DNA of 64,000 bases from Caulobacter sp. CCUG 60055 (GTDB lineage: Bacteria; Pseudomonadota; Alphaproteobacteria; Caulobacterales; Caulobacteraceae): the NCBI RefSeq assembly GCF_022750545.1, contig NZ_PUIC01000005.1, positions 124,001 to 188,000 of the forward strand. Reading direction: 5' to 3'. Shown one piece after another: positions 1-64,000 of the stretch (position 1 is the first letter of the stretch; each line of letters opens with the position of its first letter). The notes below the pieces were generated by a model, which saw only the letters and a list, made by a program, of their open reading frames with translations, searched no databases and was not told the DNA's origin. The position numbers and the translations under genes were made by a program.

Positions 1-929
1 GTCGGCGAGAACATGGTCATCAGGTTCAGGCCGTCGACCACCTTGTCGGCCGGCAGGGCGCGCAGGGCCGCCAGGGCGGCGGCGTCCTCGCCGGCGATCC
101 CGACGCCCTTGGCGAAGGCCAGCCCGACGGTCTCGGCCGAGGGCGGGCCGCCCGGCGCCGAGCCCGACAGCCGCCGGTTCGGAGTGATGTTCTCGCGGCC
201 GCCGCCGGATTCGACCACCGCCTTCTTGAACAGCCCCTTGGCCTCCGGCGAGGTCATCAGGGTGTGGACGGAGAAGCCGCCGGCCGACTCGCCGAACACG
301 GTGACGTTGTCGGGATCGCCGCCGAAGGCCGCGATGTTGCGCCGGACCCATTTGAGGGCGGCGATCTGGTCCATGAAGCCATAGTTGCCGAGCTGGCCGC
401 CGGGGCTTTCGCGGGTCAGGGCCGGGTGGCCGAAGAACCCGAACCGGCCGAGGCGGTAGTTGAAGCTGACGAACACCACCCCGTTCCGGGCGAAGGCCGA
501 GCCGTCATAGACCGCCGGCGACGAGCCGCCGTTGACGAAGCCGCCGCCGTAGATCCACACCATCACCGGCCGCTTGGCCTTGGAGGCCGCCGCCGGCCGC
601 CAGACGTTCAGCACCAGGCAGTCCTCGCTCGGCTCGGTCCCCAGCGGCGCGGCGTCGCTGGGAAACGGCTTCTGCATGCAGTCGTGGCCGTACTGGGTCG
701 CCTGCAGCACGCCCGTCCACGGCTTGACCGGCCCTGGCGGGCGCCAGCGCAGATCCCCCGTCGGCGGCGCGGCGAAGGGTATGCCCTTGAAGGCCGCCAC
801 CCCGTCCTCGACCGCGCCGGCCACCCGGCCGCCGTCGATCCTCGCCTGGCCGGCGGCGGGCCCGGCGGCGTGCGCCGAACCGGCCGCCAGGGCCGCCAGC
901 GCGGCGAGCGCGCATATCCCAGTCCTCAT
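1..929 (-). CDS. Type B carboxylesterase (3' end beyond window)
   Basis: Secreted alpha/beta-hydrolase of the carboxylesterase/lipase type B family, expected to cleave carboxylic esters in the periplasm. Translation from 929 gives an Ala/Leu-rich signal peptide (about 21 residues), the YGGGF oxyanion-hole region near residue 128, and the nucleophile elbow GESAGG with Ser at about residue 215. The acid and His of the triad lie outside the window. It follows the GH3 glucosidase gene on the same strand with a 59-nt gap, so it is probably the second gene of that operon and may deacylate sugar esters. The family is clear; the substrate is inferred only from context. Confidence 0.9.
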
Positions 930-988
930 CTCGGTCGCTCTCCCCAGCGGCCGGCTGTCCCGGCCTGTCGTCGTCGTTGTTGCGCCGC

Positions 989-3289
989 CTAAGGCTTCAG
1001 CTTGGCCGCCTTGACCACCGCCTCGCCCTTGAGAGCGACGCTGGCCGAGTCGCCGCCGACCGCGACCGCATAGCCGCCGCCCTCGATCCGCCAGCCGCCC
1101 GCCGCCGGATCGAATTCGGCCAGCAGGCGCGGATCGGCCTTGACCACGACGCGGCGGGTCTCGCCCGGCTTGAGGTCGACCTTGCCCCAGCCGATCAGCC
1201 GGCGAAGGCCCCCGGTTCCCGGCGGCGTCGCGTAGACCTGGGCGATCTCCTTGCCCTGGCGGCTTCCGGCGTTGGTCACGTCGAAGCTGACCGTCAGCGA
1301 CGGACCGCCCTCGACCTTGAGCCCGCCATAGGAGAAGCGCGTGTAGGACAGGCCGTAGCCGAACGGGAACAGCGGGCTCTGGCCGCGGCTTTCGAACCAC
1401 TTGTAGCCGATCGCCGCGCCTTCCGGATATTCCACGTCGAACGGTTGTTCGACGCCCAGGAAGCCCATGGGCATGTCGAGGCCGGGCAGCTTGGGACGCG
1501 GAAGCTGGGCCTCGCTGCGCGGGAAGGTGATCGGCAGCTTGCCCGACGGATTGACCTCGCCGAACAGCACGTCGGCTATGGCCTCGCCGCCGCGCGCGCC
1601 GGGATACCACGCCTCCAGCACCGCCCCGACCTTGTCGAGCCAGGGCATCAGCACCGGGTTGCCGGTCTCCAGCACCACCACCGTGCGCGGATTGGCGGCG
1701 GCCACCGCCTCGATCAGCGCGTCCTGGCCGTTCGGCAGCGACAGGTTGGGAACGTCCTGGGCCTCGGTCTGCCACTGGGTGGCGAACACCACCACCACGT
1801 CGGAGGACCGCGCCAGGGCGGCGGCGGCCTGGGCGTCGGCGCCGTCGGCGAAACGCACCTGCGACCCCGGCGCGGCCGCCTTGATCGCCTTCAGCGGCGA
1901 GGACGGATGGAACACCATCTGAGCGAAGATCGCCCCCGGCCCGGGCGTCGGCGGCAGGGTCAGGGCCGCGCCGCCGACCGGCGCGACCTGGGACGAGCCG
2001 CCGCCCGACAGCACGCCGACGTCGGCGTGACCGCCGATCACCGCGATGGTCGGCGCGCTCTTGGCCAGGGGCAGCAGGCCGGCCTGGTTCTTCAGCAGCA
2101 CCACGCCCTCCTGGGCCGCGCGGCGGGCCACGGCGGCGTTGGCTTCGTAGTCGATCGACGCCTTGGCGGCCGGGTGATCGATCACGCCCTTGTCGAACAT
2201 GGTCCGCAGCACGCGCTTGGCCATGTCGCGGACCCGCGAGGCCGGCACCTCGCCCTTCTCGACGGCGGCCTTCAGCGGCGCGCCGAAATAGTCGGCCGCC
2301 CCGGCCTGGAACGGATTGCCGTAGGGCGAGGCCCGGTCGAAGGTGTGGGCCGAATCCTGGTCGAGGCCGGCCAGGGCCGCCTTGACCGTGCTGTGGGCGC
2401 CGCCCCAGTCGGTCATCACCCAGCCGCGATAGCCCCAGTCGCGCTTCAGCGTCTTGTTCAGCAGGTAGTCGTTCTCGCAGGCGTAGTCGCCGTTGACGCG
2501 GTTGTAGCTGCACATGATCGAGCCGGGGTCGCCGCGCTCGATGGCCAGCTGGAAGGCCAGCAGATCGGTCTCGCGCATGACCTTTTCGGGGATCACCGCG
2601 TTGAGCACGCTGCGGCCGGTTTCCTGGTCGTTGACCGCGTAATGCTTGGCGGTCGAGATGACGTTGCGGCTCTGGACGCCGCGGATGGCCTCGCCGACCA
2701 TCACGCCGGCCAGCAGCGGGTCCTCGCCGGCGTATTCGAAGTTGCGGCCGTTGCGCGGATCGCGCGCCAGGTTGACGCCGCCGGCCAGGAGGACGTTGAA
2801 GCCCTTGGCGTGGGCCTCGCCGCCGATCATCGCGCCGCCCGCGTGGGCGATCTCCGGGTTCCAGCTCGAAGCCGTGGCCAGGCCCGACGGCAGCGGGGTG
2901 GCCACGTCGCCGGGCCGCATGGCCCCGCCGTTGGCGACCCCCAGCCCGGCGTCGGATTCCTGCAGGGCCGGAATGCCCAGGCGGGGAATGCCCGGTATAT
3001 AGCCGGCCGAGCCCAGGGCCTCCGGCGGCGGCGGGCTGTTGAGGGGCGGCGGCGCGCCCGGCAGGCTGGCGCCGAAGAAGCCGCGCACCAGCAACAGCTG
3101 TTCGTCCAGGCTCATCGCCTTGAGGGCTAGGTCGGCGCGCTCGTCCGCCGAAAGCTTCGGGTTGAGCCACGGACGGGCCTCGGCCGCCTTCGCGGGCGCA
3201 GCCGGCGCCGGCTGCGGCAGGACGGCCGCCGCCATGGCCAGCAGCGACAGACCCGACAGGGCGCGACGACGGATATTCTGCAACGACAC
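989..3289 (-). CDS. GH3 beta-glucosidase, three-domain type
   Basis: Secreted glycoside hydrolase family 3 enzyme of 766 residues, removing sugar residues from the non-reducing end of beta-linked oligosaccharides. The GTG at 3289 is chosen because AGGAG lies six bases upstream; an ATG at 3319 has no such site. A signal peptide is followed by the GH3 barrel with KHYAVND and the nucleophile motif VMTDWGG (Asp about 294). The alpha/beta sandwich domain and a C-terminal fibronectin-III-like domain ending near the stop complete it. It diverges from the TonB receptor at 3547, and two operator-like palindromes lie just upstream. Family assignment is firm; glucosidase versus xylosidase cannot be settled by eye. 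Confidence 0.93.
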
Positions 3290-3348
3290 CTTAAACTCCT
3301 CCCGATGGCGATGGACCATTCGATCTCGCCTAACGCTAGAGACCGAAA

Positions 3349-3381
3349 GACAACGTTGTCAATCAATACGACAACGCTGTC
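3349..3381. promoter_or_regulatory. Operator pair on the GH3 side
   Basis: GACAACGTTGTC (3349-3360, perfect palindrome) and GACAACGCTGTC (3370-3381, one mismatch) have centres 21 bp apart, two helical turns. The CG-centred palindrome is the usual shape of LacI-family operators, and a LacI-type gene lies at 7917. They sit 60-92 bp upstream of the minus-strand GH3 start and presumably control that arm. Confidence 0.75.
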
Positions 3382-3449
3382 TCAAATCTTCTCCGCCGAT
3401 GGCTTCCCAAGCCGCGCGGGGAACGGCGGCGAGCGCGCGCAGCCAAAAA

Positions 3450-3483
3450 GACAACGCTGTCAAAATCGATTGACAACGTTGTC
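3450..3483. promoter_or_regulatory. Operator pair on the TonB-receptor side
   Basis: A second copy of the same arrangement: GACAACGCTGTC (3450-3461) and GACAACGTTGTC (3472-3483), centres 22 bp apart, 64-97 bp upstream of the receptor start at 3547. The order of perfect and imperfect copies mirrors the first pair. Together the four sites fit co-repression of both divergent arms by the nearby LacI-type regulator. Confidence 0.75.
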
Positions 3484-3546
3484 TTTTGCTTCCTAGCATC
3501 AGGATCAGAGGACCGCGGCGTAGACGGTCCCGCTGGGGAGACATCC

Positions 3547-5778
3547 ATGAAGAGCCATCAGGCCCTGCTTTCGTGCGGCGCCGCCGCATGCGTCCTTGCG
3601 TTCTCGGCCCAGGCCTCCGCCCAGGCGGCCGACGCGGCGCCCGCCGGCAAAGGGGTCGGCGTCCAACTGGAGGAAGTGGTCGTCACCGCCCAGCGGCGGG
3701 CCGAGACCTCGCAGCGCACCGCGCTGGCCATCACCGCCCTGTCGGCCAACCAGCTCCAGGAACAGGGCGTGCGCACCGTCACCGACCTGACCACCGTGGT
3801 GCCCGGCATCCAGGTCGGCTCGACCGGCGGCTCGGTCGAGATCAGCGTGCGCGGCATCGGCAGCACCAACAACACCGAGGTCGGCGACCCCGCCGTGGCC
3901 TTCAACGTCGACGGCGTCTACATGGCCCGTCCCCGCTCGGCGGCCGGCCTGTTCTTCGACCTCGACCGCACCGAGATCCTGCGCGGTCCTCAGGGCACGC
4001 TGTACGGACGCAACGCCACCGCCGGCAGCTTCAACCTCATCACCAAGAAGCCGACCGACACGTTCGAGGCGTCGGGCCAGCTGGAGCTGGGCAATTTCTC
4101 GCTGGTGCGCGCGTCGGGCGTGCTCAACGCCCCCCTGTCGGACAAGGTGGCGATCCGGGGCGCCTTCCAGACCGAGAAGCGCGACGGCTACACCAGCGGC
4201 CTCAACAACAACTACAACGACGAGGACGCCGCCGCCGGACGGCTGCACGTGCTGATCAAGCCGACCGAGGACCTGTCGATCCTGCTCAGCGCCGACTACT
4301 TCCAGAACAAGGGGGCGGGACCGGCTTCCGCGCCGCTCGGCCAATACGCCCAGGGCGGCGATCCCTACACCTTCCCGATATCGAAGCGCGGCTCCAACGA
4401 CCAGAAGAACTACGGTTTCGCCGCCCAGGTCGACTGGCGTCTGCCCTTCGCCACGCTCACCTATCTGGGCGCGATCCGCGACGACGACGTCGACACCGTC
4501 GCCGGCCAGGGCCGGGGCTATCCGGTCGGCGCCGTCCAGCCCGCCGGCCGCTGCGAGCCGACCACCGCGGTCGGATGCCTGAACCTGATCTTCCGCTCGC
4601 GCGAGGAGCAGCAGTCGCACGAACTGCGCCTGGGCGACGACCGCGGCCGCCTGAAGTGGGTGGCCGGGCTCTACTACTTCAAGGAAGACAATGACGTCTT
4701 CTTCAACGCCTCGCCGGCGGTGGCCTTCATCCAGCCCAACACCTTCGCCGAATCCAAGGCGGCGTTCGCCCAGGGCACCTACAGCGTCACCGACCGCCTG
4801 CGCGTGACCGCCGGCCTGCGCTACACCCAGGACGAGAAGGGCCGCACCGGCGGCACCTATGTCAACCTGCCCTCGAACGGGGTCTGCCCCCTGCCCGGCG
4901 GCCTCAACGGCTCGCTGTTCGCGCCGATCCCGGGCTGCCTGCTCTACGCCAACGTCGCCGACTTCACCTGGAACGCGACCAACTACAAGCTGGGCGTCGA
5001 GTACGACCTGACGCCGACCTCGCTGTTCTACGCCGACACGGCCACGGGCTATAAGGCCGGCGGCTACGGCGACGGCCAGCCGCCCGCCAACAACAAGTAC
5101 GATCCCGAGCACCTGACCGCCTACGAGGCCGGGATCAAGAACCGCTTCTTCAACAACCGGGTGCAGGCCAACATCTCGGTCTTCTACTACGACTACAAGG
5201 ACTTCCAGGTCTCGGCCCTGGGCGTGGTCGCCGGCCAGCCGTCGAACGTGACGGTCAACGCCCCCAAGGCCACCCTGTACGGGGCCGAGTTCGAGGGATC
5301 GGCCGTGCTCACCGACGCCGACCGCATCGACGGGGCCTTCTCCTACCTGCACGCCCGCTACGACAACTTCGTGCTGCCGACCGGCGACGCCTTCAATCCC
5401 GGCCGCGCCGACTATTCGGGCCTGCCCCTGGCCAAGTCGCCGGAATGGACCTTCAGCCTCGGCTACCAGCACGCCTGGACCCTGCCGGGGGACGGCCGCC
5501 TGACCGGCCGCGTCCAGACCCACTACGAAAGCTCCAAGAACCTCGACTACCACAACTTCGGGGTCACGGCTCAGGGGGCCTACACCAAGACCGACATCAT
5601 GCTGACCTACGACTCGCCGTCGCGGCGCTGGAGCGTGATGGCCTACGGCCGCAACCTCGAGGACAAGGCCGTGCTGATCCAGGCCAGCCCCGACGCCCAG
5701 ACCGCCAACCGCTTCGGCGGCACCGGCAGCTACGCCCCGCCGCGCCTCTACGGCGTGCAGTTCTCGGCGCGCTTCTAG
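3547..5778 (+). CDS. TonB-dependent outer membrane receptor, sugar locus
   Basis: Outer-membrane 22-strand barrel receptor of 743 residues that probably imports an oligosaccharide or glycoside using TonB energy. A signal peptide ends near QASAQA. It is followed by a TonB box-like EEVVVTAQRR, the plug domain (about residues 55-165, with RGIGS and LRGPQGTLYGRNATAG), and a barrel ending in the typical terminal aromatic (FSARF). A GGGGAG ribosome-binding site precedes the ATG. It lies between the operator pairs and a GH3 gene, the usual layout of sugar-uptake loci in Caulobacterales. The substrate is inferred from its neighbours. Confidence 0.93.
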   Translation: MKSHQALLSCGAAACVLAFSAQASAQAADAAPAGKGVGVQLEEVVVTAQRRAETSQRTALAITALSANQLQEQGVRTVTDLTTVVPGIQVGSTGGSVEISVRGIGSTNNTEVGDPAVAFNVDGVYMARPRSAAGLFFDLDRTEILRGPQGTLYGRNATAGSFNLITKKPTDTFEASGQLELGNFSLVRASGVLNAPLSDKVAIRGAFQTEKRDGYTSGLNNNYNDEDAAAGRLHVLIKPTEDLSILLSADYFQNKGAGPASAPLGQYAQGGDPYTFPISKRGSNDQKNYGFAAQVDWRLPFATLTYLGAIRDDDVDTVAGQGRGYPVGAVQPAGRCEPTTAVGCLNLIFRSREEQQSHELRLGDDRGRLKWVAGLYYFKEDNDVFFNASPAVAFIQPNTFAESKAAFAQGTYSVTDRLRVTAGLRYTQDEKGRTGGTYVNLPSNGVCPLPGGLNGSLFAPIPGCLLYANVADFTWNATNYKLGVEYDLTPTSLFYADTATGYKAGGYGDGQPPANNKYDPEHLTAYEAGIKNRFFNNRVQANISVFYYDYKDFQVSALGVVAGQPSNVTVNAPKATLYGAEFEGSAVLTDADRIDGAFSYLHARYDNFVLPTGDAFNPGRADYSGLPLAKSPEWTFSLGYQHAWTLPGDGRLTGRVQTHYESSKNLDYHNFGVTAQGAYTKTDIMLTYDSPSRRWSVMAYGRNLEDKAVLIQASPDAQTANRFGGTGSYAPPRLYGVQFSARF

Positions 5779-5801
5779 GGCGCGCCTCCCGAACCCTCGA
5801 T

Positions 5802-5837
5802 TGTCCGGCGCGGCAGGTTCGCGCCGGACACCTTTTT
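5802..5837 (+). terminator. Rho-independent terminator after TonB receptor
   Basis: Perfect 11-bp stem TGTCCGGCGCG / CGCGCCGGACA with a 7-nt loop, followed by CCTTTTT. It lies between the receptor and the second GH3 gene, so it probably reduces read-through and gives the receptor a higher transcript level than the downstream enzyme. Confidence 0.85.
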
Positions 5838-5876
5838 GGGTTCGCCCACCTATCGTCCGCCCCGGAGTTCGAGAGC

Positions 5877-7844
5877 ATGCGCAAGACCGCCGCCAGCCTT
5901 CTGTCCGCCGCCCTGGCCGCGACCGCGACGGCCGCCTGCGCCCAATCCGCCGCCCAGCCCGAGCTGGGCGTCCGCAGCGCGCCGGTGATCGTCGTCGACG
6001 GACTGCGCTTCAAGGACCTCGACCGCAACGGCAAGCTCGACCCCTACGAGGACTGGCGGCTGACGCCCCAGGCCCGCGCCCGCGACCTGACCGCGCGCAT
6101 GACGCTGGAGGAGAAGGCCGGGGCGATGATGCACGGCACCGCGCCGGCCGTGGGCAACCCGTTGGGCATGGGCTCGGCGTATGACGCCGCCGCCGCGACC
6201 GCGGCGATCGGCGGCCGCGGCGTCAACAGCATGATCACCCGGCTGAGCGCGCCGCCGGCCCAGTTCGCCGAGCAGAACAACGCCCTGCAGGCCATAGCCG
6301 AGGCCACGCGCCTCGGCGTGCCGCTGACGCTGAGCACCGACCCGCGCAACCACATCCAGCACATGGTCGGCGTCGGCGTCGACGCCGCCGGCTTCTCGAT
6401 CTGGCCCGACCCCACCGGCCTGGCGGCGATCGGCGATCCGGCGCTGACCCGCCGCTTCGGCGACATCGCCCGCCGCGAATACCGCGCCGTCGGCATCCAC
6501 GAGGCGCTGTCGCCGCAGGCCGACCTCGCCACCGAGCCGCGCTGGCCCCGCGTCAGCGGCACCTTCGGCGAGGACGCCGACCTCGCCGGCAAGCTGGTCC
6601 AGGCCTATATCGAAGGCTTCCAGAACGGCGGCGGCGGGATCGGCAAGGACAGCGTGCTGACCGTGGTCAAGCACTGGGCCGGCTACGGCGCTTCGCGGGA
6701 CGGTTTCGACGGCCACACCTATTACGGCCGCTACGCCGCCTTTCCGGGCGGGGCCTTCGCCTATCACCTCAAGCCCTTCGAGGGCGCCTTCGCCGCCAAG
6801 GTCGCCGGCGTCATGCCGACCTACGACATCATCGAAGGCGTGAGCGTCGACGGGGCGCCGCTGGAACCCGTCGCCGCCGGCTTCAGCCGCCAGATGCTGA
6901 CCGGCCTGCTGCGCGGCCGCTACGGCTTCGAGGGCGTGATCCTGTCGGACTGGGCGATCACCAACGACTGCAACGAACGCTGCCGCACCGGCAAGCCGGA
7001 GCAGCGCCCCCAGGACATCGGCATGCCCTGGGGCGTCGAGGACGCCTCGGTCGTCGACCGCTTCGCCAAAGGCGTCGTCGCCGGGCTCGACCAGTTCGGC
7101 GGGGTCGACGATCCCGCCCCGCTGCTGGCGGCCGTGCGCGAGGGCAAGGTCCCCGCCGCCCGGCTCGACGACTCCGTCCGCCGGATCATGGAGCAGAAGT
7201 TCGCCCAGGGCCTGTTCGAGAATCCCTATGTCGATCCCGAGGCGGCCGCCCGCACGGTCGGCCGGGCGGACTTCAAGGCCGCCGGGCTGGAAGCCCAGAG
7301 CCGGGCGCTGACCGTGCTGGAGAACCGGCTGGGCCCGGCGCCGCTGGCCGGCAAGCGGGTCTATCTGCGCGGGGTCGACGCCCAGGTCGCCCGGGCGCGG
7401 GGCCTGACGGTGGTCGACGATCCGGCCAAGGCCGAGGTGGCGCTGGTTCGGCTCAGCGCGCCGCACCAGCTGCTGCACCCGGGGCACTTCTTCGGCCGCT
7501 GGCTGCACGAGGGCGACCTCGACTTCAAGGACGGCGACCCGGACTACGAAGCCTTCAAGGCCGTCGCCGCCAAGACCCCGACGGCGGCCGTGGTCTATCT
7601 CGACCGCCCGGCCATCCTGACCGGCCTGCGCGGCCGCGCGGCCATGCTGGTCGCCGACTTCGGGGCCAGCGACCAGGCCGTGCTCGACGCCCTGACCGGC
7701 AAGGCCAGGGCCGAGGGCCGCCTGCCCTTCGAGCTGCCGTCCTCGATGGAGGCGGTGGCCCGCCAGAAGGCCGACCTGCCACACGACAGCGCCGACCCGC
7801 TCTATCCGATCTTCTACCGGGCCGGGGACAAGGCGAGCCGCTAG
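5877..7844 (+). CDS. GH3 glycosidase with N-terminal EF-hand-like loop
   Basis: Secreted GH3 enzyme of 655 residues. The start at 5877 gives a clean signal peptide ending near ACAQS; in-frame starts further upstream would run through the terminator and the receptor gene. Residues 47-58 fit a calcium-binding EF-hand loop (DxDxNGxLDxxE). The GH3 barrel includes VVKHWAGYG and the nucleophile motif ILSDWAITND (Asp about 358). An alpha/beta sandwich domain follows, but no fibronectin-III domain is apparent, so it belongs to a different GH3 subfamily from the enzyme at 989-3289. It probably works with that enzyme on the glycoside captured by the receptor at 3547. Confidence 0.92.
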   Translation: MRKTAASLLSAALAATATAACAQSAAQPELGVRSAPVIVVDGLRFKDLDRNGKLDPYEDWRLTPQARARDLTARMTLEEKAGAMMHGTAPAVGNPLGMGSAYDAAAATAAIGGRGVNSMITRLSAPPAQFAEQNNALQAIAEATRLGVPLTLSTDPRNHIQHMVGVGVDAAGFSIWPDPTGLAAIGDPALTRRFGDIARREYRAVGIHEALSPQADLATEPRWPRVSGTFGEDADLAGKLVQAYIEGFQNGGGGIGKDSVLTVVKHWAGYGASRDGFDGHTYYGRYAAFPGGAFAYHLKPFEGAFAAKVAGVMPTYDIIEGVSVDGAPLEPVAAGFSRQMLTGLLRGRYGFEGVILSDWAITNDCNERCRTGKPEQRPQDIGMPWGVEDASVVDRFAKGVVAGLDQFGGVDDPAPLLAAVREGKVPAARLDDSVRRIMEQKFAQGLFENPYVDPEAAARTVGRADFKAAGLEAQSRALTVLENRLGPAPLAGKRVYLRGVDAQVARARGLTVVDDPAKAEVALVRLSAPHQLLHPGHFFGRWLHEGDLDFKDGDPDYEAFKAVAAKTPTAAVVYLDRPAILTGLRGRAAMLVADFGASDQAVLDALTGKARAEGRLPFELPSSMEAVARQKADLPHDSADPLYPIFYRAGDKASR

Positions 7845-7916
7845 CCGCGAAAGCCGGATGACGGGACGGCCGGGCCGGACTAGGTTGCCGCGGGGCTGGT
7901 TCGCCCGTGGAGTCCC

Positions 7917-8942
7917 GTGCCCGACGTCACCATCACCCACATCGCCCGCGCCGCCGGCGTCTCCATCAAGACGGTCTCGCGCGTGCTCAACCGCGAAACC
8001 GGCGTCGGCGCCGAGACCCGGGCCCGCGTCGAGGCGGTGATCGGCCAGCTCGGCTATCGGCCCAACGTCTCCGCGCGCTCGCTGGCGGGGGCGCGGTCGT
8101 ACCTGATCGGCCTCGCCTTCCAGAAGGTGGCGACCGCCTACGGCCTGGAGTTCCAGTTCGGGGCGATGGCCGCCTGCCGGCGGGCCGGCTACCACCTCGT
8201 GGTCGAGCAGGTCGGCGACGAGGACGACGGCGCGGCGGCGCCGTTGTCGCGCCTGTTCGCCGACATCCGCGTCGACGGCGTCATCCTGGCCCCGCCCGCC
8301 GCCGACGACCCGGCGGTGCTGGACGACCTGGAGGCCGCGGGCCTGCCCTACGCCCGCGTCGCCCCGGACGGCGCCTTCGGCCGCTCGCCCTACGCCGGAA
8401 TGGACGACCATCGCGCCGCCTTCGAGATGACGCGGCTGCTCTGGGGCCACGGGCACCGCCGCATCGCCTTCATCGGCGGGCCCGACATCCATTCCAGCGC
8501 CCGCCGGCGGCGCGAGGGCTGGGCGGCCGCGCTGGCCGCGCTGGGCGGCGAGGCCCGTCCCGAGTGGCTGGAGCGCGGGATGTTCCTGTCGCATTCGGGC
8601 TTCGAGGCGGCCGACCGGCTGCTCGACCTGGCCGAGCCGCCCACGGCGATCTTCGCCGCCAACGACGAGATGGCGTTCGGCGCCCTGGCCGCCGCCGCCA
8701 AGCGCGGCCTGTCGGTCCCGCGCGACCTTTCGGTGGCAGGCTTCGACGACACCTACGGCGCGCGGTCGTCCTGGCCGCCGCTGACCACCGTGCGCCAGCC
8801 GGTCCGCGAGATGGCCGAGGCGGCGGTCGATCTGCTGATCGCCGGCTTCGGCGCCGTCGCCTCGGAGGACGCGCCGCGCGCCAAGCTGCTGGAGTTCGCC
8901 CTGGTGGAGCGCGCCTCGGTCGGCCCGCCGCCGGCCCGCTGA
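7917..8942 (+). CDS. LacI-family transcriptional regulator
   Basis: A 341-residue repressor starting at GTG. Residues 1-55 form the LacI helix-turn-helix and hinge ([30 protein letters not shown]). The rest is a periplasmic-binding-protein-like sensor domain with the usual [12 protein letters not shown] and [11 protein letters not shown] segments. It lies 72 bp after the GH3 gene and is the obvious candidate to bind the four GACAACG(T/C)TGTC sites at 3349-3483, released by a sugar effector. No experimental link is visible in sequence. It ends 22 bp from the convergent rcnR-like gene. Confidence 0.93.
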
Positions 8943-8964
8943 CCGGCCGCCCTCGGGACGACGA

Positions 8965-9243
8965 TCAGGTCAGATAGGCGTGGACGATGTCGACCAGCTC
9001 CTCCGCCGCCTGGCGGCGGGGGTCTCCCTGGCCGGCGTTCGGATCGACCATGTGCTCGCGGATGTGATCCTCGATCACCTCGGCGATGAAGCCGTCCATG
9101 GCCCCCCGGCAGGACGTCGCCTGCTGCAGGACCCGCACGCACTCCTTGTCGCCTTCCACGGCCCGCTCGATCGCCTCGATCTGGCCGCGGATGCGCTTGA
9201 GCCGGTTCAGGAGCTTGGCCTTCTCCTTCGCGACGTGACTCAT
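8965..9243 (-). CDS. RcnR/CsoR-family metal-sensing repressor, RcnR ligand set
   Basis: A 92-residue all-helical DUF156 repressor. The metal-ligand fingerprint is His3, Cys35, His60 and His64, which matches E. coli RcnR (nickel/cobalt) rather than CsoR (Cys-His-Cys, copper) or FrmR (formaldehyde). A G/C-tract operator typical of the family lies 26-45 bp upstream and overlaps a likely -10 element (TATTAT on the minus strand), suggesting autorepression. It diverges from the cation-transport cluster beginning at 9872 and may control it. Family and ligand pattern are read directly; the sensed metal is inferred. Confidence 0.9.
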   Translation of the reverse strand: MSHVAKEKAKLLNRLKRIRGQIEAIERAVEGDKECVRVLQQATSCRGAMDGFIAEVIEDHIREHMVDPNAGQGDPRRQAAEELVDIVHAYLT

Positions 9244-9268
9244 TTTTTTCGACTGGCCCTCTTGATAA

Positions 9269-9288
9269 TATAACCCCCCTGGGTATAT
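9269..9288. promoter_or_regulatory. RcnR/CsoR-type operator (TATAACC...GGGTATAT)
   Basis: A G/C tract flanked by AT inverted repeats, the known form of RcnR/CsoR operators. It sits between the rcnR-like gene (minus) and the leader of the Nramp-related gene (plus), within an A/T-rich promoter-like stretch, so one site could serve both directions. Confidence 0.75.
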
Positions 9289-9582
9289 CGCACCTTATGC
9301 CGGATGCGAAGCCCAGTCGGGCCGAACATCCGCATGGCCGACGCCCCCAAGGACGCCGGTCTTCGTCCAACCAGACCAAGGGATCACATGAACCCGCGAT
9401 CTAGCACACCGACCGTCGAGGGAGACAGTAGGCGCTCGTCGTCATCTGTCGCCAACTCGTCCGGCCGGTTCGTCGCTCGGGATCGGTTCGTGATCGCCCG
9501 CGGAATGGCGCCTCGGCGCTGACCGCGCGCGGCCGGACCTCCCGGGCTTGAGCATAACCGCTGAAGCCAAGAGGAGGCTCCC
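9289..9582. other. Leader region upstream of the cation cluster
   Basis: About 290 bp without a convincing gene. A 72-codon open frame at 9304-9522 is Ser/Arg/Pro-rich and lacks a good ribosome-binding site, so I do not call it. The stretch may be a long 5' leader of the Nramp-related operon; I could not match it to the yybP-ykoY manganese or M-box magnesium riboswitch consensus. Confidence 0.4.
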
Positions 9583-9771
9583 ATGGCCGTCTTCTTCCCC
9601 ATGCACGCCGACGTCGGCGTCTTCTTCTCCGCGCCGCGCCGCGAGGTTCCCCTCGTCGCGGTCAAAGGCGGCCGCGCGCCCGAAGGCTCCCCCCGCCTGA
9701 TCGGCGGCTGGTCCCTCGGGGCCGACGGCCGGCCGCAGCAACGCTGGCGCAAACCGGCTCCGGCCCGCTGA
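9583..9771 (+). CDS. Possible small protein or leader ORF upstream of Nramp-related gene
   Basis: Open frame of 62 codons whose ATG is preceded by a perfect AGGAGG at good spacing. The translation begins MAVFFPMHADVGVFF and ends in a basic tail (PQQRWRKPAPAR); no known family is recognised. It sits between the RcnR-type operator and the transporter and is followed by a strong hairpin (9787-9823). It could be a real small protein or a regulatory leader peptide. Evidence is limited to the ribosome-binding site and position. Confidence 0.45.
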   Translation: MAVFFPMHADVGVFFSAPRREVPLVAVKGGRAPEGSPRLIGGWSLGADGRPQQRWRKPAPAR

Positions 9772-9786
9772 CGCCGCCGACATCGA

Positions 9787-9823
9787 CAGGACGCCCCGGC
9801 GCGGTCGCGCCGGCGGCGTCCTG
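9787..9823 (+). repeat. Strong hairpin in the transporter leader
   Basis: Inverted repeat CAGGACGCC+CCGGCGCG paired with CGCGCCGG+GGCGTCCTG, a 17-bp stem with one bulged base and a 2-nt loop. No U-tract follows, so it is not a standard terminator. It lies 49 nt before the transporter start and could act as an attenuator, an RNA-stability element or part of a sensing leader. Confidence 0.6.
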
Positions 9824-9871
9824 CGCGTAGCGCGAACGCATTTCCTGTTCCTCTCCCCGCCGAGAAATCCC

Positions 9872-11542
9872 ATGTCCGTCCTAGACGCATCCGTGCAAGC
9901 TCCGGCGACGCCGTCCTCCCCGCATCCGGACGCGGCCTCGTCCAGCGCCCATCTCGACGCGGCGCACAAGGGCGACATCAAGGGCGCCTTCGGCTCGATC
10001 CGCCAGCACGACCATGCGCCCCGCGACACCTGGAAGAAGCGCCTCGTCACCCTGATGGCCATCGTCGGCCCGGGCCTGATCGTCATGGTCGGCGACAACG
10101 ACGCCGGCGCCTTCGGCACCTACACCCAGGCCGGCCAGAACTACGGCACCAGCCTTTTGTGGACCCTGCTGCTGCTGGTGCCGGTGCTGTTCGTCAACCA
10201 GGAGATGGTGCTGCGCCTGGGCGTGGTCACCGGCGTCGGCCACGCCCGCCTGATCTTCCAGCGGTTCGGCCGCTTCTGGGGCGCGTTCAGCGTCATCGAC
10301 CTTTTCCTGCTCAACGCCCTGACCATCGTCACCGAGTTCATCGGCGTCACCCTGGGGCTGGAATATCTCGGCCTGCCCAAGATCTGGGGCGTGGTCGCCG
10401 CCGCCGCCGTCACCATCATCGCGGCCTCGACCGGCAGCTTCCGCCGGTTCGAGCGGTTCATGATGGTGCTGGTGCTCGGCAGCCTAGCCGTGGCCCCGAT
10501 CGTGTTCATGGCCCATCCGCCCGTCGGCCAGATCGCCCACGACTTCCTGGTCCCGCAGCTGCCCAAGGGCGGCAAGCTGAGCGAGGTGATGCTGCTGATC
10601 ATCGCCATCGTCGGCACCACCGTCGCGCCCTGGCAGCTGTTCTTCCAGCAGAGCTACGTCATCGACAAGCGCATCACCCCGCGCTTCATGGCCTATGAGA
10701 AGGCCGACCTGGTGCTCGGCATCCTCCTGGTCGTGGTCGGCGCCGTGGCGATGATGGCTTTCACCGCCGCCGCCTTCGCCGGCCGGCCCGAGTTCGGCCA
10801 GTTCACCGACGCCAAGGCCGTGGCCGTGGGGCTGGAGCGCCACGCCGGCCACGTCGCCGGGGTGCTGTTCGCCATCGCCCTGATCGACGCCTCGATCATC
10901 GGCGCGGGGGCGGTCTCGCTCGCCACCGCCTACGCCATCGGCGACGTGTTCAAGATGAACCACTCGCTGCACCGCAAGCCGCGCGAGGCGATCGGCTTCT
11001 ACCTGATCTACGGCGGCCTGATCGCCGCCGCCGCCGCCCTGGTGCTGGCGCCCGGCGCGCCGCTGGGCCTGCTGACCAACGCCGTGCAGACCCTGGCCGG
11101 GGTGCTGCTGCCCAGCGCCACGGTGTTCCTGCTGCTGCTGTGCAACGACAAGGCCGTGCTCGGTCCCTGGCGCAACGGCCGCTGGCTGAACCTGTTCACC
11201 GGCGCGGTGATCGCCGCCCTGGTCATGCTGTCGGTGATCCTGACCGCCTCGGTGCTCTATCCCGACATCAGCAGCGGCGTGATCATCGGCGTCCTGGTCG
11301 GCGGCGCCGCCATCACCCTGCTCGCCTGGCTGGCCTCGGTCCTGTGGCGGCGCGGCGGCGATGAGGTCATCGACCGCGCCGGCCGGGCCGAATGGCGCAT
11401 GCCGCCCCTGGACCAGCTGCCGCCGCCGGGGCTGACCCGGCTGGAGAAAACCTGGATGACCGTGCTGCGCGCCTATCTGGTCATCGCCGGCGGACTCGTC
11501 CTCTTCCGTATCGCCCAACTCGCCTTCGTCGGCCACGCCTGA
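9872..11542 (+). CDS. Nramp-related divalent cation transporter (non-canonical)
   Basis: Inner-membrane transporter of 556 residues with an unusually long hydrophilic N-terminus (about 55 residues) and some 11-12 hydrophobic segments of the Nramp fold. The metal-site motifs differ from canonical MntH. TM1 reads GDNDAGA (residues 74-80) where MntH has DPGN, and TM6 reads GTTVAPWQ (248-255) where MntH has MPH. Loss of the TM6 methionine is the hallmark of Nramp-related magnesium transporters (NRMTs). With MgtC and a porin downstream, magnesium or another hard cation is a better guess than manganese. First certain gene of a cation cluster extending to 14338. Confidence 0.88.
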   Translation: MSVLDASVQAPATPSSPHPDAASSSAHLDAAHKGDIKGAFGSIRQHDHAPRDTWKKRLVTLMAIVGPGLIVMVGDNDAGAFGTYTQAGQNYGTSLLWTLLLLVPVLFVNQEMVLRLGVVTGVGHARLIFQRFGRFWGAFSVIDLFLLNALTIVTEFIGVTLGLEYLGLPKIWGVVAAAAVTIIAASTGSFRRFERFMMVLVLGSLAVAPIVFMAHPPVGQIAHDFLVPQLPKGGKLSEVMLLIIAIVGTTVAPWQLFFQQSYVIDKRITPRFMAYEKADLVLGILLVVVGAVAMMAFTAAAFAGRPEFGQFTDAKAVAVGLERHAGHVAGVLFAIALIDASIIGAGAVSLATAYAIGDVFKMNHSLHRKPREAIGFYLIYGGLIAAAAALVLAPGAPLGLLTNAVQTLAGVLLPSATVFLLLLCNDKAVLGPWRNGRWLNLFTGAVIAALVMLSVILTASVLYPDISSGVIIGVLVGGAAITLLAWLASVLWRRGGDEVIDRAGRAEWRMPPLDQLPPPGLTRLEKTWMTVLRAYLVIAGGLVLFRIAQLAFVGHA

Positions 11543-11564
11543 CGCCGGTTTCGGGGACACCGCC

Positions 11565-11795
11565 ATGCTCGACGATCTGGAACTGAAACGACGGCGCCGA
11601 CCGCCCCCTGAGCCGCCCCTCGCGCGCGAGGGCGACCGGCGGGGCGCAAAACGGGGCCTGCTGGGCCTGTTCGTGACGGTCGCCGCCTGCGCCGTCCTGG
11701 CGATGGTGGTCCTGCTGATCGACCGTTCCGACGCGCCGCGCCATCACGCCCCGCCGCAGCCGACCGCTCACAAGTCTGTCGCGCCGCATCAATAG
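11565..11795 (+). CDS. Small single-pass membrane protein
   Basis: A 76-residue protein with a basic, proline-rich N-terminus, one transmembrane helix (about residues 30-53) and a short His/Pro-rich tail facing the other side. It starts 22 bp after the Nramp-related gene on the same strand and is probably co-transcribed. No known family is recognised. Its size and position suggest an accessory subunit of the transporter, but that is inference; the His-containing tail could bind metal. Confidence 0.65.
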   Translation: MLDDLELKRRRRPPPEPPLAREGDRRGAKRGLLGLFVTVAACAVLAMVVLLIDRSDAPRHHAPPQPTAHKSVAPHQ

Positions 11796-11855
11796 AGTTC
11801 GTCCCGGCGCCCCGACGCGGGACCGATAGTCAACCGAGCAGCCAGAGGGGTTTCT

Positions 11856-13316
11856 ATGGCTCGGCCCACCGATATTGTCTTCATGCGTTTCAAGTCCGCC
11901 GGCTTCGCCGACCTGCGGCGGCCCATCCTGGCCGGCGTCGGCCTGGCGCTCGGGATGTCGGCCGCCGCCCCGGCGCTCGCCGCCGTCGACGGCCAGGCCG
12001 CCGAACCGCAGCAGCCGACCACCGTCGCCTCCTCCCGCACGCCCCTGGAAGGCCCGACGCCCGTCGCCGAGCCGGCCGGCCAGGCCTGGGCCGTGCACGG
12101 CCAGGCGACCTTCGTCACCCAGGGCAACCTCGGCTTCCATTCGCCCTATCGCGGCAAGAACAGCCTCGATCCGGCGGCGCGGGGGCGCGAGACCGTCGAC
12201 GTCACCCTGTTCGCGGGGCTGCGCCTGTGGCCGGGCGCCGAGGTCTGGATCAACCCGGAGATCGACCAGGGCTTCGGCCTGAGCAACACCCTGGGCGCGG
12301 CCGGCTTCCCCAGCGGCGAGGCCTACAAGGTCGGCCGCTCGAAGCCCTACTTCAAGCTGCAGCGGCTGTTCGTCCGCCAGACCATCGACCTCGGCGGCGA
12401 GCGCGAGACGGTCGAGGCCGATCAGAACCAGCTGGCCGGCTCGCGCACGGCCGACCGGCTGGTGATCACCGCCGGCAAGTTCGGCGTGCCGGACGTGTTC
12501 GACACCAACCAGTACGCCCACGACCCGCGCGGCGACTTCCTCAACTGGTCGACGATCGAAGCCGGCAGCTTCGACTACGCCGCCGACGCCTGGGGCTACA
12601 CCATCGGGGCGGCGGCCGAGTGGTACGTCGGCCGCTGGACCGTGCGCGGCGGCCTGTTCGACCTGTCGGACGTGCCCAACAGCGAACACCTCGACAAGCA
12701 TTTCGACCAGGGCCAGGGCGTCGCCGAGATCGAGGAGCGGCACACCTTCCGCGGCCGGCCGGGCAAGGTGAAGGTCACCGCCTTCCTCAGCCGCGCGCGC
12801 ATGGGCTCGTTCGACGACGCCGTCCGCCTGGCCCAGGCCAGCGGCCAGCCGGCCGACACCGCCGCCGTGCGGCGCTATCGCAGCCGGAGCGGGATCAGCA
12901 TCAACCTCGAACAGCAGCTTCGCGACGATCTGGGCGTGTTCGCCCGGGCCGGTTTCGCCGACGGCGACGTCGAGCCGTTCGACTTCTCGGACATCGACCG
13001 GACGGTGTCGGCGGGCCTGTCGCTCAAGGGCGCGAAATGGGGCCGTCCCGACGACACCATCGGCCTGGCCGGCGTGGTCAACGGCATAACCGGCGCGCAC
13101 GAGCGCTACTTCGCCGCCGGGGGCGCGGGCATCCTGGTCGGCGACGGCCGGCTGCCCAACGCCGGGACCGAGCAGATCCTCGAAGGCTATTACGACGTCG
13201 CCGTCGCCAAGGGCGCACATGTCAGCCTGGACGGCCAGCTCATCAACAACCCCGGCTACAACCGCGACCGCGGTCCGGTGGCCGTTTTCGCCGTGCGCCT
13301 GCACGGCCAGTTCTAA
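11856..13316 (+). CDS. OprB-like carbohydrate-type porin
   Basis: Outer-membrane beta-barrel of 486 residues related to carbohydrate-selective porins (OprB family). The first ATG (11856) has AGAGGGG upstream; a second at 11883 would give a more usual signal peptide (cleavage near APALAAVD), so the true start could be either. Barrel-type alternating strands run to a terminal phenylalanine (LHGQF). Typical OprB features include VHGQATFVTQGN near the N-terminus and the KFGVPDVFDTNQYAHDPRGDF segment mid-protein. Set between an Nramp-related transporter and MgtC, it may admit cations or cation-organic complexes instead of sugars. Confidence 0.85.
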   Translation: MARPTDIVFMRFKSAGFADLRRPILAGVGLALGMSAAAPALAAVDGQAAEPQQPTTVASSRTPLEGPTPVAEPAGQAWAVHGQATFVTQGNLGFHSPYRGKNSLDPAARGRETVDVTLFAGLRLWPGAEVWINPEIDQGFGLSNTLGAAGFPSGEAYKVGRSKPYFKLQRLFVRQTIDLGGERETVEADQNQLAGSRTADRLVITAGKFGVPDVFDTNQYAHDPRGDFLNWSTIEAGSFDYAADAWGYTIGAAAEWYVGRWTVRGGLFDLSDVPNSEHLDKHFDQGQGVAEIEERHTFRGRPGKVKVTAFLSRARMGSFDDAVRLAQASGQPADTAAVRRYRSRSGISINLEQQLRDDLGVFARAGFADGDVEPFDFSDIDRTVSAGLSLKGAKWGRPDDTIGLAGVVNGITGAHERYFAAGGAGILVGDGRLPNAGTEQILEGYYDVAVAKGAHVSLDGQLINNPGYNRDRGPVAVFAVRLHGQF

Positions 13317-13390
13317 GACGACCGCGCCCGCCGCCGCCCCGACCGGGACGGCGACGGGCCCCTCGTCGGGCCGCATGATCGGAGGCCGCG

Positions 13391-13621
13391 ATGACCGCCA
13401 TGACCCAACACACCCGCCGCGCGTCGCCGCGCCTGCCGACGGCGGCCTATCTCGCCGCCGCCTCGCTCGTCCTCGGCGCGGCGCGGTTGCTCTATCGGAT
13501 GAAGCTGATCCGCGGCGACGGCCTGCTGGCGGCGCTGCGCTGCTCCAATCGCCTGTCGCGGGCGACGATGGAGACCTGGCGCCGGCGGCGAAGCCCGTTA
13601 AGCTCGCGCCCCGGGAGGTGA
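13391..13621 (+). CDS. Small basic hypothetical protein
   Basis: A 76-residue open frame with GGAGG eight bases before its ATG. It holds a short hydrophobic stretch (about residues 18-33) and an Arg-rich C-terminus. Its stop codon (TGA, 13619-13621) is embedded in the ribosome-binding site of the next gene, which suggests translational coupling to mgtC. No family recognised. Position and ribosome-binding site support a real gene in the cation operon. Confidence 0.6.
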   Translation: MTAMTQHTRRASPRLPTAAYLAAASLVLGAARLLYRMKLIRGDGLLAALRCSNRLSRATMETWRRRRSPLSSRPGR

Positions 13622-13624
13622 CCC

Positions 13625-14338
13625 TTGCAGCCCCTGATCTTCAACGGACCTTCCTTCATCAACGCCCTGGTCTGCCTCGGCACCGCCTTCGTGCTCGGCG
13701 GGCTGATCGGCGTCGAGCGGCAGTACCGGCAGCGCAACGCCGGCCTGCGCACCATGGTGCTGGTGGCGGTGGGGGCTGCGGCCTTCGTCCATCTGGGCGG
13801 ACGACTGACCGGTCCCGACGGGCAGACGCGGATCATCGCCTATGTGGTGTCCGGCATCGGCTTCCTCGGGGCGGGCGTGATCATGAAGGAAGGGCTGCAG
13901 GTGCGCGGCCTCAATACCGCCGCCACCCTGTGGAGCTCGGCGGCCGTCGGCGCCTGCGCCGGGGCGGGACTGCTGGCCGAATCCGCCGCCGTGGCCGTCT
14001 TCATCCTGGCCGGCAACACCCTGCTGCGCCCCCTGGTCAACTACATGAACCGCCAGCCCCTCAGCGCCAGCGAGACCGAGGCGCTCTATCAAGTGCACGT
14101 CATCTGCGCCCCGGCCGACATCTCCGCCGCGCGCGACCTGCTCTACGAGGAGCTGGAGCGCCACCACTATCCGATCCGCGACATCCAGACCCTGTCCGAA
14201 GGCGAGGACCTGGTGGAGCTGGCCGCCGCCCTGGTGCCGACCACCGCCAACGCCGAGGACCTGGACGCCATCACCGCGCACCTGTCGCACCACGGCGTCG
14301 TCTCCAGCGCCACCTGGACGGTCAGCACCACGCTCTAG
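13625..14338 (+). CDS. MgtC/SapB family membrane protein
   Basis: A 237-residue inner-membrane protein starting at TTG, with GGAGGTGA at ideal spacing. Four to five hydrophobic helices include the MgtC signature GIGFLGAGVI (residues 77-86). A soluble ACT-like C-terminal domain (about 155-237) is typical of full-length MgtC relatives. MgtC proteins act in magnesium homeostasis and, in Salmonella, restrain the F1Fo ATP synthase and support growth at low magnesium. It is last in the Nramp-related/porin cluster and is the strongest clue that the cluster concerns magnesium or a similar cation. Confidence 0.92.
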   Translation: MQPLIFNGPSFINALVCLGTAFVLGGLIGVERQYRQRNAGLRTMVLVAVGAAAFVHLGGRLTGPDGQTRIIAYVVSGIGFLGAGVIMKEGLQVRGLNTAATLWSSAAVGACAGAGLLAESAAVAVFILAGNTLLRPLVNYMNRQPLSASETEALYQVHVICAPADISAARDLLYEELERHHYPIRDIQTLSEGEDLVELAAALVPTTANAEDLDAITAHLSHHGVVSSATWTVSTTL

Positions 14339-14757
14339 CACAGCGAGCGTCCCGACCGGGCTCTATACTCGCCACAGTCGTGGCAAGTCGCTTGTTCTTG
14401 CATCCCTGGGTTTAGTTGCACTCCGCCTGCCAGAATGTTTTACAACGTCAAATATATCAAAGAAGAGAAAAGCCGGCCGAGAACAGGAGGCGAAGCGGCC
14501 CTTACTCATAGTTCACGACGACAGCCGAGAACTCATTAAAATATACATTTCAATCTTCAATTCACCTGAAACATCATTACGGCAAGATGTCGCCCCTCAA
14601 ACACCTGAGGCGTTCCGCCGCATATTGGCGAATCAAAAACCGTCGTAGTTGTATGCTGTCACGTACGGCAGTTCACCTACTTAAAATTCAGTAGTCCCCC
14701 TGCACCGATCCATCCCTACATAGTTTCGCCTGAGCGTTCACATGAGGGAGTGCACGA
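14339..14757. other. AT-rich intergenic region upstream of the fibre cluster
   Basis: About 420 bp, clearly lower in GC than its surroundings (for example TCAAATATATCAAAGAAG at 14449-14466 and ATTAAAATATAC near 14535). No open frame worth calling and no clear terminator after mgtC. It probably carries the promoter of the LuxR-type gene at 14758 and may be a silencing or regulator-binding zone for the secreted-fibre cluster. Confidence 0.5.
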
Positions 14758-15393
14758 ATGGAATCATCTGCGCCCTGGGATTTCGTCGGCCCGTCGCTGG
14801 GCCTCATCCTGGACCGCATCCATGTCGGCGCCGTGCTGCTGGACGAAAGCGGCCGCATCGCCTTCGCCAACAGCCGGGCCCGGGACCTGTTGCAGTCCGG
14901 AACCCCGGTGCTTGAGACCGACGGCCGCCTCGCCGTCTGGCCGCCGCAGAAGAAGCATTTCGACCGCCTGCTCTGGTCGGCCATGGAGGGACGGCGCGAC
15001 GCTCATCCGCTGACCCTCGGGGCCTATGACGAGGAGCACCGGATGATCATGGTGATCGAGCCGCTGCACGACGAGCCGCTCACCCGGTCGCGCTGGACCA
15101 TCGCCTGGATCGTCGACAGCGACGGCGCCGAGCCGAACTGCGAATGGCTGGCCGCCCTGCACCAGCTGACCCCGGCCGAGAAGAACGTCACCCTGAACCT
15201 CGCCCGCGGCCTGTCGACCGTCGAGGTGGCCCGCAAGCTGTCGATCTCGGTGGCCACGCTGCGCACGCACCTGCGGCGCATCTTCGGCAAGACGGGATGC
15301 CAGAACCAGGCCGCCCTGGTGCGCCTGGCCCACCTGCTGCCGATCAGCCCGATCGCCGTCCACCACGTCCAGCCGACCGCCGCCGTGGCCTGA
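14758..15393 (+). CDS. LuxR-type regulator with PAS-like N-terminus
   Basis: A 211-residue transcription factor. Residues 15-120 look like a PAS-type sensor (HVGAVLLDESGRIAFANSRA). Residues about 137-198 form a LuxR helix-turn-helix (LTPAEKNVTLNLARGLSTVE, VARKLSISVATLRTHLRRIF). It lacks a receiver domain, so it is not a response regulator. A GAGGGAG ribosome-binding site precedes the ATG. Located immediately upstream of the secreted Asn-rich protein genes, on the same strand and between two AT-rich promoter regions, it is the likely local activator of the fibre operon. Confidence 0.88.
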   Translation: MESSAPWDFVGPSLGLILDRIHVGAVLLDESGRIAFANSRARDLLQSGTPVLETDGRLAVWPPQKKHFDRLLWSAMEGRRDAHPLTLGAYDEEHRMIMVIEPLHDEPLTRSRWTIAWIVDSDGAEPNCEWLAALHQLTPAEKNVTLNLARGLSTVEVARKLSISVATLRTHLRRIFGKTGCQNQAALVRLAHLLPISPIAVHHVQPTAAVA

Positions 15394-15729
15394 CGCCCAC
15401 GGCGGAGCGGCCTGCGACAAAACGGCGCCGGCCGCCGTCGCCCCCGCCGCCCACCGACTATCCGTAGAGGTCTCGCCGCCCGCACGCCGCTATTAGCGGT
15501 GTTTTCGCGTGTCAGGCGACCAATATTTCAAGTCTATATCCGCCTTGGGAAAATAGAATTCCGGCGAAGATTTGACCCCCTTGACGAATATCATGTCGCC
15601 GCACAGTCGGCGACCGTAGGGTCACAGCACTCTCGACGAGCTGCGGGGGTATGGAAGTGGCTTTTGCAGCACGTACTCGTGCCTCGATAGCCGTTTACTT
15701 GGATCCATCTGAATACCTGGAGAACGACC
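15394..15729. promoter_or_regulatory. Promoter region of the fibre operon with two inverted repeats
   Basis: About 335 bp, AT-rich in its second half. Two inverted repeats stand out: GTCGCCG-N6-CGGCGAC (15595-15614) and GCACG-TACT-CGTGC (15669-15682). The latter lies 48-61 bp upstream of the start at 15730. Either could bind the LuxR-type protein encoded just upstream. No confident -35/-10 pair could be assigned. Confidence 0.5.
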
Positions 15730-16362
15730 ATGAAGTATTCAGTTCTTGCTGCGGTCTCCGCCGCGGCCCTGGGGCTGGCTTTCTCGGGCGCCGCCTACGC
15801 CCAACAAGGTGGCACGAACAACACGTCGGGCAACCTCGGCCTGCTGAGCGCCATCGGCAATCAGCTGAACGCCGACAGCAACCATAACAACGACAACAGC
15901 AACCACGACAACGGCAACCTGCAAGTCGACGGCAACACCCTGTGGGCCGGCAACACTTGGACCGACAGCTCCACGCACGTGAGCGTGGGCAATGTCAGCC
16001 TGTCGGTCGACACCGCCACCAACAACCAAACCCTGAACGGCAACGTCAGCGGCAACGGCTTCAACATGCAAGCCAACCAAGCGGCGGCGGCCGGCGGGTC
16101 CGGCGGTGACGGCGGCAGCGGCTTCGGCATCGGCCTCCTGGCCGGCGTCGGCGCCGGCGCGGCTGGCGGCGCGGGTGCGGCTGGCGCGGCTTCGAGCGGC
16201 AACAACCAACCGGTGTACACCGGCGCGATCGACATCGCCGGCGCGGCCTATCAAAGCTTCGCCGGGATTCAGACGGCTTCGTACAACACCGGCCTCGGCT
16301 CGAACGTGCAGTCGAACACCGGCGTGGCTGCGAACGCCAACGTCTCCTTCGGCCACAACTAA
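15730..16362 (+). CDS. Secreted Asn/Gly-rich protein, probable amyloid fibre subunit (FapC-like)
   Basis: A 210-residue exported protein with a clear signal peptide (cleavage near GAAYAQQG). The mature part has an Asn-rich segment (residues 30-115), a long Gly/Ala linker (about 120-155) and a C-terminal block. That block carries TGAIDIAGA, FAGIQTASYNTG and GSNVQSNTGVAANANV. Asn/Gln-rich low-complexity secreted proteins encoded beside a C39-like protease and a coiled-coil barrel protein are the pattern of Pseudomonas Fap amyloid (FapC/FapB). The C-terminal block recurs in the next gene product. A strong terminator follows directly, as expected for a highly expressed subunit. Function is inferred. 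Confidence 0.75.
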   Translation: MKYSVLAAVSAAALGLAFSGAAYAQQGGTNNTSGNLGLLSAIGNQLNADSNHNNDNSNHDNGNLQVDGNTLWAGNTWTDSSTHVSVGNVSLSVDTATNNQTLNGNVSGNGFNMQANQAAAAGGSGGDGGSGFGIGLLAGVGAGAAGGAGAAGAASSGNNQPVYTGAIDIAGAAYQSFAGIQTASYNTGLGSNVQSNTGVAANANVSFGHN

Positions 16363-16375
16363 CAGAGCCTGCTGG

Positions 16376-16412
16376 TTGGATCGGAGGGTTCGCCCTCCGA
16401 TCCAATCCTTTT
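16376..16412 (+). terminator. Strong terminator inside the fibre operon
   Basis: Perfect 13-bp stem TTGGATCGGAGGG / CCCTCCGATCCAA closed by a TTCG tetraloop and followed by TCCTTTT. It lies between the first and second fibre genes and would let most transcripts stop after the abundant subunit, with limited read-through into the export genes. Confidence 0.92.
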
Positions 16413-16449
16413 GCATCGGGGGCGCAGCCCTCGGTTCAGGGAGGTCGCC

Positions 16450-16833
16450 ATGATCATGCAGCTTGCCGGCCCGGCGGTCGCCGCCCTGCTCGCCCAGACC
16501 GATCCGGCCATGACCGGCCCGACGGCGCAGCCGGCCACGACTCCGCCGCCCGCATCGGCGCCCGCGTCGACCGACAAGATCGCGCTGCCCGCCGCCGACC
16601 TGGCCGGCCTGCAGGGCGAGGGCGTCGATCCGCAACTCGTCTCCGTTCAAGACCTGAACGCCACCAACACCGGCAACACGGTCAGCGCCGCCGGCTCGTT
16701 GACGACGGGGTCGATCGCCCTCAGCGGCGCGGTGATGTCCAACTTCACCGGCATCGGCAACTTCGTGTTCAACACCGGCAACAACAACAATCTGCAAGGC
16801 AACGTCACGGTCAACATCGTCCTGGCGCGTTGA
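16450..16833 (+). CDS. Small secreted-type protein sharing the fibre C-terminal motif (FapB-like minor subunit?)
   Basis: A 127-residue protein starting at ATG 16450 with AGGGAGG upstream. A short hydrophobic N-terminus and a Pro/Thr/Ala-rich linker precede a C-terminal block. The block holds NATNTGNTV, TTGSIALSGAVMSNFTGI, FNTGNNNNLQGNV and a final NIVLAR. It aligns with the end of the preceding protein in the pattern TGxIxxxGA, FxGI, NTG, NxQxN and V. It may be a nucleator or minor fibre subunit, as FapB is to FapC. The N-terminus is not a textbook signal peptide, so export is less certain. Confidence 0.7.
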   Translation: MIMQLAGPAVAALLAQTDPAMTGPTAQPATTPPPASAPASTDKIALPAADLAGLQGEGVDPQLVSVQDLNATNTGNTVSAAGSLTTGSIALSGAVMSNFTGIGNFVFNTGNNNNLQGNVTVNIVLAR

Positions 16834-16859
16834 CCGGGCCGTCTTCGGGGTCGAGCACG

Positions 16860-17666
16860 ATGTCCAAACGCCCGTCATCCGCGCCGCGGTGCGCCGCGAT
16901 CCGCAGCCCGCGCCTCCGCGTGGGGCTGGGGGCGGCCCTGCTGGGCGCGGCGCTCGGCGCCGTCGCCTTCGGCGGCCAGGCCTCGGCCTCCAGCATGCAG
17001 GTGGTGCCCGACGGCGGCTCCTTCTCCATGCAGGTGGTCAGCTGGCGCGACATCCCCTTCCGCACCGTGGTCCGCCAGCAGTACGACTACAGTTGCGGCT
17101 CGGCCGCCGTGGCCACCCTGCTGCGTTATCACTACGGCCGGCCGACGGTCGAAAGCGACGTGTTCTCGGCCATGTGGCGCAGCGGCGACCAGGCCCAGAT
17201 CAAGCGGGCCGGCTTCTCCATGCTGGACATGAAGCGCTACCTGGACAGCCAGGGCTACATGGCCGACGGCTACCGCATGCCGCTGGACCAGCTGGCCAAG
17301 CTCAAGACGCCCGCCATCGCGCTGATCCAGATCGGCCCCTACAAGCACTTCGTGGTCATCAAGGGCGTTCATGACGACAAGGTGCTGGTGGGCGACCCGG
17401 CCCTGGGCCTGCTGACCATCACCCGGCCGAAGTTCCAGAGCATCTGGAACGGCATCGTCTTCGCCGTGCGCAAGCCGCCGGCGTCCGCCGCCGCCCCGGT
17501 GTTCAACGACCAGAGCGAATGGGACCCGTGGTCGACCGCCCCGACCGTGGCCTCACTGCCGCGCTGGGCGCTGGCCGACCTGACCATGTCCATGGCCCCG
17601 ATGTACCAACTGACCACCGGCGGCCAGACCATCAACCTCAGAAATCCCACGGCAGGCGTCCCATGA
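16860..17666 (+). CDS. C39-like cysteine peptidase (FapD-like)
   Basis: A 268-residue envelope protein with an N-terminal hydrophobic segment (about residues 20-45) and a C39 papain-like domain. The catalytic set is visible: Cys79 in DYSCGSAA, His163 in YKHFVVIKGV and Asp179 in VGDPALG. C39 domains cleave at double-glycine leaders; in Pseudomonas the stand-alone C39 protein FapD is needed for export of Fap amyloid. Here it lies between the two Asn-rich proteins and a FapE-position protein. The ATG at 16860 is preferred over a TTG at 16830 because of an upstream GGGG. It overlaps the next gene by ATGA. Confidence 0.88.
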   Translation: MSKRPSSAPRCAAIRSPRLRVGLGAALLGAALGAVAFGGQASASSMQVVPDGGSFSMQVVSWRDIPFRTVVRQQYDYSCGSAAVATLLRYHYGRPTVESDVFSAMWRSGDQAQIKRAGFSMLDMKRYLDSQGYMADGYRMPLDQLAKLKTPAIALIQIGPYKHFVVIKGVHDDKVLVGDPALGLLTITRPKFQSIWNGIVFAVRKPPASAAAPVFNDQSEWDPWSTAPTVASLPRWALADLTMSMAPMYQLTTGGQTINLRNPTAGVP

Positions 17667-18244
17667 CACTGCGAAGCCACATCGCGCCGCTGCTGGCGGC
17701 CGCCGTCGCCCTCGTCGCCCCCCTGCCCGCCCATTGCGACGGCTGGGACGCGGTCGCCCCCGTCGGCGACGAGGTGCTGAGCCAACAGCGCGGCGGCTTC
17801 CTGGTCGCCGACGGCATCGCCTTCGACTTCGGCGCGGTGATGCGCACCTTCGTCGGCGGGCAGCTGGCGCTGGAGACCACCCTGACCTGGACCCCCACCG
17901 GCCCGGTGACCCAGCAGACCGCGTTCGGCGGAGCCATGCCGGCCACCCTGGCCGACATCCAGACCGCGCTGACCAACGCCGGCCTGGGCTCGACCTCTGT
18001 GACCGGGCAGAACAGCTACCTGCTCAACGCCGGCCAGACCGTGCTGATCCAGAACGCCAGCAACGGCGCGGTGCAGAACCTGCTGCTCAACACCGCCAGC
18101 AACCAGGTCATCACCCAGGACCTGGCGGTGACCCTGACCCTGCCCAACAGCGCCGCGTTCCAGGGCGCGATCAACACCCAGCAGCTGGGCTTCGCCCTCA
18201 ACGCCGCCGGCACGGCCGCGGCGATCGGAGCCCTGCACCGCTGA
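17663..18244 (+). CDS. Secreted protein in FapE position
   Basis: A 193-residue exported protein whose ATG overlaps the stop of the C39 peptidase gene. After a signal peptide (cleavage near LPAHCDG) comes a conserved-looking segment, DEVLSQQRGGFLVADG followed by FDFGAVMRTFV. The remainder is rich in Asn, Thr, Gln and Ala. The RGG after an N-terminal helix could be a processing or recognition site for the adjacent C39 enzyme, though it is not a classical GG leader. Gene order matches FapD-FapE of Pseudomonas. I do not recognise clear sequence identity to FapE. Confidence 0.65.
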   Translation: MTLRSHIAPLLAAAVALVAPLPAHCDGWDAVAPVGDEVLSQQRGGFLVADGIAFDFGAVMRTFVGGQLALETTLTWTPTGPVTQQTAFGGAMPATLADIQTALTNAGLGSTSVTGQNSYLLNAGQTVLIQNASNGAVQNLLLNTASNQVITQDLAVTLTLPNSAAFQGAINTQQLGFALNAAGTAAAIGALHR

Positions 18245-18278
18245 GGCTCCCGCAAGGCCTCCCGGCCCCGACGACTGA

Positions 18279-18310
18279 GGGCCCGGCGCGAGCGCCGGGC
18301 CCTTTCTTGT
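18279..18310 (+). terminator. Terminator at end of fibre operon
   Basis: Perfect 11-bp stem GGGCCCGGCGC / GCGCCGGGCCC with a 2-nt (effectively 4-6 nt) loop followed by TTTCTTGT. It separates the plus-strand operon from the convergent barrel gene. Confidence 0.9.
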
Positions 18311-18330
18311 CGTCCCGCCGCAAGGCGCCA

Positions 18331-19689
18331 TCACCAGAAGGTGATGGGGATGCGGAACATGATGTGGGTGTTGGGGGCGTCGGCCGTGGTGCCGAACTCG
18401 TAGGTCGAGTTGATCCAGATGCGGTCGGTCAGCCGGAACGAGAAGCCCAGCGCGACCACCCCGACCTGGGCGCTCTTCGAGCGCTCGCGGTCGCCCGGGA
18501 AGTCGATCGCCGACGGCCAAAGGTAGGCGTACTTGTAGCCGAGCGAGTAGGAGAAGCGCGAGTTGAGCGCGAAGCCCATGCCCATGCTGACCGTGGCCAC
18601 GTCGCCGGGCTCGACCTTGTTGATGGTCACGCCCGAAATGGTCTTCTTGATGCTCTGCTCGAAGCCGTAGGCGTAGCTGGCGGTGGCGTAGATCACCGCC
18701 GGGTCGGTCGGATAGAGCATGGTGATGCTCGGCTCGGCCGACCAGTAGCCCGAGCCGGTGGCCAGCTTCTCCTCGACCCCGAACTGGTCGCGCGGCACGG
18801 TGAACGGGTTGCTGCCCGTGTCGGACTTGACCCGCAGGCCGGCGATGAAGATCGGGAAGTTCGGCTTGATCTGGTTGATCTGGTAGCGGGCGGAGAACTC
18901 GATGTCGCCGATGTCCTGGTCCTGCAGCGAGATCTCGCGAGTGATCTGGGTGTCACGCTGTTGCACCACGCTGATGCGGTCGGCCCGCCACAGGTAAGGC
19001 ACCCGCAGCTCCACCTCCAGCCGGCTGGTCAGGCCGTAGCGGGCGTCGATGGCCGCCGACCCGGCGGCGCGGTTGGTGTCGCTGGCCTCGATGACGCCCA
19101 GCTGGATGCCGGGCACGATCTCGACGCCGCGGAACACCAGGATGTGGGAAGCGGTGTTGGTGTATTCGATCTGCGGTTCGATCACCAGCTTGCCATGGGG
19201 CGTCAGCACGCTGGACTCCGGCGGCACGGCGGCGAGCTGCGGCCGACGCTCGTCGGGCGGCGCCTCGCCGACCGGCTGCTGCGGCGCCGCTGCGATCTGG
19301 GTCGGAGGGGCGGAGGACGGGGCCGTCGGCGGCGGGATGGCCGTCACGGACTGTTCGGGCCCGGGGGCGCTGCTGGCGTAGACGTTGTAGCCGGCGCCGC
19401 GCAGGTCGCGCAGGATCTGGTTGCGCACGCCGCCCAGGTCGTCGATCTGCTGGGTCTGGCGGCTGATCACCGTCTGCTGCTGGACGATCTGCCTGTGCTG
19501 GTCGGCCAGCTCGGCCTGCTGCGCCTGGAGCTGCCGCTCCTGCTTGGCGAGACGGGCCTCAAGGCTCTGGATCTGGGCGGCGACATCGGGCGTCGCCGCC
19601 TGTGCGTGGACGATCTGCGGCGCACCCGCCGCCGCCAGTAACGCGGCTCCACTCACGACACGCGTAAGCTCCTTGCGACTTACTGGCAT
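18331..19689 (-). CDS. Coiled-coil plus beta-barrel outer membrane protein (FapF-like exporter)
   Basis: A 452-residue outer-membrane protein. The signal peptide ends near IVHAQA. Residues about 36-85 form a Gln/Glu-rich coiled coil (IQSLEARLAKQERQLQAQQ and on). A Pro/Ala linker follows, then a beta-barrel from about 165 to the terminal aromatic (RIPITFW). Pseudomonas FapF, the trimeric pore that secretes Fap amyloid, has exactly this order: coiled coil, plug/linker, barrel. It is convergent with the fibre operon and starts 15 bp after the Crp-type gene, so those two are probably one transcript. Confidence 0.8.
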   Translation of the reverse strand: MPVSRKELTRVVSGAALLAAAGAPQIVHAQAATPDVAAQIQSLEARLAKQERQLQAQQAELADQHRQIVQQQTVISRQTQQIDDLGGVRNQILRDLRGAGYNVYASSAPGPEQSVTAIPPPTAPSSAPPTQIAAAPQQPVGEAPPDERRPQLAAVPPESSVLTPHGKLVIEPQIEYTNTASHILVFRGVEIVPGIQLGVIEASDTNRAAGSAAIDARYGLTSRLEVELRVPYLWRADRISVVQQRDTQITREISLQDQDIGDIEFSARYQINQIKPNFPIFIAGLRVKSDTGSNPFTVPRDQFGVEEKLATGSGYWSAEPSITMLYPTDPAVIYATASYAYGFEQSIKKTISGVTINKVEPGDVATVSMGMGFALNSRFSYSLGYKYAYLWPSAIDFPGDRERSKSAQVGVVALGFSFRLTDRIWINSTYEFGTTADAPNTHIMFRIPITFW

Positions 19690-19704
19690 AGCTCCCCCCT
19701 TTTT

Positions 19705-20472
19705 CTATTGAGGTGATCGCCTTGTCCAAGCCGATGCATCGGGCGCCGCCACGGCGGCCATGACGCGAGCCCGATCACCGGCGATCGTATTGTCCCGTCT
19801 GATCTCCCATTCGTTGGCGGCGGCCGTCCCCGGCCCGCCGGCCATGTCCTCGAGCTCGCACCGATCCAGGATCCTGACCCGCTGAGGGCCGCAAAACCCG
19901 ATGAGTCGGCGACGCGCGAACTGTGAGAGCGTCCGGCTAACCGTCTCGGTGGTCAAGGCTAGGTGGTCGGCGATGTCCAGCCGGCACATCGGCAGCTCGA
20001 TGGTTCCGTCCTGTCCGGCCTGCGCCGACATCGAGATCAGGAAGCCGGCCACCCGCTCGGCGGCGCTGCGCAGGCCCAGCAGGGCCACGCGGTCCTCGGC
20101 GCTGCGCAGGGCGTGCTTGAGCACGCGGTCGACCAGCGAGGCGTCGGCCTCGTTGCGCTCGGTCGGGCAGTCGATCAGCCGGTGGTCGTAGCGATGCAGC
20201 ACCGCCGGCGTCACCGCCTCTGCGGCGGCTCGTCGCATGGGCCCGTCGACGCCGATCAGGTCGCCCGGAAAAAAGAAGCCCGTCACCTGCCGGTGACCGT
20301 CCGGAAGATAGCGGCAAGTCCGCACCACGCCGGCGCAGACCTCGTACCAGCTGTCCGCCGGCGTCTCCTCGCCATATACCGGAGCGTCCTTTTTACAACT
20401 CACGACTGTAAATTTAGCCGCACGGTTGAATATTTCGCCGTATCCAGTATGAATTGTGACCCTGCCACCCAT
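19705..20472 (-). CDS. Crp/Fnr-family regulator, FixK-like
   Basis: A 255-residue transcription factor with a cyclic-nucleotide-binding-fold domain (about residues 35-150) and a winged helix (LDIADHLALTTETVSRTLSQ) like FixK and FNR. The iron-sulfur cysteine cluster of true FNR is absent, so direct oxygen sensing by a cluster is unlikely. The ATG at 20472 is chosen because GGGAG precedes it; a TTG seven codons upstream lacks a site. It is followed 15 bp later by the FapF-like gene. The promoter side faces a palindrome like a FixJ site (20536-20547). Confidence 0.9.
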   Translation of the reverse strand: MGGRVTIHTGYGEIFNRAAKFTVVSCKKDAPVYGEETPADSWYEVCAGVVRTCRYLPDGHRQVTGFFFPGDLIGVDGPMRRAAAEAVTPAVLHRYDHRLIDCPTERNEADASLVDRVLKHALRSAEDRVALLGLRSAAERVAGFLISMSAQAGQDGTIELPMCRLDIADHLALTTETVSRTLSQFARRRLIGFCGPQRVRILDRCELEDMAGGPGTAAANEWEIRRDNTIAGDRARVMAAVAAPDASAWTRRSPQ

Positions 20473-20535
20473 GTTATTCTCCCAACCACCCAATGCAACA
20501 GCTACCCCTCATCTGACCAACAATGGAATTCGTGC

Positions 20536-20547
20536 ACTTACGTAAGT
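20536..20547. promoter_or_regulatory. Palindrome ACTTACGTAAGT, possible FixJ-type operator
   Basis: Perfect 12-bp palindrome containing TTACGTAA, similar to sites reported for FixJ-type regulators upstream of fixK genes. It lies 64 bp upstream of the FixK-like start (minus strand) and 128 bp upstream of the PAS protein gene (plus strand), in an AT-rich divergent promoter region. Confidence 0.6.
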
Positions 20548-20652
20548 AGATATACTTATCGAAAGGTCATCGAAATGGCGTACTAAGCCCAACGGACGCA
20601 ACCGGAACTATGTTTGCATAGGGTGATATTCAGGGGGAAAGGGGAGCTGACT

Positions 20653-20688
20653 ATGCGCCACGATCTGCCCGGCCATGATCGTCATTGA
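20653..20688 (+). CDS. Possible 11-residue leader peptide overlapping the PAS protein start
   Basis: The best ribosome-binding site in the region (GGGGAG, 20641-20646) serves an ATG at 20653 that encodes only MRHDLPGHDRH before a TGA at 20686-20688. The PAS protein start (20675) lies inside this small frame in another phase and has no strong site of its own. Translation of the large gene could therefore be coupled to the leader. Alternatively the leader is a coincidence. Confidence 0.35.
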   Translation: MRHDLPGHDRH

Positions 20689-22894
20689 AGAAGGCCCGTT
20701 CCCGATTCCGGGGGCCGGGGCCGACGACGAGGCGGCGATTCAAAGGCTTCTGCGCAACGCCGACCTGCCCGCTGCGGCCTGGAGCGGCGGCCGTCTGATC
20801 GCCGCCAACGAGGCCTATCTGACCCTCGCGGGCGGCGTCGACCGGGGCGAGCTGGTGCGCGGCGACGCCGCCGACGCCCTGATCGCCGGGGACGGCGTGC
20901 GCCTTCGCAAGGTGTTCGACTTCACCTCCGCCAGCGCGGTGCGGGTCCATAGGGCTAATTTGTCGCGGTCGGACGGCGGCGGCTGGTCCGGCCTGGTGGT
21001 CGATTTCGAACTCGACGCCGGCCTGGTGCTGTCGCTGCTGATGGAAAGCGCCGCGCCTGCGGGCGCCGACCTGCCCGTCGGCGACATCCCCGAGATGTTC
21101 TTCACCGCCGGCCCGGCGGGCGGCATCGACTATGTCAGCCCCGCCCTGCACGATTTCATCGGCGGCGGCGGAACGTCGCAGGCCGGCAAGGCGCCCTGGG
21201 CCGACGCCATCCATCCCGACGACCAGCACCGCGTCGTCTCGACCTGGCGCGGCTGCCTGCGGACCGGCGAGGTCTTCGAGATCGACTACCGGCTGCGCCG
21301 GCGCGACGGGCAGTACCGCTGGATTCGCACCCGCAGCCGCCCCGTGCGACGGCGCGACGGCGAAGCCGGCTGGTTCGGCGCCTTCCTCGATATCCACGAC
21401 CTGAAGAGCGCGCAGATCCTGCTGGGCGAGAGCGAGCGCCGGTTCCAGGCCATGTGCGACAACGCCCCCTGCGCCGTGCGGGTCATCGACGGCGAGCGGC
21501 GGGCGGTCTACGTCAACCGGGGCTGGTGCGACCTGACCGGCGTCGAGCCGGAGGCCGCCCTGGGCCACGACTGGTTCGCCCGCATCCACGCCGAGGACCT
21601 GGGCGCCGTCCAGGCCCGCTTCGCCGAGGCCGCCGCCCGGCGCGAGGCGCTGCGCATAGAGTACCGGGTGGTCGGCCGCGACGGCCGCCACCGCCGCGTG
21701 CTCGACGCCGCCGCGCCCCGCCTGGGGCCGGACGACCTGTTCCTCGGCCACGTCAGCATCATCAGCGACCTCAGCGCCCAGGCGGTCCGCCCGCCCCTGG
21801 CCGCCGCCGAACCGGCGGCGGCGGCCGGCGACGCGGCGTCCAAGCCGATGATCGTGCTCGATCCGCAGGGCGTCGTGGTCTCGGCCAACGCCGCCGCCGC
21901 GCACCTGCTGGACTGCGGCCCCGGCGAGGCCGAGGGCCGGGTCATCGACGACCTCGCGCCCAGCCTGGCCCTGCGCAGCCACATCGCCGCCCTGGGCCGC
22001 GAACCCGCCCTCGGGCGTTCGCTGACGCGCACCCTGACCGCCATCCAGGCCGACGGCGCGCGCACGCCTTACGAACTGTCGCTGACCGGCGTCGAGCTTG
22101 GACAGCTGCGCCTGTTCGTCGGGGTCTTCCACGATCTCAGCGCCCAGCAGCGCGGCGAGCGGCGGCTGCACGAACTGGAACGCGACCTCGCCCACATGGC
22201 CCGCCTCGGCGCGACCGCCGAGATGGCCCCGGCCATCGCCCAGGAGGTGAACCAGCCCCTGGCCGCCGCCGCCAACTACGCCTTCGCCGCCGAGACCCTG
22301 CTCGAAAGCGGCGACGCCGACGGCCCGGCCAAGGCGCGGGCCCTGGTCCACCAGGTCACCGACCAGGTGCTGCGCGCCGGGCAGCTGGTCCGCCGACTGC
22401 GCGATTTCAGCGCCAACGACCAGGGCGGCATGCGCCGCGAGGAACTCGGCGGCGTGATCGAGGAGGCGGCGGCCCTGGCCCAGGCGGGCCTGGGCCGCGC
22501 CGGCCTCCAGTTCCAGACCCCGAACCGCGCCAGGGGGCCGGCCTGGGCGCTGATCGACCGCGTGCAGATCCAGCAGGTGATCCTCAACCTCGCCCGCAAC
22601 GCCGTCGAGGCCGCCGACGGCGACCTGCGGCGCAGGCTGCGCATCGGCCTGGAGGCCGCCCCGGAGGGCTGGATCATCACCGTCGACGGCGAAGGCCTGG
22701 ACCCGCCGTCCGAGCATCCCGCCGGATCGCCGCCGCAGCCGTCGGACCCGCCGGGCGGCGTCGCCTTCGGCGTCAGCCGGATGATCGTCGAGGCCCATGG
22801 CGGCCGCGTCTGGGCCCAGGCGAGCGAGGGCCGCGCCGCCCGGTTCCGCGTCTCCCTGCCCGCAGCGCCGGAGGAGAACGTCGGTGTCGGATGA
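20675..22894 (+). CDS. Multi-PAS FixL-like sensor with degenerate histidine kinase (pseudokinase)
   Basis: A 739-residue cytoplasmic protein with about four PAS/PAC modules (roughly 25-120, 135-248, 255-370, 390-492) and a kinase core. PAC motifs such as YRWIRTRSRPV are clear. The core resembles FixL/ThcS kinases, but the phosphoacceptor position in the H-box is Gln523 (IAQEVNQPL; HELNQPL is usual), encoded by CAG at 22241. The G1 box reads VDGEG where DxGxG is expected, and the G2 region (GGVAFGVSR) lacks the GxGxG spacing. The N-box (NLARNAVEA) is kept. It therefore probably cannot autophosphorylate and may act as a scaffold, phosphatase or anti-regulator. It overlaps the FixJ-like gene. 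Confidence 0.88.
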   Translation: MIVIEEGPFPIPGAGADDEAAIQRLLRNADLPAAAWSGGRLIAANEAYLTLAGGVDRGELVRGDAADALIAGDGVRLRKVFDFTSASAVRVHRANLSRSDGGGWSGLVVDFELDAGLVLSLLMESAAPAGADLPVGDIPEMFFTAGPAGGIDYVSPALHDFIGGGGTSQAGKAPWADAIHPDDQHRVVSTWRGCLRTGEVFEIDYRLRRRDGQYRWIRTRSRPVRRRDGEAGWFGAFLDIHDLKSAQILLGESERRFQAMCDNAPCAVRVIDGERRAVYVNRGWCDLTGVEPEAALGHDWFARIHAEDLGAVQARFAEAAARREALRIEYRVVGRDGRHRRVLDAAAPRLGPDDLFLGHVSIISDLSAQAVRPPLAAAEPAAAAGDAASKPMIVLDPQGVVVSANAAAAHLLDCGPGEAEGRVIDDLAPSLALRSHIAALGREPALGRSLTRTLTAIQADGARTPYELSLTGVELGQLRLFVGVFHDLSAQQRGERRLHELERDLAHMARLGATAEMAPAIAQEVNQPLAAAANYAFAAETLLESGDADGPAKARALVHQVTDQVLRAGQLVRRLRDFSANDQGGMRREELGGVIEEAAALAQAGLGRAGLQFQTPNRARGPAWALIDRVQIQQVILNLARNAVEAADGDLRRRLRIGLEAAPEGWIITVDGEGLDPPSEHPAGSPPQPSDPPGGVAFGVSRMIVEAHGGRVWAQASEGRAARFRVSLPAAPEENVGVG

Positions 22895-23513
22895 GCGCCT
22901 GGTGGTTCACGTCGTCGAGGACGACGGCGCGGTGCGGGAATCCCTGCGCATCCTGCTCGAGGTCGCCGGCCACGCCGTCGCCACCTACGCCACCGGCTCG
23001 GAATTCCTGGCCGGCGTCGAAGACGCCGAAGGCGGCTGCGTGGTCGTCGACCTACACCTGCCCGACCTCAGCGGCAGCGAGGTCCAGGCCGAGACCGGCG
23101 CCATCCGCCCCGACCTGCCCTTCGTGGTCATCACCGGCGACGGCCAGCTGGCCAACGCCGTCGCCGCCCTGCACGCCGGCGCCGTCGCCTGCCTGGAGAA
23201 GCCGTTCGAGCCGCCGGCCCTGCTGAACTCGGTGCACGCGGCCCTGGCCCAGCACCGCGAGCTGCGTCAGGTCAACGCCGAAAAGGCCAACGCCGACATG
23301 CTGCTGGCCCGGCTGAGCGCGCGCGAGCGCGACGTCATCGACTGCCTGGCCGCGGGGATGTCGGCCAAGACCATCGGCAAGAAGCTGGGCATCAGCCACC
23401 GCACGGTCGAGGCCCACCGCGCCCACATCATGGAGAAGTTCGGGGTCAAGAGCCTGGCGGCCCTGATCCGCACCGCCCTGACCCTGGGCTTTCCCACCAG
23501 CTCGACCGCCTGA
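22884..23513 (+). CDS. FixJ-family response regulator
   Basis: A 209-residue regulator starting at GTG with GAGGAGA upstream, overlapping the PAS protein gene by 11 bp. The receiver domain keeps the acidic pocket (Glu12, Asp13, Asp14), the phosphoacceptor Asp56 (VVVDLHLPDLSG), the Thr of VITGDG and the Lys of LEKPF. A LuxR-type helix-turn-helix follows (LSARERDVIDCLAAGMSAKT, IGKKLGISHRTVEAHRAHIM). Intact phosphorylation residues next to a partner kinase without its His imply another phosphodonor. A plausible target is the palindrome upstream of the FixK-like gene. Confidence 0.93.
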   Translation: MSDERLVVHVVEDDGAVRESLRILLEVAGHAVATYATGSEFLAGVEDAEGGCVVVDLHLPDLSGSEVQAETGAIRPDLPFVVITGDGQLANAVAALHAGAVACLEKPFEPPALLNSVHAALAQHRELRQVNAEKANADMLLARLSARERDVIDCLAAGMSAKTIGKKLGISHRTVEAHRAHIMEKFGVKSLAALIRTALTLGFPTSSTA

Positions 23514-23529
23514 GGCGCGCAGGCCGCCG

Positions 23530-24221
<692 letters not shown>

Positions 24222-24225
<4 letters not shown>

Positions 24226-25568
24226 CGGCAGGCCCCGCCGCAGGCCAGGGCCGCGTCGATGCGGGCGCGCAGACGCCCCGCCCCCGCCTCGGCCACGGCC
24301 GCGTCCGCCTGGACGCCCTGGTCGCGCACGGCGGCCATGTCGAGGCCCGCGGCCGAGCCGGCCTCGCGCCGCGCCTGGGCGACAGAAAGCGCGCGCGCGG
24401 CGCGCGCGTCGGCGGCCTGGGCCTCGGCTTCCGCCTCGGCGGCGGCCTGCAGGCCGATGACGCCGGCGCGCATCTCGCCCCAGCCCTGCACCACCGCCTT
24501 GCGATAGGCGAGATCGGCCTGGTCGGCGTCGGCCGACGCCCCGCGGATGCGCGCCTTGGCCGCGCCCCCGTCGATCAGGTTGTGGCTGATGTTGGCCCCG
24601 ATCACCCAGGCCAGCGACTTGGTGTCGAGCAGGTTCAGCAACTCGGCCTCGGCCGAGCCGAGGGCGGCGCCGATGGTGAAGCGCGGGCGCGAGGCCGCCA
24701 CGGTCTCGGCCCGCTTGGCGTCGGCCGCCTGCAGGCGTTGCAGGGCGGCGGCGACGTCGGGACGCGCCGAGACCCGGTCGGACGACACCTCGAAGCCGAC
24801 GGCCGGCGCGGCCGCCAGCGGCGCCGGCTTCGGCTCGGCGAGCGGCTCGGTGCGGCCCAGCAGGGCCCCGAGGCGGATGCGCTGTTCGTCGATGGCGCGC
24901 TGGGCGGCGCGGACCTGGGCCTGTTGGGTGGCGACGGCGGCGCGGCGGGTCTCCACCTCGGTCGGCAGGACGCCGCCCTCCCGCGCCTGAAGGCCGACCA
25001 GATCGGCGGCGCGGACCGCCAGGGCCAGGCGCTGTTCGGCGGACGCCTTCTGGGTCTGGGCCAGGCGCAGGGCGACATAGGCCCGGGCGGTCTCGGCCCC
25101 GACCAGCAGGCGGGCGGCGCGGACGTCCTGGTCGGCGGCGCGTTCCTCGGCCAGGGCGGCGGCGCGGGCCTTGGCCAGCCGCCCCCACAGGTCGACCTCG
25201 TAGATCGCGCTCACCGGCGGAACCATGCCGGAGGTGGACGACGAGAAGTCGCGGCCGCCGACCGCGCCCTCGACGCCGACCGTCACCTGCGGCGTGCGGC
25301 CCGACTTGGCCAGCTTGACGTCGGCCGCCGCATGTTCGAGGCGGGCCATGGCGATCTTGACGTCGAGCGAGGCCAGGTCGGCCTGACGCAGGAGGTCGGC
25401 CAGCACGGGGTCGCCGAAATCCTCGCGCCACACCGGCTCGCCCTGGGGGACCAGCCGCTCGATGGCGGGCGTCCGCTTGGCGGCGGAACCGTTGTTCAGG
25501 GAGGCGCACCCGCCCGGCAGGATCGACAGGGCCAGCAGCGCCGGGATCAGACGGTGGCGGAGCCTCAC
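24222..25568 (-). CDS. TolC-like outer membrane efflux lipoprotein
   Basis: A 448-residue outer-membrane factor of the NodT/TolC superfamily. The N-terminus has a lipobox-like ILPGGC at about residues 16-21. Long Ala/Gln/Arg-rich helices typical of the periplasmic tunnel alternate with barrel strands (VSAIYEVDLWGRL, LAWVIGANISHNLIDGG). It starts at a GTG overlapping the adaptor gene stop (GTGA) and ends overlapping the ATPase gene. It completes a tripartite exporter with the adaptor and permease of this operon. Confidence 0.92.
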
Positions 25569-26473
25569 GGTTCGAACCTCACCAGCACCCGTTGCCCCAG
25601 GCGCAGGCCGTCGGCCGGCTCGACCTCGAGCACCACCGACAGCACCCGCGCGTCGGCGCGCGAGCCGGGCTCGTCGTTGAGGGCGGCGGCGCCGAACATC
25701 TCGGAGACGCGCAGGACCTTGGCCTTGTAGGTGCGACGCTCGTTGAACTCGCGGGTGACCGAGGCCGCCATGCCCGGCTTGACCCGGTCGGCGAAGGCCT
25801 CGTCCAGCTCGGCCCGGATGATGCGCGGCGCATCGGGGGCGATGGCGAACAGCGGCGTGGGCGTCGAGGTCGACACCGAGGCGCCGGCGGAGACGAAACG
25901 GCGCAGCACCACCCCGGCGGCCGGCGCGCGCACGGTGCGGGCCTCCAGGTCGAGGGCGGCCAGCTTGCGGCGCACCTCGGCGGCCTTGACCGCCTCGGCG
26001 GCCTGGTCGCGCTCGCCGGCGGCGATCTTGGCGGCGGTCTGGGCCTGGTCGGCGTCCTGGCGGGTGGCGGCGTCGGCCTTGGACAGGCGGGCCAGCCGGG
26101 CGGCCTCGCGGGCGGCGGCGGCGGCCTTGGTCTCGGCGATCGCCGCCTGGGCGCGCTTGTCGCCCTCTTCGGCGGCGGCGGCGTCCGCGTTCAGCCGGGC
26201 CTGGGCCTCGTCGAGAACGGCCAGAACCGCCCCCTTGGCCACGGTGTCGCCCTCATGGACCTTGACCTGGCCCACCACGCCGTCGCGCGGCGCGGTGATG
26301 CGGATCAGGCCGCCCTCGACGTCGACCACGCCCTTGGCGACGGCCTGGACGGCGGCGGCGGCAGGGGCCGCGGACCGGGGCTGGCTCCGTTCGCAACCGG
26401 CCAGGGCGACGGTCGACAGGCCCGCGACCAGAGCGGCGCGAAGGACGATCGACCGGGGAGAAGGCGCGCGCAT
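25565..26473 (-). CDS. Periplasmic adaptor (HlyD/DevB-like) lipoprotein
   Basis: A 302-residue membrane-fusion protein. A lipoprotein signal (VALAGC) is followed by a lipoyl half-domain (APRDGVVGQVKVHEGDTVAKGA), an Ala-rich helical hairpin (about 95-165), a second lipoyl half (RAPAAGVVLRRFVSAGASV) and a beta-barrel domain. It links the FtsX-like permease to the TolC-like factor. It starts 14 bp after the permease gene and overlaps the outer-membrane factor gene by four bases. Confidence 0.92.
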   Translation of the reverse strand: MRAPSPRSIVLRAALVAGLSTVALAGCERSQPRSAAPAAAAVQAVAKGVVDVEGGLIRITAPRDGVVGQVKVHEGDTVAKGAVLAVLDEAQARLNADAAAAEEGDKRAQAAIAETKAAAAAREAARLARLSKADAATRQDADQAQTAAKIAAGERDQAAEAVKAAEVRRKLAALDLEARTVRAPAAGVVLRRFVSAGASVSTSTPTPLFAIAPDAPRIIRAELDEAFADRVKPGMAASVTREFNERRTYKAKVLRVSEMFGAAALNDEPGSRADARVLSVVLEVEPADGLRLGQRVLVRFEP

Positions 26474-26487
26474 GAGCGTTTCCAGGA

Positions 26488-27615
26488 TCACAGAAGGAGG
26501 GAGGCGGGATCGGCCTGGGCCACGCGCCGAAGCGCGAAGACGCCGGAGAGCAGAGCCACCAGGATGACGAGCACCGCCGCCGTGGCCATCATGGCCGGCG
26601 ACAGCACGATGGGCACGGCCTGCGACCCGGCCAGGCCGATCAGGCCGACGGTGAGCAGCGCCGCGACGCCGACGCCGGCCACGCCGATCCACAGGGTCTG
26701 GCCCAGGACGATCGAGCGCAGCGCGCCCATCGAGAAGCCGAGGGCGCGCAGGGCGGCGTAGTCCTTGAGCGAGGCGGCCACGGCGGCGGCCAGGGTCTGG
26801 CTGGTGATGACCACCGCCACCAGGATGGCGACCACGCTGCCGAACACGAAGGCGACGCCGGCGCCGGACTCGGCCAGCCAGTAGCGCGTGGTCCGGTCGG
26901 CGAAACGCTTGGCGGTCATCGCCTCGAAGCCGCGCCGCTTGCCCACGGCGTTGAGTTCGTCGGCGACCGCGGCGGCGCGGCGGGGATCGTCGACCTGGGC
27001 GACGAAATAGGCCACGTCGTCGCCCGGCCCAGCGTTGGGGTCCAGCCGGCGGGCGTTGGCCAGCGAGGTGATGACGTTGACGCCGCCCAGGCCGCGCAGG
27101 CCGCGGGTGGAGCCGACGACCTTGACCTGCCGGCCGTTGATCTCGACCACGTCGCCGACCTTGACGCCCAGCTTGCGGAAATCGGCGGTGTCGGCCAGCA
27201 CCACGTCCGGCTGCAGCAGCAGGCGGCGCTGTTCGGGCGACAGGGCGTCGGCCAGGACCATGGCGTCGGGATGGGTGTCGATGCCGACGATGTAGACGTT
27301 GACCATGCCGCGCGAGCCGGTGCGCCATTCGCCCGAGCCCCACACGAACGGCTCGACCCGTTTGACGTGCGGGTCCATCCGCAGGAACAGCTCGGCCGTG
27401 CCGGCGATCGGCCGGCCGAGGTCGATGCTCTGCACGCCTGGGAAGCCCACCCAGAGGTCGGCGCTGGACCGGGTGACGTAGAGGCTGGACAGCGAGAAGA
27501 TGCCGAGGATCACCGCCGCCTGCAGCAGGACCAGCAGGCCCGAAAAGCCGACCGCGATCACAGCCGGGGCGAAGCGGCGCCACTCATAGGTCAGGGTCTT
27601 GAGAGCGATCGACAT
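26488..27615 (-). CDS. FtsX-fold ABC permease (DevC-like)
   Basis: A 375-residue inner-membrane permease with one N-terminal helix (about 17-42), a large periplasmic MacB-like domain and three C-terminal helices, the architecture of DevC/MacB exporters. It is the first gene of the permease-adaptor-outer membrane factor-ATPase operon. DevBCA of cyanobacteria exports glycolipids with TolC; the substrate here is unknown. Naming rests on fold and operon composition. Confidence 0.9.
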   Translation of the reverse strand: MSIALKTLTYEWRRFAPAVIAVGFSGLLVLLQAAVILGIFSLSSLYVTRSSADLWVGFPGVQSIDLGRPIAGTAELFLRMDPHVKRVEPFVWGSGEWRTGSRGMVNVYIVGIDTHPDAMVLADALSPEQRRLLLQPDVVLADTADFRKLGVKVGDVVEINGRQVKVVGSTRGLRGLGGVNVITSLANARRLDPNAGPGDDVAYFVAQVDDPRRAAAVADELNAVGKRRGFEAMTAKRFADRTTRYWLAESGAGVAFVFGSVVAILVAVVITSQTLAAAVAASLKDYAALRALGFSMGALRSIVLGQTLWIGVAGVGVAALLTVGLIGLAGSQAVPIVLSPAMMATAAVLVILVALLSGVFALRRVAQADPASLLL

Positions 27616-28084
27616 CAGGTTCGCACCCGTCGCGCGACGGCGCGCCGCAGGCCCAGCCTAACGCCGCGCGGGCGGTCGGGCCGCCGGAAAATGTCTTGGC
27701 GCATGATCGGTCCGCGCTTCAGGAGGCCAGGTCGGGCGAGCGCGCCCCAGGGTGCGGCGCGCGCCGGCATGGTGAAGGGCGTTCGCGGGATTCGCCATGG
27801 GTGCGCATGGATGGACAGGTCACCATTTTCACAAGGCCGCTGCGACGCGACACCGCTCGCCCCCGGAGATAGAGACGCCGCGGCGGGCCATGCGCCTCAA
27901 GCGTTTCTTGAACAATCTCCGCCCCCAGCCGTCAAGCGACGTATCCGCGCATCGCCCCTCAGCCTTTGCGCGCGGCGAGCCATGTTTCAAATTCGAAATG
28001 AATCCAAAGGCGTTGAGGCCCCTCCCCAGACCTGCGTCTTAACCCTGAAAGGCGACGCGCGGCGACGCCCGAGCGAGGATTGAG
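27616..28084. other. Intergenic region between divergent exporter and amidohydrolase operons
   Basis: About 470 bp with no supported gene. It should hold two divergent promoters. A near-palindrome TTTCAAATTCGAAA (27985-27998, one mismatched pair) lies 87-100 bp before the amidohydrolase start and is the only operator-like element seen. No terminator is present, as expected between divergent genes. Confidence 0.5.
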
Positions 28085-29896
28085 ATGATGCGGACAGCAC
28101 GAACAGGCCTGAACCGGCGGTGGTTCGCCGCGGGCGCCCTGGCCGCGGCGGTCGGGGTCGGCGGCGCGGCGGGCGTCGCCGCGACCACCCAGCCGGACGC
28201 CACGGCCATCGTCGGCGCCACGGTGTTCGACGCCGCCGGCAACGCGCCGCGGATCGCCACCGTGGTCATCAAGAATGGGCGCATCGCCGCCGTCGGCCCG
28301 AACGTCAAGCCGCCGCGCGGGGCCAGGATCATCCGCGCCGACGGCGAAGCCCTGTTGCCGGGGCTGATCGACGTCCACACCCACTGGACCCCCGCCGGCG
28401 ACCCGCGCCTGACCCCGGACATCGCCGCCGCCTATCTGGCCGCCGGCGTCACCACGGTGAACGACTTCAACGCCGCGCCGGAATCCTACGAGCCGCGCCG
28501 CCGCTGGCTGGCCGCGCTCGACACACCCCACGTCAACTTCGCCGCCCGCATCAGCACCCCGGGCGGCCACGGCGCCGACTGGGCCGACACCGCCACCACC
28601 AAGTGGGTCAATACGCCGGAAGCCGCCCGGGCGGCGGTCCGCGCCGTGGCCGCCTACAAGCCCGACGTCATCAAGGCCTTCACCGACGGCTGGCGCTACG
28701 GCTCGGCGCCGGACAACACCAGCATGGACGCCTGGACCCTGGCCGCCCTGGTCGACGAGGCCCACAAGCACGACCTCAAGGTCCTGACCCACACCGTCAC
28801 CATCGACAAGGGCAAGGAGGCCGCCCAGGCCAAGGTCGACGTCATCGCCCACAGCCTGCAGAACCGCGAGGTCGACCAGGAGGTCGTCGAGCGGATGAAG
28901 GCGAACGGCACCTTCTACGCCCCCACCCTGGCGGTGTACGAGCCGGGCAAGGGCGGCAAGGCCGGCGATCCCGCCGACCCCAAGGTCCGCCAGGCCCTGC
29001 GCAAGTTCGACTACGCCCTGCACAACGTGAAGACGCTGCACGACGCCGGTGTCGTCGTGGCGCTCGGCACCGACGCGGGCATGCCCGACACCCCGCACGG
29101 GACCTCGACCCTGCGCGAGCTGGAGCTGCTGGTGCGGGCGGGGCTGACGCCGACCGAGGCCCTGACGGCGGGCTCCGCCGGCAGCGCCAAGGCCCTCGGC
29201 CAGTTCGGCGACCGCGGCTCGATCGAGGTCGGCAAGCGCGCCGACCTGGTGCTGGTCAAGGGCAGGCCCTGGGAGAGCATCGGCGACATCCGCAAGACCG
29301 ACCGCGTGTTCGTCGACGGCCGGCTGGTGTTCGGCCCCGGGGCCGTGCGCCGCGCCGCCGACGCCGCCAAGGCCATGCCCGCCCTGCCGGCCAAGGCCAG
29401 GATCGACGACTTCGAGCGGGCCGACGGCCGCACCAACCTCGACACCCTGCGCACCGACAACGCAGACGGCGGCCTGGACCGCACCGTGCAGATCAGCACG
29501 GTGATCCCCCGCGGCCCCGCCGACCACGCCCTCAGCGTCGCCGCGCGGATGGCCTACAAGAACAACGCCTACGCCGGGGTGATCCTGCCGCTCAGCCGCG
29601 GCTCGATCGAGCCGGTCGACGCCCGCGCCTTCCACGGCCTGCGCTTCGACATCCGCGGCGACGGCGCCTACACGGTCGGCGTCAACAGCCTGACCGGCCT
29701 GTGGACGGCCGAGGTCTCGGGCGGGCCGGCCTGGAAGACGGTCGAGATCCCGTTCACGGCGCTGAAGAAGGAGGCGGGCTTCCGCCAGCTTCCCGGCCCC
29801 TGGACCGCCGACGACCTCGTCGAGATCCAGTTCGGCGGCGGCCGCGCCCCGGGCCAGAAGATGTGGTTCGAGATCGACAACGTCGAATTCTACTGA
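28085..29896 (+). CDS. Exported amidohydrolase fused to a CIA30 domain
   Basis: A 603-residue metal-dependent hydrolase. The N-terminus has twin arginines before a hydrophobic stretch (NRRWFAAGALAAAV), fitting Tat export. The amidohydrolase domain (about 40-430) shows the metal-site series IDVHTHW, VIKAFTDG, LTHTVT, VIAHSLQN and LGTDAGMPD, as in imidazolonepropionase/prolidase-like enzymes. Residues about 438-603 match the CIA30 beta-sandwich (IDDFERADGRTN near its start, FEIDNVEFY at its end), which may bind ligand or partner. The gene precedes a large TonB receptor, so it may process a compound imported by it. Confidence 0.88.
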   Translation: MMRTARTGLNRRWFAAGALAAAVGVGGAAGVAATTQPDATAIVGATVFDAAGNAPRIATVVIKNGRIAAVGPNVKPPRGARIIRADGEALLPGLIDVHTHWTPAGDPRLTPDIAAAYLAAGVTTVNDFNAAPESYEPRRRWLAALDTPHVNFAARISTPGGHGADWADTATTKWVNTPEAARAAVRAVAAYKPDVIKAFTDGWRYGSAPDNTSMDAWTLAALVDEAHKHDLKVLTHTVTIDKGKEAAQAKVDVIAHSLQNREVDQEVVERMKANGTFYAPTLAVYEPGKGGKAGDPADPKVRQALRKFDYALHNVKTLHDAGVVVALGTDAGMPDTPHGTSTLRELELLVRAGLTPTEALTAGSAGSAKALGQFGDRGSIEVGKRADLVLVKGRPWESIGDIRKTDRVFVDGRLVFGPGAVRRAADAAKAMPALPAKARIDDFERADGRTNLDTLRTDNADGGLDRTVQISTVIPRGPADHALSVAARMAYKNNAYAGVILPLSRGSIEPVDARAFHGLRFDIRGDGAYTVGVNSLTGLWTAEVSGGPAWKTVEIPFTALKKEAGFRQLPGPWTADDLVEIQFGGGRAPGQKMWFEIDNVEFY

Positions 29897-29982
29897 CCGA
29901 AATTCCACTGACCGGCGAATTTCAGGGCGACGCCACCGACACGCTTCTGTGGCGCCGCGGCGACACCTGATCGCGCATGCGC

Positions 29983-30019
29983 CCGGCCCGGCTTCCTTTC
30001 GATGAGGGGGCCGGGCCGG
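29983..30019 (+). terminator. GC-rich hairpin after the amidohydrolase gene, weak terminator
   Basis: A 10-bp perfect stem CCGGCCCGGC / GCCGGGCCGG with a 17-nt loop, followed by CTTCCGTCTT, not a clean U-tract. It may attenuate transcription between the amidohydrolase and the TonB receptor. Confidence 0.45.
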
Positions 30020-30091
30020 CTTCCGTCTTACCCCCGAACAGCCGGACGGCTCTTTCAGCCGCGGCTCAACCATCTGAGGGGGTAGACCTTT

Positions 30092-33000
30092 ATGAACAAC
30101 AGGGCTCGACTTCGAGCGGCCATGCTGGCGACCTCGGCGCTGTGCGCCGGGGCGGCGAGCGGCCAGGCCTGGGCGCAGGGCGCGGCGACCGGCGGCGCCG
30201 CCGACGCGCCCGTCGCCATCGAGGAGATCGTCGTCACCGGCACCCGCATCGAAGGCGCCAAGGTCACGGCCGCCCTGCCGGTGACCGTCGTCGACCAGAA
30301 GCAGATGGACGCCGTCGCCGCCGTGTCGGGCGACGACCTGTTCCGCTCGATCCCGCAGATGGGCGACGTCACCTTCAACAGCGGCTACCTGGCCAACAGC
30401 TCGAACAGCGCCCGCGGCGACGTCGGCTCGGTCAACCTGCGCAACCTCGGCGTCGGCAACACCCTGGTGCTGCTCAACGGCCGCCGGGTCGTCGCCCACC
30501 CGACCAGCCAGGCCAACGAGTTCCTGGTGCCGGTCGTCACCTACAACACCAACGCCATCCCGACCTTCGGCCTCAAGCGGATCGAAGTGCTGCGCGACGG
30601 CGCCGCGGCCATCTACGGCGCCGACGCCGTGGCCGGCGTGGTCAACACCGTGACCCGCGACAACTTCAACGGCGTGACGCTGGAGGCCCAGTACGGCGGG
30701 GCCGAGGGCACCCACCTGAAGGAGTTCGAGTTCAACGCCCAGCTGGGCCACAACTTCTCGGACGGCCGCGGCAACATCTCGGCGCAGTTCAACTATGACG
30801 ACCGCACCGGCCTGCGCGCGTCCGACCAGGACTACACCGCCTCGGCCGACAAGCGTCCGCTGTTCGCCGGCACGGCGTTCGACGGCGCCGGCGGGGTCGA
30901 CGGCCGCAACGCCACCACCCCGTGGGCCAACCTGACCACCCAGGGCAGCGTCAACGTCACCCGCAACGGCGTGTCGCTGACCAACAAGGGCCAGCTGCAC
31001 ATCCAGCCCTCGAGCGCGGCCGGCTGCGCCGCCGACCTGGGCGGCGGCATCTGCATCAACCCGTCGGCCGCCGCCTATTCCGGCGTCGACCGCTACCTGC
31101 GCTACGACTCGTCGGGCGACGGCACCTATGTCATGCCGGCGATCACCCGCGAGAACCTGTTCCTGACCGGCCACTACGACGTCACGGACGAGGTCACCGC
31201 CTATGGCGAGGTCGGCTACTACCACGCCAAGAGCCACTCGGTTCAGACCCCGGTCTACATGACCACCGCCCAGGGGATCACCGTGCCGGGCTCCAACTAC
31301 TGGAACCCCTTCGGCGCGACCGGCAGCCCCAACCGCCTGTCGGGCGTCAACGCCCCGGCCGGCGGCCTGAACCTGACCATGACCGGCTACGCCTTCGCCG
31401 ACGCCGGCCCGCAGAGCATCGACGTCGAGAACAGCCAGTACCGCGTCCTCGCCGGCCTCAAGGGCAAGAAGTGGGGCTTCAACTGGGACAGCGGCCTGCT
31501 CTATTCGGAAGCCGAGGTCGAGGACGTCTCCGACGGCATCAGCGCCACGGCCCTGCAGAAGCAGCTCGCCCTGTCGACCCCCGATGCCTACAACCCCTTC
31601 AACGGCGGCGACCCCAACCGGCCCAGCTTCGGCGACACCACGCCGAGCAGCGCGGCGGCGATCAACGCCATCCGCGTCAAGGCCGTGCGCAAGAGCACCA
31701 GCACCCTGGCCATGTGGGACTTCAAGGTCTCGCGCCCTGACCTCTACCGCCTGCCCGCGGGCGACCTGGGCGTGGCCGCCGGCGTCGAGTATCGCCGCGA
31801 GACCCAGAAGGACGACCGCGACGCCCGCGTCGACGGCACGATCACCTTCACCAACCCGATCACCGGCGTGAACTACGGTTCGGACCTGATCGGCGTCAGC
31901 CCGAGCCCCGACACCAAGGGTTCGCGCAACGTCAGCTCGGCCTATGTCGAGTTCGCCGTGCCGCTGGTCTCGCCGGAGATGAACATCCCGTTCGTCCATA
32001 ACCTGGAAGCCCAGGTGGCCGGCCGCTACGAGAGCTACAGCGACGTCGGCGACGTGGCCAAGCCCAAGATCGCCCTGGCCTGGGACATCATCGAGGGCGT
32101 GCGCCTGCGCGGCTCGTGGGCCCAGGGCTTCCGTCCGCCGAACCTGGAGCAGATCAACGCCACCCTGGTGACGCGCTCGAACACCCGGACCGACTGGATC
32201 TACTGCCAGGCGGACCTGAACTCGGGCCGGATCAAGAGCTTCGCCGACTGTACGCGCCGCGGCGCCACCCAGGCCCAGCGCGCCGGCAACCCCGACCTGA
32301 AGCCCGAGGAATCGGAATCCTTCGGCGGCGGCCTGGTGCTCGAACCGCGCTTCATCCCGTCGGAGTACGGCCGGTTCACCTTCACGCTCGACTACTGGCG
32401 CATCAAGCAGGAAGGCATCATCGGCATCTTCGGCGAGGGCAACGCCCTGACGCTGGACTACCTGCTGCGGATGCAGGGCCAGACCAACCCGAACGTGATC
32501 CGCGCCGCGCCGACGCCGGCCGACATCGCCGCCTTCGCCGGCACCGGCATCGCGCCGGTCGGTCAGGTGCAGTACGTCAAGGACCAGTACGTCAACCTGC
32601 AGCCGCAGGAAGCGCGCGGCCTCGACATCGGCGTCATGTGGCGCCTACACGGCACCCGCTATGGCGACTTCGACTTCAACTTCAACGCCGCCCACCTGCT
32701 GAAGTTCTACCAGCAGCCCTCGGCCGGCATCGCCGCCCTGCTGGCCGCCCGCGCGTCGGGCGTCATCAATCCGGGCACCACCATCACCGGCAACGGCGAC
32801 CTGATCCGCCAGGGCGGCAAGCCGGAATGGAAGTGGTCGGCGGCAGCGACCTGGCGCTACAAGCAGGTCACGGTCGGCGCGTTCACCCAGTACATCGGCG
32901 ACGTCGACGAGAACACGCTGCTCGACGCCAACGGCAACCCCTGGCTGATCGACTCCCAGCTCACCGCCAACCTCTATGCGGACTACGAGTTCGTGGACGG

Positions 33001-33157
33001 CGGCTGGTGGACCGACAAGACCCGGGTGCGCGTCGGCGTGAAGAACGTCACCGACGAGAAGCCGCCGCTGTCCTACAGCTCGGGCAACGGCTATCTGGGC
33101 ACGCTTTATCAGCCCTATTCGCGCTACTGGTACGTCAGCGTCCGCAAGAGCTTCTGA
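30092..33157 (+). CDS. Large TonB-dependent receptor
   Basis: A 1021-residue outer-membrane receptor. The signal peptide ends near AWAQG, then comes a TonB box-like IEEIVVTGTRI, the plug (LRNLGVGNTLVLLNGRR, VLRDGAAAIYGADAVAGVVN) and a long barrel ending in VSVRKSF. The IVVTGTRI-type plug and length near 1000 residues match receptors of Caulobacterales and Sphingomonadales that import peptides or oligosaccharides. GAGGGGGT precedes the ATG. Neighbouring hydrolases (28085, 33291) suggest a peptide-like or amide substrate; this is inference. Confidence 0.93.
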   Translation: MNNRARLRAAMLATSALCAGAASGQAWAQGAATGGAADAPVAIEEIVVTGTRIEGAKVTAALPVTVVDQKQMDAVAAVSGDDLFRSIPQMGDVTFNSGYLANSSNSARGDVGSVNLRNLGVGNTLVLLNGRRVVAHPTSQANEFLVPVVTYNTNAIPTFGLKRIEVLRDGAAAIYGADAVAGVVNTVTRDNFNGVTLEAQYGGAEGTHLKEFEFNAQLGHNFSDGRGNISAQFNYDDRTGLRASDQDYTASADKRPLFAGTAFDGAGGVDGRNATTPWANLTTQGSVNVTRNGVSLTNKGQLHIQPSSAAGCAADLGGGICINPSAAAYSGVDRYLRYDSSGDGTYVMPAITRENLFLTGHYDVTDEVTAYGEVGYYHAKSHSVQTPVYMTTAQGITVPGSNYWNPFGATGSPNRLSGVNAPAGGLNLTMTGYAFADAGPQSIDVENSQYRVLAGLKGKKWGFNWDSGLLYSEAEVEDVSDGISATALQKQLALSTPDAYNPFNGGDPNRPSFGDTTPSSAAAINAIRVKAVRKSTSTLAMWDFKVSRPDLYRLPAGDLGVAAGVEYRRETQKDDRDARVDGTITFTNPITGVNYGSDLIGVSPSPDTKGSRNVSSAYVEFAVPLVSPEMNIPFVHNLEAQVAGRYESYSDVGDVAKPKIALAWDIIEGVRLRGSWAQGFRPPNLEQINATLVTRSNTRTDWIYCQADLNSGRIKSFADCTRRGATQAQRAGNPDLKPEESESFGGGLVLEPRFIPSEYGRFTFTLDYWRIKQEGIIGIFGEGNALTLDYLLRMQGQTNPNVIRAAPTPADIAAFAGTGIAPVGQVQYVKDQYVNLQPQEARGLDIGVMWRLHGTRYGDFDFNFNAAHLLKFYQQPSAGIAALLAARASGVINPGTTITGNGDLIRQGGKPEWKWSAAATWRYKQVTVGAFTQYIGDVDENTLLDANGNPWLIDSQLTANLYADYEFVDGGWWTDKTRVRVGVKNVTDEKPPLSYSSGNGYLGTLYQPYSRYWYVSVRKSF

Positions 33158-33210
33158 CGTCCCTTCCCTTCCTTCCCGGCGTCCCAGGACGCCGGGAGCC
33201 GGAACCGACG

Positions 33211-33245
33211 AAAGGCCAGCCCGCAAGGGCTGGCCTTTCTGTTTG
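33211..33245 (+). terminator. Rho-independent terminator after large TonB receptor
   Basis: Perfect 12-bp stem AAAGGCCAGCCC / GGGCTGGCCTTT with a GCAA loop, followed by CTGTTTG. It separates the receptor from the downstream M28-like gene. Confidence 0.9.
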
Positions 33246-33290
33246 CGGCATGATCCGTTGCGCCCCTTCCAAGCCAGACGAGCCGGCGGC

Positions 33291-34505
33291 ATGACCCCTC
33301 CCCACGACCCCATCGGCCAGGCCCGCGCCTGGCTGGAACGTTATGAATCGTTCGGCGGCAAGGCCTCGGGCGGCGAGGGCGACCTGGCGTGCGGCGCGTG
33401 GCTGGAGGAGGTGCTGCGGGGTCTCGGCTACGCCGTGCGCCGCCAGCTTATCGAGACCCCCTGGTTCGAGACCGCCGACGCCAGCCTGGCGATCGAGGGC
33501 CACGCCGCCGAGGTGCTGGTCCAGGCCCCGGCGGTCCAGACCAGCCGCGCCGGCCTGACCGCGCCCCTGCGCCTGTTCGACGCCGACCGTCCCGCCAACG
33601 TCGCCGGGGCCATCGCCCTGATCGTCCTGCCGCACGGCCGCTGGTCGTCGGTCGAGCAGCCGGCGGTCGCCGGTCCTCTGGCCGCAGCAGCCGCCGCCGG
33701 CGCGCGCGGCGCGGTGCTGGTCACCGTCGGCCCGTCGGGCGAGGCCCTGGCGCTGAACGCGCCGTCCTCAGGGGCCGCCGCCCTGCCGACCGCCATCCTG
33801 GCTCCGCGCGAGGCGGCCCCGTTCATCAGCGCGGCGCGACGCGGGGCGAGCGCGGCCCTGACCCTGCTGGGGCGCGGCGGGCGACGGCAAAGCTTCAACC
33901 TGATCGGCCGCATGGGACCGGGCGGCGAGCGCAGCCTGGTGGTGTCGACGCCGAGGTCGGGCTGGTTCGGCTGCATGGGCGAGCGCGGGCCAGGACTGGC
34001 GGTGTGGCTGTCGCTGGCCGAACGGCTGGCCGAGCGCCCGCCGGCCATCGACGTCGCCTTCGTCTGCACCAGCGGCCACGAGTACGAGAGCGCCGGCGGC
34101 AAGGCGTTCCTGCGCGACGGCGCGCCGCGCCCGGCCGAGACCGCCCTGTGGCTGCACCTCGGGGCCAATGTCGCGGCCCGCGACTGGCACGAAGCCGGCG
34201 GAAACCTCGCGCCGCTGCCCAGCGCCGACCCGCAGCGGTTTCTGGTCGCGACCGAGGGACTGGTCCCCCTGGCGCGCGCGGCCTTCGCCGGGCTGGCCGG
34301 GCTCGAGGCGGCCTACCCGGCGGCGGCGGGGGCGGCCGGCGAGGCGGCCGACATCCTGGCGGCGGGCTATGCGCGGACGGCGGGGATCTTCGGCGCCCAC
34401 CGGCTGCACCACGCCCGCGGCGACGACGGCCGCTGCGTCGAGCCGGCCCTGGCCGTGCAGGTCGCCGACGCGGCCGAGCGGTTCATCCGCGGCGCCCTCG
34501 CCTGA
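33291..34505 (+). CDS. M28-like peptidase homologue lacking visible metal ligands
   Basis: A 404-residue protein with no signal peptide from the ATG at 33291. The layout recalls M28 aminopeptidases: a cap or PA-like segment (about 90-190), then a core with LVVSTPRSGWFGCMGERG, FVCTSGHEYESAGGKAFL and a Leu/Ala-rich end. The usual first ligands (HxD) and the GxxDNxSG loop are replaced here by STPRSGWFG and ERGPG, so zinc binding is doubtful. It follows the TonB receptor and may act on the same substrate or have lost catalysis. The family call is moderate. Confidence 0.65.
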   Translation: MTPPHDPIGQARAWLERYESFGGKASGGEGDLACGAWLEEVLRGLGYAVRRQLIETPWFETADASLAIEGHAAEVLVQAPAVQTSRAGLTAPLRLFDADRPANVAGAIALIVLPHGRWSSVEQPAVAGPLAAAAAAGARGAVLVTVGPSGEALALNAPSSGAAALPTAILAPREAAPFISAARRGASAALTLLGRGGRRQSFNLIGRMGPGGERSLVVSTPRSGWFGCMGERGPGLAVWLSLAERLAERPPAIDVAFVCTSGHEYESAGGKAFLRDGAPRPAETALWLHLGANVAARDWHEAGGNLAPLPSADPQRFLVATEGLVPLARAAFAGLAGLEAAYPAAAGAAGEAADILAAGYARTAGIFGAHRLHHARGDDGRCVEPALAVQVADAAERFIRGALA

Positions 34506-34520
34506 GGCCGGCCGGAAGGG

Positions 34521-35270
34521 TCAGAAGCGCCGCACGAAGCCGACGGAGGCGGTCATGACGTTGCGGGTCTGCAGCAGCGGGCTGCGCCATTCCCGGCCGA
34601 GGATGCGGTCCCCGCTCAGCACCCCGACCAGGGCCACGCCCTTGGCCAGTTCGCGCGCGGCGTCCAGCTCGGCCCCGGCGCTGTAATAGTCGTCGGCCTG
34701 GAACCGGGGCAGGTCCTCGCGCCGCGCCACCGCCCGGCGCAGGCCGAAATACTCCTGGGAGAAGCGGTCGTCGGCCCAGGACACCCGCACCTCGCCGCCC
34801 AGCTTGAGCTTGGGCGCGACCTGGCCGCCGGTGTCGAACGACAGGTCGCCCGACCAGCCGTCATAGCCGGTCTCGGCCTTGCGCAGGCGGGTCTCGATCT
34901 CGCCGACCGGCGTGCGCAGCTTGGCGAAGCCGCCGATCTCGACCGCGTCGTTCATGCGGAAGGCGCCGCGCGGCAGGCCGTCGTTGAAGGATTGCCGGAA
35001 CTCCGCCACCGGGCCGGCGCTGAAGGGGCCGTCCCGGAAAGCCGCCCACCTGGCGCCGTCGTCGAGGCTGAGGGCCACGGCGTCGCCCCACCGGGCGTTG
35101 ACCACCGGCAGGGCGTCGACGCGGTAGCGCGGCGAGCCGAGGTGCAGCGGCCGAGCGCGGCCGACCACGCCGAGATCGACGGTCCATTCGTCCAGGGCGG
35201 CCGCCTCCTGCGCCCAGGCCGGGGCGGCGCAGGCCAGGGCGGCCAGGGCAAGCCAAGCCCCGCGCCTCAC
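34521..35270 (-). CDS. MipA/OmpV-family outer membrane protein
   Basis: A 249-residue beta-barrel starting at a GTG that overlaps the upstream transporter stop (GTGA). A signal peptide (cleavage near APAWAQEA) precedes strands typical of MipA/OmpV, ending in the aromatic terminus VGFVRRF. MipA was described as a scaffold between a lytic transglycosylase and a peptidoglycan synthase; OmpV relatives are porin-like. Here it is the last gene of the nine-gene operon starting at 41951, giving that pathway an outer-membrane component. Confidence 0.82.
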   Translation of the reverse strand: MRRGAWLALAALACAAPAWAQEAAALDEWTVDLGVVGRARPLHLGSPRYRVDALPVVNARWGDAVALSLDDGARWAAFRDGPFSAGPVAEFRQSFNDGLPRGAFRMNDAVEIGGFAKLRTPVGEIETRLRKAETGYDGWSGDLSFDTGGQVAPKLKLGGEVRVSWADDRFSQEYFGLRRAVARREDLPRFQADDYYSAGAELDAARELAKGVALVGVLSGDRILGREWRSPLLQTRNVMTASVGFVRRF

Positions 35271-35674
35271 GATGGGTCGCCCTTGCGGCCGATCAGCCAG
35301 ACGCCGGCCAGTATGGCCGCGCCGCCCAGCACCTGCAGGGCGTCGCCCGTCTCGTGGAACAGCGTCCAGCTGGCGACGATGACCAGCACGTAGCTGATCG
35401 CCGACAGGGGGAAGGCCTCGCTCAGCTTGACCTCGCTCAGCACCACCATCCAGGCGGCGAAGGCGGCCAGCTCGAACCCGATCAGCGCCCGCCCCCAGGG
35501 CAGGGCCAGGGCGGCGGCCAGCCAGTGCAGGCCCATGGGAACCCCGCTCAGGGCCTCGGCCGTCTGCTTGGCGGCGATCTGGTAGCCGAGGCTGAGCAGC
35601 GGCACGGCCACCCACAGCAGCCGGATCGCCCAGCGCCGGCGCGGCGTGGGCTCGATGACGGACTGGGCGGTCAC
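35267..35674 (-). CDS. Half-size EamA/DMT transporter 1
   Basis: A 135-residue membrane protein with four helices of the drug/metabolite transporter superfamily (EamA half, about residues 10-128). It starts at a GTG overlapping the GNAT stop. Half-size DMT proteins such as ArnE/ArnF or EmrE work as dimers. A second, diverged half-size copy is encoded by the same operon (38570-38938), so the two may form a heterodimer that flips or exports the pathway product. Confidence 0.85.
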   Translation of the reverse strand: MTAQSVIEPTPRRRWAIRLLWVAVPLLSLGYQIAAKQTAEALSGVPMGLHWLAAALALPWGRALIGFELAAFAAWMVVLSEVKLSEAFPLSAISYVLVIVASWTLFHETGDALQVLGGAAILAGVWLIGRKGDPS

Positions 35675-36780
35675 GCGGCCTTCTCCAGGGTCGGGTCGGC
35701 GGCGAACAGCGGCGCGACCCAATGCAGGACGCCGTTCAGCACCGGGTTGCGATGGCGGACGTACATGGTGGTGCGCGTCAGGCGGCTGCCGAGGCGCAGC
35801 TTGTTGGCGTAGGCCGCCTGGCCGCTCTGATAGCGCGCGAGGCCATGCTCGACGCACCAGCGGACATTGGTGAACCAGCTCAGGAAATAGAGGTTGTAGG
35901 CCCTTCCCTGGGCGGTCATGCAGAAGAACTTGTCGAGCAGGACCTCGTCGTCCTGCAGCAGCAGGTTGGCGGCCAGCAGCTCGTCGCCGGCGTAATAGAG
36001 CGTGCAGAACGCACCTTCGCCCATCCGTTCCAGCACGCCGGTGAAGAAGGCCGGGGTCAGCTCCTCGAAGGTCATCTCGGCGCGCTCCAGCGTGGCGCGA
36101 TAGAGCTCGACCACCCGGTCCAGCACCCCGTCCAGGTCGCGGCGGGTCTCGATGCGGATCTCGCCGAGGGCGCGCAGCTTGCGGCGCATGTCCTTGCGGG
36201 TGCCCGACGACAGGCCGGCCAGATAGGTCTCGACGCTGTCGAAGGCGATGTCGAGATGGGCGACCGGCAGGCCGGCCACGCCGTGATAGCCGGCCGGCTT
36301 GAGGGCCTGCTCCCAGAGCGGGCGCGCCGCCTCGGGCACGTCCTTGACCGCCAGCAGGGCGCAGCGCTCGTCCCGGGCCGCCCGCTCGAAGGAGCCGACG
36401 ACGGCGCGCAGCAGGAAGGCCCGCTGGTCGGCCGTCATGTCCGGGGCGAAACCGACCTGGGCGGACTCGGTGCAGGGCGAACCGAAACAGGCCATGCGCA
36501 GGGTCAGGAGCCCGGGGGCCAGCTTGCGCACCGCCGCCGCCGCCCGCTTGCCGGCGCCGGTCAGGGTGGTGTCGAGGGCGTATTCGGTCAGGAAGGCCGG
36601 GGCCGCGGCCAGCAGCCGTCCCTCGTCCTCGGCGATCAGGTACAGCCAGCGAAAGCCGGCCAGGCCCGCCTGTTCGGTCGCGAGCAGGTAGTCGAACCGC
36701 TCCAGCTCGCCCGGGAACAGCGCATCCCACCGCTCGCGGCCGATCTCGGCGATCGAGGCGACGGTGCGGACGTCAGACAT
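35671..36780 (-). CDS. FemAB-like GNAT acyl/aminoacyl transferase
   Basis: A 369-residue protein of the GNAT superfamily with the double-fold layout of FemAB/peptidoglycan-interpeptide enzymes. The N-terminal half carries FDYLLATEQAGLAGFRWLYL. The C-terminal half has the typical LSSGTRKDMRRKLRAL, ERMGEGAFCTLYYAGDELLA and WFTNVRWCVEHGL segments ahead of the end. Such proteins often move amino-acyl or acyl groups onto lipids, polysaccharides or peptidoglycan. It overlaps the hydrolase gene by eight bases and the EamA gene by four, firmly within the operon. Its donor and acceptor are unknown. Confidence 0.82.
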   Translation of the reverse strand: MSDVRTVASIAEIGRERWDALFPGELERFDYLLATEQAGLAGFRWLYLIAEDEGRLLAAAPAFLTEYALDTTLTGAGKRAAAAVRKLAPGLLTLRMACFGSPCTESAQVGFAPDMTADQRAFLLRAVVGSFERAARDERCALLAVKDVPEAARPLWEQALKPAGYHGVAGLPVAHLDIAFDSVETYLAGLSSGTRKDMRRKLRALGEIRIETRRDLDGVLDRVVELYRATLERAEMTFEELTPAFFTGVLERMGEGAFCTLYYAGDELLAANLLLQDDEVLLDKFFCMTAQGRAYNLYFLSWFTNVRWCVEHGLARYQSGQAAYANKLRLGSRLTRTTMYVRHRNPVLNGVLHWVAPLFAADPTLEKAA

Positions 36781-37642
36781 AGGCCGGCTTGAGCGCGCCG
36801 GTCGCCGCCTCGGACGCGCGGCCGGACGCGGCGGCGGCGGGGGCCGGGCGGGCGTGCTCGAAGAAACGCGCGGTCCAGTCGGCGACGAGGTCGCGCTCCT
36901 TGTCGACGTGGATCATGTGGTAGCAGTCCTCCAGCACGCCGACCTCGACCGGGCCGCCCAGGGCGTCGCGCAGGCGGTAGGCGTTGCGCAGGTGGCTCAT
37001 GTCGTCCTCCCGCGCATGCAGGATCAGGGTGGGCGTGCGGATGTCCTTGCCGATGCGCTCGACGTGCCGGCACAGGCGGTACATCTGGTAGAGCGAGCCC
37101 ATCGGCATGCGGTCGAGCGCGCCCTCGATGAACGATTGCGGCGCGGTGGCGACCCGCTCGCGCAGGCGCTCGTCCTTGAGCCCGAACGGATAAGGCTCCT
37201 CGAAGCTCATGTTCCGGACCAGGGGCAGGTTGGCCACCGTCTGGATCACCGGCGCGGCCACCGCGATGCGGGGCATGTTCCAGCCGTCGTATTCGAAGGT
37301 CATCGAATAGACCGCGGCGGCGCGGATCTCGGGCCGCTCGGCGGCCAGCTCCAGGCCCAGCGCCCCGCCGACGCAGATGCCGGCGACATAGACCTCGTCG
37401 ACCTCGCGGCTGAAGGATTCGTAGGCCTCGCGCAGGGAATCCAGCCAGTCGCGCCAGGTGGTGTGCAGCAGCGATTCCTGGTCGGCGCCGTGACCGGCCA
37501 GCTGCGGCCCATAGACCGCGTAGCCCTGCTTGTGCAGCTTCTTCGCCAGGTACTTCATCTCGCCCGGCGCGCCGGTCAGGCCGTGGACGAGAAGAGCGCC
37601 CTTGCCGGTCTTGCCGGCGACGCGGAAACTGTGGTCGCTCAC
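36773..37642 (-). CDS. Alpha/beta hydrolase with Cys nucleophile position
   Basis: A 289-residue alpha/beta hydrolase starting at GTG (GTGA overlap with the desaturase stop). The oxyanion-side motif LLVHGLTGAPGEM, an acid in LILHAREDDMS and a late His in YHMIHVDKERD are present. The nucleophile elbow is GICVGG, with Cys90 where most esterases have Ser, as in dienelactone hydrolases. It probably acts as a thioesterase-like or acyl-transfer enzyme in the lipid pathway. A C-terminal Ala/Pro-rich tail (about 260-289) is unusual. Confidence 0.85.
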   Translation of the reverse strand: MSDHSFRVAGKTGKGALLVHGLTGAPGEMKYLAKKLHKQGYAVYGPQLAGHGADQESLLHTTWRDWLDSLREAYESFSREVDEVYVAGICVGGALGLELAAERPEIRAAAVYSMTFEYDGWNMPRIAVAAPVIQTVANLPLVRNMSFEEPYPFGLKDERLRERVATAPQSFIEGALDRMPMGSLYQMYRLCRHVERIGKDIRTPTLILHAREDDMSHLRNAYRLRDALGGPVEVGVLEDCYHMIHVDKERDLVADWTARFFEHARPAPAAAASGRASEAATGALKPAYV

Positions 37643-38553
37643 GCTTGGCTCCTGGCCGCGGCGGCGGCCTTGCGGTTCGATCGGGCCAGGAAGCCCAGGG
37701 CGTGCGGGGTGCCGATCACGTGCACCCCCTTGGCGCGCTGTTCTTCCTCGATGGCGCGGCGCATGGCCGGCAGGCGGGTCCAGTGCACGGCCGGACGGTA
37801 GTGGTGCTCGGCGTGGTGGCCGTTGTTGAACCAGGTCAGGTTATAGATCGGCGCATAGGTGGAGACGCCCCAGGCGATCGGCTCGTCGGGATCGCCGTTG
37901 AGGTGCTCGTAATAGCCGTTGAGGTTCGAGAGGCACTCGCCGAAGTAATAGAACGGAACCATGCACAGCACGGCCTTCCAGTTCACCACCACCATGGCGA
38001 TGAAGAACAGCGCCACGGCGGCGATCTCGACCCGGCCCCACTCGGCGTCGAACGGCCGGCGTTCCTTCAGCGCCTTGTAGATGCTGCCGCCGCCGTCGCG
38101 GAAGAAGCTCTTGAACACATAGCCCCAGACGTTCTCGGGCTGGCCGTCCCTGCCGTGCCGGTAGATCGACAGCCAGTCGCGGGTCTCGCCGTCCGGGCCG
38201 GGGCGGTCGCTGTTGCCTTCATGGTGGCGCAGGTGGACCCAGGTGTAGAAGGTCTGCGAGAAGCCGATGGCCACCGATTCCAGCAGCGAGAAGGCGTAGT
38301 TGAGCGGCTTCCAGCGGAAGAACGGCGTGTGCAGGAAGTTGTGCGAGACGCCGTTGATGTTCCAGCTGATGCCGATCGAATAGAGGCACAGGCAGATCAG
38401 GTTGCCCCACCATGGCCGGGCGCTGAAGCCGGCGACCAGCCAGATGACGAAGGCGAGGTGGCCGAAGGCGGCCAGCACCGAGACGATGTCCCAGTTCGAC
38501 CAGGCGAACAGGCCGCTTTTCTTCTTTGGAAGACGGAAGTCGATCTTGCTCAT
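37639..38553 (-). CDS. Membrane fatty acid desaturase-family di-iron enzyme
   Basis: A 304-residue integral membrane desaturase or hydroxylase. The three histidine boxes are present: HNFLH (71-75), HLRHHE (107-112) and HHAEHH (246-251), with two pairs of hydrophobic helices between them. Such enzymes insert a double bond or hydroxyl into an acyl chain or sphingoid/carotenoid substrate using oxygen and di-iron. It lies 16 bp after the small EamA gene and overlaps the hydrolase gene by four bases. It is the strongest sign that the operon product contains a lipid chain. Confidence 0.92.
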   Translation of the reverse strand: MSKIDFRLPKKKSGLFAWSNWDIVSVLAAFGHLAFVIWLVAGFSARPWWGNLICLCLYSIGISWNINGVSHNFLHTPFFRWKPLNYAFSLLESVAIGFSQTFYTWVHLRHHEGNSDRPGPDGETRDWLSIYRHGRDGQPENVWGYVFKSFFRDGGGSIYKALKERRPFDAEWGRVEIAAVALFFIAMVVVNWKAVLCMVPFYYFGECLSNLNGYYEHLNGDPDEPIAWGVSTYAPIYNLTWFNNGHHAEHHYRPAVHWTRLPAMRRAIEEEQRAKGVHVIGTPHALGFLARSNRKAAAAARSQA

Positions 38554-38569
38554 GACAGTCGCGCCTTGT

Positions 38570-38938
38570 TCAAAGTCCGGACAGGCCGATGCAGACGACG
38601 CCCGCCGCCACCAGGGCGGCGCCGGCGATCTGGCTGCGGCTCAGCCGCTCACGCAATAATATCACCCCGGCCAGCGGCACGGCGGCGTAGTTCAGGGTCA
38701 TCACCGGATAGGCCAGGCTGAGCGGCGCGCGTTGCAGCACCAGCACCCAGACCACCGCCTCGACCGACCAGATGACGATGCCCAGCCAGACCAACGGCTG
38801 CACCGCCACCCCGACCAGCGGGCCGCCGTCGCGGCCGGCCCGGCCGGCGCCCAGCTTGAAGGACACCTGGTAGGCGATCTCGGCCAGGATGCAGAACACC
38901 AGCAGGCCGATCACCGCCGGATGCAGCAGCGCGTTCAT
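38570..38938 (-). CDS. Half-size EamA/DMT transporter 2
   Basis: A 122-residue protein with four transmembrane helices of the EamA/DMT type, ATGA-overlapping the ureohydrolase gene. Motif LAYPVMTLNYAAVPLAGVIL and the last helix resemble ArnE/ArnF and EmrE-like subunits. It differs strongly from the other half-size transporter in this operon (35267-35674), supporting a heterodimeric carrier. Confidence 0.85.
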   Translation of the reverse strand: MNALLHPAVIGLLVFCILAEIAYQVSFKLGAGRAGRDGGPLVGVAVQPLVWLGIVIWSVEAVVWVLVLQRAPLSLAYPVMTLNYAAVPLAGVILLRERLSRSQIAGAALVAAGVVCIGLSGL

Positions 38939-39855
38939 GCCGCCGCCTCGGCGAACAGGTCGTAGAGCCGCAGGTTGACCGCCTCGTTCAGCCGCCGCGC
39001 GGCGGCCGCGTCGGGCCGGCGCCAGGGTTGGTCGAGCAGGGCCTCGCCGCGCTTGAGCAGGGCCGCCAGCGGGCCGCCGCCCAGGACCTGGGGCGACCAG
39101 TCGCCGACCACGTCGGCCCCGATCAGGCGGTGGCGCGCGGCCGCGCCGCGCACCATGGCCGACAGGAAGTCCAGGCTGGTGCGGCCCTGGTCCCAGTTGG
39201 TGACGGCGTCCTCGGCCCGCAGCACGTCCTTGTCGATGGTGACATAGACGGCCTCGGTCTCGATCCGGCTGGCCAGCAGGTCGGCGAAGGCCGCCTCGCC
39301 GACGCTCTCGATGGTCGGCCATTCGCGGCCGCAGACCCGCACGGCGTCGGCGCCGGTCGGTTCGCGATAGGCGTAGAGCTCGACCCGGCCCTCCTCGACC
39401 AGGGACAGGTCCGCTCCCTTGCTGCGCGGACGGTCGATGTCGCCGCTGCACACCCCGACCGTGACCACCCGGGCCACGCCCGGCAGGCGGGCGGCGCGGC
39501 CGACCCACGAGCCGCAGTGCATGCCGTTGTCGAACTTCACCCAGTCGGGGTGGTTGTCGAAATGCAGCACCGTCACCGGGCCGCCGCCGGCCGCCTCGAC
39601 GGCGCGCTCGAGCAGCAGCGGCGTGACGTGATGGAAGTCGCCCGAGCCGGCGAACACCAGCTCCGGCCCCGCGGCCGGCGCCTGGTCGCGCAGGCGCCCG
39701 CGCAGGGCGTCCAGCGCCTTGGGCCGGCTCCACAGCCGCATGGCTGGCCCGATCCCCCCGACCTCCAGCCGGCGCGCGCCGTCGGCCAGCCCGCGCTCGA
39801 TCAGAGCGGGCTGGGACGCCAGCGCATCGTCCAGATGCAGGAACAGGGGCCGCAT
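38935..39855 (-). CDS. Arginase/agmatinase-family ureohydrolase
   Basis: A 306-residue binuclear manganese hydrolase of the ureohydrolase fold. Metal motifs are visible as GSGDFHH, HFDNHPDW (DxHxD) and TIDKDVL (DxD); the closing GDWSP is in place of the usual Glu-containing segment. Canonical members split guanidino groups from arginine, agmatine or formiminoglutamate. This one is divergent, and its place in a lipid-like operon suggests another amidine or amide substrate. It sits between the aminotransferase gene (11-bp gap) and the small EamA gene (4-bp overlap). Confidence 0.88.
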   Translation of the reverse strand: MRPLFLHLDDALASQPALIERGLADGARRLEVGGIGPAMRLWSRPKALDALRGRLRDQAPAAGPELVFAGSGDFHHVTPLLLERAVEAAGGGPVTVLHFDNHPDWVKFDNGMHCGSWVGRAARLPGVARVVTVGVCSGDIDRPRSKGADLSLVEEGRVELYAYREPTGADAVRVCGREWPTIESVGEAAFADLLASRIETEAVYVTIDKDVLRAEDAVTNWDQGRTSLDFLSAMVRGAAARHRLIGADVVGDWSPQVLGGGPLAALLKRGEALLDQPWRRPDAAAARRLNEAVNLRLYDLFAEAAA

Positions 39856-39866
39856 GGCGCCAAGCC

Positions 39867-41267
39867 TTAGCCGACGCAGCGCCGCAGCAGGGCGTCGATC
39901 AGCTTCAGGCCGAGGTCGATCTCGTCCTTGCTGATCTCCAGCGACGGCGCCAGCGTGATGACGTTCTTGTAGTAGCCGCCGACGTCGAGGATCAGGCCGT
40001 ACTTCCTGCCGTCGATGTCGATGTCGGCCTTCATGCCTTCCTCGGCCATCTGGTCGAGCAGGGCCTTGTTCGGCGTGAAGCCGTCGGCCTCGCAGATCTC
40101 GGCGCGCAGGGCCAGGCCCAGGCCGTCGACGTCGCCGATCTGCGGCCAGCGCTTCTGCAGCTCCTTCAGGCCTTCGAGGAAGTAGGCGCCCTTCTCGGCC
40201 ACCGACTTCTCGTAGTCGTTCTCGGCCATCATCTTCATGGCTTCGAGCGCGATGGCGGTGCCCATCGGGTTGGAGTTGAAGGTCGAGTGGGTCGAGCCGG
40301 GCGGGAAGACGGTCGGGTTGATCAGCTCCTCGCGCGCCCACAGGCCCGACAGCGGGTTGAGGCCGTTGGTCAGCGCCTTGCCGAACACCAACACGTCCGG
40401 CTGCACGCCGAAGTGCTCGATCGACCACAGCTTGCCGGTCCGGTAGAAGCCCATCTGGATTTCGTCGACGACCAGCAGGATGCCGTACTTGTCGAGGACC
40501 TTCTTCAGCTCGATGAAGAAGTTCGGCGGCGGCACCACGTAGCCGCCCGTGCCCTGGATCGGCTCGACATAGAAGGCGGCGTATTCGGCCTGGCCGGTCT
40601 TGGTGTCGAGGACGCCGTTGTATTCGGTCTCGAACAGGCGGGCGAACTTCTGCACGCAGTGGTGGCCGTACTCTTCCTTGCTCATGCCCTTGGGGCCGCG
40701 GAAGTGGTACGGGAACTCGACGAACTGGGCGCGCTCGCCGAAGTGGCCGTAGCGGCGGCGATAGCGGTAGGACGAGGTGATCGCCGAAGCGCCCAGGGTG
40801 CGGCCGTGATAGCCGCCCTCGAAGGCGAACATCAGGCTTTTGCCGTTGCAGGCGTTGCGGACGATCTTCAGCGAGTCCTCGACCGCCTGGGCGCCGCCGA
40901 CGTTGAAGTGGACACGGCCCTTGTGGCCGAACTTGGTCTGGGCGTCCTGGGCGATCATCGCGGCCAGTTCGACCTTCTCGCGGTGCAGGTACTGCGAGGC
41001 GACCTGCGGCAAGCGGTCCAGCTGACGGTGGGCGGCGTCGTTCAGGCGCTTGTTGCGGTAGCCGAAATTGACGGCCGAGTACCACATCTGCAGGTCGAGG
41101 AACTCACGGCCCTCGGCGTCGTACATGAACGAGCCTTCGCAGGTCTCGAAGAACTTGGGGTCCGGCAGATAGTGGACCGTGTCGCCGTAGGAGCAGTATT
41201 CGGCTTCCAGGCGGCGAAGTTCCGCCTCGTCGAGCGCCTCGACGGGGGTCTTGTCAGCATCGTACAT
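39867..41267 (-). CDS. Class III PLP-dependent aminotransferase
   Basis: A 466-residue fold-type I aminotransferase of the ornithine/4-aminobutyrate (class III) group. PLP contacts include Asp268 in LLVVDEIQMGFYRTG and the Schiff-base Lys297 in VFGKALTNGLNP; the GTGGYVVPP loop and HSTFNSNPMGTA are also typical. It uses an amine at the end of a chain, so it could put an amino group on a polyamine, an amino alcohol or a lipid head group. Together with the HAD phosphatase upstream it looks like the head-group part of the pathway. Confidence 0.93.
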   Translation of the reverse strand: MYDADKTPVEALDEAELRRLEAEYCSYGDTVHYLPDPKFFETCEGSFMYDAEGREFLDLQMWYSAVNFGYRNKRLNDAAHRQLDRLPQVASQYLHREKVELAAMIAQDAQTKFGHKGRVHFNVGGAQAVEDSLKIVRNACNGKSLMFAFEGGYHGRTLGASAITSSYRYRRRYGHFGERAQFVEFPYHFRGPKGMSKEEYGHHCVQKFARLFETEYNGVLDTKTGQAEYAAFYVEPIQGTGGYVVPPPNFFIELKKVLDKYGILLVVDEIQMGFYRTGKLWSIEHFGVQPDVLVFGKALTNGLNPLSGLWAREELINPTVFPPGSTHSTFNSNPMGTAIALEAMKMMAENDYEKSVAEKGAYFLEGLKELQKRWPQIGDVDGLGLALRAEICEADGFTPNKALLDQMAEEGMKADIDIDGRKYGLILDVGGYYKNVITLAPSLEISKDEIDLGLKLIDALLRRCVG

Positions 41268-41288
41268 AGGTTAGTGTCTCCGGAGAGC

Positions 41289-41951
41289 TTAGCCCGCGGC
41301 GCGGCGCGCGGCGCCGGCATGGAGGGCCGAAAGGGTGGCCTTGATGTCGTTGAAGTCGGCGAAGACGTGGTGCGACATGCCGCGCGAGCGGGCGTAGTCG
41401 GCCAGCTTGTCCTTGGCGAACAGCATGTCGGCCCGGCCCGAGACGCAGAAGTCCGAACGGCCGTCGCCGATGAACACCATGGTCTCGGCCTCGGCGCGGG
41501 GAACGGCGACCTGGCACTTGCAGACGCCCGAGCCGGCGGCGCAGCCGACGCGCGACCAGGGCTGGGCCAGAGCGCGGGCGCCGGCGGCGTCGGTCGCCAG
41601 CTGGTTGGAGATCACCTCCAGGCCGTCGACGCCGTGGCGCGAGAGAATGCGGCGGATGAAGTAGTCGACGCCGTCGCTGACCACGACCAGCGGCACGGCG
41701 TTGGCTTCGCACCATTCGGCGAAATCGATGAAGCCGGGGGTCAGCTCGACCGAATCGAGCACCGCGTCGAGGTCGGCGTCGTCGCCGCCGATCAGAGCGA
41801 TCTGCGCGCGCATGCACTCGGCGGCCGTGATCTCGCCCGCCACCCAGCGGGCCTCCAGCGCCTCCCATTCGGGCGCGGCCAGACGGGTGAGGACCAGGTC
41901 TGTGGTGTCGACCTTGGAGATCGTCCCGTCGAAATCACAATAAACGCGCAT
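41289..41951 (-). CDS. HAD-IB phosphatase (MtnX/SerB-like)
   Basis: A 220-residue soluble phosphatase. Motif I DFDGT (Asp6, Asp8), motif II VVSDG, and motif III/IV GDGRSDFC are present, with a helical cap between. The ATG at 41951 has GGGAG upstream and places the first motif at the N-terminus, as usual; an earlier in-frame start at 41993 would add 14 residues. Family members dephosphorylate phosphoserine or phospho-ketones. It is the first gene of the lipid-like operon, 70 bp after the sensor kinase gene. Confidence 0.9.
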   Translation of the reverse strand: MRVYCDFDGTISKVDTTDLVLTRLAAPEWEALEARWVAGEITAAECMRAQIALIGGDDADLDAVLDSVELTPGFIDFAEWCEANAVPLVVVSDGVDYFIRRILSRHGVDGLEVISNQLATDAAGARALAQPWSRVGCAAGSGVCKCQVAVPRAEAETMVFIGDGRSDFCVSGRADMLFAKDKLADYARSRGMSHHVFADFNDIKATLSALHAGAARRAAG

Positions 41952-42021
41952 ACACCATAGCTCCCGCGACAGGATGGCGGTGTAGCGCCCCAAGCTGACG
42001 CCAAGCTGATGGAACCTGGGC

Positions 42022-43437
42022 TCAATCAGGGCTTTCCACCGCCTCGGCGCGCGGCAGGCTGACCTTGGCCTCCAGGCCCGGCCGGCCGTCGGCGCGCTCG
42101 CCCAGCGTCACCACCGCGCCGAGCACGCGGGCGGCCTCGCCGACGATGGCCAGCCCCAGGCCGGCGCCGCGCCCCTGGGCGCCCGGCCCGCGATAGAATC
42201 GCTCGAACACCTTCTGGCGTTCGGCCTCCGGCACGCCCGGCCCCAGGTCCGAGACCGCGACGATGCTGACGCCCTCGCCTTCCGACAGCCGGATGTCGAT
42301 CTCGCTGTCGGGCGGGGCGTGGTTGACGGCGTTCTCCAGCAGGTTGGACAGGATCAGCCGGATCGCCGTGGCGTCGCCGCGCACCGGCGGGGCCGCGCCC
42401 TCCAGCGCCAGCCGCACGTCGCGGGAGGCGGCGACCAGGGCGCAGTCGGCGATCGCCGCCGCGCACTCGGCGCGCAGGTCCACCTCGCCGGCGGCCCCGG
42501 CGTCGGCGTCCAGCCGGGCCAGGGTCAGAAGCTGCTCCATCAGGGCGATGGCGCGGTCGACGCCCTCGCGCAGCTGCTCGACCTGGGCCTCGCGCTCGGC
42601 CGGGTCGTCCTCGCGCAGGATAAGCTGCGCCTGCAGCCGCAGGGCCGCCAGCGGCGTGCGCAGCTGGTGGGCGGCGTGCTCGACGAAGCGGCGCTCCTGC
42701 TGGAAGGCCCGGTCCAGGCGGGTGAACAGCAGGTTGATCGAGCGCACCAGCGGCTGCAGGTCGGTCGGCCAGTTGTCCACCGGCACGGGGGTCAGGTCGC
42801 GCTGGCCCCGCCGGCTGATCTCGCGCACCAGATTGCGCAGGGCCCGCAGGCCGTCGGTCAGCGACAGCCAGATCAGCGCCAGGCTGCCCGGAATCAGCAG
42901 CAGCAGCGGCACCGCCAGCTCCAGGGCGATCTTCTGGATGAGCACGTTGCGGATGCTGAGCCGCTCGCCGACCTGGATGACCACGTCCTCGCTCGGCAGC
43001 GGCAGGGTGTAGACCCGCCAGGCCTGACCTTCGTAGATCACCGTCTGGAACGCCTCGGTGGCCTTGGACGGGGTCTTGACCGACGGGCCGGTGTCCGAAC
43101 CCAGCACCAGCTCCGAGCCGCTCCAGATGCGGAACATCCGCCAGTCGGCGTAGGCGTCGAAGGCCTCGCGGTCGTCGGCGCTGAGCAGGGGCGTGTCGTC
43201 GACCTCGACGCGGCGGCCGGCCCGCCGCTCGGTGTCGAACACCTGCAGCTCCTCGCGCATCAGGGCGTGCAGGACGCTGGCCCCGATGATCAGCTGCGAA
43301 TCGTAGACGTCGTTGATCTGGTCCTTGGCGGTCCAGAACGCCATGGCCCCGACCACCAGGGTGATGGCGGCGAGCAGGCCGGTGACCTGACGAAACAGCG
43401 TGCCGATCAGCGAGGACCGGCGGATAAGATTCTTCAT
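42022..43437 (-). CDS. Sensor histidine kinase, QseC/TctE-like
   Basis: A 471-residue membrane kinase with two helices (about 15-35 and 170-195) flanking a periplasmic sensor, a HAMP-like linker, the H-box HAAHQLRTPL with intact His, the N-box NLLENAVNHA and G boxes DLGPGVPE and GAGLGLAI. It starts 16 bp after the response regulator gene and precedes the nine-gene operon with no terminator between, so the pair may control or be co-transcribed with it. Confidence 0.93.
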   Translation of the reverse strand: MKNLIRRSSLIGTLFRQVTGLLAAITLVVGAMAFWTAKDQINDVYDSQLIIGASVLHALMREELQVFDTERRAGRRVEVDDTPLLSADDREAFDAYADWRMFRIWSGSELVLGSDTGPSVKTPSKATEAFQTVIYEGQAWRVYTLPLPSEDVVIQVGERLSIRNVLIQKIALELAVPLLLLIPGSLALIWLSLTDGLRALRNLVREISRRGQRDLTPVPVDNWPTDLQPLVRSINLLFTRLDRAFQQERRFVEHAAHQLRTPLAALRLQAQLILREDDPAEREAQVEQLREGVDRAIALMEQLLTLARLDADAGAAGEVDLRAECAAAIADCALVAASRDVRLALEGAAPPVRGDATAIRLILSNLLENAVNHAPPDSEIDIRLSEGEGVSIVAVSDLGPGVPEAERQKVFERFYRGPGAQGRGAGLGLAIVGEAARVLGAVVTLGERADGRPGLEAKVSLPRAEAVESPD

Positions 43438-43453
43438 TGGCTCGTTTCGGGGC

Positions 43454-44110
43454 TCATCTCGGCGTCATGTAGCCGAGGCCGCGGGCGGTGACGATGACCG
43501 AGGCGCCGAGCTTCTTGCGCAGGGCGTAGACGGCCACCTCGATGGTGTTGCTCTCGACGCCGGCGGCGTCGTCATAGAGGGCGTTCTCCAGCTCGTCCTT
43601 GCTGACGAACTGGCCGGCGCGGCGCATCAACACGGTCAGCACCCGCAACTCCTTGGCGGTGACGCCCACCACCTTGTCGCCCTTGCGCAGCACCCGCGCG
43701 CCGAGGTCGAGGCTGACGTCCTGCACGGTCAGCACGTCGCTGACCCGGCCCTCGCTGCGGCGGATCTGGGCGCGGATGCGGGCCAAGAGCTCGTCGAGGT
43801 CGAACGGCTTGACCAGATAGTCGTCGGCGCCGGCGTCCAGGCCCTCGATCTTCTGGTCGCCCCGCCCGCTGGCGGTGACGATGATCACCGGCGTGGCGTC
43901 GCGGCGGTCGCGGATGGCCTTCAGCACCTCGATGCCGCCGATCTCGGGCAGGGACAGGTCGAGCAGGGCCGTGGCGTAGGTCTGGGCCGCGAACGCGGCC
44001 AGGGCCTCGTCGCCGGAATGCGCCCAGTCGACGGCGTAGCCGGCCTTCTCCAAGGCCCGCTTCATGCCGCCGCCCAGCATGGCGTCGTCCTCAACCAGCA
44101 GAACCCGCAT
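43454..44110 (-). CDS. OmpR-family response regulator
   Basis: A 218-residue regulator. The receiver keeps VEDD (Glu7, Asp8, Asp9), the phosphoacceptor in ALLDLSLPEIGG (Asp51), the VTAS switch residue and VKPF. A winged-helix C-terminus (SNTIEVAVYALRKKLG, ARGLGYM) is of the QseB/PmrA type. It begins the two-component pair upstream of the aminotransferase/desaturase operon. PmrA/QseB relatives often govern lipid A and membrane-charge modification, which fits that neighbourhood. Confidence 0.94.
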   Translation of the reverse strand: MRVLLVEDDAMLGGGMKRALEKAGYAVDWAHSGDEALAAFAAQTYATALLDLSLPEIGGIEVLKAIRDRRDATPVIIVTASGRGDQKIEGLDAGADDYLVKPFDLDELLARIRAQIRRSEGRVSDVLTVQDVSLDLGARVLRKGDKVVGVTAKELRVLTVLMRRAGQFVSKDELENALYDDAAGVESNTIEVAVYALRKKLGASVIVTARGLGYMTPR

Positions 44111-44180
44111 GACGCCGTCGGCCGCCTCCGTCTCGCACCGCCCTAGATAGCGTCTTCGCGGCGCGGACGGGAGTGGCGGC

Positions 44181-47100
44181 TCACCAGGTGTCGATCGAGG
44201 GCCGCTTCTTGCCGGCGCGCGGCCTGGGCGCCGGCGTGGCCCGCAGGCCCCGGACGATCCAGGCGCGGGTGTCGCGCGGGTCGATCACCGAATCGAGCTC
44301 CAGCAGCGAGGCGACGTTCAGCGCCTTGCCGCGCTCGTAGGACTGGGCGACCAGCCGGTCGAACAGGGCCTTCTGCGCCGCCGGGTCGGTCTCGGCCTCC
44401 AGTTCGCGGCGGAAGCCCAGGCGCACGGCCCCCTCCAGCCCCATCGGCCCCAGCTCGCCGGTGGGCCAGGAGACCGAGAAGAACGGCTCGTGCAGGCTGC
44501 CGGCCGCCATGGCCTGGGCCCCGAGGCCGTAGGCCTTGCGCAGCACCACGAAGAACACCGGCACGGTCATGCCGGCGGCGGTGACGAACATGCGGCTGAC
44601 CCGCCGCACCTGGGCCGTGCGCTCGACCTCGGGGCCGACCATGAAGCCGGGCGTGTCGCACAGCGACAGGATCGGCAGGTCGAAGGCGTCGCACAGCTGC
44701 ATGAACCGCGAGGCCTTGTCGGCCGCCGGCGCGTCGATGGCCCCGCCCAGGTGGGCGGGATTGTTGGCGATCAGGCCGAAGGGCCGCCCCTCGATGCGGA
44801 TCAGGGCCGTGACCATCCCGGCCCCGTAGTCCCGGCGCAGCTCCATCGTCGAGCCGGCGTCGGCCAGGGCGGCGATGACGGCGCGGATGTCGTAGACCCG
44901 CAGGCGGTTCTCGGGGATCAGCGTGCGCAGGCGCCGCTGGTCGGCGCAGGTCCAGTCGCGCGTCGCCCCCTGGAAATAGGACAGGTAGCGGCGGGCGGCG
45001 TCGACGGCCTCGACCTCGTCCTCGACCAGCAGGTCGATCACGCCGTTGGCGGCCTGTTCGGCCGCCGGGCCGATCTCGGTCGGCTTGAAGACGCCCAGGC
45101 CGCCGCCCTCGATCATCGCCGGGCCGCCCATGCCGATGTTCGAGTTGCGGGTGGCGATGACCACGTCCGAGCAGCCCAGGAAGGCGGCGTTGCCGGCGAA
45201 GCAGAAGCCGGAATTGATCCCGACCACCGGCGCCAGCCCGCTGAGCCGCGCATAGCTGGCGAAGCTGGGCACGGCCAGGCCCGAGCCGCTGATGGCGTCG
45301 ACGTCGCCGGGACGGCCGCCGCCGCCCTCGGTGAACATCACCACCGGCGCGCGCCAGGTCTCGGCCAGGCCCAGCATCCGGTCGGTCTTGTGATGGTTGA
45401 AATAGCCCTGGGTGCCGGCCATCACCGTATAGTCGTAGGCCATGGCGACGCAGCGGCCGGCCTCCTCGCCGAACTGGTCGCCGTTGACCTGGCCGACGCC
45501 GGCGATCAGGCCGTCGGCCGGGCTGATCGCCTCCAGCTCCTCGCGGCTGCGCCGCCGGCGCTGGGCGGCGACGGCGAACTCGCCGTACTCCAGGAAGTCG
45601 CCGCCGTCGAACAGCTGGCCCAGGTTCTCGCGCGCCGTGCGCTGGCCGGTCTTGCGGCGGCGGGCCACCGCCTCGGGGCGGCCCTCGTCACGGACGGCGC
45701 GCCGGCGCGCCAGCACGGCGGCGAGGTCGTCGCGGACATGGTCGGGATCGGCGTCGGCCGTCGCCGTCTCGGCCGCCGCCTCGACGTCGGCGGGCTCGAC
45801 GAACATCAGCGGATCGCCGTCATAGACCGTGTCGCCGACGGAGACGGCCGCCGCGCGGACGAGGCCCGACAGCGGCGCGACCACCACGTGCTCCATCTTC
45901 ATCGCCTCCAGCACCGCCACGGGCCCGCCCGCCCGCACCGCGGAGCCGGGAGCCGCCTCCAGCGAGACCACCCGCCCCGACAGGGGCGCGCGCACCGGCT
46001 CGGCCCCCGCCGGCGCGAACGGCCCGGACGCGGACGCCATGGCCGGGGCCGCCGCCGGGCCGGCCGCCGCCATGTCGGCGGCCTCGGCGACCAGGGCGGC
46101 GGCGTGGGCCTCGACGAAGCGGGTGTCGACGCGCCCCTCGGCCAGCTCCGGCCGTCGCAACAGGGCGGCGAGGAAGGCCGCGTTGGTGTGCAGCCCTTCG
46201 ATGCGGAACTCGCGCAACGCCCGTCCGGCCAGGGCCAGGGCGCGCGACAGGTCGTCGGCCGGCGAATGCACGATCACCTTGGCCAGCAGGGAATCGAAGT
46301 CGGGACTGGTGCGATAGCCGCCATAGCCGAAGGTGTCGACGCGCACGCCCGGGCCGGTCGGCGGCTCGAACGCCGTCAGGGTTCCGCCGGACGGGCGCGC
46401 CTCGCCCTCGGCGGTCATGGTCTCCATGTTGACCCGCAGCTGCACCGCCACGCCGCGCGGCGGCGGAACGTCGGCCTGGGCCAGGCCGACCTCGGCCAGG
46501 GTCTCGCCGCGGGCGACGCGCAACTGCGCGACGACGAGGTCCACCCCGGTCACCGCTTCGGTGACGGCGTGCTCGACCTGCAGGCGCGGATTGGCCTCCA
46601 TGAACGCGAAGGCCCCGTCAGCCGCCGCGTCAAGATCGATCAGGTATTCGAAGGTGCAGAGGCTCTCGCAGCCGGCGGCGGCGGCCAGGCGCGACGTCGC
46701 CTCGAGCAGGCGCTGGCGCAGCCGCGGATCGAGCCCCGGCGCCGGGGCGATCTCGATCAGCTTCTGGCGGCGGCGCTGGACCGTGCAGTCGCGCTCCCAC
46801 AGGTGCGAGACCGCGCCCGTCGCGTCGCCGATCGTCTGGACCTCGACATGGCGCGCGCGCCGCACCAGCCGCTCGACATAGACCTCGTCGCGGCCGAAGG
46901 CGGCCTTGGCCTCCGACCGGCAGCGGGCGTAGGCCTCCTCGACCTCGTCCATCCGCTCGACGACGCGCATGCCCCGGCCGCCGCCGCCGGCCAGCGCCTT
47001 GATCATCATCGCCCCGCCCGCCCCCTGGGCGGCCAGGAAGGCCCTGGCCTCGTCCAGCGAAGCCGGAGCCTCGCCGCCGGCCAGCACCGGCACGCCCAGC

Positions 47101-47474
47101 TCCCGCGCCAGCCGGCGGGCGCGCGCCTTGTCGCCGAGCAGGTCCAGGGCCTCGGGCGAGGGCCCGACGAAGACCAGCCCCCGCGACCGGCACAGCCGGG
47201 CGAAGGCCGCGCTCTCGCTGAGGAAGCCATAGCCGGGATGGACGGCGTCCGCGCCGGCGGCCAGGGCGGCGGCGGCCACGGCCTCCATGTCCAGGTAGGG
47301 CGCCGCGCCGTCTCCTGGAACGGCGACCGCCTCGTCCGCCAGCCGGACGTGCAGGGCGTCGGCGTCGGCGGCCGCGAACATCGCCACGGTCGGCAGGTCC
47401 AGCGTCGCGGCGGCGCGGAGGATGCGGACGGCGATTTCGCCGCGATTGGCGATGAACAGCTTGCGGAAGGCCAT
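44181..47474 (-). CDS. Single-chain biotin-dependent acyl-CoA carboxylase
   Basis: A 1097-residue fusion. Biotin carboxylase occupies about residues 1-455 (KLFIANRGEIAVRIL, the ATP-grasp Gly loop KALAGGGGRGMRV, EANPRLQVEHAVTE). The biotin carrier domain is about 490-545 (EAMKMEH, Lys526). The carboxyltransferase occupies about 590-1097 (NSGFCFAGNAAFLG, TPGFMVGPEVERTA). Such single-polypeptide carboxylases are known for acyl-CoA substrates in actinobacteria and some proteobacteria. The ATG at 47474 is favoured because AGG lies seven bases upstream; 47480 is also possible. Its acyl substrate is not evident. Confidence 0.92.
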   Translation of the reverse strand: MAFRKLFIANRGEIAVRILRAAATLDLPTVAMFAAADADALHVRLADEAVAVPGDGAAPYLDMEAVAAAALAAGADAVHPGYGFLSESAAFARLCRSRGLVFVGPSPEALDLLGDKARARRLARELGVPVLAGGEAPASLDEARAFLAAQGAGGAMMIKALAGGGGRGMRVVERMDEVEEAYARCRSEAKAAFGRDEVYVERLVRRARHVEVQTIGDATGAVSHLWERDCTVQRRRQKLIEIAPAPGLDPRLRQRLLEATSRLAAAAGCESLCTFEYLIDLDAAADGAFAFMEANPRLQVEHAVTEAVTGVDLVVAQLRVARGETLAEVGLAQADVPPPRGVAVQLRVNMETMTAEGEARPSGGTLTAFEPPTGPGVRVDTFGYGGYRTSPDFDSLLAKVIVHSPADDLSRALALAGRALREFRIEGLHTNAAFLAALLRRPELAEGRVDTRFVEAHAAALVAEAADMAAAGPAAAPAMASASGPFAPAGAEPVRAPLSGRVVSLEAAPGSAVRAGGPVAVLEAMKMEHVVVAPLSGLVRAAAVSVGDTVYDGDPLMFVEPADVEAAAETATADADPDHVRDDLAAVLARRRAVRDEGRPEAVARRRKTGQRTARENLGQLFDGGDFLEYGEFAVAAQRRRRSREELEAISPADGLIAGVGQVNGDQFGEEAGRCVAMAYDYTVMAGTQGYFNHHKTDRMLGLAETWRAPVVMFTEGGGGRPGDVDAISGSGLAVPSFASYARLSGLAPVVGINSGFCFAGNAAFLGCSDVVIATRNSNIGMGGPAMIEGGGLGVFKPTEIGPAAEQAANGVIDLLVEDEVEAVDAARRYLSYFQGATRDWTCADQRRLRTLIPENRLRVYDIRAVIAALADAGSTMELRRDYGAGMVTALIRIEGRPFGLIANNPAHLGGAIDAPAADKASRFMQLCDAFDLPILSLCDTPGFMVGPEVERTAQVRRVSRMFVTAAGMTVPVFFVVLRKAYGLGAQAMAAGSLHEPFFSVSWPTGELGPMGLEGAVRLGFRRELEAETDPAAQKALFDRLVAQSYERGKALNVASLLELDSVIDPRDTRAWIVRGLRATPAPRPRAGKKRPSIDTW

Positions 47475-47864
47475 ATCCATACCTGCGACGGCGACGAGCC
47501 CCGGACGATGCTCATACAGCCGTTTGAAATCAATGACCGATAGGTCGAGCGCAGCCCGCGCCGTCGCCGATCCTGGCGCTGATCGATGGACAGCAGGTCG
47601 TCGCGCCATTTCAGTTGGTTAATTTACAGGCCAAAGACAATCCATTCCCGGCCACAGCTTATTCTCAATCGGTCAAGTCACCATGTGAAACTTACCCGTG
47701 CGTCCAACGCATGGATCGGCAGGTGGAAATTCGGATGAGCTTAGGCCCAATACTGATGTGATGGTTAATTCACTCAAGTGGCGATCTGGATTTCCCCCAG
47801 GAGGCGAAGTCGACCGCTGTTAATAAAAAAAACTTCGCCGATTAACTATCAAATCACTTCCTGT

Positions 47865-47880
47865 TCCCCAAAGTTGGGGA
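47865..47880. promoter_or_regulatory. Inverted repeat TCCCCAA-AG-TTGGGGA
   Basis: Perfect 7-bp arms around a 2-bp centre, 99-114 bp upstream of the first pilus gene and directly next to the CtrA-type site. It has the form of an operator for a dimeric regulator. No known consensus was matched. Confidence 0.55.
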
Positions 47881-47883
47881 TGT

Positions 47884-47900
47884 TTAACCCGGCTTTAACC
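47884..47900 (+). promoter_or_regulatory. CtrA-type binding site TTAA-N7-TTAACC
   Basis: TTAACCCGGCTTTAACC is an exact match to the CtrA consensus TTAA-N7-TTAA used by the alphaproteobacterial cell-cycle regulator CtrA, which controls flagella, pili and holdfast genes. It ends 78 bp upstream of the first subunit start. Confidence 0.75.
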
Positions 47901-47978
47901 GGCTTATTCCCGGCCCATCGGGGCAGGCGGATGATCCTTCGGGACGGCGCAGGCCCCTCAGACAGGGGGTTGGGGAAA

Positions 47979-48563
47979 ATGATCGGCCGGCTTGAGTTGC
48001 GCCCTTCGAGCGTCCGCTACGGCATCCTCGGGGCCGTCGCCCTGAGCGCGGTCCTGGCGTCGCAGGCGCAGGCCGCCGACACCGTCAGCCTGACGCTGCA
48101 GGGGACCATCCCCGCCGACTGCGCGATGACCGCGCCGAACAGCTCGCTGCAGCTCGGCGACATCACCCGCAACGGCCAGCAGGCCCTGTCGCTGAACGTC
48201 AATTGCAACGCGCCCTTCGCCTATTCGCTGGTTTCGACCAACGGCGGCCTCAAGCTCCAGGGCGCGGCTTCGGTGGTGGGCGGCGCCTTCGCGTCCAGCC
48301 AGCCCTATTCGGTCACCACCAGCTTCCAGACCGACCAGGGGTCGTTCGGCGACGGCGCGCTGCCCAGCGGCAGCCTCACCCTCGCCAACGCCGCCCCGTG
48401 CCTGGCGGCCAGCTACGGGGCCTCCTGCCCCTTCGCCAATTCCGGCGCCGGCGTCGCGATCAATCGCACGGCGAGCCTGATCATCGGCTGGGCCGCGCCC
48501 ACGGCGCCGCTGCTGGCCGGAACCTATTCCGACGTCCTGACCGTCACGGTCCGGGCGATGTGA
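47979..48563 (+). CDS. Spore coat U-like pilus subunit 1
   Basis: A 194-residue exported subunit. GGGGA precedes the ATG at 47979; after a basic N-terminus a signal peptide ends near AQAADTV. The mature protein is a beta-rich SCPU-type domain with conserved cysteines (PADCAMT, VNCNAPF) and the loop LVSTNGGLKLQ shared with the next three proteins. It begins a chaperone-usher operon and ends with DVLTVTVRAM, the donor-strand-compatible C-terminus common to these subunits. Four cysteines (including PCLA and SCPF) distinguish it from its paralogues. Confidence 0.82.
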   Translation: MIGRLELRPSSVRYGILGAVALSAVLASQAQAADTVSLTLQGTIPADCAMTAPNSSLQLGDITRNGQQALSLNVNCNAPFAYSLVSTNGGLKLQGAASVVGGAFASSQPYSVTTSFQTDQGSFGDGALPSGSLTLANAAPCLAASYGASCPFANSGAGVAINRTASLIIGWAAPTAPLLAGTYSDVLTVTVRAM

Positions 48564-48700
48564 AGCAGTCCGGGCCGGATCGGGCGCGTCCCGGCCGGCC
48601 CCGAGTTCCCGGGAGACCGGGCTGAAACGGCGGCGGGATCTCCCCCCGCCAATTGTAAGGAAGCGCGGGATCGCCCCGCGTTATGAATGGAGACAGTGCT

Positions 48701-49288
48701 ATGAAGAAGCTCGTTCTGCTGGCGGCTGGCGCCGCCCTCCTCGCCGGCCCGGCCTTCGCGGCTCCCTCGGCCAGCAACGACATCACCATCAACGGCACCG
48801 CGCCGCAGGTCTGCACGCTGGGCAACCCGAACACCACGGGCTCGGCCACCAACGCGACCTTCGCCGGCACCACCGTTTCGGTGACCGCCCTGGCCAGCGC
48901 CACGGACGCCTCGCTGAACCAAACCAGCGTCACCCTGCGTTACGCCGGCATGTGCAACTACGCCCATAACGTCGGCCTGAAGTCGGCCAACGGCGGCCTG
49001 GTGAACGCCTCGGGCGCCGCCAACGCCCCGGTCGCCGGCAGCGGCACCTTCATCCAGCGCGTCGGCTACACCGCCACCGCCAACTGGGCCGGCGCCAACG
49101 ACGTCCTGGCCACCTCGAACAGCACCACCTCCTACGTCGCCCCCGGCGTCGTGAAGGCGAACTGGTCGGTGGCCGGCGCCAACCAAGGCAACCTCGACGT
49201 CAACGTCGCGATCGCCTCGTCCTCGACCCCGGTGGTCGCCGGCACCTACGGCGACACCCTGACGGTCGGCATCGGCGCGGCCCTCTAA
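48701..49288 (+). CDS. Spore coat U-like pilus subunit 2 (probable major subunit)
   Basis: A 195-residue secreted protein; the ATG at 48701 gives a clean signal peptide (MKKLVLLAAG, cleavage near AFAAPS). The conserved pair of Cys (PQVCTLG, GMCNYAH) and the motif HNVGLKSANGGL place it with the products at 49907 and, more distantly, 49317. Ser/Thr/Asn-rich and ending DTLTVGIGAAL. It lies 137 bp after the first subunit, with its own ribosome-binding site, and could be the most abundant subunit. Confidence 0.82.
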   Translation: MKKLVLLAAGAALLAGPAFAAPSASNDITINGTAPQVCTLGNPNTTGSATNATFAGTTVSVTALASATDASLNQTSVTLRYAGMCNYAHNVGLKSANGGLVNASGAANAPVAGSGTFIQRVGYTATANWAGANDVLATSNSTTSYVAPGVVKANWSVAGANQGNLDVNVAIASSSTPVVAGTYGDTLTVGIGAAL

Positions 49289-49316
49289 GCAGGACCGTTG
49301 TTGCGAGGAGATTGAC

Positions 49317-49880
49317 GTGAAACGCTTGGCTCTGACGACCGGCCTGATCGTGGCCGCGGCCTGCCCCGCCTGGGCGGACGACTCCGCGATCAAGGAGCAA
49401 ACGCTTGGGGGCGTCGTCCCCAATGTCTGCCGCCTCGGCGCCGTGTCCCAGAGTTCGGGCGACAACGCCAGCTTCGCCGTCGGCGGGGCCTCCTCGACGG
49501 TGACGGTGACGACGTTCGCCGATCCCAACACGGCCCAGGCCCGGGCCGCCTCGATCAATCTGGGGATCCAGGGGGTGTGCAATCGCTCGCACACCATCCG
49601 TCTCCTGAGCGAGCGCGGCGGCCTCACCCTGGACCAGCCGCCGGCCGGCGCCACGCCCGGGTTCGCCCGTCGCGTGGACTACACCGCCGTCGCCGGCTGG
49701 CCTGGGGCCCAGACGACCCTGACCACCGCCGGCGCCGCCGGCGCCGCGGCCACGGTCGACGTCAGCGGCCCCAGCTCCGGCGACCTGCTGCTCAGCATCG
49801 CGATTCCCTCGGGAAGCACGGCGCTGGTGGCGGGCGACTACCGGGATCGGCTGACCGTCGAGCTCCTCGCCAACATGTAG
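49317..49880 (+). CDS. Spore coat U-like pilus subunit 3
   Basis: A 187-residue exported subunit beginning at GTG after GAGGAG. Signal peptide cleavage is expected near PAWADDS. Cys pair in PNVCRLG and GVCNRSH, loop LLSERGGLTL and end DRLTVELLANM match the paralogues. It is the most diverged of the four, with charged residues where the others have Asn/Ser. It probably is a minor or adaptor subunit. Confidence 0.8.
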   Translation: MKRLALTTGLIVAAACPAWADDSAIKEQTLGGVVPNVCRLGAVSQSSGDNASFAVGGASSTVTVTTFADPNTAQARAASINLGIQGVCNRSHTIRLLSERGGLTLDQPPAGATPGFARRVDYTAVAGWPGAQTTLTTAGAAGAAATVDVSGPSSGDLLLSIAIPSGSTALVAGDYRDRLTVELLANM

Positions 49881-49906
49881 ACGGGCGCAAGCCCGGGAGG
49901 TTCAGA

Positions 49907-50485
49907 ATGAAAACTTTGCTAATCGCCGCCGCCACCGCGCTGGCCTTCGGGGCTCCGGCCCTGGCCGCGTCCAGCCCGGCTCCGAACAGCAACGCGCTGA
50001 GCGGCGTCGCTCCGACCGTCTGCGTCATGTCGGCGCCGACGATCAACAACGCCGACGCAACCCTGGTCTCGGCCACGGCCAACGCCAGCGCCGTGCAGTT
50101 CAGCAACTTCGCCAGCCCGGCGAACGCGCAGCTGACGCCCAACCAGGACTTCACGCTGACGGTCCAGGCCACGTGCAACTACGCGCACAGCTTTGGCCTG
50201 AAGAGCCAGAACGGCGGCCTGAAGAACACCACGACCTCGGTGGTCGGCGGCTCGTTCATCCAGAGCGTCAACTACACGGTCGGCGGCCTCTGGGGCCTGC
50301 ATCCGATCGCGCTGCAGACCTTCGGCCTGCCGAACACCAAGTCGTTCGGCTTCGGCGACGTCGACGGGGCCAACCGCGGCAGCGTCGTCCTGGCGGTTTC
50401 GCTGAACAACCCGTTGTTCAACCGTCCGCTGGTCGCCGGCGCGTTCACCGACGTGCTGACCCTGCAACTGGGCGCGCCGCTCTAA
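49907..50485 (+). CDS. Spore coat U-like pilus subunit 4
   Basis: A 192-residue exported subunit with GGGAGG before the ATG. Signal peptide ends near PALAASS; Cys pair in PTVCVMS and ATCNYAH, then SFGLKSQNGGLKNT, nearly identical to the motif in subunit 2, indicating recent duplication. Ends DVLTLQLGAPL. It immediately precedes the chaperone gene. Confidence 0.82.
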   Translation: MKTLLIAAATALAFGAPALAASSPAPNSNALSGVAPTVCVMSAPTINNADATLVSATANASAVQFSNFASPANAQLTPNQDFTLTVQATCNYAHSFGLKSQNGGLKNTTTSVVGGSFIQSVNYTVGGLWGLHPIALQTFGLPNTKSFGFGDVDGANRGSVVLAVSLNNPLFNRPLVAGAFTDVLTLQLGAPL

Positions 50486-50541
50486 GCGGCCGCCCGACAG
50501 GGCGTTTTACTTTTTGATTTGGGGGAGTGGGGGGCGTCGTC

Positions 50542-51297
50542 ATGAAAGCGCGTAACCTGTTGGCCGCTGCGCTAGCGGCGTCTGTTTTCATGGCGGCGCC
50601 CGCCGCCTTCAGCATGAGCGTGTCGCCCATCCTGGTCGACCTGAAGCCGGCGGGTTCGCAAGGCTCCAGCCAGATCAAGGTGGTCAACACCCTGGCCAAC
50701 GACCTGCCGGTCGAGCTGACCCCGCTGGTCGCCACCGTCGACGAGAAGGGCGAGGTCAAGACCGCGCCCGCCGGCGACGAGTTGCTGATCTTCCCGCCCC
50801 AGGCGATCATCAAGCCGGGCGCCACCCAGGTCTTCCGCGTGCAATGGGTCGGCGAGCCCGACATCAAGCAGAGCAAGACCTACCTGGTGTCCGTGGCCCA
50901 GCAGCCGGTGCAGCTGCCGCAGGGCTCTTCGGGCATTCAGCTGCTTTACGATTTCCAGGTGGTGGTCAATGTCGGTCCGCTGACCGGCAAGCCCAACCTG
51001 AAGCTGGTCAAGACCGAGCTGGTCAAGGACGACAAGGGCGCCCGCCGCGCCGCCATCACCCTCACCGACGATTCCGACGTCCACGCCTATCTGAGCGCGA
51101 CCAAGCTGCGGCTCGAACTGAGCGACGACGCCGGCAAGACCGTCTGGAGCAAGAGCTGGGCCCCCGAGGAGATCGCCGGCACCGTCGGCATCGGCCTGGT
51201 CCAGCCCCACGCCACCCGCCGTTTCGTCCTGCCCTACGACCTGCCCGCCGAAGGCGCCAAGCTCAACGCCGAGGTCCGCTATGAAGCACGCCCGTAG
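50542..51297 (+). CDS. Periplasmic pilus chaperone (FimC/PapD-like)
   Basis: A 251-residue chaperone. After the signal peptide the N-terminal Ig-like domain begins SMSVSPILVDLKPAG, followed by FPPQAIIKPGATQVFRVQW, the conserved G1-like strand region used for donor-strand complementation. The second domain follows (YDFQVVVNVGPL and after). Such chaperones fold pilus subunits and deliver them to the usher. It overlaps the usher gene by 17 bp. A GTG at 50527 is an alternative start. Confidence 0.88.
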   Translation: MKARNLLAAALAASVFMAAPAAFSMSVSPILVDLKPAGSQGSSQIKVVNTLANDLPVELTPLVATVDEKGEVKTAPAGDELLIFPPQAIIKPGATQVFRVQWVGEPDIKQSKTYLVSVAQQPVQLPQGSSGIQLLYDFQVVVNVGPLTGKPNLKLVKTELVKDDKGARRAAITLTDDSDVHAYLSATKLRLELSDDAGKTVWSKSWAPEEIAGTVGIGLVQPHATRRFVLPYDLPAEGAKLNAEVRYEARP

Positions 51298-53941
51298 CGG
51301 CGCGAGCTTCGTCGTCCTCGCCTTCTGTCTGTCGTCGGCCGCCAACGCGGCCGGCGGCGCGGGCGACACGATCAAGCTGGCCCAAGGCCCCAGTTCCGGA
51401 CAGAGCGGAACCGTCGTCCAGATCCCGCCGGGGCGGCCCACGGTCACCTCGCCGCCGCCGCTGGTCCAGACCCCGCCCCCGCCCGCGGCGACGCCTACCG
51501 GCGCGCCCGCCGCCCAGCCGGCGACGCCCCTCGCCGGCGGCAAGCGCATCGAGATCGTCGTCCCGTTCAAGGAACGCACGCTCTATATCGGCGACGTCTC
51601 GATCGCGGTGACCGTCAAGGGCGAGATGGTCGACATGCCGCTGGACCGGGTCCTGCAGCTTCTGGCTCCGATCGCCTCGCCCTCGATGCTCGACCGCGTC
51701 AAGGCCGTGGCCGCCAACCGCGCGCGCATCACCATCGGCGACCTGCAGACCGCCGGCCTCAAGGCCGCCTACGATCCCGCCCTGCTGGAGATCACGGTCG
51801 AGGTTCCGATCGAGGACAAGCAGCGGCGCACCCTGGAGCTGGCCAGCCTCGACCGCGAGGATCGCGGCCAGTTCTCGCCCCAGTCCAAGATTTCGGGCTG
51901 GCTGACCTGGCGCACCGCCTTCGACTACATCGAAAAGGGCCCGAACACGGGTCTCGCCGACCCGGCGTTCGACCTGTCGAGCGCGCTGCGCTTCGGCTCG
52001 TGGGCCCTGGAGAACGAGGCCTTCGTCGACACCGCCGACACCGAGAACAAGAAGTTCTCGCGCCTGGGCACGCGGCTGGTCCGCGACTGGCCGACCTCGG
52101 CCATGCGCCTGACCATCGGCGACATGACGCCGTTCGGCCGCGGCTACCAGACCTCGCCGCAGATGGCCGGGATCTCGCTGCTGCAGTCCTACAGCTCGAT
52201 CCAGCCGGGCCGGAACATCCGTCCCAGCGGCCAGGGCGCCTTCGCCCTGCGCGAGCCGGGCACGGTCGAGGTCTATGTCAACGGCCGCATGGTCCGGCGC
52301 ATGGACCTGGACAGCGGCACCTACGACGTCCGCGACTTCCCGTTCACCGCCGGCCAGAACAACATCCAGTTCGTCGTCCAGGACCGCACGGGCCGGCGCG
52401 AGCTGTTCGCCTACAACCAGTTCTTCGACCAGAGCCTGCTCAAGGCCGGCCTGACCGAATACCTGGCCGCCGTCGGCGTCGAGAGCCCGATGCGCAACGG
52501 CGAGCCCGACTATTCCGGCCGCGGCGTGTTCACCGGCTACTATCGGCGGGGCGTCAACGACGACCTGACCCTGGGCGCCAACCTGCAAGGGGACAAGGAC
52601 AACCGGCTCTACGGCGTCGAGGCGGTCTGGGCCAACCGGCTGGGCATCCTCGCCTTCCAGGGCGCGGCCTCGGAAGGCAAGGCCGGCACCGGCACGGCGT
52701 TCCTGATGTCGTTCCAGCGCCAGAACAACCCCGGCCCCGAGGAGGCGCGCCAGTCGTTCGCCTTCACCGCCGAGGCGCGCAGCCGCAACTTCGGCGGCCT
52801 GAACACGGCGACGGTGATCAACCTGACGCCGGGCACGCCGACCGCGCCCAACGCCGGCCAGAACCGCACGGCGCTGGACCTGGCGGCCAACTACACCCGC
52901 GACATCAGCCGCGACACCAATCTGAGCTTCGACCTCGGCTACAGCTTCGGCCGCGACGGGCAGAAGGACGCGGGCCGCGCCCGCGCCGCCCTCGCCCGGC
53001 GCGTCGGCTTCGACACCAGCGTCGGCTTCGAAGTCCGCTGGGACGAGCGCGGCTTCGGCCAGGGCGAGGACTTCGGCGTGCTGGTCACGCTGAACCGCCG
53101 CCTCGGCCGCGACCAGAGCGTGCGCGCCTTCTACGACTCCGCCGAGAAGCGGACGTCGGTGGCCTGGCAACGCACCCCGCGCGACCCCTACGGCGAATGG
53201 TCGCTGTCGGCCGACGTGCAGAACGCGCCGGACGGCACGGCCTTCAACGCCACCGCCTACCGCCAGTTCAACCGGGTCGAGACCTCGCTGGCGCAGGTCG
53301 CCGCCACGGACGGGTCGGGCAAGATCACCGACGTGCGCTCGTCGCTGCGCCTGGCCGGGTCGATCGCCTTCGCCGACGGGACCTGGGCCCTCGGCCGGCC
53401 GATCTACGACTCCTTCGCCATCGTCAAGCCGCACGCCAGCCTGGCCGACCGTTCGGTCGTCGTCGACCAGCAGCCCAAGGGCGACGCGGCCCACACCGGC
53501 GCCTTCGGCCCGGCGCTTGTGCCCGATCTGTCGGCCTATTCGCGCCGCACCCTGGTGGTGGGGGTCAAGGACCTGCCGCCGGGCTACGACCTGGGCTCGG
53601 GCACCTTCGACCTGCTGCCCGGCTATCATGGCGCCTATGTGCTGGAAGTCGGCTCGGCCTATTCGGTCACGGCCATCGGTTCGCTGGTGGACAGCGACGG
53701 CCAGCCGCTGGCCCTCACCGCCGGCAAGGCCTTCGACCTGGCCGATCCCAGCCACGCGCCGGTCGAGGTCTTCACCAACAGGCAAGGCCGCTTCGCCGCG
53801 CAGGGCTTGCGGCCCGGCCGCTGGCGCCTGGAAATGGGCGCGAGTTCGCCGGTCATCTATGTGATCGACATCAACACCACCGACGGAACGCTGGTGCGCA
53901 TCCCGCAACCCGTCCGGCCGAGCGCGGAGGCGAGAAAATAA
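51281..53941 (+). CDS. Outer membrane usher (FimD-like)
   Basis: An 886-residue usher. Signal peptide, a Pro-rich linker (about 45-80), an N-terminal periplasmic domain, a 24-strand barrel with plug (for example GRGYQTSPQMAGISLLQSYS and QGAFALREPGTVEVYVNGRM) and C-terminal Ig-like domains (LVDSDGQPLALTAGKAFDL, FTNRQGRFAAQGLRPGRW). It assembles and secretes the subunits encoded upstream. It overlaps the chaperone gene and is joined to the tip gene by TAATG. Confidence 0.9.
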   Translation: MKHARSGASFVVLAFCLSSAANAAGGAGDTIKLAQGPSSGQSGTVVQIPPGRPTVTSPPPLVQTPPPPAATPTGAPAAQPATPLAGGKRIEIVVPFKERTLYIGDVSIAVTVKGEMVDMPLDRVLQLLAPIASPSMLDRVKAVAANRARITIGDLQTAGLKAAYDPALLEITVEVPIEDKQRRTLELASLDREDRGQFSPQSKISGWLTWRTAFDYIEKGPNTGLADPAFDLSSALRFGSWALENEAFVDTADTENKKFSRLGTRLVRDWPTSAMRLTIGDMTPFGRGYQTSPQMAGISLLQSYSSIQPGRNIRPSGQGAFALREPGTVEVYVNGRMVRRMDLDSGTYDVRDFPFTAGQNNIQFVVQDRTGRRELFAYNQFFDQSLLKAGLTEYLAAVGVESPMRNGEPDYSGRGVFTGYYRRGVNDDLTLGANLQGDKDNRLYGVEAVWANRLGILAFQGAASEGKAGTGTAFLMSFQRQNNPGPEEARQSFAFTAEARSRNFGGLNTATVINLTPGTPTAPNAGQNRTALDLAANYTRDISRDTNLSFDLGYSFGRDGQKDAGRARAALARRVGFDTSVGFEVRWDERGFGQGEDFGVLVTLNRRLGRDQSVRAFYDSAEKRTSVAWQRTPRDPYGEWSLSADVQNAPDGTAFNATAYRQFNRVETSLAQVAATDGSGKITDVRSSLRLAGSIAFADGTWALGRPIYDSFAIVKPHASLADRSVVVDQQPKGDAAHTGAFGPALVPDLSAYSRRTLVVGVKDLPPGYDLGSGTFDLLPGYHGAYVLEVGSAYSVTAIGSLVDSDGQPLALTAGKAFDLADPSHAPVEVFTNRQGRFAAQGLRPGRWRLEMGASSPVIYVIDINTTDGTLVRIPQPVRPSAEARK

Positions 53942-54840
53942 TGAAATGGATGCTGATGAGCGCCGCCGCGACCCTGGCCCTGGCCGCGGCGCACAGTCAG
54001 GCCCAGGCGGCCCAGTGCTCGCTGACCACCACCTCGCCGGCCAGCGTGACGATCAACTACGACCCGCTGGCGGCCTCCCAGAACGAGACCACGGTCACGG
54101 TGATCCGCCAGAACGGCTGCGGCTTCACGCTCTATGACGACGCCGCGGTCGCCAACCAGGACTTCTCCCGGTTCGGGCATAGCGGGCCGATCACCCGCAC
54201 CAGCTTCGCGGCCACCTATCGCTATCCGGCGAGCTGGCCCTGCGACCTGAGCGGCTCGTTCCTGTGCGAGATCGGCGACGGCGAGCCGCGCAGCCTGCGC
54301 GCCAACGGCCAAGCCAACCACCAGCTGAAGATCACCATTCCGGCCGGCGTGTCGCCGCGCAACCTGCCGGCGGCCCTGTCGCTGTACATGCCCGAGCCGC
54401 GCTACAACCCGAACGGCAAGCTGGACCAGATGGACTCGCACGAGCTGCGGGTGCTGTTCAACGTGATCCAGTCCGCCTCGCTTTCCTTCGCGGGCGGCGG
54501 CTCGTCGCTGACCATGGATTTCGGGACCCTGGCCACCGGCCAGGTCAAGTCGGTCAACGTCATGGCCCGCGCCACCGCGCCGTTCCGGGTGAAGATGACC
54601 TCGGACATGGGCTCGGCGCTGAAGCTGAACGGCCAGGCCAATTCGCCCTGGTCGATCCCCTACACCGCCACGCTGAACGGCAGCCCGATCGCCCCGAACA
54701 GCGACTATCGCAACCTGACGTCCAACGGTTCGGGCGGGGTCGATCTGGCCCTGCCGTTCCAGGTGACGATCGGCGACGCCTCGGCCAAGAAGGCCGGCGC
54801 CTACCGCGACGTGGTCACGTTGCAGATCTCGCCGCTCTAA
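53941..54840 (+). CDS. Tip/adhesin-type spore coat U protein
   Basis: A 299-residue secreted protein, larger than the subunits, with two beta domains. An N-terminal domain with several Cys (QCSLTTTS, NGCGFTL, WPCDLSG, FLCEIG) is followed by a C-terminal SCPU-like domain (from about residue 185, ending DVVTLQISPL). Two-domain subunits encoded after the usher are normally tip adhesins in archaic chaperone-usher pili. Its start codon shares a base with the usher stop. Confidence 0.8.
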   Translation: MKWMLMSAAATLALAAAHSQAQAAQCSLTTTSPASVTINYDPLAASQNETTVTVIRQNGCGFTLYDDAAVANQDFSRFGHSGPITRTSFAATYRYPASWPCDLSGSFLCEIGDGEPRSLRANGQANHQLKITIPAGVSPRNLPAALSLYMPEPRYNPNGKLDQMDSHELRVLFNVIQSASLSFAGGGSSLTMDFGTLATGQVKSVNVMARATAPFRVKMTSDMGSALKLNGQANSPWSIPYTATLNGSPIAPNSDYRNLTSNGSGGVDLALPFQVTIGDASAKKAGAYRDVVTLQISPL

Positions 54841-54876
54841 GCGGCGAGGCCGGCTGATCCTGAAAGCCTTGCGAGA

Positions 54877-54902
54877 ACGGCGGCGGAGCGATCCGCCGCC
54901 GT
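54877..54902. terminator. Hairpin between convergent pilus genes
   Basis: Perfect 11-bp stem ACGGCGGCGGA / TCCGCCGCCGT with a GCGA loop, between the tip gene and the convergent orphan subunit gene. No U-tract, so factor-independent termination is uncertain. Confidence 0.55.
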
Positions 54903-54920
54903 CGTCGCATCAGGCGTCCG

Positions 54921-55331
54921 TCAGGCGAAGTTGGCCTGGACCCGGATGCGCAGGCTGGACAGGCGGGTGTCGCCCGGCCGGTAGGCGATCTGGCGGCCCT
55001 GGCGGGCGGGGCCCGACACGGCGGCGATGACCGCCGAGCCCGAGCCGTTCAGCGCCACTTCGCGGCCGTCGACGATCAGGGCGCCGGCGTCCTGGCCGGC
55101 GGCGTAGTCGACGATGACGTTGTAGCCCTGGCCGGCGTTGCAGAACTCCTGCGTCGAGCCGAGTTGGATCACGCCGTCGGCCTGCTCCTGGACCGCCGAC
55201 TGGAAGTCGGCGCGGCAGACCACGGGCACGACGCCGCGCAGTTCGAACGTGTGGCTGGCCTGGTCCGCGGCGGCGAAGGCCGGGCTGGCGGCGGAGGCGA
55301 GCGCGGCGGCCGCCATGATTGCACGCAACAT
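54921..55331 (-). CDS. Orphan small secreted pilin-like protein
   Basis: A 136-residue exported protein, convergent with the pilus operon. Signal peptide ends near PAFAAAD. The mature part is beta-rich with two cysteines (PVVCRADFQ, EFCNAGQGY) and a terminal VQANFA, resembling a short SCPU or DUF4402-type subunit. It has its own AT-rich promoter region shared with the metN side. It may be an alternative subunit of the same pilus, but homology is weak. Confidence 0.65.
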   Translation of the reverse strand: MLRAIMAAAALASAASPAFAAADQASHTFELRGVVPVVCRADFQSAVQEQADGVIQLGSTQEFCNAGQGYNVIVDYAAGQDAGALIVDGREVALNGSGSAVIAAVSGPARQGRQIAYRPGDTRLSSLRIRVQANFA

Positions 55332-55638
55332 CGAGACACCCCTGGTTTATTGACTATCCTTGATGCATACAATTAACCCAACGCGTTTCGATAAGATTAT
55401 TGCTTATGGTTTCAGCAAATTAATCGTCAGAATGACTTGGTAAATAATTCGCAACGCCGCGATTTCATGATTTCGACTTCGTTTACCTTGAAGAACATGC
55501 TCCGTCCGCGGATGGCGCCCACGCCCTTCGGGGCCTGCGCCGCCGCCCTCTACAATCGGCCTCAGAGAAACTAGATTGCCTTGGCGGCCGCGAGCCGATT
55601 AGGAGCAGCCTCCCCCTGCGACACTCCAAGGCCCGCCG
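55332..55638. other. Divergent promoter/leader region before metNIQ
   Basis: About 300 bp, AT-rich from 55340 to 55490. An inverted repeat AATCGGC (55554-55560) with GCCGATT (55594-55600) encloses a smaller GCC-TT-GGC hairpin just before metN and could be a structured leader. I could not match it to a known SAM riboswitch class. Confidence 0.4.
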
Positions 55639-56640
55639 TTGATCGAGCTGAGCGACATCCACAAGACCTACCGGGCCGGAAGCGGCGAGGTCGCCGCCCT
55701 GCGCGGGATCGACCTGCGCGTGGCCGCCGGCGAGGTCTTCGGCGTGATCGGCCAGTCGGGCGCCGGCAAGTCCAGCCTGATCCGCATGATCAACCTGCTG
55801 GAGCGGCCGACCGCGGGTCGCGTGACGGTGGACGGGGTCGACGCGGCGAGCCTGGACGCCGCCGGCCTGCGCGGCCTGCGCCGGCGGATCGGCATGATCT
55901 TCCAGCACTTCAACCTGCTCAGCTCGAAGACCGTCGTCGAGAACGTCGCCTTCCCGCTGCAGCTGGAAGGGCGGCTGGCGCGCGAGGACATCCGCGCCCG
56001 CGCCCTGGCCCTGCTGGACCGGGTCGACCTGGCCGACCAGGCCGACAAGTATCCCGCCCAGCTGTCGGGCGGCCAGAAACAGCGCGTCGGCGTCGCCCGC
56101 GCCCTGGCCTGCGAGCCCAAGATCCTGCTGTGCGACGAGGCGACCAGCGCCCTCGACCCGGAGACCACCCGCCAGGTGCTGCGCCTGCTGCGCGAACTCA
56201 ACGGCGAGTTGGGCCTGACCATCGTGCTGATCACCCACGAGATGGACGTGATCCGCCGGGTCTGCGACCGCGTCGCCGTGCTGGAGGCCGGCCGCGTCGT
56301 CGAGCAGGGCGTGGTGGCCGACGTCTTCCTGTCGCCCCGCCATGCGACCACCCGCCGCCTGATCGAGGAGGGCGGCGACGCCGACGATGCGGGCGCCGGC
56401 GGTCCCGGGGCCGGCCGCACCGTGCGCCTGACCTATCGGGGCGAGACCACCTACGCCCCTCTGCTGGGCCGCATCGCTCGCGAGACCGGGGTCGACTACA
56501 GCATCCTGGGCGGCCGCGTCGCCCACATCCGCGACCTGCCCTACGGCCAGCTGACCCTGGCCCTGGTCGGCGGCGACGTCGACGCCGCCCTGGCCCAGTT
56601 CGCCGCCGCCGGCGTCGCCGTCGAGGAGATCGACCGATGA
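55639..56640 (+). CDS. metN: Methionine ABC importer ATPase MetN
   Basis: A 333-residue ATPase starting at TTG. It shows Walker [11 protein letters not shown]-loop [14 protein letters not shown], signature [15 protein letters not shown], Walker [13 protein letters not shown] and a C-terminal NIL ligand-sensing domain (about 255-333) that gives trans-inhibition by methionine. The [11 protein letters not shown] segment is diagnostic of MetN. First gene of the metNIQ operon, overlapping metI by ATGA. Confidence 0.95.
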
Positions 56641-57314
56641 GCGCCGCCGGGTCCGCGCTGTTCGCCAATGTCGACTGGGCCGAGATCGGGCGGGCGGGGG
56701 TCGACACCCTGGCCATGCTGGGCGGCTCGCTGGTCCTGACCGTCGCCGTCGGCCTGCCCCTGGGCGTGCTGCTGTTCCTGACCGGGCGCGGCCAATTGCT
56801 GGCCCAGCCCCTGGCGCACGGCCTGCTGTCGGTGCTGGTCAACGTCCTGCGCTCGGTGCCGTTCATCATCCTGCTGATCGTGATGATCCCGGTGACGGTG
56901 GTGCTGGTCGGCACCTCGCTGGGCGTGCCCGGCGCCATACCGCCGCTGGTGGTCGGAGCCGCGCCCTTCTTCGCCCGGCTGGTCGAGAGCGCCCTGCGCG
57001 AGGTCGACCGCGGCGTCATCGAGGCGGCCCAGGCCATGGGCGCCTCGCCCCGGCAGATCGTGTTCGACGCCCTGCTGCCCGAGGCGACGCCGGGCATCCT
57101 CGCCGCCGCGACGGTGACCGCCATCGCGCTGGTGTCCTACACCGCCATGGCCGGGGTGGTCGGGGCCGGCGGCCTGGGCGACCTGGCCGTCCGCTTCGGC
57201 TATCAACGCTTCCAGACCGACGTCATGGTGGTGACCGTGGCGCTGCTGCTGGTGCTGGTCCAGGTCCTGCAGATGATCGGCGACCGCGCCGTCGCCCACT
57301 TCAGCCGGCGCTGA
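56637..57314 (+). CDS. metI: Methionine ABC importer permease MetI
   Basis: A 225-residue inner-membrane permease with five hydrophobic helices and the EAA loop [20 protein letters not shown] that docks on Met[23 protein letters not shown] is characteristic of MetI. It overlaps metN by four bases and is followed by metQ 26 bp later. Confidence 0.95.
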
Positions 57315-57340
57315 GGCGCCGCCAACCCGAGAGAACCGCC

Positions 57341-58141
57341 GTGAACCGACGCTTCCTGATCGCCGCCGCCGCGACCCTGGCCCTGGCCGCCTGCTCGCCG
57401 CAGGCCCCGGGCCCGAAGGCGGGACACGTCCTGACGGTGGCCGCCACCGCCGTGCCGCACGCCGAGATCCTGGAATTCGTGAAGCCGCAGCTGGCCAAGG
57501 ACGGCCTGACCCTGCAGATCAAGGTGTTCAACGACTACGTCCAGCCCAACGTCCAGGTCGAGCAGAAGCAGCTGGACGTCAGCTACTTCGAGACGCTCCC
57601 CTATCTGGAGCAGTTCAACAAGGATCGCGGCACGCACCTCGTTCCGATCGTCGGCGTGCACATCGAGCCGATGGGCGCCTATTCGCGCAAGGTGAAGACC
57701 CTGGCCGAGCTGACCGACGGCGCGACCGTGGCCATCCCCAACGAGGCCTCGAACGGCGGCCGCGCCCTGCTGCTGCTGCAGAAGGCCGGCCTGATCACCT
57801 TGAAGGACCCGGCCAACCCGCTCTCCAGCCTGCGCGACGTCGTCGGCAATCCCAAGCGCCTGAAGTTCAAGGAGCTGGAAAGCGCCACCCTGCCGCGCGT
57901 GCTGGACCAGGTCGACCTGGCGCTGATCAACACCAACTACGCCCTCGACGCCAAGCTCGACCCGACCAAGGACGCCCTGGCCATCGAGGACGGCAAGTCG
58001 CCGTATGTGAACTATCTGGTCGGCCGCGCCGACAACCAGAACGACCCGGACGTCAAGAAGCTGGCGGCCGCCCTGACCAGCCCGGAGGTCAAGGCGTTCA
58101 TCGCCCAGCGCTATCACGGCGCGGTGGTGCCGGCCTTCTGA
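57341..58141 (+). CDS. metQ: Methionine-binding lipoprotein MetQ
   Basis: A 266-residue NlpA/MetQ-family binding protein beginning at GTG. Lipobox LALAAC anchors it to the membrane; LDVSYFETLPYLEQFN and VAIPNEASNGGRALLLLQ are typical family segments. It delivers methionine to MetNI. It ends the operon. Confidence 0.94.
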   Translation: MNRRFLIAAAATLALAACSPQAPGPKAGHVLTVAATAVPHAEILEFVKPQLAKDGLTLQIKVFNDYVQPNVQVEQKQLDVSYFETLPYLEQFNKDRGTHLVPIVGVHIEPMGAYSRKVKTLAELTDGATVAIPNEASNGGRALLLLQKAGLITLKDPANPLSSLRDVVGNPKRLKFKELESATLPRVLDQVDLALINTNYALDAKLDPTKDALAIEDGKSPYVNYLVGRADNQNDPDVKKLAAALTSPEVKAFIAQRYHGAVVPAF

Positions 58142-58206
58142 GGCTGGATCATGTTGCAGAGCGGGGGGTGACGCGAAAATCCGGGCCCGCCTTTTCGCGT
58201 CCCGCT

Positions 58207-58743
58207 CTATTCCTCCAGCAGGGCCGCCAGCTTGAGCACGGTGTTCCAGTTGCGGCCCGTGCCGGCCTGGCCGAGCTTGCGGGCGATCAGCGCCACGGTC
58301 AGCTTCGAGCGGCCGACGCCGTCCGGATAGACCGCGTAGAGATGCCGCCCGCGCGCGGCGACACGCTCCGGTCCGGCGATCGCCGCCCGCAAGGCTTCGA
58401 CGGCATCGTCGCTCACCGGGGCCTTGAAGGCGTAGATCAGCAGGTGGCCGGGATCGCTCTTCGCCGCCTCGGCGAAGGGATCGCCGTCGATGGCTTCACG
58501 CCATTCGGCGGCGTCGCGCACATAGATGTCGGTGGCCAGATCGAACCGCGCCTTGACCGCCGCCTCGAGCCGCCGCTCCAGCGCATCATTGGAGGCGTCG
58601 CCGCCCTCGAAGGCCAAGTTCCCGCTCTGCAACAGGGTCTGGCCGCCGGCGAGGTCCAGGTCGGTCAGCATTTCGCGCAGGCCGGCCATCGGGACCATGG
58701 CCTTGCCGACATTGACCGCGCGCAGCAAAGCGATGCGTTTCAT
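58207..58743 (-). CDS. DUF1697 family protein
   Basis: A 178-residue soluble protein of the DUF1697 family. The N-terminus IALLRAVNVGKAMVPM, LLQSGNLAFEG and the C-terminal GRNWNTVLKLAALLEE are hallmarks. Function unknown. It is convergent with metQ and stands alone. Confidence 0.9.
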   Translation of the reverse strand: MKRIALLRAVNVGKAMVPMAGLREMLTDLDLAGGQTLLQSGNLAFEGGDASNDALERRLEAAVKARFDLATDIYVRDAAEWREAIDGDPFAEAAKSDPGHLLIYAFKAPVSDDAVEALRAAIAGPERVAARGRHLYAVYPDGVGRSKLTVALIARKLGQAGTGRNWNTVLKLAALLEE

Positions 58744-58810
58744 CCGTCCCTCCGACCTGGGCGGCCAATCAGCCTGACGATCGGCGCGGCTGCAAGCCGC
58801 GCGGCGGGCG

Positions 58811-59815
58811 TCACAGGGACACGGCCTGGCCGAACCCCTGCTCGCTCGCCTGCCGGAACAGCCACCAGCCGGCGGCCAGATCCTGCACCACGCTGCCGAG
58901 GGACTTGTAGAGCGTGACCTCGTCCGGCGATCGACGGCCGGGCAGGCCGCCGGCCAGGACCTGGCCGATCTCGCCGAGGACGTGGTCGTCGCCGACCAGG
59001 CCGGCGGCCTTGGCGCGCAGGAACTCCGCCCCCTGGGCCAGCACCGAGGGACGGTGGTCGGCGAAGAAACGGGCGCGCGCCGTCAGCGCCCCATCGATTT
59101 CCGCCGGGCCGGCGCGGCTGGAGCCGACGACGTTGAGATGGCAGCCGTCGGGAACCTGGGCCGCGTGCAGGATCGGCTCGGCGGCGGCGGTGACGGTGCA
59201 GATCACGTCGGCGTCGGCCACCGCCTCGTCGACCGTGGCCGCCGCCCGGACGGGCAGGCCGAACTCGGCCTCGGCGGCGCGGGCGAAGGCCTGGGCCCGC
59301 TCGGCCGAGCGCCCCCACACCGCGCAACGGTCGAAGGCCCGCACCTGAAGCAGGGCGGCGATATGACCGCGCGCCTGTTCGCCATAGCCCAGGATCGCCA
59401 GCCGCGACGCCTCGGGCCGCGCCAGGGCGTCGGTGGCGACGGCGCTGGCGGCGGCGGTGCGGATCGCCGTGACCTCGCCGGCCTCGATCAGGCAGACCGG
59501 CGCGCCGCTGTCGGGATCGAACAGCATCACCAGCCCCTGGTGCGAGGACCGGCCCTGAGCGAAGCGTTCCGGAAAGACGCTGACGACCTTGACCCCGAAC
59601 GCCTTGTCCGACGCCAGCGCGCCGGGCATCGACCCGAAGGCCCGCCCGGCCGCCAGCGGCACGATCTGCCGCAGCACCTGCACCGCCTCGCCGTGGGACA
59701 GGGCGATCATCGCCTCGCGCACCAGGGGGATGCAGACCGCGTAGGTCAGCCGGGCCCGGACCGTGTCGCGGTCCAGGACGATCATCGCCCCCGCCGCCGT
59801 GTCCTCGCCGCTCAT
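58811..59815 (-). CDS. Ornithine cyclodeaminase/mu-crystallin family enzyme
   Basis: A 334-residue NAD(P)-dependent protein. The Rossmann motif is LGYGEQARGHIAALL (about residues 143-157); upstream, GVKVVSVFP and EVTAIRTAAASAVATDAL are family hallmarks. Members include ornithine cyclodeaminase, ketimine reductase and pyrroline-carboxylate reductases, so the exact reaction is open. Its ATG overlaps the stop of the dipeptidase gene upstream, implying coupled use, perhaps of an amino acid released by that enzyme. Confidence 0.9.
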   Translation of the reverse strand: MSGEDTAAGAMIVLDRDTVRARLTYAVCIPLVREAMIALSHGEAVQVLRQIVPLAAGRAFGSMPGALASDKAFGVKVVSVFPERFAQGRSSHQGLVMLFDPDSGAPVCLIEAGEVTAIRTAAASAVATDALARPEASRLAILGYGEQARGHIAALLQVRAFDRCAVWGRSAERAQAFARAAEAEFGLPVRAAATVDEAVADADVICTVTAAAEPILHAAQVPDGCHLNVVGSSRAGPAEIDGALTARARFFADHRPSVLAQGAEFLRAKAAGLVGDDHVLGEIGQVLAGGLPGRRSPDEVTLYKSLGSVVQDLAAGWWLFRQASEQGFGQAVSL

Positions 59816-60972
59816 GCGCCCCAGACGTCCTGGGCGTAGCGCAGGAAGTTGCGGCCGAGGATCTTGTCGATGCGGGAGGACGAATGGCCCCTGGCGGCCA
59901 GGGCGGCGGCGAGGTCGCGGAACTGGCTGGGCCGTTGCAGCTCGGGGATGTAGGCCAGCACGTCCGGGCCTTCGCCGGGCGCGGCGACGCCGGCCTTGTG
60001 GCGGGCCGCGTACTGCCGGGCGGCGTCGGCCAGCTCCGCCTTCATGTCGCCGGGCGTCGAGACCACCCCGTCGGTGCCGATGCCGACATGGTCCTCGCCG
60101 CAGACCTTCACCGCGTGCTCGATGTGGGCCACCACGTCGGCGGTGGTCGGGTGGCTGTCATAGCGCAGGAACGGCATGAAATAGATGCCGACGAAGCCGC
60201 CCTTCTCGGCCACCAGGCGCAGCTCCTCGTCGGTCTTGTTGCGCGGCCGGTCCGACAGGGCCTGGCAGCCGGTGTGGTTGATCGAGATCGGCGCCTTGGA
60301 CGCCCGCGCCGCGTCGAGGCAGATGGCCCGGCCGCTGTGCGACAGGTCGACCATGATCCTGCGCGCGTTCAGCCGCTCGACCACCTCGCGCCCGAACGGC
60401 GTCAGGCCGCGCCCCTCGCGGACCATCGAGCCGTCGCCCAGCTGGTTGCGGACGTTGTAGGTCAGCTGGATGATCCGCACCCCGAGGTCGGCGAAGATGT
60501 CCACCCGGTCGGCGCGCTTGCCCATCATCGCCGCGTTCTGGAAGCCGTAGATCACGCCGATCTTGTTCTCGCCCTTGGCGCGCAGGATGTCGGCCGTCGT
60601 CCGCACCTTGATCAGGTCGGCCGGGCGCGAGCGCACGATCTCGTCCCACACGCCGATGGTGCGCACCGTGTATTCGAACGGCTCCATCGGACCGGACACG
60701 TAGCCGAGGGTGACGTTGACCGCGTTCATGCCGGAATCGCGGGCGTCGCGGATCGCCCGGTCGTTGACCGCCGGATGCGCCAGGTCGACGCCGTCGCCGC
60801 TCTCGGTCGGCGGCGCGGCCGGGTCCTCCAGGCCGCCCAGGGCGTTGATGATCAAGGGCCGTTCGCCGCTCGTCGTCGCCGTCTTCGCGGCCTTGGCCGA
60901 CACCGCCGCCGCCAGGGCCGCTCCCGCCGCCGCGCCGCCCGTCAGCAGCGCCCGCCGATCCGTTCCGCTCAT
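59812..60972 (-). CDS. Membrane dipeptidase (M19 family), Tat-exported
   Basis: A 386-residue zinc dipeptidase of the renal-dipeptidase family. A Tat-like signal (DRRALLTGGAAAG) suggests folded export. Metal-site segments include VDLSHSGR, ISINHTGCQAL and the late HVGIGTDGV. The usual N-terminal HxD is not seen after the signal and reads as LAHPAVND. M19 enzymes hydrolyse dipeptides including those with a D-residue. It forms a two-gene unit with the cyclodeaminase-family gene. Confidence 0.88.
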   Translation of the reverse strand: MSGTDRRALLTGGAAAGAALAAAVSAKAAKTATTSGERPLIINALGGLEDPAAPPTESGDGVDLAHPAVNDRAIRDARDSGMNAVNVTLGYVSGPMEPFEYTVRTIGVWDEIVRSRPADLIKVRTTADILRAKGENKIGVIYGFQNAAMMGKRADRVDIFADLGVRIIQLTYNVRNQLGDGSMVREGRGLTPFGREVVERLNARRIMVDLSHSGRAICLDAARASKAPISINHTGCQALSDRPRNKTDEELRLVAEKGGFVGIYFMPFLRYDSHPTTADVVAHIEHAVKVCGEDHVGIGTDGVVSTPGDMKAELADAARQYAARHKAGVAAPGEGPDVLAYIPELQRPSQFRDLAAALAARGHSSSRIDKILGRNFLRYAQDVWGA

Positions 60973-61094
60973 GGGTCTTCCTCCACCTGGCCCGCCCGTT
61001 GGTCCGGACGCGGCCGGCCACAGGCTGTCCGCACGAAGCGCCGGCCGCAAGCCCCATGATTGAATTCGCGCCGGCCTCAACCGGCGGCGGCTCC

Positions 61095-62444
61095 CTACTG
61101 GAAGCCGCGCACCTCGTCGGCCGCGATGGGGCGATAGTCCTTGCGCGGATAGTCCGTCCCGCGCTTGACCGTCAGCATGACGCTGCGCATGGCCGCGACG
61201 TCCCGGGACGGATCGCGCGAGACGAACACGAGGTCGGCCAGCTTGCCCGGCGCGATCTCGCCCATGTCCGCCTGGCCCGCCGCGGCCGCGCCGTTGCGGG
61301 TGGCGGCGGCGATCACGTCGAGCGGCGCCATGCCGGCCTTGTTCTGCAGCAGCTCCATCTCGTCGTGCAGGGCCGGATAGGCGCTCTCGACCGGGGCGAA
61401 GCCGTCGGTGCCGGCGGTGATCCGCACGCCCGCCTTGTAGGCCCGGGCCGTCAGGGCCTCGGCCAGGGAGGCGGTGCAATAGGGCGGCGGAGCCTTGGGA
61501 TCGGCGGCGCGCGCCTGGTCCAGCTCGACATAGACGTGGTCGGTGGCGTCCAGGATGGTTCCGCGCCGGGCCATTTCGGCGAACAGGGCGTCGACCTTGG
61601 GGTTTCCGCCGTCCTTGAACCTGTCGGCCTCGACCGGGGCGCGGCGATGATAGGCGGCCGGCTTCACGTCCGAAGCCTCGTAGCCCAGCATGCAGACGTG
61701 CGACAGCACGTCGACGCCGGCCGCCACCTCCTCGGCGGGGGTGGCGGGGAACACCATGCCATGGGCCCAGACCCGGAAACCCTGGCGATGTGCCTCGGCG
61801 ACGATCCTCGCCGTCAGCGGGCCGGGCAGGTCGGCGTAGATCTTGATCGCCGAAGCGCCCGTGCCCCGCGCCAGGGCGACGGCCAGCGGCAGGTCGACCT
61901 CGTCGGTGATCGCCTGCATCCACGGCGCGCGTCCGGGCTCGACGCCGCGCGCGGCGGCCTGGGTGCGCGGGTCCTTGAAGAAGTCCGGCCCCGCCATCAG
62001 GGCGCTGTAATAGACGTCCGGCGCAGCGATCTCGCCCTGGCGGGACGCCCGCGACAGGTCGGCCAGGGCCCGCGCGTCTCCGGCCATGTCGCGCACGGCG
62101 GTCACCCCGCCATAGAGCATCCGCCGCATATAGGCCTCGGCCGCCCTGCGGTCGGGCGAGGTCGCCAGGTGGACGTGGGTGTCGATCAGGCCCGGCGTGA
62201 CATAGAGGCCGGCGACGTCGGGCCGCCGCCCGCCGGCGGGCGCCTGGGCGAGGGGAACCACGGCCTCGATGCGCTCGCCCCTGACCACCACGGCCATGCC
62301 GGGGCGCGGCGCCGCGCCCGTCCCGTCGATCACCGTGACCCCCGCATAGACCGTGAGGCCGTCCGGCTCCGCCGCGCGGGCCCCCGCCGCCGCGGAGGCC
62401 GACACCGTCAAGGCCGCCGCCAGGATCATCGCCGACCGTCGCAT
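61095..62444 (-). CDS. Exported amidohydrolase
   Basis: A 449-residue metal-dependent hydrolase; the ATG at 62444 has GGGGAGGGG upstream. Signal peptide ends near AGARAAE. Metal motifs are GLIDTHVHL, the bridging-Lys region AIKIYADLP, WAHGMV, LSHVCM and TAGTDGF. It resembles imidazolonepropionase-like or Xaa-Pro dipeptidase-type amidohydrolases exported by Caulobacterales. Lies upstream of the dipeptidase on the same strand (122-bp gap), so a shared peptide-catabolism role is possible. Confidence 0.9.
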   Translation of the reverse strand: MRRSAMILAAALTVSASAAAGARAAEPDGLTVYAGVTVIDGTGAAPRPGMAVVVRGERIEAVVPLAQAPAGGRRPDVAGLYVTPGLIDTHVHLATSPDRRAAEAYMRRMLYGGVTAVRDMAGDARALADLSRASRQGEIAAPDVYYSALMAGPDFFKDPRTQAAARGVEPGRAPWMQAITDEVDLPLAVALARGTGASAIKIYADLPGPLTARIVAEAHRQGFRVWAHGMVFPATPAEEVAAGVDVLSHVCMLGYEASDVKPAAYHRRAPVEADRFKDGGNPKVDALFAEMARRGTILDATDHVYVELDQARAADPKAPPPYCTASLAEALTARAYKAGVRITAGTDGFAPVESAYPALHDEMELLQNKAGMAPLDVIAAATRNGAAAAGQADMGEIAPGKLADLVFVSRDPSRDVAAMRSVMLTVKRGTDYPRKDYRPIAADEVRGFQ

Positions 62445-62509
62445 GTCCCCTCCCCGTTTCTGCCCTCGCATCGCCGGGCCATCGATCAGGCGGCCCGTGG
62501 GGAAGTCAA

Positions 62510-63025
62510 TCACTTCAGCCGCAGCGGCAGGCCGGCGACGATCAGCACCGCCTGGTCGCACGCCGCCGCCATCCTCTGGTTCAGGCGGCCGGCCTCGTCG
62601 CGGAAGCGGCGGGCCAGGGCGTTGTCCGGCACGATCCCCTGCCCCACCTCGTTCGACACCAGCCACACGGGCGCTGCGCAGGCGCGCAGGGCCGCCTCCA
62701 GCCGGTCCGTCGCCGCGCCGAGATCGGCCTCGGCCAGCATCAGGTTGCTGAGCCACAGGGTCAGGCAGTCGACCACCGTCGCCTCGCCCGCCGTGCGCGC
62801 CGCCAGCGCCGCCGGCAGGTCCAGGGGCGCCTCCGCCGTCGACCAGGCCCCGCCGCGCTCGGCCCGGTGGCGGGCGATGCGCTCGGCCATCTCGTCGTCG
62901 AAGGCCTGGGCGGTGGCGATCATCACCGGGCGCGCGCCGCGTCCGGCGGCCCACGCCTCCGCCTGGGCCTGAGCGTAGGCGCTCTTGCCCGAGCGGGCGC
63001 CGCCGAGGACGAGGGTCAAGGTCAT
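62510..63025 (-). CDS. cobU: Adenosylcobinamide kinase/guanylyltransferase CobU
   Basis: A 171-residue bifunctional enzyme of the lower-ligand assembly branch of cobalamin synthesis: phosphorylates adenosylcobinamide and then transfers GMP. P-loop GGARSGKS at residues 8-15, then ATVVDCLTLWLSNLM and WLVSNEVGQGIVPDN are diagnostic. The ATG at 63025 has GGAG upstream. It diverges from a cobalamin riboswitch and btuB, linking uptake with salvage. Confidence 0.95.
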   Translation of the reverse strand: MTLTLVLGGARSGKSAYAQAQAEAWAAGRGARPVMIATAQAFDDEMAERIARHRAERGGAWSTAEAPLDLPAALAARTAGEATVVDCLTLWLSNLMLAEADLGAATDRLEAALRACAAPVWLVSNEVGQGIVPDNALARRFRDEAGRLNQRMAAACDQAVLIVAGLPLRLK

Positions 63026-63080
63026 CGAGGGACTCCGCAATTGACCGTGTGCGCCGCAGCAACTAAGCCAAGCGTCGCGA

Positions 63081-63241
63081 CAGGTTCCTCTGATCGAGGA
63101 TGAAAAGGGAACTCAGGTGAAAGCCCTGGGCTGCCCCCGCAACTGTAAGCGGCGAGTCCGCGCATCAAAAGCCACTGGGTCGAAAGACCTGGGAAGGCGA
63201 TGCGCACCGGCGTCGACCCGCAAGCCAGGAGACCTGCCCGT
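63081..63241 (+). ncRNA. Cobalamin riboswitch
   Basis: The characteristic B12-element series is present: GGTTCC, AAAAGGGAA, CAGGTGAAAGCCTG-like, CTGCCCCCGCAACTGTAAGC, then the B12 box AAGCCACTGGG, GACCTGGGAAGGCG, and the closing GACCCGCAAGCCAGGAGACC. It regulates the TonB receptor that starts at 63415; cobalamin binding should block expression. Confidence 0.96.
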
Positions 63242-63414
63242 CGCGGTCGTCCTTCGTTCAGCCGGGGTGCGCTGTGCGAACGGGTCCTCCCGAGAGACGA
63301 CGATCGCCAACCAAGGGCCGCGCCCGCGCGGGCCTCGGTTCCGCCTGGGCGCGTCTCGCCCCTGCGGGACCGGACGCCGCCGGGCCGCCCGTCGTCAGTT
63401 CGAGGGGAAGACCT
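63242..63414 (+). promoter_or_regulatory. Expression platform between riboswitch and btuB
   Basis: About 170 nt, GC-rich, with several possible pairings, ending in GAGGGGAAG as ribosome-binding site for the GTG start. No U-tract terminator is visible, so control may act at translation start by occluding this site. Confidence 0.5.
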
Positions 63415-64000
63415 GTGACGAAGTTCCTGTTGTCCACCGCCTGCGCCAGCGCCCTGCTGGCCCTGGCCGCGCCCGCTCTGGCCGAGGAGGCGCCCGCGCC
63501 TGATCCCGACGTGGCCGGCCGCGCCGCCGCCGCCGGGGTCGACACCCTGGTGGTGACGGCCACCCGTTCGCCGCAGCGCATCGACCGCATCGGCCAGTCG
63601 GTCACCGTGCTCGACGCCGAAGCCATCCAGGCCAGCCAGAAGGCGGTGATCTCCGACCTGCTGGCCATGACGCCGGGCGTCAGCTTCTCGCGCAACGGCG
63701 GGGTCGGGGCGACCACCTCGCTGCGCATCCGCGGGGCCGAGACCGACCAGACCGTGGTCGTGGTCGACGGCGTCAAGCTGAACGACCCCACCTCGCCGGG
63801 CGGCGGCTACAACTTCGCCAACATGCTGGCTGGCGACATCGCGCGCATCGAGGTGCTGCGCGGCGCGCAATCGACCCTGTGGGGCAGCCAGGCCATCGGC
63901 GGGGTGGTCAACATCGTCACCGCCGACCCGACCAAGCCGTTCGAGGGCTCGGCCTCGCTGGAGGGCGGCTCGATGTCGACCGGCTACGCCCGCGCGGCGG
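63415..64000 (+). CDS. btuB: Vitamin B12 TonB-dependent receptor BtuB (5' part only)
   Basis: The first 195 codons of a TonB-dependent receptor, cut by the window end. The GTG at 63415 has GAGGGG upstream. Signal peptide ends near APALAEEA, then the TonB box DTLVVTATRSPQ, plug segments LRIRGAETDQTVVVVDGVKL and IEVLRGAQSTLWGSQAIGGV, as in BtuB. Location behind a cobalamin riboswitch supports B12 uptake. Confidence 0.9.
   Translation, partial: MTKFLLSTACASALLALAAPALAEEAPAPDPDVAGRAAAAGVDTLVVTATRSPQRIDRIGQSVTVLDAEAIQASQKAVISDLLAMTPGVSFSRNGGVGATTSLRIRGAETDQTVVVVDGVKLNDPTSPGGGYNFANMLAGDIARIEVLRGAQSTLWGSQAIGGVVNIVTADPTKPFEGSASLEGGSMSTGYARAA

Follow-up and report, generated by a model that had tools for sequence, protein, structure and literature searches.

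A putative Fap-type fibre-secretion cluster in Caulobacter from a lineage sister to canonical Fap, with a candidate FapD cutting site in FapE

In the present study, we analysed 64,000 nucleotides of a contig from Caulobacter sp. CCUG 60055 (hereafter, the window) and found a gene cluster that we interpret as a Fap-type fibre-secretion system of a lineage sister to the canonical fapABCDEF system. We give this reading a probability of about 80%; the secretion mechanism is proposed from sequence comparisons, and the fibres are putative. The comparisons indicate a real, well-conserved and divergent Fap-type system, for which amyloid formation, trimerisation of the pore and cleavage of the substrates are predicted. 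The preliminary description of the cluster as a diverged Fap-type system in an alphaproteobacterium was thus supported, with the refinement that the system belongs to a separate and widespread sister lineage, not to canonical Fap. As membership of canonical Fap fails on FapC, on FapA, and on phylogeny, we classified the cluster as a variant of Fap.

Fap was described as limited to Beta-, Gamma-, and Deltaproteobacteria (PMC3792158). Later, Fap was reported in 25 more genera, and fapD-fapF pairs in five further phyla (PMC6173800). In the open-access literature that we searched, neither Fap in Alphaproteobacteria nor a leader in FapE was the subject of any paper. FapD is periplasmic, and FapC secretion requires its Cys residue; the authors of the structural work found the target of FapD unclear, saw no canonical C39 sequence in Fap proteins, and suggested the FapF linker as the target (PMC5557850).

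The features of the cluster are listed in Table 1. All open reading frames of the preliminary description were found in their places, including the secreted-protein gene (17663) whose start overlaps the stop codon of the C39 gene by 4 nt. The fapF-like and FixK-type genes are convergent to the LuxR-type, subunit, C39, and fapE-like genes. Among the products, Pfam and NCBIfam recognised only the regulators (GerE domain of the LuxR-type product, 7.6e-10), the C39 peptidase, and the barrel. Direct annotation of the products of 15730, 16450, and 17663 gave nothing usable; thus, iterated profiles were needed for these proteins.

Table 1. Features of the Fap-type cluster and candidate sites in the window
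Feature	Position	Strand	Remarks
LuxR-type regulator gene	14758..15393	+	PAS-like and GerE HTH; upstream of the subunit operon
Candidate FixK/Fnr box TTGACGAATATCAT	15581..15594	+	1 mismatch to TTGAY-N4-RTCAA
Major secreted subunit gene	15730..16362	+	210 aa; Sec signal, low-complexity body, C-terminal block; in the position of FapC
C-terminal block of the major subunit	16219..16359	+	homologous to the block of the small protein
Small secreted subunit gene, FapB-like	16450..16833	+	127 aa; by profile comparison
Degenerate double-glycine-type site LPAADLAGLQGE of the small subunit	16585..16620	+	nearest relatives LSPEALADLSGG and LDEAELADLVGG
FapD-like periplasmic C39 cysteine peptidase gene	16860..17666	+	C79, H163, D179
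FapE-like secreted protein gene	17663..18244	+	193 aa; by profile comparison
Double-glycine-type leader VGDEVLSQQRGG of the FapE-like protein	17762..17797	+	residues 34-45
FapF-like outer-membrane pore gene	18331..19689	-	coiled coil 34-98, disordered linker 100-156, barrel 168-452
Possible third FapD-type site ILRDLRGA^G	19393..19428	-	end of the FapF coiled coil; by motif
Crp/Fnr-family FixK-type regulator gene	19705..20472	-	just upstream of fapF, same strand

The machinery genes gave the clearest matches. The C39 domain was found at 1.4e-23 (Pfam), and the protein matched the NCBIfam FapD model at 1.5e-45 with 155 bits (equivalog cut-off 330). The proposed Cys79/His163/Asp179 residues, as well as Q73, were invariant in 11 diverse relatives. 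The protein has the features of a Sec-exported C39 peptidase with Cys, His, and Asp, and we regard it as FapD-like. The barrel protein matched the NCBIfam FapF model at 2.7e-34 with 118.7 bits (equivalog cut-off 700) and the solved FapF structure in the PDB at E=9.6e-26 over the whole barrel. The AlphaFold2 model (pLDDT 79) comprised a coil, a disordered linker, and a barrel, and the top 18 Foldseek matches of this model were all FapF structures, with TM-scores of 0.79-0.87 on the target. The predicted fold and coil agree with the 12-strand barrel and N-terminal periplasmic coiled coil of FapF. Thus, the coiled-coil plus beta-barrel protein modelled as FapF and not as an unrelated channel; we regard it as FapF-like, with a putative trimeric state.

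Every NCBIfam equivalog cut-off was missed by the products of the window, whereas a Pseudomonas-type locus used as a control had its FapA, FapB, FapC, and FapE named above the cut-off. Homology to Fap is therefore certain, and equivalence is not.

The three remaining products were compared by profiles; the hhalign E-values given here are those of single comparisons, not of database searches. A profile of the FapE-like family, built without the canonical loci, found canonical FapE in place at 1e-7 to 1e-2 (the best reversed decoy reached 2e-3), and the two families aligned with a probability of 95.4% (2e-8). Although the product had no direct NCBIfam FapE match, these comparisons identify it as a FapE homologue. 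With the small-subunit profile, the FapB proteins encoded by canonical loci were found at 3.6e-11 to 4.5e-3, and the comparison with canonical FapB profiles gave 86% (4.9e-6); accordingly we call this product FapB-like. The C-terminal block that had been noticed in both the major and the small protein was borne out by a profile-profile comparison of the two families (97.6%, 3e-12). Its pattern in the major subunit is TG..x(AFSx)..AGI....NTG..S..Q......NANV.

The major subunit, initially described as an Asn-rich secreted protein, is secreted; its low-complexity body is Asn/Gly/Ala-rich, so that the label holds only in part (G 18%, A 17%, N 14%). In relatives, the length of the major subunits varies between about 130 and 1100 aa, and their sequences are either N-, D-, and S-rich or G-rich. 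The product had no NCBIfam FapC match and no recognisable GNxGVNxAAGxxNQQ repeats as in FapC. Against the FapB/C repeat, the shared C-terminal block aligned in register, but the probability was only 15% (P=0.0018), and no homology to FapC was detectable by these two comparisons. AlphaFold2 predicted disorder for the monomer (pLDDT 41), which is uninformative on structure. There was no FapA-like gene among the clustered open reading frames; fapA is also the gene most often missing in canonical Fap (PMC3792158, PMC6173800).

Phylogenetic analysis of 121 FapD sequences (a quick tree without bootstraps) placed the window not inside the canonical Fap clade but in a clade of 104 members, here called clade 2, that was sister to it; the separating branch had an SH-aLRT value of 97. 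Two long-branched sequences (L047 and L048) were placed near canonical Fap. Two Caulobacteraceae MAGs grouped with the FapD of the window, Sphingomonadales joined next, and clade 2 spans Alpha-, Beta-, and Gammaproteobacteria, Geobacteraceae, and others. In a named scan, FapD relatives were found in Caulobacter, Phenylobacterium, Brevundimonas, Asticcacaulis, Hyphomonadaceae, Sphingopyxis, Sphingomonas, Novosphingobium, Rhodospirillales, Halomonas, Ectothiorhodospira, Acidithiobacillus, Massilia, Cupriavidus, Burkholderia, Geotalea, and others. A FapF homologue was present in 26 of 249 genomes of the order of the window.

The gene set was co-conserved well beyond Caulobacterales. Among the 104 clade-2 loci, the small protein was found in all, the FapE-like protein in 102, a low-complexity major subunit in 94, and FapF within about 8 kb in 93, several of the missing partners being due to contig ends. 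This recurrence, in 93-104 of 104 related loci, is far beyond chance. The fapF gene was convergent in 58 of the 93 loci. Canonical and clade-2 Fap loci lie within about 7 kb of each other in Billgrantia (L180) and Aidingimonas (L182). As these Halomonadaceae carry one FapD of each kind, the two lineages are distinct systems.

Several other loci had unusual arrangements. In two genomes from another order of the same class (L098 in G372 and L099 in G333), we found classical FapB/FapC repeats, FapD scores of 229 and 208 bits, and an extra conserved 200-aa gene beside fapE; these are Alphaproteobacteria, in which canonical Fap was reported absent. In L103 (G383, 4924-9370), the cassette of small subunit, FapD, and FapE-like protein was tandemly duplicated, and the copies were near-identical. 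In several genomes of a Hyphomonadaceae genus (g17; L051/L052 and L053/L054), the FapF homologue was far from the fapD cluster and adjoined CoA-transferase-like subunit genes, and some such genomes had FapF without detected FapD. Whole clade-2 clusters were found on large plasmids of Croceicoccus marinus (L085) and Polymorphobacter (L086), where the annotations are only hypothetical proteins, C39 family peptidase, and transporter. An Anaerolineae MAG (L162) contained a clade-2 cluster with a 2487-aa open reading frame upstream; the contig is labelled Chloroflexota, and either horizontal transfer or a binning error may account for this. The window itself has an apparent separate cluster of chaperone-usher pilus type (48683-55331), judged by eye from the translations, with a chaperone-like gene at 50527, a large usher-like gene at 51281, and small secreted subunits on both sides.

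C39 peptidases cut after leaders with hydrophobic residues at -12 and -7, an acidic residue at -8, G at -2, and G, R, or K at -1. In FapE-like proteins, a pattern of this type, [LVIM]xxxELxxxRGG followed by F or Y, occurs soon after the Sec signal, and the family consensus has L-12, E-8, L-7, G-2, and G-1. In the window, the site is VGDEVLSQQRGG^FLVADG, and FapD is proposed to cut after G45 and before F46; positions -12 (V), -7 (L), and -2 and -1 (GG) are kept, and -8 is V. In non-redundant sets, 53 of 61 clade-2 FapE-like proteins had [LM]xxxRG[GRK], against 0.84 in shuffled sequences. The counts were 11 of 13 for canonical FapE (0.14 expected), 29 of 79 for small subunits (0.32 expected), and 0 of 12 for canonical FapB. 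A strict double-glycine expression matched 50 of 89 FapE-like and 20 of 76 small proteins (0.2 and 0.1 expected from shuffling); it matched 0 of 56 FapD, taken as a control, and 6 of 62 FapF. The -1 residue was G in 75 of 80 clade-2 FapE with the motif and R or K in 14 of 14 canonical ones. This residue tracks the FapD clade, also in the two dual-system Halomonadaceae genomes, where each FapE retains the leader type of its own clade.

The small-subunit site of the window is degenerate (LQGE), and a recognisable site was absent from 25 of 100 clade-2 small proteins. Near or at the end of the coiled coil, [LIM]x2-3RGxG was found in 21 of 112 FapF, including that of the window (1.1 expected). Pfam leader families did not match the leaders, and NCBIfam gave only a bacteriocin-like peptide (0.012) and FapE (0.009). 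A generic PSSM of known bacteriocin leaders was only modestly enriched (38 of 89 FapE-like proteins at p<0.05), because these sites prefer Arg at -3, and was set aside; the stricter pattern was far more significant. A loose site score, reached by 39% of shuffles and thus not significant alone, was used for the consensus and logo display only. Mass spectrometry saw no N-terminal peptides of FapE (PMC5557850). As the motif occurs in FapE of both lineages, FapE is probably a common substrate of FapD, and in the new lineage the FapB-like protein is a probable substrate too.

In the Caulobacteraceae/Sphingomonadales branch, the FixK-type gene adjoining FapF is conserved. Of the two local regulators in the preliminary description, only FixK has such conserved linkage; few related loci share the LuxR gene, and its linkage as a conserved feature was rejected. 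The preliminary statement on regulators is thus only partly correct, and Pseudomonas-type loci have a regulator of their own, an adjoining sigma-54 activator. Such an activator was near 10 of 12 canonical and about 45 clade-2 loci, and no locus among those compared had both the activator and FixK. A sigma-54 promoter preceded the major subunit in 33 of 36 activator-linked loci examined (many perfect; 6.3 expected) and in 4 of 19 FixK-linked loci (3.4 expected). RpoN activates fap in P. fluorescens (PMC8202526). Together with the sigma-54/FixK split, this looks like an exchange of regulators in the branch of the window, in which FixK was swapped in for the sigma-54 activator. The candidate box TTGACGAATATCAT, intergenic and ahead of the major-subunit gene, is only suggestive as a regulatory site. 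Boxes of this kind were found in 3 of 19 FixK-linked loci (0.5 expected), and a box as a general trait of these loci was rejected.

Other explanations of the cluster were considered. Fap-like machinery may have been reused for a non-amyloid surface protein, such as a soluble or matrix-bound Asn/Asp-rich adhesin or an ice- or ion-binding repeat protein. The very Asp/Asn/Ser-rich or Gly-rich major subunits of relatives, without homology to FapC, and the predicted disorder of the monomer in the window would suit such a protein; the C-terminal block common to the major and small proteins, the latter FapB-like, corresponds instead to the subunit/nucleator arrangement of Fap, and we consider this reuse rather unlikely. 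The conserved RGG could also be structural, or a FapF-docking peptide, with the target of FapD elsewhere, for example in the FapF linker (PMC5557850). The residues after the site, F-x4-G-x3-FG, are conserved as well in FapE-like proteins, and the FapF motif lies at the coil/linker end. However, the pattern fits the C39 leader rule and is seen again in the small subunit, and the FapF sites, which only a minority of FapF proteins have, could be further targets. We judge this explanation unlikely and prefer a cutting site.

Membership of the Fil-type putative pilus system of Acinetobacter (FilB/FilC), instead of kinship with Fap, is suggested by the second-best NCBIfam matches, FilB at 1.2e-37 and FilC at 3e-16. 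The Fap models nevertheless scored higher (FapD 155 against FilB 130 bits; FapF 119 against FilC 60), the 11 FapD relatives scanned all matched both models, the better of the two best E-values being that for FapD, and the cluster has FapE- and FapB-like partners. Fil membership was rejected, as 130 of 475 bits (FilB) and 60 of 630 bits (FilC) are below the cut-offs and the Fap scores; a system of Fil type is very unlikely. A C39 peptidase with double-glycine-type leaders might also belong to a bacteriocin or microcin export island. Such an island was rejected, and is hardly credible, on several grounds: no ABC transporter and no immunity gene could be recognised in the cluster, the C39 protein carries a signal of Sec type, a FapF pore is present, and the putative substrates, which are 127-210 aa long here and reach about 1100 aa in relatives, have fibre-type repeats.

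The Fap-type lineage described here shares with canonical Fap of Pseudomonas and relatives the FapD-type peptidase, the FapF-type pore, the FapE homologue with its leader motif, the FapB-like subunit, and the gene order subunits-D-E(-F). It differs in the absence of FapA and of recognisable FapC repeats, in new Asn/Asp/Ser- or Gly-rich major subunits, in the double-glycine-type leader that the small subunit also has, in RGG instead of RG[RK], in the usually convergent fapF, and, in the branch of the window, in FixK instead of the sigma-54 activator. With the Fil system it shares the C39 peptidase and a FapF-related outer-membrane protein, although both proteins of the window match Fap better in a comparison that covers FilB and FilC. 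The fapD-fapF pairs that Rouse et al. (2018, PMC6173800, Fig. S1) described in five further phyla are the same machinery pair outside the classical Fap genera; in the part of that paper considered here, neither substrates nor relatives of FapE/FapB are given, nor a leader motif or regulators. The present lineage probably accounts for part of that colocalisation signal. The leader pattern at -12, -8, -7, -2, and -1 is shared with the C39 substrates of bacteriocin ABC exporters, whereas the peptidase of the present cluster is a periplasmic protein of its own, whose substrates would pass Sec first.

We propose that Sec would carry all products of the cluster across the inner membrane. On entry into the periplasm, the FapE-like protein would bear a second leader of double-glycine type, [LVIM]xxxELxxxRGG^F, and in most relatives the FapB-like subunit would also have a leader of this type. 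FapD would cut the leader off after RGG, so that export is licensed or ordered. The major and minor subunits, unfolded, would then exit through the putatively trimeric coiled-coil FapF pore and build an amyloid-like fibre outside the cell. In the lineage of the window, the adjacent FixK-type regulator, not a sigma-54 activator, probably controls expression. We find it fairly probable that Fap has a second widespread lineage, whose major subunits form families of their own, and that FapD matures FapE in both lineages, and in the new one also the FapB-like protein and in some cases FapF, by cutting at a periplasmic leader of double-glycine type.

If this is true, fibre subunits would use a two-leader export route, a Sec signal followed by a C39 leader. 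The comparison offers one testable FapD site, present in Pseudomonas FapE too, where the structural work left the substrate and its recognition sequence open. The sigma-54 activator and FixK provide what looks like a clean example of regulator exchange. Fap-type secretion extends to a broad sister lineage with members in Alphaproteobacteria, from which Fap was reported to be absent, and this lineage supplies many new candidate fibre proteins of unusual composition.
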